From a bacterium (GTDB lineage: Bacteria; Patescibacteriota; Doudnabacteria; UBA920): 38,275 nt of DNA. Both the position numbers and the translations under genes were made by a program. Positions 1 through 38,275 of the stretch are shown here, piece after piece. Where the stretch lies: contig JAKAGU010000008.1 in the NCBI GenBank assembly GCA_021825655.1, positions 1 through 38,275 of the forward strand. The letters are read 5' to 3'. Numbering within the stretch: position 1 is the stretch's first letter; the number at the start of each line of letters is the position of its first letter. The notes below the pieces were generated by a model. That model saw only the letters and a list, made by a program, of their open reading frames with translations. It searched no databases and had not been told where the DNA came from.

Positions 1-92
1 TGCTCTGTCAGTCTGGGTGTTTTCCGTTTTTTATAGTGGATAAGGCCTTATTTAGGCTGCTTTAGGAGCCCGTTTTTGGGGTTTGAATAATT

Positions 93-121
93 TTGCCGCA
101 AAAAATGTTTTGTGGTATAAT
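93..121 (+). promoter_or_regulatory. Putative sigma70-type promoter of the T4SS-like operon
   Basis: TTGCCG (93-98), 17-bp spacer, TATAAT (116-121), just upstream of the first ORF. Confidence 0.55.
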
Positions 122-135
122 TCATTCAAGTTTGA

Positions 136-3100
136 TTGCAGGAAACAGAATATTTTATTGATTTATTCGTGTTCCAAAGACCAGAAACAAAAAATAATCG
201 TAAAAAGGGGATTTTTAGTCGTTTAAGCGCTTTAACAACGCTGTTTTTTGCATTGAGCCTATTGTTGGCATACCCCAAGACTTCTTTTGCCTTAACTTGT
301 GGGGCTCCTTCGGTTGAAGGCGGTATGTCCACGTGCAGCGGGGGTTTAAATATTACTTTCAACCCGGCCCAGCCCCAGATTGGAACCCAGACTTCAATTT
401 CCGTAAGCCTCAAGGATTCAAGTGATGCAGCTTTTTTTAAAGACCAGGGAGCTACGTTACAGGTTTTTGTTGTAACACCGGGGATGATATGGGACAGCAC
501 TAACCAAATCTACCAGCAGGATTTTAGAGGCAGTTCCGTACAAGGTTCTTTTCTGGTTGGCGGCCAGTATATACCCAAAGCCGGAAGTTACAGCATTAGA
601 GCGGAAGTTTCTTATCAGGCAAACACCGGGCCCAGCGTTACAAATTATTCTTTTTCCCAGGATACCCAGCTGACCGTTCAGGCGGGAAGCAGTACCGGAG
701 GGCCAAGCTTAACTGTTACAGCAAGTGAAAGTTACGCAGACGGGCCAAATATTAACAAGGGTATTTCCTGGGTCTATCAGGATGGCGGCAGCGGCAAGCA
801 GGTGGCGAGTTATAAGGTGGATTGCGGAGACGGCAAAGGTACGCTGGCTGTGCCCAGCGGCCAGACGAGTTTCCGCTGCACCTATACCAACACAGCTAAG
901 GATTATACTGCAACTGTCTATGCTTACGATGCTGCGGGAGGGCAAGTTCTGTCCCAAAACATTACCAATTCCGTAACCGGATTGGAACAAACCCAGGGCG
1001 CTGGTTCCAGCAGCACAACTCCGGACGATGGCGGCGTGCTGTGGGGGCTGATTTCCAAAGTTGTGGGTTTTGTTCTGGGTATAATCCAGGAAATTATCTA
1101 TGCGATTTTTTACCTGCTGATTGTTCCAATTATCCAGGCGGTTTTATCCATTCATGTTTACACGGATACTTTTGTTTCGGTCATCTATCCGGGCTGGATT
1201 GTGCTAAGGAATTTGTGCAATATTATTTTCATTGTGGCCATTATGGCCATTGCCATTGGCACGCTTCTTCGCGTGGATTCATACAAGTCCAGAAGCGTGC
1301 TGGTTCAGCTGATACTGGCGGCTCTGCTGGTAAATTTCAGTTTGGTTATTGCCCAAATAGTCCTAGGTATTGCCGACACAGTGCAAAGCCAGTTTTTGCC
1401 GAATAACCAGGAAGTTATCCGCGCCTTGGGCAAGGACCTGATGGTGGCTTACCGTTCGGATGTTTTCAACCTGAAAATTACCGGATACTTTTCGGATATC
1501 GTAAAGCAGTTTATGTTCTTGATTTTAGCCTGCGGCAGCTTTATGGTATTTTTGGCCATTGCGGCTTTCCTGTTTATCCGGATGATTATGCTCTGGATCT
1601 TGCTTATGCTGTCGCCTTTGGCTTATGCGGCCGGAGCGCTGCCTTCCACGGCGCATTACCGATCCGAATGGTGGACCACCTTTTTAAAGTACGCATTTTT
1701 TACCCCGATTATGGCCTTTTTCCTAAATATGACGGCCATAGTTTCCAATACCTATAAACAAAATTCCATTTTCGGCTCTTTGGGGGTAAGTAATACGGAT
1801 TTTGGCAGCAACGATTTGTCCGCCTTTATATTCCGCACCGGCAGCACTCTGCTTTTGATTGTGTTTTTGATTGTGGCCCTGAAAGTGGCAGAAAGCTTTT
1901 CTATTTTCGGGGCGGGCGAAATTTCCAAGTTTGCCAAGGGCGGTATGTTCTTGCCGGTAGTCGGGGCGAAGGCTTTGGGCGGCAAAGCAGCGCAGACTTA
2001 CAGCAAATGGACCAACAAGAAAATGACAGCAGCGGAGGAAGCGGGCAAGACCAAGACTGCCAATGCCTGGCGCGCTGCCCAGTTTTTGAATTTTAAAGTG
2101 GCCAAGAAGGCTTGGGAAGAAAGGGCTCACGAAAAGGAACTGGAAGCCTATGAACCTTCCGTGGGTAGCGTCAGAGACAGTATCGGCAGAATCATTCCTA
2201 CGGAATGGACCAGGGACAAGCACGGTCCTTGGTATAAGAGGCGGTTTCATTTAGGGCAGAAAACTTTTTATGGCCGTATCAAGCAGCAGCAGATGATTTC
2301 CCAAAAAGAACGGGAATGGGACAATGCGGACTTGTCGGAGGAGGAAAAAGTGGAAGCCTGGATTGCGGCGCACCACCCGGAAGACAAGGAAGCTATCGAG
2401 CGTCTGTTGATTAAAGGCCGGCACGAGGATGGGCGCTCTATTGCGCTTGGGATGATTGCCAGGAAGAAGTTTGAACAGGAAACCTACAAACAGCTGAGAG
2501 CTAATAATGTTCCGGAAGGAGAGGCCCGCGCCAAGGCCCAGGCTTTGGCAGAGGAAATACCGGCTGAGTACGATGCGGTAGATGATTTAGATAATGTTAC
2601 GGAAGGGCTGGAGCACGCAGGTTTAAACAGCGAGCAAAGAGGTAGGATTGTGGCCCACTTGGATGAGCTGGGCGAAGCGGACAGGAAGCTTCGCGCCATT
2701 GGCAATGCCGTGCATGAGTTTGACGGCAAGTTCAGGACGGCCAATGACTTTTCCGGATACGAGAAAATGGAAAAAGCCATGGGCAGCGCGGAGATGTTGA
2801 AGGACTTGGCCGGCCTTCATGATGTTTTTGAAGAGCCGCAATTAGGCACGGATTACGATGAGGTTGAGGTGATGGTGGACGATGGTCATGGTAACCAGGT
2901 TGCCAAAAAAACCAAGGTATTCAAACAATTAAGATTTAAAGACGGTAATGGCCATATTAGCGAGATAAAAAGCTATGCGGATTTGGATTCTGTGTCTAAA
3001 GCGACGAACGTGGCGGATTGGAAAGAAAAAGGCGGCAATCTGCGCTACGAAATGACCGGTGCCCGCAAGCAAGGTTCTGCTCAAAAACGCGTGGACAGGG

Positions 3101-3705
3101 GCGATTCCGAAGCCTGGGGTTCGGCTTTGGAGCCAGCGGCCTTTTTGGTGCAGGATGAAAAGGGTGAGTTTAACAGGTTTACTTCTTTTGGCCGCAGGCT
3201 GTTCCAGCAATATAGCCAAGCCAACATCAACTCTTTGAAAAAAGGCCGCAAGATCCAAGCCCGTGTCCTTAAGGCTATTGGATTATATAAGGATCAAAAC
3301 GGCGACCTGAGCATAGAAAAAACCAAATTTAATGTAATGGCCGAAGGATTTGAATTGAACGAAGATTTTTCCGAGGCACTCTTAATGAAGGCTGATTTGG
3401 AAAAAGAACAAGCCGGGCAAATCAGGGACAGGGTTGGCGATGAAATGGTAAAAAGGTTGAGTGAGGGTATCAGCTCTTTGCCAGTCGAAAAACTTAATAT
3501 GGTGGATGCACAAAATCAGCCCATCAAGACATTAGATGAACTTAGGCGATACTGCGGCACCGATACCACCAGTGCTGAATGGGGTAAGGTAAAGAAAGCA
3601 ATAATCGGCGAAAAGGTAACAACACAACCAGACCCAAGCAAGCCCCCGGTTACTACTTGGAAGAAAGGAATTATTGTGATACCGGAAAAATCGGAAAAGC
3701 CATAA
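136..3705 (+). CDS. VirB6/TrbL-like type IV secretion system polytopic membrane protein with long charged C-terminal tail
   Basis: 1189-aa ORF; N-terminal hydrophobic signal, Ig-like extracellular region, cluster of TM helices (PGWIVLRNLCNIIFIVAIMAIAIGTLL...), long hydrophilic tail; first gene of a PrgI/VirB4 operon. TTG start at 136 is uncertain; an in-frame GTG at about 169 is an alternative. Confidence 0.75.
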   Translation: MQETEYFIDLFVFQRPETKNNRKKGIFSRLSALTTLFFALSLLLAYPKTSFALTCGAPSVEGGMSTCSGGLNITFNPAQPQIGTQTSISVSLKDSSDAAFFKDQGATLQVFVVTPGMIWDSTNQIYQQDFRGSSVQGSFLVGGQYIPKAGSYSIRAEVSYQANTGPSVTNYSFSQDTQLTVQAGSSTGGPSLTVTASESYADGPNINKGISWVYQDGGSGKQVASYKVDCGDGKGTLAVPSGQTSFRCTYTNTAKDYTATVYAYDAAGGQVLSQNITNSVTGLEQTQGAGSSSTTPDDGGVLWGLISKVVGFVLGIIQEIIYAIFYLLIVPIIQAVLSIHVYTDTFVSVIYPGWIVLRNLCNIIFIVAIMAIAIGTLLRVDSYKSRSVLVQLILAALLVNFSLVIAQIVLGIADTVQSQFLPNNQEVIRALGKDLMVAYRSDVFNLKITGYFSDIVKQFMFLILACGSFMVFLAIAAFLFIRMIMLWILLMLSPLAYAAGALPSTAHYRSEWWTTFLKYAFFTPIMAFFLNMTAIVSNTYKQNSIFGSLGVSNTDFGSNDLSAFIFRTGSTLLLIVFLIVALKVAESFSIFGAGEISKFAKGGMFLPVVGAKALGGKAAQTYSKWTNKKMTAAEEAGKTKTANAWRAAQFLNFKVAKKAWEERAHEKELEAYEPSVGSVRDSIGRIIPTEWTRDKHGPWYKRRFHLGQKTFYGRIKQQQMISQKEREWDNADLSEEEKVEAWIAAHHPEDKEAIERLLIKGRHEDGRSIALGMIARKKFEQETYKQLRANNVPEGEARAKAQALAEEIPAEYDAVDDLDNVTEGLEHAGLNSEQRGRIVAHLDELGEADRKLRAIGNAVHEFDGKFRTANDFSGYEKMEKAMGSAEMLKDLAGLHDVFEEPQLGTDYDEVEVMVDDGHGNQVAKKTKVFKQLRFKDGNGHISEIKSYADLDSVSKATNVADWKEKGGNLRYEMTGARKQGSAQKRVDRGDSEAWGSALEPAAFLVQDEKGEFNRFTSFGRRLFQQYSQANINSLKKGRKIQARVLKAIGLYKDQNGDLSIEKTKFNVMAEGFELNEDFSEALLMKADLEKEQAGQIRDRVGDEMVKRLSEGISSLPVEKLNMVDAQNQPIKTLDELRRYCGTDTTSAEWGKVKKAIIGEKVTTQPDPSKPPVTTWKKGIIVIPEKSEKP

Positions 3706-3717
3706 GCCAGCAAGCAT

Positions 3718-4821
3718 ATGAATATTAACCATATTACAGAAGAAAATTTTGAAAGAATGGACCCAGCTTTATTGCTGGATCCGAAACGGTATCCTGAGGT
3801 GGAGGCTGTGGTGCTTAGCGTTGACGCTGCGGATACGGGTGATTATGCCAAAGAGTACGGAGGCATGCTGGCAAGCAAACTGGGAGAAGCCGGCGCCCGT
3901 ATGCCGGAAGAGCTTAAGGTGAAGTATTTTGCTTTGCTGAAAATTTTAAGATTGAGCGCGCTGGAATCCACTCCGGATGTTGAAAAAGAGAAGTTCTTCA
4001 ATGAATTGGTTTTGGCCGTGTTCCAGACGGATTTAGTCGACCCTAAAAGCAAGCTCGACACGTTTTTCAGGGGTTTTTATCATGACCCGCAGGCCATTGA
4101 GCACTATCGCGGGTTATTCCTGAAGGCTTTGGAAAGAAATCAGGAGGTTTTGGGAAGCCAGAATTTACAGGTGGACACCGGGGCGGATACCAAAACTTTG
4201 CGCCCCACATTAGCCAACTGGCTGACCGATTACAATTATAGTTCACACTTATCCAGTGGCACTCATAGGCGGGGCGGTTTTGAACAAACAAACTATTTTT
4301 TGCACTCGCCGAATGTAAAAAATCTTAACAAAGCCGACAAGGACGCTTTGTTGAAATTTTTGCAGTTTTATGACTGGCTGAGGTTTGACCCGCTTAAGTA
4401 TGACTTTAGCTTGCCCGGGCAGGAACCGTGGGAAGACGAAACGGTGGAGTTTGCAAAACCGGAAAAAGTTTTGCCCGAAGACCTGGCTGATTTGATTGAA
4501 AAACTTCGAGCTGCTCCCACCGAAAGCACCAAAGACATTCAAGGTTTAAATTATATGGTTGGCAAGTCCGGGGTCATGCCCGCGCCGGCCCAGCCCCAGG
4601 CCCCAGTTGCCAATGCGGCCAAGCCTGCGCCTATCTTGCCGTCCCGTGCGGATGACAAGCCTGTTGCCCAGATACTGCCCAAATTGCCGCCGGTCGTGCC
4701 AAAGGGTCCGGCGCCGCGCAGCCTGATGGACATAAAAGCGGATATTGAAAATAAAAAACGCAAGGCTCAGGAGGAAATTGACAGGAAATTGGACGAGCTG
4801 AAACGCAAAGTCGGGAAATAA
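3718..4821 (+). CDS. Hypothetical T4SS-locus protein with Pro/Ala-rich C-terminal part
   Basis: 367-aa ORF collinear with the operon; Pro/Ala linker followed by a charged coiled C-terminus. Confidence 0.7.
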   Translation: MNINHITEENFERMDPALLLDPKRYPEVEAVVLSVDAADTGDYAKEYGGMLASKLGEAGARMPEELKVKYFALLKILRLSALESTPDVEKEKFFNELVLAVFQTDLVDPKSKLDTFFRGFYHDPQAIEHYRGLFLKALERNQEVLGSQNLQVDTGADTKTLRPTLANWLTDYNYSSHLSSGTHRRGGFEQTNYFLHSPNVKNLNKADKDALLKFLQFYDWLRFDPLKYDFSLPGQEPWEDETVEFAKPEKVLPEDLADLIEKLRAAPTESTKDIQGLNYMVGKSGVMPAPAQPQAPVANAAKPAPILPSRADDKPVAQILPKLPPVVPKGPAPRSLMDIKADIENKKRKAQEEIDRKLDELKRKVGK

Positions 4822-4849
4822 ACAGGCTAAATGAGTAAATAAAAACAAA

Positions 4850-5884
4850 GTGCAGCAAGACCGCTATGACAACTTAATACAGCTGATTCAAAGCTCGAGC
4901 ATTTTAAGCCTCAGGGAGCGTTCTGAGTGGTCGGCGCTTTTGGAATTGATGAACGATAAGCAGCTTAACGAGTTGGAAAAAATACTGCTCGCCGCCCAAG
5001 AACAGGACGAAGCGGCCCAGCAGCCTGCTGTTCAGCCGGTTCAGCCGGCAAGGCCTGCGCCCGCCCCGATTAAAACCGTGACTCCGGAAAGCTTGCTGCA
5101 TAACCTGCAGCCGGCAAAACCCACCCGGCCTTTGGAGGACATCCGGCGCAACAATACGTTTACTAAAATTAAGGACGTGCTGGCGGAAAAAGAGCTGCCG
5201 CCGGGCCATCCCGGGCCGCTTCAGGAATTGGAGCTGCTCAAACCGCAGTTGCCGGCCCAGCCCGCCCCTGCTGTCAGACCGTCTCCTTTGCCTGCGCGCC
5301 CGGCCCCGCCCGTAGCGCCTTCCCCCAAGCCAAAACCGGGCTTGGAGCCTTCCGTGGATTTATCCAAGCTCTTGGCAAAAAAATTGGCTAACCAGGACGG
5401 GCTTATGCCCAGGCCTTTGCCGCGCCCGCCCGTAGCGCCTAAAGTGCCCATAAAGACCTCGGTCAATACTCAAGTCCAGGGAGAAGGCCGGAGCCTTGGC
5501 GTGGAGCTGGACAAAGTCAGGGGCCTGGAGCAGGCGGAAAAAGTTTTCCAGCCCGCGCAAAAGCCGGCAACGGCCCATCGTGAGCATTTTTATGAAAAGC
5601 CTAACATAACTTCGCTGCAAAGCTTGGCTGGATTAACCTACGATAATTTTGCCGCCAGCAAATCCCGGGAGCTGTTTGAACAGCTTGGCCGGTTGATAAA
5701 ACAGTACGGTTTTCATGATGTGCGCAACTACCTTGAACAGAGCCCGCTTTATCAGGTATATGTGGACACAGGCGCCAAAGTACTGGCAGGCCAGGCCGAT
5801 TTTGTGCAGGAGTGGGAGGGTCTTATGAGCCAGGAGGATTTTGAAACATTTGCAGACCTGTTGATTCAAATGCATACGGTTTAG
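4850..5884 (+). CDS. Hypothetical Pro/Ala-rich T4SS-locus protein
   Basis: 344-aa ORF with GTG start; proline-rich centre, folded-looking N- and C-termini. Confidence 0.65.
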   Translation: MQQDRYDNLIQLIQSSSILSLRERSEWSALLELMNDKQLNELEKILLAAQEQDEAAQQPAVQPVQPARPAPAPIKTVTPESLLHNLQPAKPTRPLEDIRRNNTFTKIKDVLAEKELPPGHPGPLQELELLKPQLPAQPAPAVRPSPLPARPAPPVAPSPKPKPGLEPSVDLSKLLAKKLANQDGLMPRPLPRPPVAPKVPIKTSVNTQVQGEGRSLGVELDKVRGLEQAEKVFQPAQKPATAHREHFYEKPNITSLQSLAGLTYDNFAASKSRELFEQLGRLIKQYGFHDVRNYLEQSPLYQVYVDTGAKVLAGQADFVQEWEGLMSQEDFETFADLLIQMHTV

Positions 5885-5913
5885 GTGTGTTATAATAATT
5901 AAGTCCAAAAACT

Positions 5914-6375
5914 GTGCAATTTCCTGTCCCGCAATTTACCGAAGTCGAAGACAAAATTATCGGCCCGCTGACCTTAAAGCAGTTTGGCATTGTGTTTGGC
6001 GCAGGCATTTTAGTGTTTTTGGTCTATACGGTATCGGGGAAGAACCTGATTGCCGGCATTGTCGCCCTTTTGTTTTTCGGCCTGCCGGGGTTGGGTGTTG
6101 CCTTTGCCAAGATTAACGGCCGGCCTTTGTATAATTCCCTGAGCTATATGCTGGAGTTTATTTTCAGCCAGAAGGTGCTAATTTTCCACAAAGAAATCAA
6201 TTCGCACAGCTCTTCGTCCAAGGTGAAAAATGCTGAGGTAAAGTCGGCCACCCAGGTTGCGGCCTCGGCTAGTCCCCAAACCGTGGAAACCACGGAGAGC
6301 CGCATTAAAAAAGTTCACGAGCTGCTGCATAAAAAGGCCGAAGAAGAAGCGGACCTGGCTAAAAAAATCGAGTAA
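5914..6375 (+). CDS. PrgI family membrane protein
   Basis: MQFPVPQFTEVEDKIIGPLTLKQFGIVFGAGILVFLVY is typical of the PrgI family; sits immediately before VirB4 genes. Confidence 0.85.
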   Translation: MQFPVPQFTEVEDKIIGPLTLKQFGIVFGAGILVFLVYTVSGKNLIAGIVALLFFGLPGLGVAFAKINGRPLYNSLSYMLEFIFSQKVLIFHKEINSHSSSSKVKNAEVKSATQVAASASPQTVETTESRIKKVHELLHKKAEEEADLAKKIE

Positions 6376-6396
6376 AAATTTAATCTCCCTCTGTTT

Positions 6397-7083
6397 ATGA
6401 ATCTGGACATGCGCAAAAAAAAGACCGTAATTGGCAAAACCACCCAAGGTTTTTTGAGGTTGTCGGAAATCAAGAACGACAGCGTGGTTATGGATGACGG
6501 CACTCTGAGGGCCATTGTTGCCGTGTCTTCCACCAATTTTGACTTAAAAAGCCAAGAGGAGCAGAATTCTATTATTTTCGCCTTCCAGAGGTTTGTAAAC
6601 TCCCTGGAGTTTTCCGTGCAGATTTTGATGCAAAGCCGCAAGATGGAGATTGGCGGCTATTTGGAAAAGCTGAAAAAAATGGCGGAAAAGCAGACCAACG
6701 AACTTTTAAGGGTGCAGACTCTGGAATACGTCGAGTTCATTAACCGGCTGATTGAGAACGCCAGTATTATGAACAAGAATTTTTATATTGTGGTGCCGCT
6801 GGGTACGAGTATTTTGCCCAAAGTTCCTGGTTTTTTTAGCCGGGTATTCGGCAACGGCAAGGCTAAAGAAACCAAGCAGCGCATTGAGAATTTTGAAAAA
6901 TCGAAAGCCGACCTGGATTTAAGAGTGGAATCGGTTATGGCTAATTTGGGCGGCATGGGCCTGAAAGGCGCCCGGCTAAAGACCGAAGAAATAATCCAGC
7001 TATACTACAATTCCTACAATTTTGAGGCTGCGCCGGTAATTGACCCAAGCAAGCTTGGGGACATGAAAATTTTAGTCAGCTAA
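6397..7083 (+). CDS. TraC/VirB4 N-terminal-like protein
   Basis: 228 aa; resembles the N-terminal domain of conjugative ATPases; located directly upstream of the VirB4 ATPase ORF. Confidence 0.75.
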   Translation: MNLDMRKKKTVIGKTTQGFLRLSEIKNDSVVMDDGTLRAIVAVSSTNFDLKSQEEQNSIIFAFQRFVNSLEFSVQILMQSRKMEIGGYLEKLKKMAEKQTNELLRVQTLEYVEFINRLIENASIMNKNFYIVVPLGTSILPKVPGFFSRVFGNGKAKETKQRIENFEKSKADLDLRVESVMANLGGMGLKGARLKTEEIIQLYYNSYNFEAAPVIDPSKLGDMKILVS

Positions 7084-7110
7084 ATTTTATTTTTTCTTAG
7101 AAACAAAATT

Positions 7111-8958
7111 ATGTCTTTATTCGGAAAAATTGACGAGCAGGAACTGAAGGCCAAAAAACAGAAGCTGGAAGAGATGCAAAGCGAAAAGAGCGTGGACCAG
7201 AAGCTTGCAGACATCGAAAAGACCTACCGTGAAGGCCTGACCACGCTTAAGGATTTAATCGCCCCGGCGGCTTTGGAGTTCCAGAATTCGCATTTTCTGC
7301 TCAACGGCAAGTTTGCCCGCAGTTTTTTTGTTCTTGCTTACCCGCGCTTCCTGTCCACCAACTGGATGTCTTTTATCATCAATTCGGAAAGCGCACTGGA
7401 CGTGTCCATGTTCATTTATCCCATTGATTCCGAGACTATTTTAAAGAAATTGAAAAGCAAAGTGGGGGAAATTGGCTCGCAGATGTCCATTAACCAGGAA
7501 AAGGGTAATGTCCGCGACCCCATGCTGGAAACCGCCTACCACGACGTGGAAGGCCTGCGCGATTCGCTGATGCAAGGCACGGAAAAATATTTCCGTTTCG
7601 CTCTGTACCTCACCATATACGCCAAGGATTTAAAGGAGCTGGACACTTCTTCCACCACCCTGGAAAGCGCGCTCGGCGCAAAGCTGATTGTGACCAAGCG
7701 GGCGTTGATGCAAACCCAGGCGGGTTTTAATTCCACTTTGCCCTTGGGCCTCGACGAGCTGGATGTGGGCAACAACATGAACACCGGCCCGCTTTCAACA
7801 GTCTTTCCTTTCGTCTCGTCTGACCTGACTTCCAATGACGGCATTCTTTACGGCATTAACCGCCACAACAACAGCCTTATTCTCTTTGACCGTTTTGCCA
7901 TGGAAAATGCCAACTCCGTGGTGTTTGCCAAATCCGGGGCGGGCAAGTCTTATGCCGTAAAATTGGAAGTTTTGCGCAGCCTTATGGTCGGCACGGATGT
8001 GATTATCATCGATCCGGAAAACGAATATAAGCATTTGGCCGACGCCGTAGGCGGGGCGTATATGAGCGTGTCCCTAAATTCCGCTTCCCGGATTAACCCT
8101 TTTGATTTGCCGGTGGCCATTGAAGGAGAAGACAACGCCGACGTTTTACGGAGCGCGGTGGTCAATCTTTTGGGCATGTTCAGCCTGATGCTGGGAAAAC
8201 TCAATCCCACTGAAGAAGCTATAATGGACAAGGCGATTTGGCAGACATATGCCAAAAAAGATATTACACCGGAGCTGGCGGATTTCCGCAACGTGGAGTA
8301 TCCCACCATGAACGACCTGGTGGAAATTTTGGGCGGCACTGTGGGGGCTGAAAGCCTAGCCCAGCGCATGACAAAGTTTACTGAAGGCACCTTTGCCGGG
8401 CTGTTTAACCAGCCAACCAACGTGGTTTTAAACAACCAGCTGGTGGTTTTCTCTATCCGCGACCTTGAAGACGAGCTCCGGCCCATTGCCATGTATATCA
8501 TTTTGAGTTTTATTTGGAACGTGGTCCGAAGCGAGCTTAAGCGCCGGATTCTGGTGGTGGACGAAGCGTGGATTATGATGCAGCATGAAGACAGCGCCCG
8601 GTTTTTGTTCAGTATTGCCAAGCGCGGGCGCAAGTACTACATGGGCCTTTCCACCATTACCCAGGACGTGGCGGATTTCATGGCCAGCCCTTACGGCAAG
8701 CCGATTGTGACCAACTCTTCCATCCAGCTGCTCTTAAAGCAGTCGCCGGCGGCCATAAACATTATTGCCGACACTTTCTTTTTGACCGAGGGCGAAAAGT
8801 ATCTATTGCTGGAAAGCGAAGTGGGAGAAGGAATTTTCTTTGCCGGACTCAAACACGCGGCCATTAAAATTTATGCTTCATATGTGGAAGACCAGATTAT
8901 TACCACAGACCCCAAACAGCTTTTGGAAATCCAGGAGAGCCAGGAAAAACTAAGTTAA
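7111..8958 (+). CDS. virB4: VirB4 family type IV secretion ATPase
   Basis: 615 aa; Walker A FAKSGAGKS, Walker B RILVVDEAWIMM, TQDVADF motif. Confidence 0.92.
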   Translation: MSLFGKIDEQELKAKKQKLEEMQSEKSVDQKLADIEKTYREGLTTLKDLIAPAALEFQNSHFLLNGKFARSFFVLAYPRFLSTNWMSFIINSESALDVSMFIYPIDSETILKKLKSKVGEIGSQMSINQEKGNVRDPMLETAYHDVEGLRDSLMQGTEKYFRFALYLTIYAKDLKELDTSSTTLESALGAKLIVTKRALMQTQAGFNSTLPLGLDELDVGNNMNTGPLSTVFPFVSSDLTSNDGILYGINRHNNSLILFDRFAMENANSVVFAKSGAGKSYAVKLEVLRSLMVGTDVIIIDPENEYKHLADAVGGAYMSVSLNSASRINPFDLPVAIEGEDNADVLRSAVVNLLGMFSLMLGKLNPTEEAIMDKAIWQTYAKKDITPELADFRNVEYPTMNDLVEILGGTVGAESLAQRMTKFTEGTFAGLFNQPTNVVLNNQLVVFSIRDLEDELRPIAMYIILSFIWNVVRSELKRRILVVDEAWIMMQHEDSARFLFSIAKRGRKYYMGLSTITQDVADFMASPYGKPIVTNSSIQLLLKQSPAAINIIADTFFLTEGEKYLLLESEVGEGIFFAGLKHAAIKIYASYVEDQIITTDPKQLLEIQESQEKLS

Positions 8959-8962
8959 TGAA

Positions 8963-9035
8963 CAGATAGTAGCCGGCTTGTAGTTAGAAAAGGAGTTTTC
9001 CTAATACTAGCTACTATCTGCCGGCTACTTTTTAT
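8963..9035 (+). terminator. Attenuator/terminator-like structure with two mutually exclusive stems
   Basis: CAGATAGTAG (8963-8972)/CTACTATCTG (9011-9020), versus GTAGCCGG (8969-8976)/CCGGCTAC (9021-9028) followed by a T-rich tract. Confidence 0.55.
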
Positions 9036-9038
9036 TTT

Positions 9039-12000
9039 ATGGCAGAAGACGACTCCACAACCGCAGTCTTAGAACCGGCTGACGAAACGGCAGATACAGG
9101 CCGTGATTTGAACGCGCAAACACCGCCAGACCCGCAGCAGCCCGCGCCGCCGGATTCGGACACCAATTCCGATAAACAACAAAAATCTGCTTTCAGGCAA
9201 ATTCGCGTGGGCAAAGACAGCGCCTTTGTGGTTAACGGCCAGCAAGTGGCGCTTTTTGACGCCCCGACCAAAGCCAGGGCCAGGGCGGAAATTGTTTTAC
9301 CCGGCTATCATTTAAATATTTATGACCAGGTCTTTCTGAGGGTTGGCCAGAGCCGCTTTGCGCCGGTTAATCTGCACCGGGCTTACGGCGATACCGAGTC
9401 CATCAGTTTTAATCTGCCGGATTTTGACAAACTGCTCAAAGAAGGCGACCCGCTATGGATTGAGCTGGTTAGCAGCGCTTCGCCCGAAGCTAGCGGCACG
9501 CTTTTTCCCTATGTAATTTACACTCAGCAAAAAGAAGAAGAAGGCGGCGAGGCCGGCGGAGCGGAGTCGGCAGCCAAGAAAAGCAAAAAAACAGAAAGCG
9601 AAGAAAAGGCAGGCGCAGGCGCCGCCGGGGGTTTGGGGAGTCTGGCAGTGGCGGCCGGAGGCGAGGCTTTAAGCGGGGTATTGGGGTTGTCTTCAAACAA
9701 AGGCGATGCGGGCCAGAAACAGCTGCCCCTGAAGGATAGGCTGAAAGAGGCTTTGAGAAAAGGCGACCGAAAGGCGGTAAAAGAACTCATAGACGAAGCG
9801 AAAAAAAGCAAAGACACAAAGACATTAAAGGAGTTGTCCGGCGAATACATGGGCCCTGCCGAAAGGTACATGTTCGATGAGGCTCTAGGCGCTTTGGGCG
9901 TGTTGGATTTCAGTCCCCGCCCGGTTTCGGGCCCGGGGGTTGGACAGGCATCTGCCGGGGGCGGCGAGGCCGGCGGAGGGGAAGATGTTGTCTCGGCTGC
10001 TGGCGGCGGAGAAGCTGGACACGGGGTTGTTGCTCAGGGCACAACCACAGCTGCCCGCACCCTCAGCGAATCTTCAACGATTTCAGGGCGGCAAACTTTG
10101 AATGCTTCCGGCACAGCGGAAGTTTCTGCTTATGGGACCCAGAGCAGTACGGTATCCGGAAGCGTGTCAGCAAAAACTCAAGCAGAAGTATCAGGCAAGG
10201 TTGAGTCTAAGCAATCCGTAAACACCCAACAGACCATTAGCGGCCAAACGGGCGGTGGGCAAGTTGGCGCCAGGGTTTCTGTGCAGTCTGAAACTGAATT
10301 GGAACAGCAAACCGAAGATGAGGTAAAAGTGGCTGCCCAGGGCCAGACAGGCAGCAGGAGCGTTCAAGGCAAAACTGAAGTAACGAACCGGACCACAGCC
10401 CGAGTCGGCCAGGACGTAAAAAGTGCGTCCCCGCAACCGGAAATGGAAGCGGAGACTGAAGCAGAGGTGTCGGCCTCGGTTCCCGGAAACCGCACCGGGC
10501 CTGTTCCTAATGAGGCCGGGACGGTAAAAACTTCTGCGTTTAGCGATAAGCCCGGCCGCGCTGCAGGCGGCGGCGGGGCGGGCGTGCAGGCAACCATAAC
10601 GCAAGAAGCGGGCGAGGGCGGGCGCGGCCCCGCAGAAGCCAGTGTGACAGGCACAGCGCAGTACGGCATTCCACCTTTAAGCCAAGGTTCTACAATCAGG
10701 GCTGATATTCAAGTTCCGGGGTCCGCACCTTCCGGGGTTCGTGTAACCGCCAGTATGCCTAAGCCTTTAGGCCGGCCATCCGCTTTGCAAGGAAGGATTG
10801 AACAGGCGGGCGGCAAATCTGCTGCGGGCCGGCGCGACGGAGCAGGCATCCAAACAAGCGGAGAAGAGGAAATCGGGGCGCGGCTAAAAGAAAAAAGCGA
10901 AGGTCCAGAAGAAGATCAAGCCGTGCTCGCACAAATACCAGAAGAAGCCAAGCGGTTAGTTGCGACTTTCAAGGCCCAGTCCGCGGGCGGGAACGGCAAA
11001 AGGCCCGGGGCCGCCCCTAATCTAGGCAGGACGATCTCAGTTCCAACGGACGAAGAAGTTAGGGGGAAAGTCGGGGGGCCAGCAAAAACTCCGCCGCAGT
11101 CTGGGCAAAAAAGTCCGGGTTTGGACGGGGTTCAGCCAGCGGCTGCCCAGCCGGAATCGGAACCTGCGACACCGGACGGGAAAAATGGACCGCCTCGGGG
11201 CGTTGTCCGCGACAGGATTGCGGCCGGCGCCGGACAAGCGGCTAACGAGCTTGGCCGGGCGAATGAAGGCTTGGCGCCGGCGCTTCCGCCAAAAACAGAT
11301 GAGCAACCAGGGCAGGCGCCGGAACAGGAACCCGGCTTAGAGCCAGAGGCAGCGGCCCAGAAGGACGGGCAGCCGGGAGAAGCCGGATCCGCGGATGAAA
11401 AGCAGGAAAATGAAGAAGAGGCCCAAGCCCAGCAGCAACAGCAGGCTGCTCAGCAGCAAAACCAGATTGCTTCAGCCCTGCGCCAGGCCAAGCTGGATGA
11501 TGAGAGCCTAAAAAAAGTCACCAAAGATGCCAATGTAGCCTTGGATAAGTTTTTGATGGAGGGCGTGGAAATGGTGTGGGCCGGCGCGATTGAAACTTTC
11601 GGTCTGACGGTTTTGTTGGGTGCGATTATCGGCGACTTTTTGTGGATGTTTAAGAATTCCATTATTCGAGGGGTGCTCAAACCGCTGCTCAGAACCGAGT
11701 TTTTGAAAAGGAAAGCGGAGCAGATCGCCAAACAGATTAAAATTAGCATCAAGGTAAAATTGAATATCTTGGCTATGAATCTAATTGTAGCCGCGGCGGT
11801 GATGCTGGTGCTCTTTATTCTTTTCGTACTGCTGTGGGTCGGTTGCAATTATCCGCCGGGCATTACCCGTTTGAGTTACAGGTTTTCGGTTGTGGGGTTG
11901 GCAGGCGGCAGCAGTATTTGTCAGAGTTTGGACAGCGCCACCAGCGGGTTTACGGGTTTTGCGGGCGGAGATTCGGGCGGCGGCGGCGCCAGCGGTTCCT

Positions 12001-12413
12001 GGGCTTGCCAGGCGCTAACCTCAGGCGATGCCAGCGTACAGAATTTGTCCAACACCTGTTTTGGCGCCAACGCTTCCAAGGCCTCTGCCATTGCCGGCGC
12101 GGAGAGCGGCGGAGTTACCACCAGCGAGAGCAGCGTGGACAAATGCACGGTTGACGGCAGCGTGGTTTCTTTCGGCTTGTTTCAGATAAACATCAGCGCG
12201 CAGAACAACTTCGCCGGTCTGAACTGCCGGTCTGCTTTTGATAAGATGTATACCGCACAAACAAAAAACTGCCGTGTCATCAACAAGCCTCTTTATGACC
12301 AGTGCGTGGCCGCGGCCAAAGATGCCCAGAAAAATATCCAACAGGCCTGTCAGATATCCGGCAACGGCACGAACTGGAGCCTGTGGGGAGCCAATCAAAA
12401 ATGCGGATTCTAA
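9039..12413 (+). CDS. Large low-complexity membrane protein with C-terminal lytic transglycosylase (SLT)-like domain
   Basis: 1124 aa; N-terminal beta-like domain, about 500 aa Gly/Ala/Gln/Glu-rich region, two hydrophobic segments (ETFGLTVLLGAIIGDFLWMF; LIVAAAVMLVLFILFVLLWV), then AIAGAESGG...SFGLFQINI typical of SLT-like enzymes. Confidence 0.75.
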   Translation: MAEDDSTTAVLEPADETADTGRDLNAQTPPDPQQPAPPDSDTNSDKQQKSAFRQIRVGKDSAFVVNGQQVALFDAPTKARARAEIVLPGYHLNIYDQVFLRVGQSRFAPVNLHRAYGDTESISFNLPDFDKLLKEGDPLWIELVSSASPEASGTLFPYVIYTQQKEEEGGEAGGAESAAKKSKKTESEEKAGAGAAGGLGSLAVAAGGEALSGVLGLSSNKGDAGQKQLPLKDRLKEALRKGDRKAVKELIDEAKKSKDTKTLKELSGEYMGPAERYMFDEALGALGVLDFSPRPVSGPGVGQASAGGGEAGGGEDVVSAAGGGEAGHGVVAQGTTTAARTLSESSTISGRQTLNASGTAEVSAYGTQSSTVSGSVSAKTQAEVSGKVESKQSVNTQQTISGQTGGGQVGARVSVQSETELEQQTEDEVKVAAQGQTGSRSVQGKTEVTNRTTARVGQDVKSASPQPEMEAETEAEVSASVPGNRTGPVPNEAGTVKTSAFSDKPGRAAGGGGAGVQATITQEAGEGGRGPAEASVTGTAQYGIPPLSQGSTIRADIQVPGSAPSGVRVTASMPKPLGRPSALQGRIEQAGGKSAAGRRDGAGIQTSGEEEIGARLKEKSEGPEEDQAVLAQIPEEAKRLVATFKAQSAGGNGKRPGAAPNLGRTISVPTDEEVRGKVGGPAKTPPQSGQKSPGLDGVQPAAAQPESEPATPDGKNGPPRGVVRDRIAAGAGQAANELGRANEGLAPALPPKTDEQPGQAPEQEPGLEPEAAAQKDGQPGEAGSADEKQENEEEAQAQQQQQAAQQQNQIASALRQAKLDDESLKKVTKDANVALDKFLMEGVEMVWAGAIETFGLTVLLGAIIGDFLWMFKNSIIRGVLKPLLRTEFLKRKAEQIAKQIKISIKVKLNILAMNLIVAAAVMLVLFILFVLLWVGCNYPPGITRLSYRFSVVGLAGGSSICQSLDSATSGFTGFAGGDSGGGGASGSWACQALTSGDASVQNLSNTCFGANASKASAIAGAESGGVTTSESSVDKCTVDGSVVSFGLFQINISAQNNFAGLNCRSAFDKMYTAQTKNCRVINKPLYDQCVAAAKDAQKNIQQACQISGNGTNWSLWGANQKCGF

Positions 12414-12429
12414 AATTATCACCAGAAAT

Positions 12430-12885
12430 ATGAAAAACGCCACGCTAATAAAAATCAGCATCGGAGTTGTGTTGGTTGGTTTGTTTCTTTTTAGTATTTA
12501 TTTGGCAGTAAACAACGATTCCCAGAAAAATGTTGCTGTTCAGGATAACTTGATTACAGTACAAACTTCGAGCGGCCAGGTGCAGACCAAGAATTTTTTG
12601 AAGGATTTCGTGGAGCAGTCAGGCAATGCTTTGGCTTTGGCTGAAACGCAGAACTATAGCATCGTCTATTATAAGCAAGACCAGGTTTTTTATATTACTT
12701 TGCTATCCAAACCCCTGCCCGATGCCCTAGATGCCGCGGAAAAGGCTTTTATGGCTAAGCTGGGTGTGGACGCAGGCCAGGCTTGCCAGCTGAAGGTGGT
12801 GGTCCGGGTGCCTTATTCGGTTGACGCGGAGGCTTCCGGTTTGGACTATAGCCTGAGCTTTTGCCCCAGCGGCAAAAAATTATGA
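12430..12885 (+). CDS. Hypothetical single-TM protein
   Basis: ATG at 12430 lies inside ORF 12238..12885; N-terminal TM segment IKISIGVVLVGLFLFSIYLAV; the upstream part of the ORF overlaps the preceding gene and was dropped. Confidence 0.65.
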   Translation: MKNATLIKISIGVVLVGLFLFSIYLAVNNDSQKNVAVQDNLITVQTSSGQVQTKNFLKDFVEQSGNALALAETQNYSIVYYKQDQVFYITLLSKPLPDALDAAEKAFMAKLGVDAGQACQLKVVVRVPYSVDAEASGLDYSLSFCPSGKKL

Positions 12886-12886
12886 T

Positions 12887-12915
12887 TTGGAAAAATCCGC
12901 CAAAAGTAGTATAAT
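12887..12915 (+). promoter_or_regulatory. Putative sigma70-type promoter
   Basis: TTGGAA (12887-12892), 17-bp spacer, TATAAT (12910-12915), upstream of CDS 12969. Confidence 0.55.
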
Positions 12916-12968
12916 ATAGACACAATTTTTCTTCAGGAAATATAAACATCTAAAGTATTAAAATAAAA

Positions 12969-14183
12969 ATGAATAAAAAAGCCATAGCCATCCTTGGCGC
13001 AATTTTTATACTTATTGTCGGAACTCTTGGTTTTTTGGTGTATTCCAAATACGGAGGCAAAAGCAAATCCAGCCAAACCACGCAGACTGCCAGCAGCACG
13101 TCGGATACGGCTAATAATTCCAACAATAACACTGACACTGGAAGCAATAATACCACCACCCCTCCGGACAATAGCAGCACGAGTCCAGCTACTACCACTC
13201 CGCCTGCGGATAACAGCGGCGCAGCGGTTTACCGCCTGAGCGATGAGCCGGTGTATAACCCGATTATTTTTTATAACGGCACTGCCATTTCGTATTTTAA
13301 CCGTGACGGCGAGGTATACCAGGCTTCTTTGAAAACAGACAGCTCTCCTTTGCAGCTGGGCGACAAGGTGAAGCTGGATATGCCGATTAAACCCAGAATA
13401 GACAGAATAATCTGGCCCGGCCAGGGGAATGACTACATTGCCGAAATTATTGAAGGCAGCAAGAAGTATTACAGCTACTTTAATGCCCAGACCAAAACGT
13501 ACGTGGATTACCCGGAACAGGTAATTTCCGTGGGCTGGCTGCCCGCCGCGGATAAGATAATGTACATCTGGCTGGACCAGGGCAAAGCTACGCTGAATAT
13601 TTCGGATCCCGATACCAAGAATTGGAAAGAAGTGGCTGAGATGTGGGAACAGGATGACCAGATTGAAATTGCGCCCAATGGCCAAAGCATTGCCTATTAC
13701 GAAACCAACAATACCGGTGTTAAGAACGCAATAAACTTGGTTACTCCAGACGGCAAAGTTTGGCAGGGGCTGGTTAAGGACGGCTACAATTACGGAGTGC
13801 TGTGGAGCCCGGACAGCAAGAAGTTCCTCTTTGAAAAGAAAGACAGCGTTACCCAGAAGTACCAATTGTGGATGTACAACCTTCAAACCTCCATGCCGAT
13901 GAACCTCGGCCTGTTCACGACCCTGGACAAGGCGGTCTGGTCAAAAGACAGCATGACTGTGCTTGCGGCTGTGCCAAAAACCACCAGCCCCAGCGCGGAA
14001 AGCGGGAGTCTGACCCAGGATGATTTTTACCAGGTTGACCTAAATAGCCTAACCAGCAAAACGTATAAGATAACCAGTAGCCCGGTGGATGGCCGCAACC
14101 TCTTTTTAAGCCCGGCTTCCGACAAGCTGTTTTTCAAAAATCTTCAGGACGGCTATCTGTACTACTTGAATTTAAACCAGTAA
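12969..14183 (+). CDS. Membrane-anchored TolB/WD40-like beta-propeller protein
   Basis: 404 aa; N-terminal TM, Ser/Thr/Asn-rich linker, repeated blade-like motifs (VLWSPDSKKFLFEKKD, AVWSKDSMTVLAAV, LFLSPASDKLFF). Confidence 0.65.
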   Translation: MNKKAIAILGAIFILIVGTLGFLVYSKYGGKSKSSQTTQTASSTSDTANNSNNNTDTGSNNTTTPPDNSSTSPATTTPPADNSGAAVYRLSDEPVYNPIIFYNGTAISYFNRDGEVYQASLKTDSSPLQLGDKVKLDMPIKPRIDRIIWPGQGNDYIAEIIEGSKKYYSYFNAQTKTYVDYPEQVISVGWLPAADKIMYIWLDQGKATLNISDPDTKNWKEVAEMWEQDDQIEIAPNGQSIAYYETNNTGVKNAINLVTPDGKVWQGLVKDGYNYGVLWSPDSKKFLFEKKDSVTQKYQLWMYNLQTSMPMNLGLFTTLDKAVWSKDSMTVLAAVPKTTSPSAESGSLTQDDFYQVDLNSLTSKTYKITSSPVDGRNLFLSPASDKLFFKNLQDGYLYYLNLNQ

Positions 14184-14200
14184 ATTTTTAAAATCAAAAT

Positions 14201-14260
14201 CAAAACCACGACAAACCACCGGCCCATTGGGCCAGTCCTTGAAGTCGTGGTTTTGTTCTT
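14201..14260 (+). terminator. Intrinsic terminator-like hairpin ending just before radA
   Basis: CAAAACCACGAC (14201-14212) pairs perfectly with GTCGTGGTTTTG (14244-14255); nested GGCCC/GGGCC hairpin; T-rich tail. Confidence 0.7.
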
Positions 14261-14265
14261 ACTTT

Positions 14266-15591
14266 ATGGCAAAAAACTCAACTATTTTCGTATGTTCCAA
14301 CTGCCAGTTTAAAAGTCCGCGCTGGCAAGGCAAATGCCCTGAGTGCGGCGAGTGGAACACGCTTGAAGAAAAGCACGAGCTTGCGGGCAGTAGAAAAAGT
14401 TTTGGCGCTGCGCCGGCTTTTGTAGATTTGTCCGGAATTGATTTGGCTTTTTCCAGCCGCATCAAGTCGGAGATTGGCGAGTTTGACGAAGTGCTGGGCG
14501 GAGGGCTGGTGCCCGGCAGTTTGGTGCTGCTTGGCGGCGATCCCGGCATTGGCAAGTCCACGCTGGCGCTGCAGGTGGCGGCCAATTTAAACCCGGAGGA
14601 CGTGCTCTATGTTTCGGGTGAAGAATCGGCGGCTCAGATCAAGCTCCGGTCCAGCCGGCTAAAAGCAGCGGGTGCCTTGCGGGTGCTGGCCGAAACCGGC
14701 CTGGAAGCCGTGCTCGCGGCAGTCGAAGCCCATAAGCCGAAGCTGGCCATCATTGATTCCATTCAGACCATGTACAGCGAACAGGCTTCAGGCGTGGCAG
14801 GCGGCGTAGCCCAGGTTACCTTTGCCGTACAGCAGATTATGCACGTGGCTAAAACCGCGCACATTACTTTTTTGATTATCGGCCATGTGACCAAAGAAGG
14901 CTATTTGGCCGGGCCGAAAACTTTGGAGCACATGGTGGATACGGTGCTGTATTTGGAAGGGGAAAGGTTCGCGACTTACCGGATACTGCGCTGTGTCAAG
15001 AACCGTTTCGGTACCACCAATGAGGTTGGGGTGTTCGAAATGCTGTCCCAGGGCCTGGCGGAAGTAAAAAACCCGTCGCAGTTGTTCCTGGGGGAAGACG
15101 CTATCCAGGCTTCGGGCAATGCGGTGACTTCAGTCATGGAAGGCAGCCGGGCGCTGCTTTTGGAAATTCAGGCTTTAACTTCGGCTTCCAGTTTCGGCTA
15201 CCCGAAACGCACCACAGCCGGCTTTGACAATAACCGCCTACAGCTCCTTTGCGCCATTTTGAGCAAGCGCGCGGGCTTGAATCTGTCCAACCAGGATATC
15301 TATGTCAATGTAGTGGGCGGGATTAAGATTGACGAACCTGCCGCTGACTTGGCCGTCTCCCTGGCCATTGTATCCAGCATCAAAGATTCAATTTTGGAAA
15401 GCACGGTGGCCATTGGCGAATTGGGTCTTTCCGGGGAAGTTAGGTTTGTGCCGAATTTGGAAAAACGGATAAAGGAAGCGGAAAAATTAGGCTTTAAGCA
15501 AATTATCTGTCCCAGGGCCAAAATTTCCAGCAAGAGCAAAGTGAAAGTCCTGCAAATTAGAACTTTGCAGGAAGCTCTGCGTTTTGTGTAA
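14266..15591 (+). CDS. radA: DNA repair protein RadA
   Basis: C4 zinc finger CSNCQFKSPRWQGKCPECGEWNT, Walker A GGDPGIGKST, KNRFGTTNEVGVFEM motif, Lon-like C-terminal domain; start set to the in-frame ATG at 14266. Confidence 0.95.
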   Translation: MAKNSTIFVCSNCQFKSPRWQGKCPECGEWNTLEEKHELAGSRKSFGAAPAFVDLSGIDLAFSSRIKSEIGEFDEVLGGGLVPGSLVLLGGDPGIGKSTLALQVAANLNPEDVLYVSGEESAAQIKLRSSRLKAAGALRVLAETGLEAVLAAVEAHKPKLAIIDSIQTMYSEQASGVAGGVAQVTFAVQQIMHVAKTAHITFLIIGHVTKEGYLAGPKTLEHMVDTVLYLEGERFATYRILRCVKNRFGTTNEVGVFEMLSQGLAEVKNPSQLFLGEDAIQASGNAVTSVMEGSRALLLEIQALTSASSFGYPKRTTAGFDNNRLQLLCAILSKRAGLNLSNQDIYVNVVGGIKIDEPAADLAVSLAIVSSIKDSILESTVAIGELGLSGEVRFVPNLEKRIKEAEKLGFKQIICPRAKISSKSKVKVLQIRTLQEALRFV

Positions 15592-15606
15592 TCAATTTTG
15601 TCTCAA

Positions 15607-15648
15607 AAAAGCCGGCACGTCGGGGGAGTCCCAACGGCCGGCTTTTAT
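15607..15648 (+). terminator. Intrinsic terminator downstream of radA
   Basis: AAAAGCCGG (15607-15615) / CCGGCTTTT (15638-15646). Confidence 0.6.
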
Positions 15649-15780
15649 GCTGCTACCCGCTTTCCGCGGAAGAGGGTTTCAGCAAACCGAGACGGAAAGA
15701 CTAGATGCAATTACTCCCAAAAGCTCAAGAGACTTGAACTTAAGGCCGCTTGCGGAAGCGGCAATTACATCTAAGCCTTC
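15647..15780. ncRNA. Candidate structured RNA / 3'UTR between radA and the dksA-like gene (strand unresolved)
   Basis: 35-nt imperfect hairpin GCTGctACCCgCTTtCCGCGGaAGaGGGTttCAGC; then a three-way-junction-like arrangement closed by TAGATG/CATCTA with inner hairpins TCAAG-AGA-CTTGA and GCCGCTT-GCGG-AAGCGGC. Confidence 0.35.
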
Positions 15781-15785
15781 CATCT

Positions 15786-16148
15786 TTAAGGCATGTGGAG
15801 TATCTTTGCGAGTTCGGGGTCTTGTTTTTCGTTTTTTCCCTGGCAAGTGATGCACAGCGGCGTCCAGGGTACGGCATCCAGCCGTTTTTTCCCAATAGCT
15901 TCCTCGCAGCCGAGGCAGGTACCGTAGCTGCCATCTTCGATTCTGCGGAGAGCTGCCACGACATATCTCCTTGTCGAGGAGTTCATGTCGGCGCTGCTGA
16001 TTGCCAGGAGCACGGTCATTGCCGTTGCCCCATCATTGGGTTCGATCTGGGTGATCTGGATTTCTGTTATCTGTTGCTTGATTGGCCCGAGTTCTGCGAG
16101 TTTGGCTTCCAAAGCCGTCCTGTATTTCTTGAGTTCCTGCTTTGTCAC
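15786..16148 (-). CDS. DksA/TraR-type C4 zinc-finger protein
   Basis: GTG start; coiled-coil N-terminus; RRIEDGSYGTCLGCEEAIGKKRLDAVPWTPLCITCQ zinc finger. Confidence 0.85.
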   Translation of the reverse strand: MTKQELKKYRTALEAKLAELGPIKQQITEIQITQIEPNDGATAMTVLLAISSADMNSSTRRYVVAALRRIEDGSYGTCLGCEEAIGKKRLDAVPWTPLCITCQGKNEKQDPELAKILHMP

Positions 16149-16225
16149 TTCTTACCCCTTGGGTTCAATACCTAAGGAAGTCCGTCATTGCCTTAAAGCA
16201 ATTCGTCCCCCTTGATATTAGCAGG

Positions 16226-16254
16226 ATTATACAACAATTTTTTAAAAAAGTCAA
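16226..16254 (-). promoter_or_regulatory. Sigma70-type promoter of the dksA-like gene
   Basis: On - strand: TTGACT (16254-16249), 17-bp spacer, TATAAT (16231-16226). Confidence 0.7.
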
Positions 16255-16273
16255 GGAGGTAACTTACAAAGTA

Positions 16274-16300
16274 AAAAACCCTGCTATTGGCAGGGTTTTT
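16274..16300 (-). terminator. Intrinsic terminator (bidirectional)
   Basis: AAAAACCCTGC-TATTG-GCAGGGTTTTT. Confidence 0.8.
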
Positions 16301-16317
16301 TAGCTTTAAAATATAGG

Positions 16318-17001
16318 TTAACTTTTTTTCTTTGGATTTGCAGCCTGAAAAGCTTCGGCAATTTTTTCTGAATTTTCCAAACTGAAATTGCTTTTTAAGT
16401 TCAAAAAGTCTTCCAAGTCTTTTTCCGGGACGTTGAGTTTAAGTGCTACGGCGTGCTTGAGCCTGCTCTTTTCTTCAGGGGCAATGCCTTGGAGAGCTTT
16501 CCTGCTGCTGAGCATATTCAGCCCGATTTGCCATAGGCCGCGGATGTCCGGCGGCACTTTCTTGTCCTGAGCTGACTGCATAATCCGGTCCGAACTTTCC
16601 AGCATTAGGCGGTTTTTTTTATCGGGTTTGTCTACGAATTGCTGCCAGGTGCCGTCGATAAAGTATATTTCCCCGTCCGGGCCTTTCACGGAAAGAAAAA
16701 TGTGATGCCGAAAATTGGCTTTAAACTGCTGCGGCAGCTTATTGATGTAAATATAAGCCGGGTTGAGGTTTAAGTCTCTGGTTGCCGGAGCTTTGAGTTT
16801 GGCCATCAGCTTTTCAGAAAACTCCTGGCACATTGGCTGCCAATAGACCTCTTCCGGGCTGGGGTCCATTAACCGGTCTTGGTATTCCAAAGCCACTTCC
16901 TGGTAGGCTTGGGTGACAGCCTGCCTGATAGCGTGATCGAACTTTTCCCGGGGGGAAAAGTCAGCTTGGGAAATTTCGGGAGGTCTGGGAGTTTCGGGCA
17001 T
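16318..17001 (-). CDS. Hypothetical protein, possible transglutaminase/papain-like fold
   Basis: 227 aa; ordered Cys (MCQEFSEKL), His (RHHIFLSV) and Asp (GEIYFIDGTWQQF) motifs in the right order and spacing; distant resemblance only. Confidence 0.6.
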   Translation of the reverse strand: MPETPRPPEISQADFSPREKFDHAIRQAVTQAYQEVALEYQDRLMDPSPEEVYWQPMCQEFSEKLMAKLKAPATRDLNLNPAYIYINKLPQQFKANFRHHIFLSVKGPDGEIYFIDGTWQQFVDKPDKKNRLMLESSDRIMQSAQDKKVPPDIRGLWQIGLNMLSSRKALQGIAPEEKSRLKHAVALKLNVPEKDLEDFLNLKSNFSLENSEKIAEAFQAANPKKKS

Positions 17002-17022
17002 AAAATTGAATATACATATAGT

Positions 17023-19107
17023 TTACTCGAAATGGATGATTTTGTCTTTAATCTTTGCCCATAGCCCCGGATATTTCTTTAGGCCGGGGTCGTCTGTCAA
17101 AAGGCCTCTGGCGGCTTGCCTGGCCGGCTCAATCAGGGCCAGGTAGTCGGGATTAAAATATTTAAAATTCCACCCAGACTGCGCTTGGCCGTAAATCTCG
17201 CCAAAGCCCCTTGATTTCAAGTCTAATTCGGCCAATTCGAACCCGTCTGCGGTTTTGCAGAATGCCGACAGTCTTTCTTTTGCCTCCGGTGTTTCCTGGG
17301 AGAGGAAAAGAAAACAGTGGGACTGGTGCTCGGCCCTGCCCACGCGCCCCCTGAACTGGTGCAGCTGGGACAGGCCAAACCTTTCAGCGCCCTCAATGAG
17401 AATTACCGAAGCATTGGGCACGTCGACCCCGACTTCCACCACGGACGTGGACACTAAAATTTGGGTTTTATTGGCAAGAAAATCCGCCATGGCCGTATCT
17501 TTATCTGCGCCCTTCATTCGTCCGTGCAGGAGCCCGATTTTGAGGTTTGGGAAGGCTTTTTGCAGGACTGACAGTTCCGCTTTGGCTGCTTTTACGCCAA
17601 GGGTGTCAGATTCTTCAATTAAAGGCGTTATCACAAAGGCTTGCCTGCCGGCTCGGGCTTGTTTTTCAATAAAAGCATAAGCCTTTTGCCGGTCGCGGCT
17701 GTCCACCAAGCGGGTTAGTATGGCTTTCCGGTTTTTAGGTTTGGTACGGATCTGAGAGACGTCCAGTTCCCCGAACCTGGCCAGTTTTAAGGTGCGGGGG
17801 ATAGGCGTAGCGCTTAATGACAGCAGGTGAGGAACCTTGGCTTGGCTTCCTATTAGTTCTGCCCGCTGCTCCACGCCCCAGCGGTGCTGTTCGTCAATCG
17901 CCACCAGCGCGAGGTTTTTAAATTTAACCGTTTTTTGTAAGAGGGCATGGGTCCCGAAATATAGCCCCGGCATACCCTCGCGAATTTCTTCCAGTAAATT
18001 CCGTTTTTTTGTCTCTTTGGAATTGACTATGGAAAAGTTTTGCGTAAACAGAACGCAACGCGTATCGGTACTCAGGCTTTGGGGCGATAAAATGTATTTT
18101 TTTGCAGTTTCAAAATGCTGTTTGGCCAGAATTTCCGTTGGCGCCAGAAAAACGGTTTGGAACCCCGCGCCCGCGGCCTGGGCCAGGGCCATCAGGGCGA
18201 CCAGGGTTTTGCCGCTGCCTACGTCACCTTCCAGCAGGCGGTTCATGGGCAGGTTTTTTTCCAAGTCTTGCAAAATTTCCCAGGCGGCTTTTTTTTGCGC
18301 TGGCGTAAGTTCAAAAGGCAGCCGCGCCAAGAGGTTTTTTATTAAGGCCTGGTCAAAGCCGATGGGGTAGGCCGCTTTTGCCCTGAGCTCCAGTTTGGTT
18401 TTTTGGGCGGCCAGCTGGTTAATAAAAAGTTCTTCAAATGCCAGGCGCTTGTTGGCCAGGCCGGCCTGCTCTAGGTTTTCTGGAAAATGGGAAAACCGGA
18501 CCGTGTCCTTTAGGTTTGGAAGTTCGTGCTGGTTTAAAATCTTTGCTGGCAGGTCGTCGCTCAGGCCGCTTACCAGCGGCAGGCAGCTTTTTACCAAATT
18601 ACGGAAAGTTTTCGGGTAAACGCCTGACTTTAAGTGATAGACAGGCACCAGGCGCGATGTGTGGACCGGAAAATCCGACGCTTTTTCGTAGATGGGGTTA
18701 ACAAACTGTAGCGTGCCTTTGTAGACTTCGGGCGTACCGGCTAAAAAAATTGCCTCGCCTTTTTTTAAGGTCTTGGCCAGATAGCTTTGGTTAAACCAGA
18801 CAACCTTGACAGAGGCGGTGTCATCGGATACCAGAGCTTCGGCCAGCGACATGCGCCCCCGGAAAGAGAAGCGGCTGGCAATGGTTTTTATAGTAACGCT
18901 GACACTCACACTCTCGCCAGTTTTCAGCTCTTTGAGTTTTTGGGTTTTAGAAAAGTCCAGGTAGCGGAAAGGAAAATGCAAAAGCAGGTCGCGGGCCGTA
19001 AATATCTCCAATTTTTTTAAAGCCGCAATCTGCGGCTTGTTGAGTTGGACGGCGTCTTCAATTTTATAATCCAATTGGTCCATCGGCGTGTCCGGCGAAG
19101 CTGCCAA
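17023..19107 (-). CDS. recG: ATP-dependent DNA helicase RecG
   Basis: 694 aa; OB wedge domain, GDVGSGKT, DEQHRWGVEQR, SATPIPRTL, QFRGRVGR motifs. Confidence 0.95.
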   Translation of the reverse strand: MAASPDTPMDQLDYKIEDAVQLNKPQIAALKKLEIFTARDLLLHFPFRYLDFSKTQKLKELKTGESVSVSVTIKTIASRFSFRGRMSLAEALVSDDTASVKVVWFNQSYLAKTLKKGEAIFLAGTPEVYKGTLQFVNPIYEKASDFPVHTSRLVPVYHLKSGVYPKTFRNLVKSCLPLVSGLSDDLPAKILNQHELPNLKDTVRFSHFPENLEQAGLANKRLAFEELFINQLAAQKTKLELRAKAAYPIGFDQALIKNLLARLPFELTPAQKKAAWEILQDLEKNLPMNRLLEGDVGSGKTLVALMALAQAAGAGFQTVFLAPTEILAKQHFETAKKYILSPQSLSTDTRCVLFTQNFSIVNSKETKKRNLLEEIREGMPGLYFGTHALLQKTVKFKNLALVAIDEQHRWGVEQRAELIGSQAKVPHLLSLSATPIPRTLKLARFGELDVSQIRTKPKNRKAILTRLVDSRDRQKAYAFIEKQARAGRQAFVITPLIEESDTLGVKAAKAELSVLQKAFPNLKIGLLHGRMKGADKDTAMADFLANKTQILVSTSVVEVGVDVPNASVILIEGAERFGLSQLHQFRGRVGRAEHQSHCFLFLSQETPEAKERLSAFCKTADGFELAELDLKSRGFGEIYGQAQSGWNFKYFNPDYLALIEPARQAARGLLTDDPGLKKYPGLWAKIKDKIIHFE

Positions 19108-19152
19108 TAACCTGCAGAAGAATTGCGGGTTCCGCCAGCAATAAAAAAATTA

Positions 19153-19227
19153 TGGTGCTTCCAGCAGGAGTCGAACCTGCATCCCAGCCTTCGGAGGGCT
19201 ATACTCTATCCATTGAGCTATGGAAGC
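19153..19227 (-). tRNA. tRNA-Arg(CCG)
   Basis: - strand GCTTCCA...CTCCGAA anticodon loop...GGTTCGACTCC...TGGAAGCACCA; CCA encoded. Confidence 0.9.
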
Positions 19228-19254
19228 TAAAGCGGCTTAAAAATTTCTGCCAGT

Positions 19255-19722
19255 TTAAAATTTAAGCCAGTGCGTAATTCTTTGTATGGGCGTGGGTTCG
19301 GTTTCCGGGTGTTCAGGCAGATAGCGGGACAAAAACTGCCGGATCTGCTCGGGGTCCTGGTCTTCAAGTTCCAGAATAACCATATTGTTGACCAGTGTCG
19401 TGGTCTCCAAGTTTACAGTTTTGTGCTTTTCGTTGTGTACAACCCAGAAATGCTTGATCTGTTTGTAGGGGATTTCTATTTTGCCCATTTTCAGCGCCTT
19501 GTGGTCAAGCTCCACCGGGACAATCTCCGGCTTTTGCCTGGAAAAAACTACAACCAGCACGCCCAAGAGGCCGGTAGTGATGGCAGCAAAGGCATCTTTC
19601 TGGACAAGGAAAAAGCCAATAATCAGGATAACTATGGAAATGAGAGTCACATACCAGCCCGCGTTTTTTTCGTAATGCCGGTATTCCGGCGCATGCCAGG
19701 AAATTTTTTGGGGAGTTGTCAT
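19255..19722 (-). CDS. Conserved two-TM membrane protein
   Basis: 155 aa; tandem TM segments, then a PH-like basic/aromatic C-terminal part. Confidence 0.7.
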   Translation of the reverse strand: MTTPQKISWHAPEYRHYEKNAGWYVTLISIVILIIGFFLVQKDAFAAITTGLLGVLVVVFSRQKPEIVPVELDHKALKMGKIEIPYKQIKHFWVVHNEKHKTVNLETTTLVNNMVILELEDQDPEQIRQFLSRYLPEHPETEPTPIQRITHWLKF

Positions 19723-19733
19723 AATTTGTTTTG

Positions 19734-19822
19734 TGGCGGAAGGGGAGGGATTCGAACCCTCGGTACCTCATCGGTACTCCGGTTTTCAAGACCGGTGCAC
19801 TAAACCACTATGCGACCCTTCC
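19734..19822 (-). tRNA. tRNA-Ser(TGA)
   Basis: - strand GGAAGGG...CTTGAAA anticodon loop, long variable arm, GGTTCGAATCC, CCCTTCCGCCA. Confidence 0.93.
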
Positions 19823-19876
19823 TAAGGGTTTTTAATGGATTTTGTCATAATTATACCAGTTTCAGCTAAAAAAACA

Positions 19877-19910
19877 AAACGGCTCCCTCTAGAAAGAGCC
19901 GTTTCTTTTT
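19877..19910 (-). terminator. Intrinsic terminator-like hairpin
   Basis: AAACGGCTC-CCTCTAGAAA-GAGCCGTTT with flanking A/T tracts. Confidence 0.7.
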
Positions 19911-20005
19911 GTCTCTCGCGCCTCCTGCTTAAGGGGGCTCGATTCAGGCGTTATCGTCCTGATTCCAGCCAGCAGCCTGTGCTGCGGACTGAGTCAAGAC
20001 AGTAG

Positions 20006-21016
20006 TTAATTGCCGTTGCTGGGTTGGGTGGACGACGGGACGTATTGAGGTTCCGGTGTTTCTGGAATATAGCCGCTGCTGGCTGCGTTGGGGTCAATCG
20101 TGATTTCTGGCTCCGTAGTGGTGGAACCGCTTTCGTTCAGACTTTTTAAGGTAGAAGTAGAGGTGGTGGCCTTTTCTCCAGGGTCTATAGCAGGCGAGGT
20201 GCTGGCTGTGTCCTGATTTTGGACGCGGGTGTCATCAAGGCTGGATTTCTGGGTCTGCTTGATGTTTGATTTTTCCAGCTCGTTGGTTGCCACCTGGATG
20301 TAGTTATTAATGACTTTTGCGCTGGCTTCAACGTTGGCTGCCAGATCTTTAGAGGAATCGGCTTTCACTTCTTTGGCCAGTTTTTCTTGGTCAGTGGCAA
20401 TAGTCTCCAATGTTTTTACCAGGGTTTTGGTTTGTTGGGGGTTGAGGTCATTTTTTCCCGCAGCCGAGACTGCATCCAAAGTGTTTTTGGTCTGCTGCTT
20501 CAGTTCCTGGACCGCGGCCTGGGCGGTTTCCGGGCTGCTATCAGGGTTCTTTAGAATTTTTTCGGCGTCCAGCAATCTTTTTTTGCTGAATTCAACTTGC
20601 AGGGAAATTTTGCTTTCTTGCGAGCTGGCAAACTGGAGCTGGAGGTTTTCCGCTGTTTTTTTCACTGCAAACAAGGTTTGCCCCGGAAGGCTGTAATAAG
20701 CGGCATAACCCGTTCCGGCTACAGCAGAGAGGAATAGCGCCAAACTCATGCTAACTGTGGCCAGCCGGGAGAAGTGCAGCCACTGGTACCAGGCTGTCTT
20801 AACCGGGGCAAGCGCATATTTCCTGCGCATGGCAGGGGCAGGCACGGTTTTTTTCGGGAGTTGGGCAAGTTTCTGAGCTAACACCAGGTTTTCGGCCAAA
20901 TGTTCCTGTTCCGGTTGGCACTTTAAAACCGCTTCCTCCAGCGAGGCGCCGTTTTGGAGCTCAATCAGAGCTTGTTCAAAAATTTTGTCTAACTCTTTAT
21001 TCATCGTAATCTTCAA
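20006..21016 (-). CDS. DUF5667-like membrane protein, putative anti-sigma partner
   Basis: 336 aa; N-terminal cytosolic helical region, one TM, YSLPGQTLFAVKKTAENLQLQFA (DUF5667-like), Thr/Ser/Pro tail; overlaps the upstream sigma factor gene. Confidence 0.7.
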   Translation of the reverse strand: MKITMNKELDKIFEQALIELQNGASLEEAVLKCQPEQEHLAENLVLAQKLAQLPKKTVPAPAMRRKYALAPVKTAWYQWLHFSRLATVSMSLALFLSAVAGTGYAAYYSLPGQTLFAVKKTAENLQLQFASSQESKISLQVEFSKKRLLDAEKILKNPDSSPETAQAAVQELKQQTKNTLDAVSAAGKNDLNPQQTKTLVKTLETIATDQEKLAKEVKADSSKDLAANVEASAKVINNYIQVATNELEKSNIKQTQKSSLDDTRVQNQDTASTSPAIDPGEKATTSTSTLKSLNESGSTTTEPEITIDPNAASSGYIPETPEPQYVPSSTQPSNGN

Positions 21017-21581
21017 AAAGTTCTTTTAGTTTGGTAATTGCCCGGAACTGCGCTACCCGGACTGCGCCCTCTGACTTGTTGGTCAGCTGGGCAATGATTT
21101 CGTTGCTCAAGCCTTCAAAGAATTTCATCTTCAGTATCTGCCGGTAATCTTCGGGCAATTCTTTGAGCAGCTCGTTAAGGATTTTTTGCTGGTGGCTGAG
21201 TTCGAGTACTTCCAGGACAGCGTCGTCGTAGCTCAGGGTCTGTTCAATCTCTTTCAGCTCCACTAGTTCCTTTTTGCTGCGGTAATGGTCAATAATCAAG
21301 TTCCGGGCAATTTGGTAAAGCCAGGCTTCCAGGCTTTTGGCTTGTTTTATGCTGCCGAGCTTGGTATAGGCTTTCAAAAAAACCTCTTCAGCCATGTCTT
21401 CTGCCGTTTCTTTGTGGCTCACCCGGTAGTAGATGAAAGTGTAAATCCTCTTAAAAAAGAGGTTGTAAATTTCGCCAAAAGCCGCAGTTTCTCCTTTTTT
21501 AGCCTTAATTAAAAGGTTTTCCAAAAAAAGAGATTCTTTGAAAGAACTATTATCACTTATATAGACGTATGAACTGTTCAT
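20997..21581 (-). CDS. ECF-type RNA polymerase sigma factor
   Basis: 194 aa; region 2 (YTFIYYRVSHKETAEDMAEEVFLKAY), region 4 (LLKELPEDYRQILKMKFFEGLSNEIIAQLTNKSEGAVRVAQFRAITKLKE). Confidence 0.92.
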   Translation of the reverse strand: MNSSYVYISDNSSFKESLFLENLLIKAKKGETAAFGEIYNLFFKRIYTFIYYRVSHKETAEDMAEEVFLKAYTKLGSIKQAKSLEAWLYQIARNLIIDHYRSKKELVELKEIEQTLSYDDAVLEVLELSHQQKILNELLKELPEDYRQILKMKFFEGLSNEIIAQLTNKSEGAVRVAQFRAITKLKELFEDYDE

Positions 21582-21680
21582 TTGTTACAGAATTAAGCGA
21601 TAAAACGGAAATCCGGTGCATACATACTGAAAATCCACCCAAACAGGCTCGGATGATTTATTTTAACATATCCTGGCGAA

Positions 21681-22619
21681 TCAGAGAGTGGTGATAGGGC
21701 GCGACTGGGTAATATAGAAGCGGCCTTTTTCAAATGCCCACTCAATATCCTGGGGATGGTTGTAGTGGTTTTCAATGCGCTTGCAGATTTCGGCCAGTTC
21801 TACAATTTGCCGGCCCGCAAGCTTTTGTTTGCCGCCCTGGCTTGCGGAAAGTTTCTTGTTGAGGTTGCCTTTGGGGGTTTTGACAATGGCAAATGCCTGT
21901 TGGGACACGTTGATATCCAAAATGGAAAAATCATCCTTGTGGACGATGTAGGTATCCGGGGTAACCATGCCCCCGACAATGGCTTCGCCCAGGCCAAAGC
22001 CGGCTTCCAGCACCATTTGGTTGTAGTCTTTGGTGACGGGATGAACAGTGAAAGCAATGCCGGAAATTTCCGACTGCACCATTTTTTGCACCACCACGGC
22101 CACCGATACCTTGGTCTTGTGAAGTTTTTTTTCAAAGCGGTAAAAAATTGCCCGGGGCGTAAAGAGAGAGGACCAGCACTTTAAGACGTGCTTAATTACG
22201 TCTTTCTCCGTGACGTTTAGGTAGGTTTCCAGCTCTCCGGCCCAGGAGGCGGTCTTGGAATCCTCGGAAGTGGCGGAGGAGCGTACGGCCACGAATTTGC
22301 TTTTCAGTTTTTTAAAATCCGTCAAGATTTCTTTTTGCAGATCCGCGGGCATTTTAGTTTTGGCAATAATGGCGCGGATTTCGTTGGAAGCGCGGTCCAC
22401 GGTGTTTAAGTCTTTTTTATTGACTTCTTTCAGGCGAGCTTCAATTTCCACATCTAAAGCGGTTTCTTTTAAAAAACGGTCAAAAGCCGCAGCCAGGACC
22501 ACAAAACCCGGAGGCACCTGGAGTCCGGCCTTAGTCATTTCACCCAAAGAGGCGCCCTTGCCGCCGGCAACCGCTACATCGTTTTTGGAAAGGTCTTTGA
22601 AGTTTTTGGTATAGCTCAT
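21681..22619 (-). CDS. Stand-alone PEP synthase/rifampin phosphotransferase-type ATP-grasp domain protein
   Basis: 312 aa; GGKGASLGEM, VAVRSSATSEDSKTASWAGELETYLNV, GFGLGEAIVGGMVTPDTY, QSRPIT; ends where the ATP-binding domain of RPH/PpsA ends. Confidence 0.9.
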   Translation of the reverse strand: MSYTKNFKDLSKNDVAVAGGKGASLGEMTKAGLQVPPGFVVLAAAFDRFLKETALDVEIEARLKEVNKKDLNTVDRASNEIRAIIAKTKMPADLQKEILTDFKKLKSKFVAVRSSATSEDSKTASWAGELETYLNVTEKDVIKHVLKCWSSLFTPRAIFYRFEKKLHKTKVSVAVVVQKMVQSEISGIAFTVHPVTKDYNQMVLEAGFGLGEAIVGGMVTPDTYIVHKDDFSILDINVSQQAFAIVKTPKGNLNKKLSASQGGKQKLAGRQIVELAEICKRIENHYNHPQDIEWAFEKGRFYITQSRPITTL

Positions 22620-22621
22620 TT

Positions 22622-22936
22622 TTAAAAGTTAATTATGCCGGTTTCGGCGTTTAGCTCAACCAATTGTCCGTCTTTAATGTCGCGCGTAGCGGTTTGGGTG
22701 CCGACAATACAGGGGATGTCGTGTTCGCGTGAAATCAGTGCGGCATGGCTGGTCAGGCCGCCATGGTCAGTGATGATGCCGGAAATTTTCCCCGCCACTT
22801 TAATAATTGCGGCATTGCCTTGCTCTAAAACCAAAATGTCGCCAGAAGCAACTTTATCCAGGTCGGCTTCCTGTCCCACTATTTTTGCCAGGCCTTTTGC
22901 GTAGCCCTTGTTCCCCACAGTGCCTTGTAACTGCAT
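22622..22936 (-). CDS. Stand-alone PEP-utilizing enzyme mobile (phosphohistidine swivelling) domain protein
   Basis: 104 aa; GDILVLEQGNAAIIKVAGKISGIITDHGGLTSHAALISREHDIPCIVGTQ. Confidence 0.88.
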   Translation of the reverse strand: MQLQGTVGNKGYAKGLAKIVGQEADLDKVASGDILVLEQGNAAIIKVAGKISGIITDHGGLTSHAALISREHDIPCIVGTQTATRDIKDGQLVELNAETGIINF

Positions 22937-22941
22937 GATGG

Positions 22942-24408
22942 TTAACTAATTTTTCTGACAATGCCTTGGTTGGCATCCACCTCTATTATATCACCGTTTT
23001 TAAAAATTTTGGTAGCAATCTTGGTGCCGATGAGGCACGGCTTTTTCATTTCCCGGGCCACAATGGCCGCATGCGAGGTGATGCCGCCGTGATCGGTTAC
23101 AAAGGCGTTTGCCCGGTACATGGCAGGCAGGAAATCGGGATTTGTAGAGATGGCAACCAAAATATCGCCGTGCTGGACTTTTGGCAAATCCTTGGCGCTA
23201 AAGACCAGCCTGGCCTTGCCCATAGCCCTGCCCAAAAAAGCGGCCTGGCCTTTGAGCTCGTCGGAGGCTTCTATTTTTTCTTCAATCACCGAGATTTTCT
23301 TAAATCGTAGGGCTTTTCCCTTGCTTAGGAAAGTTCTGCTTTTCGACGTAATATACTCAAAGACGTATCGGGTACGGTCGCGGATTTTTTTCACATCAAC
23401 CTTTTTCCCCTGAGCAAGCCTGAGGATTTCCTCCCGGGTGGAGAACTGGAAGATTTTTGGGCTAAGTTTAAGCCTGGCGCTTAATTCCGCAAACAGGTTG
23501 TCGCAAATGAAGGAAAAATAATGCCTGACACTAACGCGGTAAATTTTTAGGTATGTAAAATTTCTGGCTGCGGCAAACAATAACCTTTCCTTTTTATTGA
23601 GGCCTAGTGCAATTTCCGCCTTTTTTCTTTTTGCCTCAATCTTTTTAAGGAAGTCCGCATGCTCGGATAATTGGGCTTTGGGACCGTTCTTCTGCCCGTA
23701 AATTTTTTTTAGCCGTTCAACAAAATCTTTAAAAGTGCTTAGCGGACCTTGGTAGCCGTAATTCAGCCAAGCGTATTTTTTTGCATGGCGTATAAGTTCA
23801 GGATGTTTTAGGGCAGCTTTAAAGCTTTTGATTTTTGCAGCAATCGCCAGTAAATCCTTCTGCTCCTGCCAAAAGAGGGTTACGTGTTCCGGGGTTATTA
23901 GGCTGTTTAAAACGTCCTGGATTTTTTCCTGGCCGACATTATGGAGTCTCAAAATAGCAAGCAGCTTGTTAGTCAGCAGATTATGGTCGTAATCGCTTAA
24001 AACCGGAATGCTGCCCAGCGCGTTTAACTCCAGATACAGAGGCCAGAGTTTTTTCAGCCAGCCAGCCATTTGTTTTAGGCTGGTTTTTTTCAAATCAGCT
24101 TTTTCCGCTTCCCGGCAAATGCGGTTAATTTTTCGGCCTTGGAGCTTATGCTGTTTTTCTAATTTTTTTACCGACAAGCTGCCGTCCTGAAGTTTTTTTA
24201 GGCAGGCGGCGCCAAGCGCATTCCAGTTTTCAAGGTCAAACCCATAGCGGCCGCTGTTGTTGCGGATTTCCTGAAACCCGCAGGTAAAACCCAAGCCCAA
24301 GTGCCTTTTAACCGTGGGTAAATGCATAAAGCCGTCGGCAATAGCCGCCCAGCCGTGGTAGTTGATATTGGTTTCTTCTATTAGAATTTTTATCGAATGG
24401 GGTTTCAT
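22942..24408 (-). CDS. Tandem paralog 6: helical N-terminal domain plus C-terminal phosphohistidine domain
   Basis: 488 aa; C-terminal ITSHAAIVAREMKKPCLIGTKIATKIFKNGDIIEVDANQGIVRK. Confidence 0.85.
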   Translation of the reverse strand: MKPHSIKILIEETNINYHGWAAIADGFMHLPTVKRHLGLGFTCGFQEIRNNSGRYGFDLENWNALGAACLKKLQDGSLSVKKLEKQHKLQGRKINRICREAEKADLKKTSLKQMAGWLKKLWPLYLELNALGSIPVLSDYDHNLLTNKLLAILRLHNVGQEKIQDVLNSLITPEHVTLFWQEQKDLLAIAAKIKSFKAALKHPELIRHAKKYAWLNYGYQGPLSTFKDFVERLKKIYGQKNGPKAQLSEHADFLKKIEAKRKKAEIALGLNKKERLLFAAARNFTYLKIYRVSVRHYFSFICDNLFAELSARLKLSPKIFQFSTREEILRLAQGKKVDVKKIRDRTRYVFEYITSKSRTFLSKGKALRFKKISVIEEKIEASDELKGQAAFLGRAMGKARLVFSAKDLPKVQHGDILVAISTNPDFLPAMYRANAFVTDHGGITSHAAIVAREMKKPCLIGTKIATKIFKNGDIIEVDANQGIVRKIS

Positions 24409-25904
24409 AGTTTTTTGACAATTCCTTTTTGGGCATCCACCAAAATTCTGAGGCCGTCTTTCAGGAATTTACTGGCAATTTTTACGCCCACCACGCAGGG
24501 AATTTTTAATTCGCGCGAGACTATAGCGGCATGGCAGGTCAAGCCGCCTTCGTCGGTCACGATGGCTGCGGCCTGGCGGATGGCAGGCATCAGGTTGGGG
24601 TTAGTGGTTTGCGCCACCAGGATGTCACCGCGGCACATTTTTCCCATTTCTTTGGGCGTGTTTATAATCTTCACTGTGCCTTTAATTTTTCCCGGGTATG
24701 CAACTGTGCCCGCGGCTTCCGCTACGTTGAGGTTGAGCTTTTCTTGTTTGATGTTGGCTTTTAGGTAGAGGGCCGCCTGCTTGCCGCTTAAGCATTTGGT
24801 GGTTTGTGCGCGCTCAAGGTAAACAAGCTCGGCCCGCTGGTTTAAGAGGTTGGTCTTGGTCTGTTTTGTTTTCAGGGCATGCTCCACTTCTTTGGCCAGC
24901 ATCAGGCGTACCTGGGACAGGCTTAGGTCCAGTCTTTTGCCTATGGCTTTAAGCACGGCTTCCATATAGTAATAAGAACAGCTTTGCAGTTCGCGGCGCA
25001 GGGCTTTATAAAACACCCCGTCCCGCGCGAGCAGGACTATTTTTCGCTCGTAAGGGCTGAGGCCCAAATTTTCAAGCAGCTGCTTTTGTTGTTTTGCCAG
25101 CAAGACTTTTTCGGCTGCGTGTCCGGTCAGGTCTTTGCGGGGGTTGGTATTTTTTTCGGTCAGGTCTTTAAGCAGCTCGGCAAAATATACAGGGCTTGCA
25201 GCTGGACCCTGGTAGACATAATACACCCAACAGAATCTTTTGACGTGCGTGTTGAATGCGGCGTAAAGTTTCTTGTCGGCCTCTGCAAGTTTCGCTAGAA
25301 AATCTTTGGCAGGCAAACGCCGCAGCAGCTTGTGCAGGGCAGGTTTTTGCCTGATGCGCGCGTAGAGCTTTAGCAGCGCCAGTTCCTGCCTTTTAACATT
25401 TGTTTCTTGGAGGGGGGTGGTAAGCAGGTTGAAAAAATTATCCTTGCCGCGTTTTTTTAGTATGGCGTGGAGCTCGTCGCTGAGGAAGGTTGTTTCCTGG
25501 TAGTCCAGGAGGGGGAGCATGAGCCCGTAGCCGTATGCTTGGGTGTTTAGGGAAACAAATTTTTGGTAAAAGCCGTTCAGTTTTCTATTGCTGGCATCAG
25601 CAGCTTGTTTTGCGGCCTTTTTGGCAAAAATTATCTGTAGTTTGCCGGATTTTTCCATTTCCCGGTAGATGTTGCGGAGAAATTCGGGCCTGGCCTGGAT
25701 TTTTTTAACCAAAGCAAGGTGTCCCTGTTTCCAGTTGCGCGGCTTAAAGTACCAGACAATAGCCTCATCTTCAATCTTGAGAGCAATGTTAACCGGAACC
25801 CCCAGCCATTTTTGGGTGCCTTGAAAGAGGCCTTCGGGCAGCATGTAAGTGGGGAAGAGGGAAACTACGTATTCGTTTGCGAATTGCGACCACTTTTCAT
25901 TCAT
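24405..25904 (-). CDS. Tandem paralog 5: helical N-terminal domain plus C-terminal phosphohistidine domain
   Basis: 499 aa; C-terminal LTCHAAIVSRELKIPCVVGVKIASKFLKDG; 4-bp overlap with the next gene. Confidence 0.85.
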   Translation of the reverse strand: MNEKWSQFANEYVVSLFPTYMLPEGLFQGTQKWLGVPVNIALKIEDEAIVWYFKPRNWKQGHLALVKKIQARPEFLRNIYREMEKSGKLQIIFAKKAAKQAADASNRKLNGFYQKFVSLNTQAYGYGLMLPLLDYQETTFLSDELHAILKKRGKDNFFNLLTTPLQETNVKRQELALLKLYARIRQKPALHKLLRRLPAKDFLAKLAEADKKLYAAFNTHVKRFCWVYYVYQGPAASPVYFAELLKDLTEKNTNPRKDLTGHAAEKVLLAKQQKQLLENLGLSPYERKIVLLARDGVFYKALRRELQSCSYYYMEAVLKAIGKRLDLSLSQVRLMLAKEVEHALKTKQTKTNLLNQRAELVYLERAQTTKCLSGKQAALYLKANIKQEKLNLNVAEAAGTVAYPGKIKGTVKIINTPKEMGKMCRGDILVAQTTNPNLMPAIRQAAAIVTDEGGLTCHAAIVSRELKIPCVVGVKIASKFLKDGLRILVDAQKGIVKKL

Positions 25905-27379
25905 AGCTTTTTGACAGTGCCTTTGTCGGCGTTAATTTCCACCAGCTCACCGTCTTTAAAATTTTCCATGGCTTTGGCTAACGCAACCACACAGGGGATG
26001 CCGAATTCCCTCGAAACCACGGCCGCGTGGCAGGTGAGTCCTCCAACCTCGGTTACAATAGCCGCCGCCCGTTTCATTGCCGGTAAGTAGTCGGTGGTAG
26101 TGGCGTAGGTAAATAGGATGTCGCCTGTTTTTACCTTGTGGTTTTGCTGCGGTGAAGAAACCAGGCGCGCCTTGCCCCGGGCTTTGCCCGGGCTGGCGCA
26201 GGTTCCTTGGGACTCGTTTCCGCCCTGCACGGGTTTTACGTAGCTTTCAATGTATCTGAAGAGTTTTTCGCTTTCCGATTCCGTAAAATTAATACGGCGT
26301 GAGAAGTTTCGGCTAAAGCCCCAGCCGATAAAGCGTCTTCTTTTGGCCAGAATTTTTTGGGGATCGGTTCTGCCCAAAACGGAATCCAGCATCTCTTTTT
26401 CAGTAAGGCAGCGCGCCTGGGTGGTGGTTAAATACAGCCTGCGGGCGATCTCTTTGTATAACGGCAGAAGGTAGTAGCCGCCGAAACCGACAAAATATTC
26501 CGCTTCGTTGCGGGTGTCGATGGCCAAGCCAAAATCCAAAAAAATTTGCAGGTCCCTGGAGTTAAGGTTGTATTGCCCGGTAACCTCGGCCAGTTCTTTG
26601 TTGCGCAGCCGTGCGTAGTTTTGGAGTTTTTGGTATTCCATTTTTAATGACTTAAGCGGCCTGGCCGCGGTTTGCTTTAGCTCGTTTTCGTAGTGGTGGG
26701 TCTGCCAGGGCTCGCCAAAGCAAAAGACCGGCAAAAAACCGAATTGTTTTGCCAATTTTTTGGAGGCCGACTTGAGCGTATCGCGCTTTTCTTTAAGTTC
26801 TATTGCAGCCCTGATTACAGCCTTTTTTTCCAGCAGGGTTGTGGAGATTCTTTCCGGCTTTGTTAAGGTGAACAGTACTCGATTATATTCCGGGGAGTTT
26901 TTTTCCAGACCGAGCTTTTTAACCAGCACCTTTTCCATTTTTGGCGTCCAGTATTCCTCCGCCAGCCAGCTAAACTGGTCAAAAATCGCCAAATGGTGGA
27001 TGCGGTCACGGATGCGGAAGAAATTTTGTACCAGCTGCCGGTTGGTCTGCTTTTGCGGTTCCGGATATTTTTTTGCCGCTATTTTTTTGGCATGTTCCGC
27101 CAAAGGGTAAAAACTTCTGAGTTTTTTGGACAGGGCGCGGTAGTCGGTGCGGTTAATGTTATCTATTTGGCTGTGGAGCAGGCGCAGATATTTTTTGGTG
27201 ACATAGGCGTGCTGAAAGCCGGTTTTGAATTCATACAGCAGCATAGATTCTTTGGGAATGCCGAACAGCCGCTTGAAATAACGCGAGGTATATTCTCCGT
27301 GCCAGGTCTCGCAGTCGCCCGGAGTTAGGGACCACACGCCCATTTTTACCACCGGACTTTTGAAATAATGGTTGCTCAT
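25901..27379 (-). CDS. Tandem paralog 4: helical N-terminal domain plus C-terminal phosphohistidine domain
   Basis: 492 aa; C-terminal LTCHAAVVSREFGIPCVVALAKAMENFKDGELVEINADKG; 4-bp overlap with the next gene. Confidence 0.85.
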   Translation of the reverse strand: MSNHYFKSPVVKMGVWSLTPGDCETWHGEYTSRYFKRLFGIPKESMLLYEFKTGFQHAYVTKKYLRLLHSQIDNINRTDYRALSKKLRSFYPLAEHAKKIAAKKYPEPQKQTNRQLVQNFFRIRDRIHHLAIFDQFSWLAEEYWTPKMEKVLVKKLGLEKNSPEYNRVLFTLTKPERISTTLLEKKAVIRAAIELKEKRDTLKSASKKLAKQFGFLPVFCFGEPWQTHHYENELKQTAARPLKSLKMEYQKLQNYARLRNKELAEVTGQYNLNSRDLQIFLDFGLAIDTRNEAEYFVGFGGYYLLPLYKEIARRLYLTTTQARCLTEKEMLDSVLGRTDPQKILAKRRRFIGWGFSRNFSRRINFTESESEKLFRYIESYVKPVQGGNESQGTCASPGKARGKARLVSSPQQNHKVKTGDILFTYATTTDYLPAMKRAAAIVTEVGGLTCHAAVVSREFGIPCVVALAKAMENFKDGELVEINADKGTVKKL

Positions 27380-28962
27380 AGTTTTTTGATTGTGCCCTTG
27401 GTGGCGTCTACCTCCACCAAGTCGCCGTCTTTCAGGATGTGCAGGGCGTGTTTACAGCCGACCACGCAGGGGGTCTGGAGTTCGCGGGCTACAATGGCCG
27501 CATGGCAGGTAATGCCGCCGTCTTCGGTGATTATAGCCGCCGCCTTTTTCATAGCCGGAACCAGGGAAGGAAAAGTGGTGTGGGAAAGCATTATGTCGCC
27601 CGGATTCATTTTACCCATTTCATCGGGTACATTGATGACGCGGACAGTGCCTCTGGCAGTGCCGGGGCAGGCGCAGGTGCCGGCCAGTTCGTTGGTCCGA
27701 ATGATTTTTATTTTCTCAAAGTTTTGCTTTTTCAAAAAAACTTTTGCTTTTTGGCCCGTGTAGACCGTAATGCCCTTTTCGGTCCAGTTCTTTTTCAAAG
27801 CAAGGTAATTTTTTGGCGTACGGGCGTAAATGACCGAGAATCTTTGCCTTTCATTTACGATTCCCGAAAAATCCTTGCCTGACAGCGCCTTGGGCAGTTC
27901 GGAAGGCAGCAGGTATTTGGTTTGGAGCACGGAAAGCCCGCTTCGCCTGCCGATTTCCTTAAGTAGCTGGTCCATAACGTAAAAACCGTGAAAATAGGTT
28001 TCTTTCCTAAAACCCTTGAGCCAGACTATGTCTGCGGCAATTTTGAACCAGTGCTTTTCCGAAACATTCAATTTTAGCTGTCTAATCAGTTCAGTTTTTT
28101 GTTTTTGTACGTCTTGGGCCCGGCTTTCCAGTTCTTCAAGCCTTTTTTGCGGGTCAAAATTTTCCTTGAGGAGGCCCCGCCAGGTTTCCAGGTAGTAGTC
28201 CAGGCCGTAAGCTGGGCCGATGTAGGTGTAGGGGAGCCAGCAAAAATCGTAGTGGTGTTTTTGAATGATTTTTATCCAAGCTTTGGGCAGTTGGTGCAGG
28301 TTCTTTACTGCGCTACCCGGAGTCTGGCTTTCCAGCCACAGCCTTAAAGACACGGTGTTGTTCATCCAGGAGAGGATTTTGAGCGATGCTTTTTCTTCCT
28401 TGGCGGTAAAAGATTCCGCCTTGGGGGTGGATAGTACGCTAAAGGCCAGGGCCGGCTCAATAGGCAGGCCCAGTTTCTGTATCCTCTCTTGGAGCAGGTT
28501 GGTAAGCTTTTTGCTAAAGTCTTCTCCGTCCGAATCTAAATACCAGGTGGTAGGCAGGGCCCAGCAGTGGCTCAGGAATTGCAGATTGAAAAGCTTTTTT
28601 TGCCAGGCAAGCAGCTGTTTGTCGGTCAGTTTGGAAAATTGCAGCCGCCTCATTTTTAAAGCGAGGCGGTAGTAATCCCAGTTGAGCTTAACGGCTTTTT
28701 GGTGGATTTTGTCTACCTTTTTCGGCTGTTCGAAAATTGTTTTTACGGTGGATTGTACGATTTCCCGGAGTTCGTGCTGCAGAAAGTAGGTGCCGGTGTT
28801 GTCCAGGTTTTCTATGACCCAAATGCACTGGGTAATTGGGTTAAAACCGATGGTTAAAAAATTTAACCCCCCAAACCCCGGCATGGTCTCTACGGGCAGG
28901 TTAAAATCCACCCTTCGGATATCAAAGTTTTTTCGCCAAATATTTTTAGGTTTTTTCGCCAT
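27376..28962 (-). CDS. Tandem paralog 3: helical N-terminal domain plus C-terminal phosphohistidine domain
   Basis: 528 aa; C-terminal ITCHAAIVARELQTPCVVGCKHALHILKDGDLVEVDATKG; 4-bp overlap with the next gene. Confidence 0.85.
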   Translation of the reverse strand: MAKKPKNIWRKNFDIRRVDFNLPVETMPGFGGLNFLTIGFNPITQCIWVIENLDNTGTYFLQHELREIVQSTVKTIFEQPKKVDKIHQKAVKLNWDYYRLALKMRRLQFSKLTDKQLLAWQKKLFNLQFLSHCWALPTTWYLDSDGEDFSKKLTNLLQERIQKLGLPIEPALAFSVLSTPKAESFTAKEEKASLKILSWMNNTVSLRLWLESQTPGSAVKNLHQLPKAWIKIIQKHHYDFCWLPYTYIGPAYGLDYYLETWRGLLKENFDPQKRLEELESRAQDVQKQKTELIRQLKLNVSEKHWFKIAADIVWLKGFRKETYFHGFYVMDQLLKEIGRRSGLSVLQTKYLLPSELPKALSGKDFSGIVNERQRFSVIYARTPKNYLALKKNWTEKGITVYTGQKAKVFLKKQNFEKIKIIRTNELAGTCACPGTARGTVRVINVPDEMGKMNPGDIMLSHTTFPSLVPAMKKAAAIITEDGGITCHAAIVARELQTPCVVGCKHALHILKDGDLVEVDATKGTIKKL

Positions 28963-28965
28963 AAA

Positions 28966-30396
28966 TCAATTTAACTTTCTTACTGTTCCCAAGTTGGCGT
29001 CCACTTCCACCAAGTCGCCGTCTTTTAAGACTTTCGTGGCGATTTTAGTCGCCACGACGCAGGGGATGCCTAGTTCTCGGGCAATTATGGCTGCGTGCGC
29101 CGTAACGCTGCCTTCATCGGTTACCAGGGCTCTGGCTTTCCTAATGGCGGTAATAAAATCTTGCCTGGTCATGGTTGCCACTATAATATCGCCTGACTTA
29201 ACCTTATTTAAGTCCTTGTTGGTATAGAGAATTTTTACAGTCCCTTTGGCACGGCCGGCAGAACCGACTGTTCCTTTAATAATACTGCTGGTTTGTTTTT
29301 TTGCCCAGCTTAATTCTTTTCTGGCTCTGTGGATGGCGGTTTTGCCGGAAAAAATGTTTGCCTTGGCTTTTTTTTGGATCAGCAAAAAACTTTTTTCCCT
29401 TCTGAAAATCTCATTGGCAGCAAAAGCCACCCCCTTTTTTAAATGACGGATTATCTCCTCGTCTGTCAAAAGTGTCGTCTGGTAGAGGTTAAGTTTTAAC
29501 CTGTGGCCGATTTCGGTATATAGCTTTTTTAACTCCATGTTTAACTGCTGGCGGATTTTGTCGCGGTAATCCCTTAGAGCTACGTTGTCCTTTAAGAACA
29601 GAAGCAGAAGTTTAAAGTTTTTGGAGGGTTTTAGGACTTTCAGCGCTGTTCTGAAGTTTTTTTGTCTGTCGCGAAATGTTTTTTGGATTTTTTGCAATTC
29701 CGCCCCGGGGTTCCTTAGCTTGCCGATTTCCCTCAGAAAGTGCTGTTCGTTATAAGGTTCGTGGTCAATATCATAGACGGGAATATGGCGGTATTGCTTG
29801 GTGTGGCGCAAGATTTCCTTGAAAAAGGCGTTGGGGCTTAGTTTGTCTTTTTTTAAACTTAGCCTCAGGATGTCTTTTCTTTCCCTCAGCACGTCATTGG
29901 GCTCTAAAGGGGAAGAGAGCGAGAGCAAGTACGCGGTTTTTTGTTCAGGGGCCAGGGGATAAGTGTCTAGTTTGTCTTTTACCACATTGGCCAGAGGTTC
30001 GCCGATATTGAATACGGTCCACATTTCAACATAAAATCGTGCTTGGCGGGGGAGGGTGAAGTTTTGGTAAAGATCAAGCAGTTTTTCATTACTCAGCTTT
30101 TCGAGCCCTTTTCCAAAGCGCGCTTTGACTTCCTTTAAAATGTTTTCCAAATCGGCCTGGGCCTGGGCGTGGAAGGTTTTTAGGAATTTTTGGTTTTGGA
30201 GCAGTCGGTACAGCCCGGTCACATATTTCTGGTGCTGCTTTGAATCCACGTAATATTCGGTCTTTTTTCCGTCATAAAACACTAGGGTATCAGACACTTG
30301 CAAGCCATAATTTTTTTTCATGGCTTCGCCCCAGCCAAAGTTCCAGGCCTCAGCAACCTGCACGGCTAACCTTCTGGTGACGTATTTTGACCACAT
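28966..30396 (-). CDS. Tandem paralog 2: helical N-terminal domain plus C-terminal phosphohistidine domain
   Basis: 476 aa; C-terminal VTAHAAIIARELGIPCVVATKIATKVLKDGDLVEVDANLG. Confidence 0.85.
   Translation of the reverse strand: MWSKYVTRRLAVQVAEAWNFGWGEAMKKNYGLQVSDTLVFYDGKKTEYYVDSKQHQKYVTGLYRLLQNQKFLKTFHAQAQADLENILKEVKARFGKGLEKLSNEKLLDLYQNFTLPRQARFYVEMWTVFNIGEPLANVVKDKLDTYPLAPEQKTAYLLSLSSPLEPNDVLRERKDILRLSLKKDKLSPNAFFKEILRHTKQYRHIPVYDIDHEPYNEQHFLREIGKLRNPGAELQKIQKTFRDRQKNFRTALKVLKPSKNFKLLLLFLKDNVALRDYRDKIRQQLNMELKKLYTEIGHRLKLNLYQTTLLTDEEIIRHLKKGVAFAANEIFRREKSFLLIQKKAKANIFSGKTAIHRARKELSWAKKQTSSIIKGTVGSAGRAKGTVKILYTNKDLNKVKSGDIIVATMTRQDFITAIRKARALVTDEGSVTAHAAIIARELGIPCVVATKIATKVLKDGDLVEVDANLGTVRKLN
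28993..29034 (+). repeat. 42-bp exact direct repeat, copy A (second copy at 30434-30475)
   Basis: GTTGGCGTCCACTTCCACCAAGTCGCCGTCTTTTAAGACTTT present in both paralog C-terminal coding regions. Confidence 0.85.
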
Positions 30397-30406
30397 GGGT
30401 GTTGGA

Positions 30407-31900
30407 TTATGATAGTTTTCTGACTATGCCTTGGTTGGCGTCCACTTCCACCAAGTCGCCGTCTTTTAAGACTTTTGTGGCAATTTTGGTGCCAATCACG
30501 CACGGCACGCCCAGTTCGCGTGAGACAATGGCCGCGTGCGAAGTAATGCCGCCCTGTTCGGTTACAATTGCTGCGGCTTTTTTCATGGCCGGCACAATAT
30601 CCGGATCCGTGGCAATGGAAACCAGAATGTCGCCTTTCTCGAATTTGGCCATATCTTCGGCACGGATGACGATTTTCACCCGGCCTTTGCCATAACCCGG
30701 ACAGCCGGTCTGGCCGTGAAGCTGCGTGACGTTGTGGTCTACTTTTCTTTCCGTTTGTTTGGCCAGTTTTTCAGCTGCTTCGCCCGTGTAAATTTTTTCA
30801 AAGTTTTTTTCCGTAAGGTAAACGCAGAACTTGGTGCGTTCGTGCAGGTCATTGGGGGCCTTGCCGGTTTTTATCAGGGTATTAACTTCGGAGGGGAGCA
30901 TAAATCGGATCTGCATTAGAGACAGGCCGTGGCGGCGGGCGATTTCCTTAAGTACAAATTCCATTTTATAGAGCATGTAAATTTGGCCGTAGCGCCGGTA
31001 GATCTTGGTTATCATGAATCCGCCCCATTGGTCCAATATGGTTTTCCACGCGCCCTTAATGCCAAGTTTTTTTATAAGCGCTTCCCGTTTGGTTATTTCT
31101 TCTTTGAATTTTGTTTTAATGTCTGCCAGCTGTTTTGCCGGCGAACCCTCGCTTAGGATTCTTTTTACCTCGGCTTGGTAGTAGGCGTAATCGTAAACGC
31201 CCTGGGTGCCCAAAAACAGGTATTTGGTCCAATAGTATTTTTTATAATGCGCTTTAAGCAGTTTTTCCGCAGTGGGACTTAGTTTTTTATTGTTCGTTTC
31301 AGCCAAAGCGGCAATCTTGAGTAGCTCTTCCTGCTCGGTCTGGATGGGGGATTTGGTTTCCGGGCTGGTTAGGGTAACCAGGTCGGGGTTGATTTGTTCT
31401 TCGGGAACGCCCAGTCCCCTTAGGTATTCTTTGAGCCGGTTGGTCAGGTTGTTATGGAACATGTCGCCGGCCACAGGGATCCAGCCCCATTCGTAGCGGC
31501 CTAAGTGCACTTGGGTGTGTTCGTTATAGAGCGCGAGCAGCTGCTTGTCCGAAAGGTTTTTTATTTTTTCCGCAGGGATTTTTTTGCCCAGAGCCAGCAT
31601 CTGTTTATACCAAACCATACATTCTTTGTTGACCTTTTCGGTGAATTTCGGTTCTTTCAGGAATTTTTTGGCCACAGCTTCGCCAACTTCAAAGGAATCT
31701 TTTTCGCCAAAGTAAAACCATTGGTGGTAGCCGCGGTAAACGCTTAAGACTTTTTTGTACGCCCGGCCCGTTTGCCGGTGAAAAAGGTTGGTAAAGCACC
31801 ACATCCAGACGCGCGAGAAAAACAGGTCAATATCCGGGATGTCTTCTGCTAAAAGCCAGGGGTCTTTGTCTTTAAGGAATTTGGGTGATTTTTGTTGCAT
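30407..31900 (-). CDS. Tandem paralog 1: helical N-terminal domain plus C-terminal phosphohistidine domain
   Basis: 497 aa; C-terminal ITSHAAIVSRELGVPCVIGTKIATKVLKDGDLVEVDANQG; first gene of the array. Confidence 0.85.
   Translation of the reverse strand: MQQKSPKFLKDKDPWLLAEDIPDIDLFFSRVWMWCFTNLFHRQTGRAYKKVLSVYRGYHQWFYFGEKDSFEVGEAVAKKFLKEPKFTEKVNKECMVWYKQMLALGKKIPAEKIKNLSDKQLLALYNEHTQVHLGRYEWGWIPVAGDMFHNNLTNRLKEYLRGLGVPEEQINPDLVTLTSPETKSPIQTEQEELLKIAALAETNNKKLSPTAEKLLKAHYKKYYWTKYLFLGTQGVYDYAYYQAEVKRILSEGSPAKQLADIKTKFKEEITKREALIKKLGIKGAWKTILDQWGGFMITKIYRRYGQIYMLYKMEFVLKEIARRHGLSLMQIRFMLPSEVNTLIKTGKAPNDLHERTKFCVYLTEKNFEKIYTGEAAEKLAKQTERKVDHNVTQLHGQTGCPGYGKGRVKIVIRAEDMAKFEKGDILVSIATDPDIVPAMKKAAAIVTEQGGITSHAAIVSRELGVPCVIGTKIATKVLKDGDLVEVDANQGIVRKLS
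30434..30475 (+). repeat. 42-bp exact direct repeat, copy B (first copy at 28993-29034)
   Basis: Identical to 28993-29034. Confidence 0.85.
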
Positions 31901-31925
31901 AAATTAGGGGATTTTTAGTATTTCC

Positions 31926-31934
31926 ATCATAGCA
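31926..31934 (-). promoter_or_regulatory. Possible extended -10 promoter for the phosphohistidine array
   Basis: - strand TGC-TATGAT upstream of 31900; no clear -35. Confidence 0.3.
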
Positions 31935-31955
31935 ATTATTTGTTAAAGGGGTGTA

Positions 31956-31984
31956 TTGACAAAAGGCTTAAAAAGTGATATAAT
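31956..31984 (+). promoter_or_regulatory. Consensus sigma70 promoter for the histidine phosphatase gene
   Basis: TTGACA (31956-31961), 17-bp spacer, TATAAT (31979-31984): perfect consensus. Confidence 0.85.
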
Positions 31985-32179
31985 TATAGGTCACGTTGCA
32001 GTGTCTGAATTTGTGCCTTTTTATGGGGACGGGTTCAAACCGAGCGCGTGATGCGAGTACTTTAAAAATTTGCGGTTAGTTTTTTTCTCCTTTAAACGGA
32101 CACAGCGAGCAGCGGTTAAATCTTGACCCTTGCCGGCTGTGCCCGAAATCTAGTTCAACTTGTACAAGGAGAAACACCA

Positions 32180-32779
32180 ATGAAGCGACTTTACTACTTC
32201 CGCCATTCGTCGAAAGACGGGGCAAACAACACTCTCGGCCCCAAGGGCCTGGCGCTGGCTCGAAAGGTTGGCGACTGGCTCTATGACGCCGAAGAAGAGT
32301 TGGAGTTCGATCGTGTCTTTCATGGCACACTTGTCAGGACGGCGCAGACCGCCCTGGCTTTCACCGCCGGGTACGGCGCTGTGGGCGACATCATGCCCGT
32401 GGTGCCCGAGATCGGCAACGACGCTCTCTTCTCCCAGATGGTGGACCCTTCGCAATTCCGAACACTCGCATCGGCCATGGGGAACTTCAAAGCCCTATTC
32501 CAGTGCCACGACAGCGAGGTAATCAGCTCGTGGATTGCCGAAGCCAGTCTCGCCGTCGTCAACATGTTCAGCGCAATGGAAGACGGCGAGACGGGTGTGG
32601 CTTTCGGCCACAGCCCGATGATCGAGCTGGCGCTGGCAAAGGTCCTGGGTACCACCGAGCTGCCGGAAGAGTATCTGGTGTTCGGCGACATGGAGGGCGT
32701 GGAACTTCAGCAGGAAGAAGGAGGGGCCATCGAAGCCATCCGCAAGATTTCCATGCCCGCTTCCGAACCCGCAGCCTGA
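32180..32779 (+). CDS. Histidine phosphatase superfamily (SixA/phosphoglycerate mutase-like) protein
   Basis: Start set to ATG 32180 with AAGGAG Shine-Dalgarno; LYYFRHSSKDG (RH catalytic motif), HGTLVRTAQTA, GHSPMIELAL. Confidence 0.78.
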   Translation: MKRLYYFRHSSKDGANNTLGPKGLALARKVGDWLYDAEEELEFDRVFHGTLVRTAQTALAFTAGYGAVGDIMPVVPEIGNDALFSQMVDPSQFRTLASAMGNFKALFQCHDSEVISSWIAEASLAVVNMFSAMEDGETGVAFGHSPMIELALAKVLGTTELPEEYLVFGDMEGVELQQEEGGAIEAIRKISMPASEPAA

Positions 32780-32846
32780 GCTGCACAACACTAACCGTAA
32801 CTACATACTCGCAAGTTTCGCCAGCGCTTTTACAAGCGTGCGGCGA

Positions 32847-32899
32847 GAACGGGCAGAAAGACACCGACCTCCTGGTCGTTCCGTCTTCTGCCCGTTTTT
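32847..32899 (+). terminator. Intrinsic terminator with nested hairpin
   Basis: GAACGGGCAGAAAGAC ... GTCTTCTGCCCGTTTTTC. Confidence 0.75.
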
Positions 32900-32951
32900 C
32901 AATTTCTGAAAAAACCCGCAATATTTTTTTAATATCTGTCCAAAAGGTGTT

Positions 32952-32989
32952 TTTGTCAAACGAGTCACATATGTGACTCGTTTGACAAA
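32952..32989. repeat. Perfect 38-bp palindrome
   Basis: TTTGTCAAACGAGTCACATATGTGACTCGTTTGACAAA equals its own reverse complement. Confidence 0.95.
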
Positions 32990-33023
32990 TTGCATAACAT
33001 AGATTGATTTTGATTCGGGGAGT

Positions 33024-33635
33024 TTACAGGGTTGTAAGTTTTTTAAGCGCCTGCAAGAATTGGGCGAAGTTTTTATATAAGATTGTCCGGGCTCCCATTT
33101 GTTTGGGGGCTTTAAGGTTACTGGCCTGGTCGTCAAAGTATGCAATTTCAGCGGGTTTGACATTGAACCTTTTGCATAAAAACTCCATTGTTTCCCGGCT
33201 GGCTTTGGGCAGACCATATTCCCAGGTATTGATTAGGTTTTTGCCAAAAACCTTTTTTAGTTCCGGAAATTTTTTGTTAACGTCCCGGAATTGTTCACGG
33301 GTATTTTTGCTTAAAAGGGCTACCGTATAATGCTTTTTTAGTTTGGTAGCCAGTCCGAGCACCTTGGGGTTGGTTTTCATCAGGCCGTAATGTATGCGCT
33401 TAAGCTGCTCCACAGACAGGGGTAATTCCAGTTCCTGTATGGCTTTTTGCCAGGCAACTTTTTGGCTAATCTGCTTTAGCGCGGCCTGGCTAAAGTATTT
33501 TGCATATAGAATATTTTGAACAACCTGCCAGTTTTTGTGGTATTTTTTGGCTAAGTATTTGGAAGTGTTAGGGTAGCCTTCGTTTAAGCAGACGCCATAG
33601 GCATCAAGCACTATCAGTTTGATTTCGTAATTCAT
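33024..33635 (-). CDS. HAD superfamily hydrolase
   Basis: 203 aa; LIVLDAYGVCL (motif I), LLSKNT (motif II), YFDDQASNLKAPKQMGARTILY (motif IV). Confidence 0.8.
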   Translation of the reverse strand: MNYEIKLIVLDAYGVCLNEGYPNTSKYLAKKYHKNWQVVQNILYAKYFSQAALKQISQKVAWQKAIQELELPLSVEQLKRIHYGLMKTNPKVLGLATKLKKHYTVALLSKNTREQFRDVNKKFPELKKVFGKNLINTWEYGLPKASRETMEFLCKRFNVKPAEIAYFDDQASNLKAPKQMGARTILYKNFAQFLQALKKLTTL

Positions 33636-33653
33636 GTTTTAATTTTATCACAA

Positions 33654-33682
33654 TTGACCAGATGGGGATTTTTGGGTAAAAT
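33654..33682 (+). promoter_or_regulatory. Promoter of tRNA-Ser(GCT)
   Basis: TTGACC (33654-33659), 17-bp spacer, TAAAAT (33677-33682). Confidence 0.6.
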
Positions 33683-33694
33683 GTTGAGGTATTT

Positions 33695-33786
33695 GGAGAG
33701 GTCGCATAGAGGCCTAGTGCGCTGGTTTGCTAAACCGGTAAGGGTCTTAAAGCCCTTCGGGGGTTCGAATCCCCCCCTCTCCGCCA
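33695..33786 (+). tRNA. tRNA-Ser(GCT)
   Basis: GGAGAGG...CTGGT-TTGCTAA-ACCGG anticodon arm, long variable arm, GGTTCGAATCC, CCTCTCCGCCA. Confidence 0.93.
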
Positions 33787-33787
33787 C

Positions 33788-33826
33788 AAAAAAGTTCATT
33801 GCCTTTTGCAGGCTATGGACTTTTTT
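33788..33826. terminator. Bidirectional intrinsic terminator between tRNA-Ser and comF
   Basis: AAAAAAGTTCATTGCC-TTTTGCA-GGCTATGGACTTTTTT. Confidence 0.7.
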
Positions 33827-33829
33827 GTT

Positions 33830-34549
33830 TTAATCCCTGGCAATAGTCAGGCAGGTGACTTTTTCGGCCCCGTTGCGTTTTAAGACCTTGGCGGCTTCCA
33901 GCAGGGTGGCGCCAGTGGTGGCAACGTCATCCACCAGGATAATGTGGCGCGCTTTGATGGTGGCGCCGGGCAAGAGCTGGAAAGCGTTGGCCGTGTTTTT
34001 TTGGCGCTCTTCTTTTTTCAAGTCTTTTTGGGTTTTGGTAAACTTACGGCGCTCAAGCAAATTTTCCGTACAGGTTCCAAGTTTGCCTTCCAAACTTTGG
34101 CATAAAATCTGGGCTTGGTTAAAGCCCCTCCAGCGCTGCCGCCATTTATGCAAAGGAATTGGCACCAGAGCCGTGTCCTTGTTTAGCATTAAAGGAAACT
34201 CAGTTTGCAGCCTGGGTGCAAGCATTTCGGCAAAGAGTTTGAAAATATCAGGAATAAAATAGTACTTGCCGCGGATGATCAGCTTGCTGACCAGATTATC
34301 GCGATAGTCAAAAAAAGAGATAAACTGGTCAGCCATGAGCGGGCTAAGGCATTTGGGGTGGGTGAGCCCGGCGAGGCTGGGTTTTTTGCACGCAATACAG
34401 ACCTGGTGGGTGCTTTTAAGTTTTGGCTGGCAGGCGGCACACAAAAACATCCCTTCTTTGTTGCAGGAAAAACAGGTAATAGGGAACAGGGTTTCCAAAA
34501 AAAGTTTTTTTGTATCCGCAAGCAGGGGTTTTATAAAAGATTGGTACAC
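33830..34549 (-). CDS. comF: ComF family protein (phosphoribosyltransferase-like)
   Basis: 239 aa; double zinc-ribbon CFSC..CAAC..CIAC, VPIPLHKWRQRWRGFNQA, PRPP motif ILVDDVATTGAT. Confidence 0.92.
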   Translation of the reverse strand: MYQSFIKPLLADTKKLFLETLFPITCFSCNKEGMFLCAACQPKLKSTHQVCIACKKPSLAGLTHPKCLSPLMADQFISFFDYRDNLVSKLIIRGKYYFIPDIFKLFAEMLAPRLQTEFPLMLNKDTALVPIPLHKWRQRWRGFNQAQILCQSLEGKLGTCTENLLERRKFTKTQKDLKKEERQKNTANAFQLLPGATIKARHIILVDDVATTGATLLEAAKVLKRNGAEKVTCLTIARD

Positions 34550-34597
34550 TTTGGTTTTTATAGCCTTAATATTTTTATTTTATCAAGAACGTGATGC

Positions 34598-34632
34598 AAA
34601 AGAAAAACGACCACCTGCACCCGGGTGGTCGT
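34598..34632 (-). terminator. Intrinsic terminator downstream of the small orphan gene
   Basis: - strand ACGACCACC-CGGGTGCA-GGTGGTCGT-TTTTCTTTT. Confidence 0.75.
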
Positions 34633-34702
34633 CTGCGTCCGGCCTCCTCCTGAAGGCTGACTGGTTCATGTGCATTACTAGGCTGGGTGCGGCCGACGGC
34701 GG

Positions 34703-35017
34703 TCAAGCGGTTTCGAGAGCCAGGTCGGATTGGTAGCCGACCGGAACGCCTTCGTGTCCCGCCGGGACGTGATTGATGGGTTTTGTGGTCCCGGGAAGCA
34801 GGGTGGTCCCCCAGAAGCGGAAGAAGGGGTTGCCTTCGCGCTGCTTCTGCACCGCCCGGCCGATTTCTTCGGCCGTGGGTTGGGTTCCGGCATGGTATAC
34901 CGGGATGGTGTGCGGAAAGGCCTTCCGCCGCTCATCTGGATTCATCTGCGCCACGTCTTTGGGCCTAACGGGAACGACCACCGTCTCGGTGTTATAGCCG
35001 TAGCCGTAATGGGTCAT
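34703..35017 (-). CDS. Small hypothetical protein, GC-rich gene
   Basis: 104 aa; ATG preceded by AAGGAG; own terminator downstream; TTGACT -35-like element upstream. Confidence 0.65.
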   Translation of the reverse strand: MTHYGYGYNTETVVVPVRPKDVAQMNPDERRKAFPHTIPVYHAGTQPTAEEIGRAVQKQREGNPFFRFWGTTLLPGTTKPINHVPAGHEGVPVGYQSDLALETA

Positions 35018-35084
35018 GGTGTATTGGTAGTCTCCTTATGCCTAGCAACTTAGCAAAACCGTTTTGTATAGTCAAGCGGGAAAG

Positions 35085-35117
35085 AAAAAACCGCCCGATT
35101 GAATCGGGCGGTTTTTT
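35085..35117 (-). terminator. Bidirectional intrinsic terminator downstream of clpC
   Basis: AAAAAACCGCCCGATT-G-AATCGGGCGGTTTTTT. Confidence 0.85.
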
Positions 35118-35126
35118 GTAAGTTCG

Positions 35127-37676
35127 TTATGCCAAGACCGGGATTTTTTCCGGCTTGTGTACTGAGAATACTATTTTGCCGTTTTTTACGTCCGCGGAAA
35201 TGCGGGTGCCTTCCTTGGCCTTGCCCTGGATAATTTTTTCCGCCAACGGGTCTTCTATCTGGTCTTGGATATTTTTGCGCACAAAACGCGCGCCCTGGGC
35301 CGGGTCAAAGCTTTGTTCCGCAATGTGCTTGATTAAAGCCGGGGTAACTTTAAGCTGGACCATCTGTTCCAAAAGCCGGGTCTGGAGCTCGGAGATTTGC
35401 AGGCGGGTAATTTTTTTCAGCTCTTCCATACCCAGGGGCTTGAAGACCATTATCTTGTCGATGCGGTTTAAGAATTCCGGCCTGAATTCGGCTTTCAGCG
35501 TTTCCATGATGCCGGTTTTAATCTGCTCGTATTCTTTTTCCAGCCGCTGCTTTTCACCGATTTTTTCCTGCTTATCAGCAAATCCGATTTTGGCGGCTTG
35601 TGAGTTGAGTTCCTGCATGCCCAGGTTGGAGGTCATAATGACCACGGTATTGCGGAAAGAAACTTTTTTACCCTCTGCGTCGGTTAGCTGGCCGTCTTCC
35701 AAGATTTGTAAAAAGATATTAAAGACTTCAGGATTGGCTTTTTCAATTTCATCAAACAGGACAACCGAATAGGGCTTTCTCCTTACGGCTTCCGTCAGCT
35801 GTCCGCCCTGGCCAAAACCCACGTAGCCCGCCGGCGCGCCGATTAGCCGCGCTACATTGTGACGTTCCATAAACTCGGACATGTCCACGCGGATTAAGGC
35901 ATCCTCGTCTTCGAAAATTTCTTTGGCCAGTACCTTGGCGGTTTCGGTTTTGCCTACGCCCGTCGGCCCCAAAAAGATAAACGAACCCAAGGGGCGCTTG
36001 GGGTTGGAAATGCCGGCCCGGGAACGGCGCACGGATTTGGCTACTTCTTCCACGGCTTCGTCCTGGCCGATAATCTTGGCCTTCAAAACATTTTCCAGGT
36101 TGGAGAGTTTGGAAATGTCGCTCTTGGCCAGTTTGGCAAGGGGGATTTTGGTCATCATAGATACGGTATGGGCAATATCCTCGGAAGTAATGGTATGGCT
36201 GGGCTGCTGGCCTTCCGTGGCCAGGCTCTTGGAGAGTTCGCCTTTTTGCTTGAGCAGCTTTTCTTCCTGCGCCCGCAGGTGCAAGGCCGTGGTAAAGTCC
36301 TGGCTTAAGACGGCTTTGGTTTTTTCTTCCTCCAAGGCTAACAAGTCAGCTTCGATTTTTTTAGTGGCCCGGAGCAGCTTGGACGAAGAATTGATGCTGC
36401 GGAGGAAAGCCGCGGTTTCGTCAATCAGGTCCACGGCTTTGTCGGGCAGGTAGCGGTCCTGGATGTAGCGGGCGGACAAATCCACCGCCGCCTTTACTGC
36501 TTCGTCGGAAATTTTTACGTTGTGGTGCTTTTCGTAGTTGGGTCTCAGGCCTTTGAGGATTTCCACGGTTTCTTCCTTGCTAGGTTCGTCTACGAGCACC
36601 GGCTGGAAGCGGCGCTCTAAGGCCGCATCTTTTTCAATGTGCTGTTTGTACTCGGAGAGGGTAGTGGCGCCGATGGCGTGGAGTTCGCCGCGGGCGAGGG
36701 CGGGTTTTAGAATATTGGCCGCATCCAATGAGCCCGTGGTGGCGCCGGCGCCGACCATGGTGTGGAGCTCGTCAATAAACAGAATGACGTTTTTGTCGTT
36801 TTTGACTTCATCGATAATTTGTTTTAGGCGGTTTTCGAATTCGCCGCGGAACATACTGCCCGCGACTATCAGCGCCATGTCTAAAGACAGGATTTTTTTA
36901 TCGAGCAGGGAATCGGGGACTTCGCGCTTGGAAATAGCCAGGGCCAGACCCTCTACGATGGCCGTCTTGCCCACGCCCGCCTCGCCAATCAGCACGGGGT
37001 TGTTCTTGGTGCGCCGGTTGAGGATGGAGATTACGCGTTCGATTTCGTTCTTGCGGCCGATGACGGGGTCAATCAGCCCCTGACCCGCTTTTTTGGTAAG
37101 GTCAGTGGTAAAGTATTCGAGGACGTTGCCTTTTTTTCCTTCCATGGGCTTGCCCGAAGGCGTCTGGCCGGGGCCGGGCAAATTCATGCCCCCCTGGTCC
37201 ATGGATGGCATTTCCGGAAACTTGGAAATGTTTTCGAACACGTTCATTAGGTTGTTTTCCAGTTCGGCAATATCAATTCCAAGCTTGGACAAAATAACCT
37301 TGGCTTTGTTTTGTTGGGCGCTGATTATGCCGTACAAAAAATGCTCCGTGCCAATAAATTGATACCCGAACTGGCTGGCAATAATGGCGGATTTTTCGAT
37401 TGCACTTTTTAAGCCCTCAGAGAGCACTGGTTTCCAGACCGCTACGCTGTTGTTGGAATTGACGAAGATTAGCTCCTGCTTGATAATTTCCGGGGTGAGT
37501 TTGGTTTTGGTGAGGATTTCCGCGGCAAAGGAGCTTTTTTCGGAAATTACCCCATAGAGCAGATGTTCTGTGCCAATATGGTCGTGTTTAAGTTCTTCGG
37601 AAACCATTTGCGCCAAAATAAGCGCGTTTTTTGCGCGGGAGGAAAGCCGTTCCAAAATGTATGTAAAGTTTGTCAT
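35127..37676 (-). CDS. clpC: ATP-dependent Clp protease ATP-binding subunit, ClpC type
   Basis: 849 aa; Clp N-terminal repeats, two AAA+ modules ([17 protein letters not shown]), ClpB/C C-terminal domain. Confidence 0.93.
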
Positions 37677-37738
37677 CTTATATCTTTATACGCTGCTAAG
37701 TGGTAAAATATAACAAGAATACATATATAGTATAACAT

Positions 37739-37766
37739 AGTGTAGCAGAATTATCACTCAAGTCAA
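37739..37766 (-). promoter_or_regulatory. Putative clpC promoter
   Basis: - strand TTGACT (37766-37761), 16-bp spacer, TACACT (37744-37739); -35 lies inside the CIRCE-like spacer. Confidence 0.45.
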
Positions 37767-37777
37767 TAGACTGCTAA
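37751..37777. promoter_or_regulatory. CIRCE-like HrcA operator
   Basis: TTATCACTC-N9-GACTGCTAA compared with consensus TTAGCACTC-N9-GAGTGCTAA (2 mismatches in 18). Confidence 0.65.
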
Positions 37778-38226
37778 TGCAATTCAAAGTTCAGAAAACC
37801 GACCCTTTCGAAAAAGCCTACAGTTACGGGGTTTATCTTTTGGGTATCAAACTCCGGACTACGGGCGAGCTCCGAAACCGGATGCGGCAAAAAGGTTTTG
37901 CGCCCGAACTGGTGGAGCAGGTGGTGCAGAAGCTGCTGGACTTGAAGTATTTAAACGACGAGTCCTATGCTGCCGTGTATTTGGAAAACTTGAAAAAGTA
38001 CAAGCACTTCGGTTTTTATGGGATTAAAAAAAAGCTCCAGGAAAAGCATTTGCCCAACGAGCTGGTTGAGGAAGCGCTGAGACAGGGTTTAGACGAAGCT
38101 ACGGAGATAAAACTGGCAAAGATTTTTTTAGCCAAGCAAAAAAGCGGCATAGAAAGGCAAAGATTGGCCAGCCGGCTGGCCAGCCGGGGTTTTAGGGCAA
38201 GTGTAATTGCCCAAGTCTTAAGGTGA
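37777..38226 (+). CDS. recX: RecX family regulatory protein
   Basis: 149 aa; three-helix repeats; AYSYGVYLLGIKLRTTGELRNRMRQKGF, VVQKLLDLKYLNDESYA. Confidence 0.88.
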   Translation: MQFKVQKTDPFEKAYSYGVYLLGIKLRTTGELRNRMRQKGFAPELVEQVVQKLLDLKYLNDESYAAVYLENLKKYKHFGFYGIKKKLQEKHLPNELVEEALRQGLDEATEIKLAKIFLAKQKSGIERQRLASRLASRGFRASVIAQVLR

Positions 38227-38231
38227 ACTGA

Positions 38232-38267
38232 AAAAATACCCGCCTTTCGCGAAAGGCGGGTATTTTT
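38232..38267 (+). terminator. Intrinsic terminator after recX
   Basis: AAATACCCGCCTTTCGCGAAAGGCGGGTATTT perfect hairpin with T tail. Confidence 0.85.
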
Positions 38268-38275
38268 ATAAATTC

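Follow-up and report, generated by a model that had tools for sequence, protein, structure and literature searches.

A conserved gene array encoding one free-standing ATP-grasp protein and many predicted phosphohistidine acceptors

Introduction

The rifampin phosphotransferase RPH-Lm (5fbt/5hv1) carries an ATP-grasp domain, a substrate domain and a swivelling phosphohistidine (swivel) domain on a single chain and acts on a single substrate class. The locus studied here lies in a window of 38,275 nucleotides (the whole stretch of DNA that was analysed, from a Doudnabacteria contig), and at this locus the chain appears to be cut and its second half multiplied. One ATP-grasp protein is encoded there together with six sister proteins, each ending in a swivel domain. 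According to a preliminary description, an RPH-like chain is cut after its ATP-grasp domain, a single ATP-grasp subunit may serve several acceptors, and no system of this layout was known.

Results

The array consists of eight open reading frames on the minus strand within approximately 10 kb. Their coordinates were exactly as first noted, and the close packing that had been reported (gaps of 2-10 bp or 4-bp overlaps) was reproduced in the ORF calls, with gaps of 2, 5, 3 and 10 bp, the other three junctions being 4-bp overlaps. The six acceptor paralogs, here P3 to P8, are 476-528 aa long. The features of the locus are as follows.

21681..22619, minus strand: lone PPDK_N/RPH-type ATP-grasp protein, 312 aa (Pfam PPDK_N, 4e-99)
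22622..22936, minus strand: free swivel (phosphohistidine) domain, 104 aa, GGLTSHAAL (PEP-utilizers, 9.5e-21)
22942..24408, minus strand: acceptor P3, TSHAA (PEP-utilizers at the C-terminus; ortholog clade with SH-aLRT 99)
24405..25904, minus strand: acceptor P4, TCHAA (PEP-utilizers at the C-terminus; orthologs in Falkow- and Veblenbacteria)
25901..27379, minus strand: acceptor P5, TCHAA (PEP-utilizers at the C-terminus; ortholog clade with support 100)
27376..28962, minus strand: acceptor P6, TCHAA (ortholog of the first module of an archaeal fusion)
28966..30396, minus strand: acceptor P7, TAHAA (PEP-utilizers at the C-terminus; orthologs in the congener)
30407..31900, minus strand: acceptor P8, TSHAA with His455, first gene of the array and most widespread type (AlphaFold2 model; Foldseek)
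31917..31984, both directions: back-to-back promoter-like sites (consensus match only)
32180..32779, plus strand: divergent array-specific histidine phosphatase, 199 aa (RH...R...HSP; fold; family linkage)
33024..33635, minus strand: member of an array-linked family within the HAD superfamily, motif DxYGV (Pfam Hydrolase, 2e-10)

The PPDK_N match covers the lone 312-aa protein. When this protein was aligned with RPH-Lm, and positions were counted by hand, K21, R113, T132, E293, Q305 and R307 were found at the places of Lys22, Arg117, Thr136, Glu297, Gln309 and Arg311, the important ATP-grasp residues of that enzyme. By Pfam and by this alignment it is a free-standing ATP-grasp protein with an intact nucleotide site, and the objection that its catalytic residues might have been lost thus falls away. 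We propose that it is the single phosphoryl donor subunit of the array.

PEP-utilizers was matched at the C-terminus of every paralog and on the 104-aa protein (E 1e-20 to 6e-27). The histidine said to be kept in all seven swivel domains was indeed found there, as TSHAA, TCHAA or TAHAA, and it is retained in all of the ~105 swivel domains examined, here and elsewhere, that reach the site. The ATP-grasp and swivel domains are homologous to those of PEP synthase and PPDK, and the best-scoring models for both are those of PEP synthase, as would be expected if an ordinary PEP synthase had been split and its middle domains duplicated. However, PEP synthase and PPDK carry a PEP/pyruvate TIM barrel (PEP-utilizers_C), and the HMM searches that had been suggested as a check detected this barrel in none of the eight array proteins, nor anywhere in the six array genomes counted below. 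The genome of the window moreover has a complete PEP synthase elsewhere, and the acceptor N-domains show an RPH fold. A split PEP synthase is therefore very improbable, and for the array itself the absence of the barrel rules it out.

The similarity of the acceptors to PEP synthase ends at the swivel domain, and for their N-terminal ~370-420 aa Pfam gave nothing convincing. An AlphaFold2 model of P8, made from a 93-sequence alignment, had a mean pLDDT of 95.7 and a pTM of 0.91. Its top PDB matches in Foldseek were all RPH-Lm, not PEP synthase (5fbt, E 8e-13 over 585 alignment columns), making RPH-Lm the closest solved fold; the N-domains of the other five acceptors are 20-25% identical to that of P8. 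The catalytic residues in the substrate domain of RPH are Arg666/Glu667/Lys670. In a weak HMMER alignment (16% identity), 92% of 93 acceptors have Lys or Arg at position 299, which is aligned with Arg666, and Glu667 is not conserved; R302, R323, E338 and R355 are also conserved among these 93. Because of the RPH-Lm matches, we call the acceptors, on the strength of the model, putative RPH-like substrate domain plus swivel proteins. Domain composition and acceptor fold together support the proposal of an RPH-like chain cut after its ATP-grasp domain. Short acceptors of ~350 aa, considered as a separate family, were not kept as such, since in several of them segments of this N-domain are recognised by a broad profile, one stretch of it being absent.

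All of the sequence evidence comes from metagenome-assembled genomes (MAGs). The gene order of the array is kept in a congener (L056), against which six genes (those of the ATP-grasp protein, free swivel domain, P3, P4, P6 and P7) had dN/dS values of 0.05-0.13, with 0.05 for the ATP-grasp gene and 0.09 for the free swivel gene; for P5, dS was saturated. The free swivel gene adjoins the ATP-grasp gene in L056 and also in L047/L106. As to the suggestion that conservation be sought in other CPR genomes, the array was found again, with a patchy distribution, in other members of the order and of the phylum; by our count, acceptor matches that are nearly full-length occur in about 44 of the 380 phylum genomes sampled.

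Every acceptor of the window has orthologs in other genomes, and these resemble it more than do its paralogs. Clades of P3, P4, P5, P6 and P8 were supported in a quick tree, the P4 clade including an archaeal member (L096), and P7 has orthologs in the congener. For the P8 type, 35 loci were identified among CPR bacteria (Doudna-, Falkow-, Kerfeld-, Magasanik-, Veblen-, Peregrini- and Parcubacteria) and DPANN archaea, with 35-46% identity across these phyla. By such sequence comparisons, the acceptors fall into ancient ortholog groups spanning CPR bacteria and DPANN archaea. The strong divergence of the paralogs (20-25% in the N-domain) could by itself be read as the sign of duplicated, decaying or non-functional genes, yet the low dN/dS of the six genes measured, the universally kept histidine and the maintenance of ortholog groups across families and phyla rule out decay, and we give this explanation practically no weight.

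In the window there is one ATP-grasp donor for six acceptors and a free swivel domain. According to family searches, from which the genome-wide domain counts derive, seven of the eight swivel domains in this 838-kb genome lie within the array, which, with the conserved gene order and the low dN/dS, also speaks against a chance grouping. The eighth is in the complete PEP synthase on another contig, whose ATP-grasp domain the acceptors could in principle borrow.

Six other genomes, 82-98% complete, are simpler in this respect. G026, G034, G036, G040, G042 and G088 have exactly one PPDK_N domain and no PEP-utilizers_C, together with 9, 10, 7, 6, 7 and 8 swivel domains, respectively, i.e. ratios from 1:6 to 1:10. 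In these six, the searches revealed no further ATP-grasp protein of the same family and neither an Enzyme I nor a PEP synthase, and thus no alternative that could charge the histidines there. In G314, 19 swivel domains were counted vs two PPDK_N domains: one belongs to a PEP synthase, the second is encoded on a contig separate from the main array. Over the small symbiont-type bacteria and some archaea, arrays range from six to eighteen sister acceptors per ATP-using protein.

A Nanoarchaeota contig (L088) contains a 1389-aa open frame in which an acceptor (GGMTCHAA), a second acceptor (GGITSHAA) and an ATP-grasp domain follow one another, an order different from that of RPH. Of its two acceptor modules, the first belongs to the P6 type (E 8.5e-55) and groups with the P6 clade in the tree; the second has P4 as its nearest window type (E 3.6e-33) and is basal to the P4 clade. 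In this fusion, known from one contig of one MAG, two acceptor types therefore share one ATP-grasp domain. Together with the single-ATP-grasp genomes and their 6-10 acceptors, it supports the earlier idea of one ATP-grasp protein serving many acceptors.

The unit exceeds the eight genes to which it had at first been confined, and the upstream histidine phosphatase (32180-32779, plus strand) and HAD protein (33024-33635, minus strand) belong to it. The phosphatase gene has its start ATG at 32180 with an AAGGAG ribosome-binding site just upstream, and a longer ORF from 32123 is unlikely. Both the catalytic core and the fold of branch 1 of the histidine phosphatase superfamily are present: R8, H9, R53 and H144 are invariant in the family, and the model (pLDDT 92.6) has the histidine-phosphatase fold, with PDB matches at E 8e-8 to phosphoserine phosphatase (PSP), PhoE, CobC and, lower, SixA. 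The window protein alone is under the Pfam cut-off (17.3 vs 21.7 bits), which its relatives exceed. Against the SixA equivalog TIGR00249 it scored 16.1 bits, below the cut-off of 74.5.

The phosphatase family was found in 8 of the 49 genomes of the order, all among the 21 that bear acceptors (hypergeometric p 4.5e-4), and in the whole order 9 of 9 copies are beside acceptor genes; the profile, being built from array-adjacent members, is biased towards them, a bias that would not conceal close relatives elsewhere at E <= 1e-8. A second phosphatase family repeatedly adjoins acceptors, four times the same short acceptor type. Of 77 genes that lie between array genes, 16 have a match to His_Phos_1, 6 to HAD and 3 to HD. 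Relatives of the HAD protein overlap acceptor genes by 4 bp in five genomes (L042, L045, L047, L049, L051), and the order HAD - phosphatase - P8 is common to the window, G034 and G003. In most members of this HAD family motif I reads DxYGV, Tyr replacing the second Asp, which makes phosphatase activity uncertain; judged by its sequence, the protein is a probable accessory hydrolase.

The link with histidine phosphatases, the weak SixA match and the carrier-like appearance of the free swivel domain bring to mind a protein phosphorelay or regulatory system, in which the acceptors would carry phosphohistidine to partner proteins and a SixA-like phosphatase would reset the histidine. There are precedents: SixA is described as dephosphorylating the phosphocarrier NPr (PMC7948535), and VadK (Rv1127c), a histidine kinase derived from PPDK, according to its abstract phosphorylates itself and interacts with enzymes of the methylcitrate cycle (PMC13400623). 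However, the acceptor N-domains are folded like a domain that binds small molecules, that of RPH, the phosphatase model is closer to the metabolite phosphatases PSP, PhoE and CobC (SixA ranks 34th), and a conserved partner protein common to all acceptors was not found among the array neighbours. We regard a phosphorelay as rather unlikely, protein targets for the acceptors being possible.

The same phosphatases bear on another explanation, a special case of small-molecule phosphorylation, in which the array would inactivate xenobiotics or antibiotics, a different antibiotic or host toxin for each acceptor, as RPH does rifampin. RPH is the nearest solved fold, the arrays are expanded and patchily distributed, two APH-family phosphotransferases are among the interspersed genes, and rph-like matches have been reported in CPR, most of them in Microgenomates (PMC8651080). 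Dedicated phosphatases next to the acceptors would nevertheless reverse such an inactivation, the P8 type at 35-46% identity across CPR and DPANN phyla is more suggestive of a housekeeping substrate, and neither viral copies nor PADLOC matches were found. Such an inactivation array is quite unlikely. A phage or defence origin was rejected, with no relative in viral_contigs and no PADLOC match.

Discussion

The array is real, conserved and wider than first noted, and in our assessment it is, in its mechanism, a version of the recently described two-component dikinases with one donor for many acceptors. In HpeHI, CreHI and PpsAB (phenylphosphate synthase) the phosphate passes from an ATP-grasp protein to a histidine of a second, RPH-like protein and from there to a phenol; HpeHI loses its activity when the histidine is mutated, and a stable complex was not detected (PMC12167813). 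This precedent makes the mechanism proposed for the array likelier and its novelty smaller. The split of ATP-grasp protein and acceptor is already known, contrary to what had been supposed, and the novelty is the one-to-many layout, since no one-to-many dikinase array was described in the literature searched.

The array shares with these systems an ATP-grasp protein separate from an RPH-like substrate domain, which is followed by a C-terminal swivel domain with a conserved histidine. HpeHI, CreHI and PpsAB, however, have one donor per acceptor, phenolic substrates and catabolic genes alongside, whereas the arrays have one donor per 6-18 divergent acceptors, a free swivel domain and linked phosphatases; no genes of aromatic catabolism were seen in the window. 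In relation to RPH-Lm, the three domains are the same, the ATP-grasp domain being encoded here by a gene separate from those of the other two. By analogy, the arrangement also resembles the PTS (EI/HPr/EIIs), in which one general phosphoryl donor supplies several substrate-specific histidine proteins. Unlike in the PTS, the array donor is expected to be ATP rather than PEP, and the acceptors would be soluble RPH-like enzymes, not transporters; an Enzyme I barrel as first donor is also lacking, there being no PEP-utilizers_C in the six array genomes. VadK, too, puts PPDK-derived histidine phosphorylation to a new role; it is a single gene, and its abstract mentions no acceptor family (PMC13400623).

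We consider it probable (roughly 70%) that the locus encodes a hub-and-spoke, multi-substrate two-component dikinase for small molecules, in which phosphate passes from ATP to the histidine of each acceptor and on to that acceptor's own ligand, and which is paired with phosphatases. The lone ATP-grasp protein would bind ATP, dock transiently on the acceptors and transfer the beta-phosphate to the swivel histidine of every acceptor, six in all, and to that of the free swivel domain, with release of AMP + Pi as in RPH, PpsAB and HpeHI. Charging in trans is suggested by homology and gene counts. The charged swivel domain would then swing back towards the divergent, RPH-like helical domain of the same acceptor, and the ligand of that N-domain would receive the phosphate, as the RPH/HpeH fold suggests. 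The fold and the type of the linked phosphatases point to small molecules as ligands, probably a different one for each acceptor, so that as many as 18 specificities would depend on one kinase. Reversal of the step may be the task of the histidine phosphatase and the HAD protein, acting on the phospho-ligand or on stray phosphohistidine. Plausibly, metabolites taken up from a host would be trapped or activated in this way.

If the proposed dikinase mechanism is right, bacteria and archaea of the symbiont type that have less than 1-2 Mb of genome devote up to about 20 kb to a modular kinase family, in which specificity resides in swappable acceptor subunits and the ATP chemistry is all in one subunit. 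Among small-molecule kinases such an organising principle would be new, PTS-like in its logic. The substrates of the arrays may reveal what such organisms draw from their hosts, and about 100 uncharacterised acceptors that score only as PEP synthase fragments become available for study.

Lone archaeal P8 orthologs adjoin unrelated genes, e.g. those of RtcA and aminoacyl-tRNA synthetases, and no pathway can therefore be named from their neighbourhood. A riboswitch or other RNA element in the array leader was considered and dropped because Rfam yielded tRNAs only. The leader has, by consensus match only, a promoter-like TTGTCA-16-AATAAT towards P8 (minus strand, 31962-31935) and a perfect TTGACA-17-TATAAT towards the phosphatase (plus strand, 31956-31984). 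A free ATP-grasp frame of ~320-337 aa also occurs in three DPANN genomes whose acceptors are few or unlinked.

Gene neighbourhood of the array

Besides the array, the window contains the following features:

136-12413, + strand, type IV secretion/pilus-like genes
7111-8958, + strand, TraG/VirB4-type ATPase within this gene set
20006-21581, ECF-type sigma factor and DUF5667 protein, immediately downstream of the ATP-grasp gene
31917-31984, overlapping promoter-like sites between the array and the divergent histidine phosphatase gene

The sigma factor/DUF5667 pair also adjoins the array in other family members (L056, from a congener, L057, L059, L061 and L069). Of the two promoter-like sites, both consensus matches, the one directed towards the phosphatase is perfect (TTGACA-17-TATAAT) and overlaps the one directed towards the array; array and phosphatase are possibly controlled in common.

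Layouts in related loci

Loci with relatives of the array contained additional genes and other domain arrangements:

L056 7168-7821 and L057 5375-6097, conserved protein of ~220-240 aa, among the acceptors
L057 7953-10245, SLOG-type (LDcluster4) protein and nicotinate phosphoribosyltransferase-like protein, with acceptors on one side and the ATP-grasp gene on the other
L047 8873-9205, L131 7028-7360 and G026:C3:21908-22234, further free swivel domains of ~110 aa
L070 3-1424 and L071 3970-6369, single-chain RPH-like kinases (ATP-grasp and swivel together)
L088 4374-8543, nanoarchaeal acceptor-acceptor-ATP-grasp fusion of 1389 aa

The L056 copy of the conserved inserted protein, the one searched, had no Pfam matches. 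Some of the free swivel domains, which are candidate carriers, adjoin an ATP-grasp gene, and others are distant from any array. The single-chain kinases are adjoined by free short acceptors, a layout which is a possible intermediate between the fused and split forms.

Apparently one array locus occurs under two MAGs, assigned to Gammaproteobacteria (L087) and Magasanikbacteria (L097). The gammaproteobacterial L087 is probably a misbinned contig, and the loci assigned to Ignavibacteriales (L092) and Deltaproteobacteria (L105) may be so likewise.
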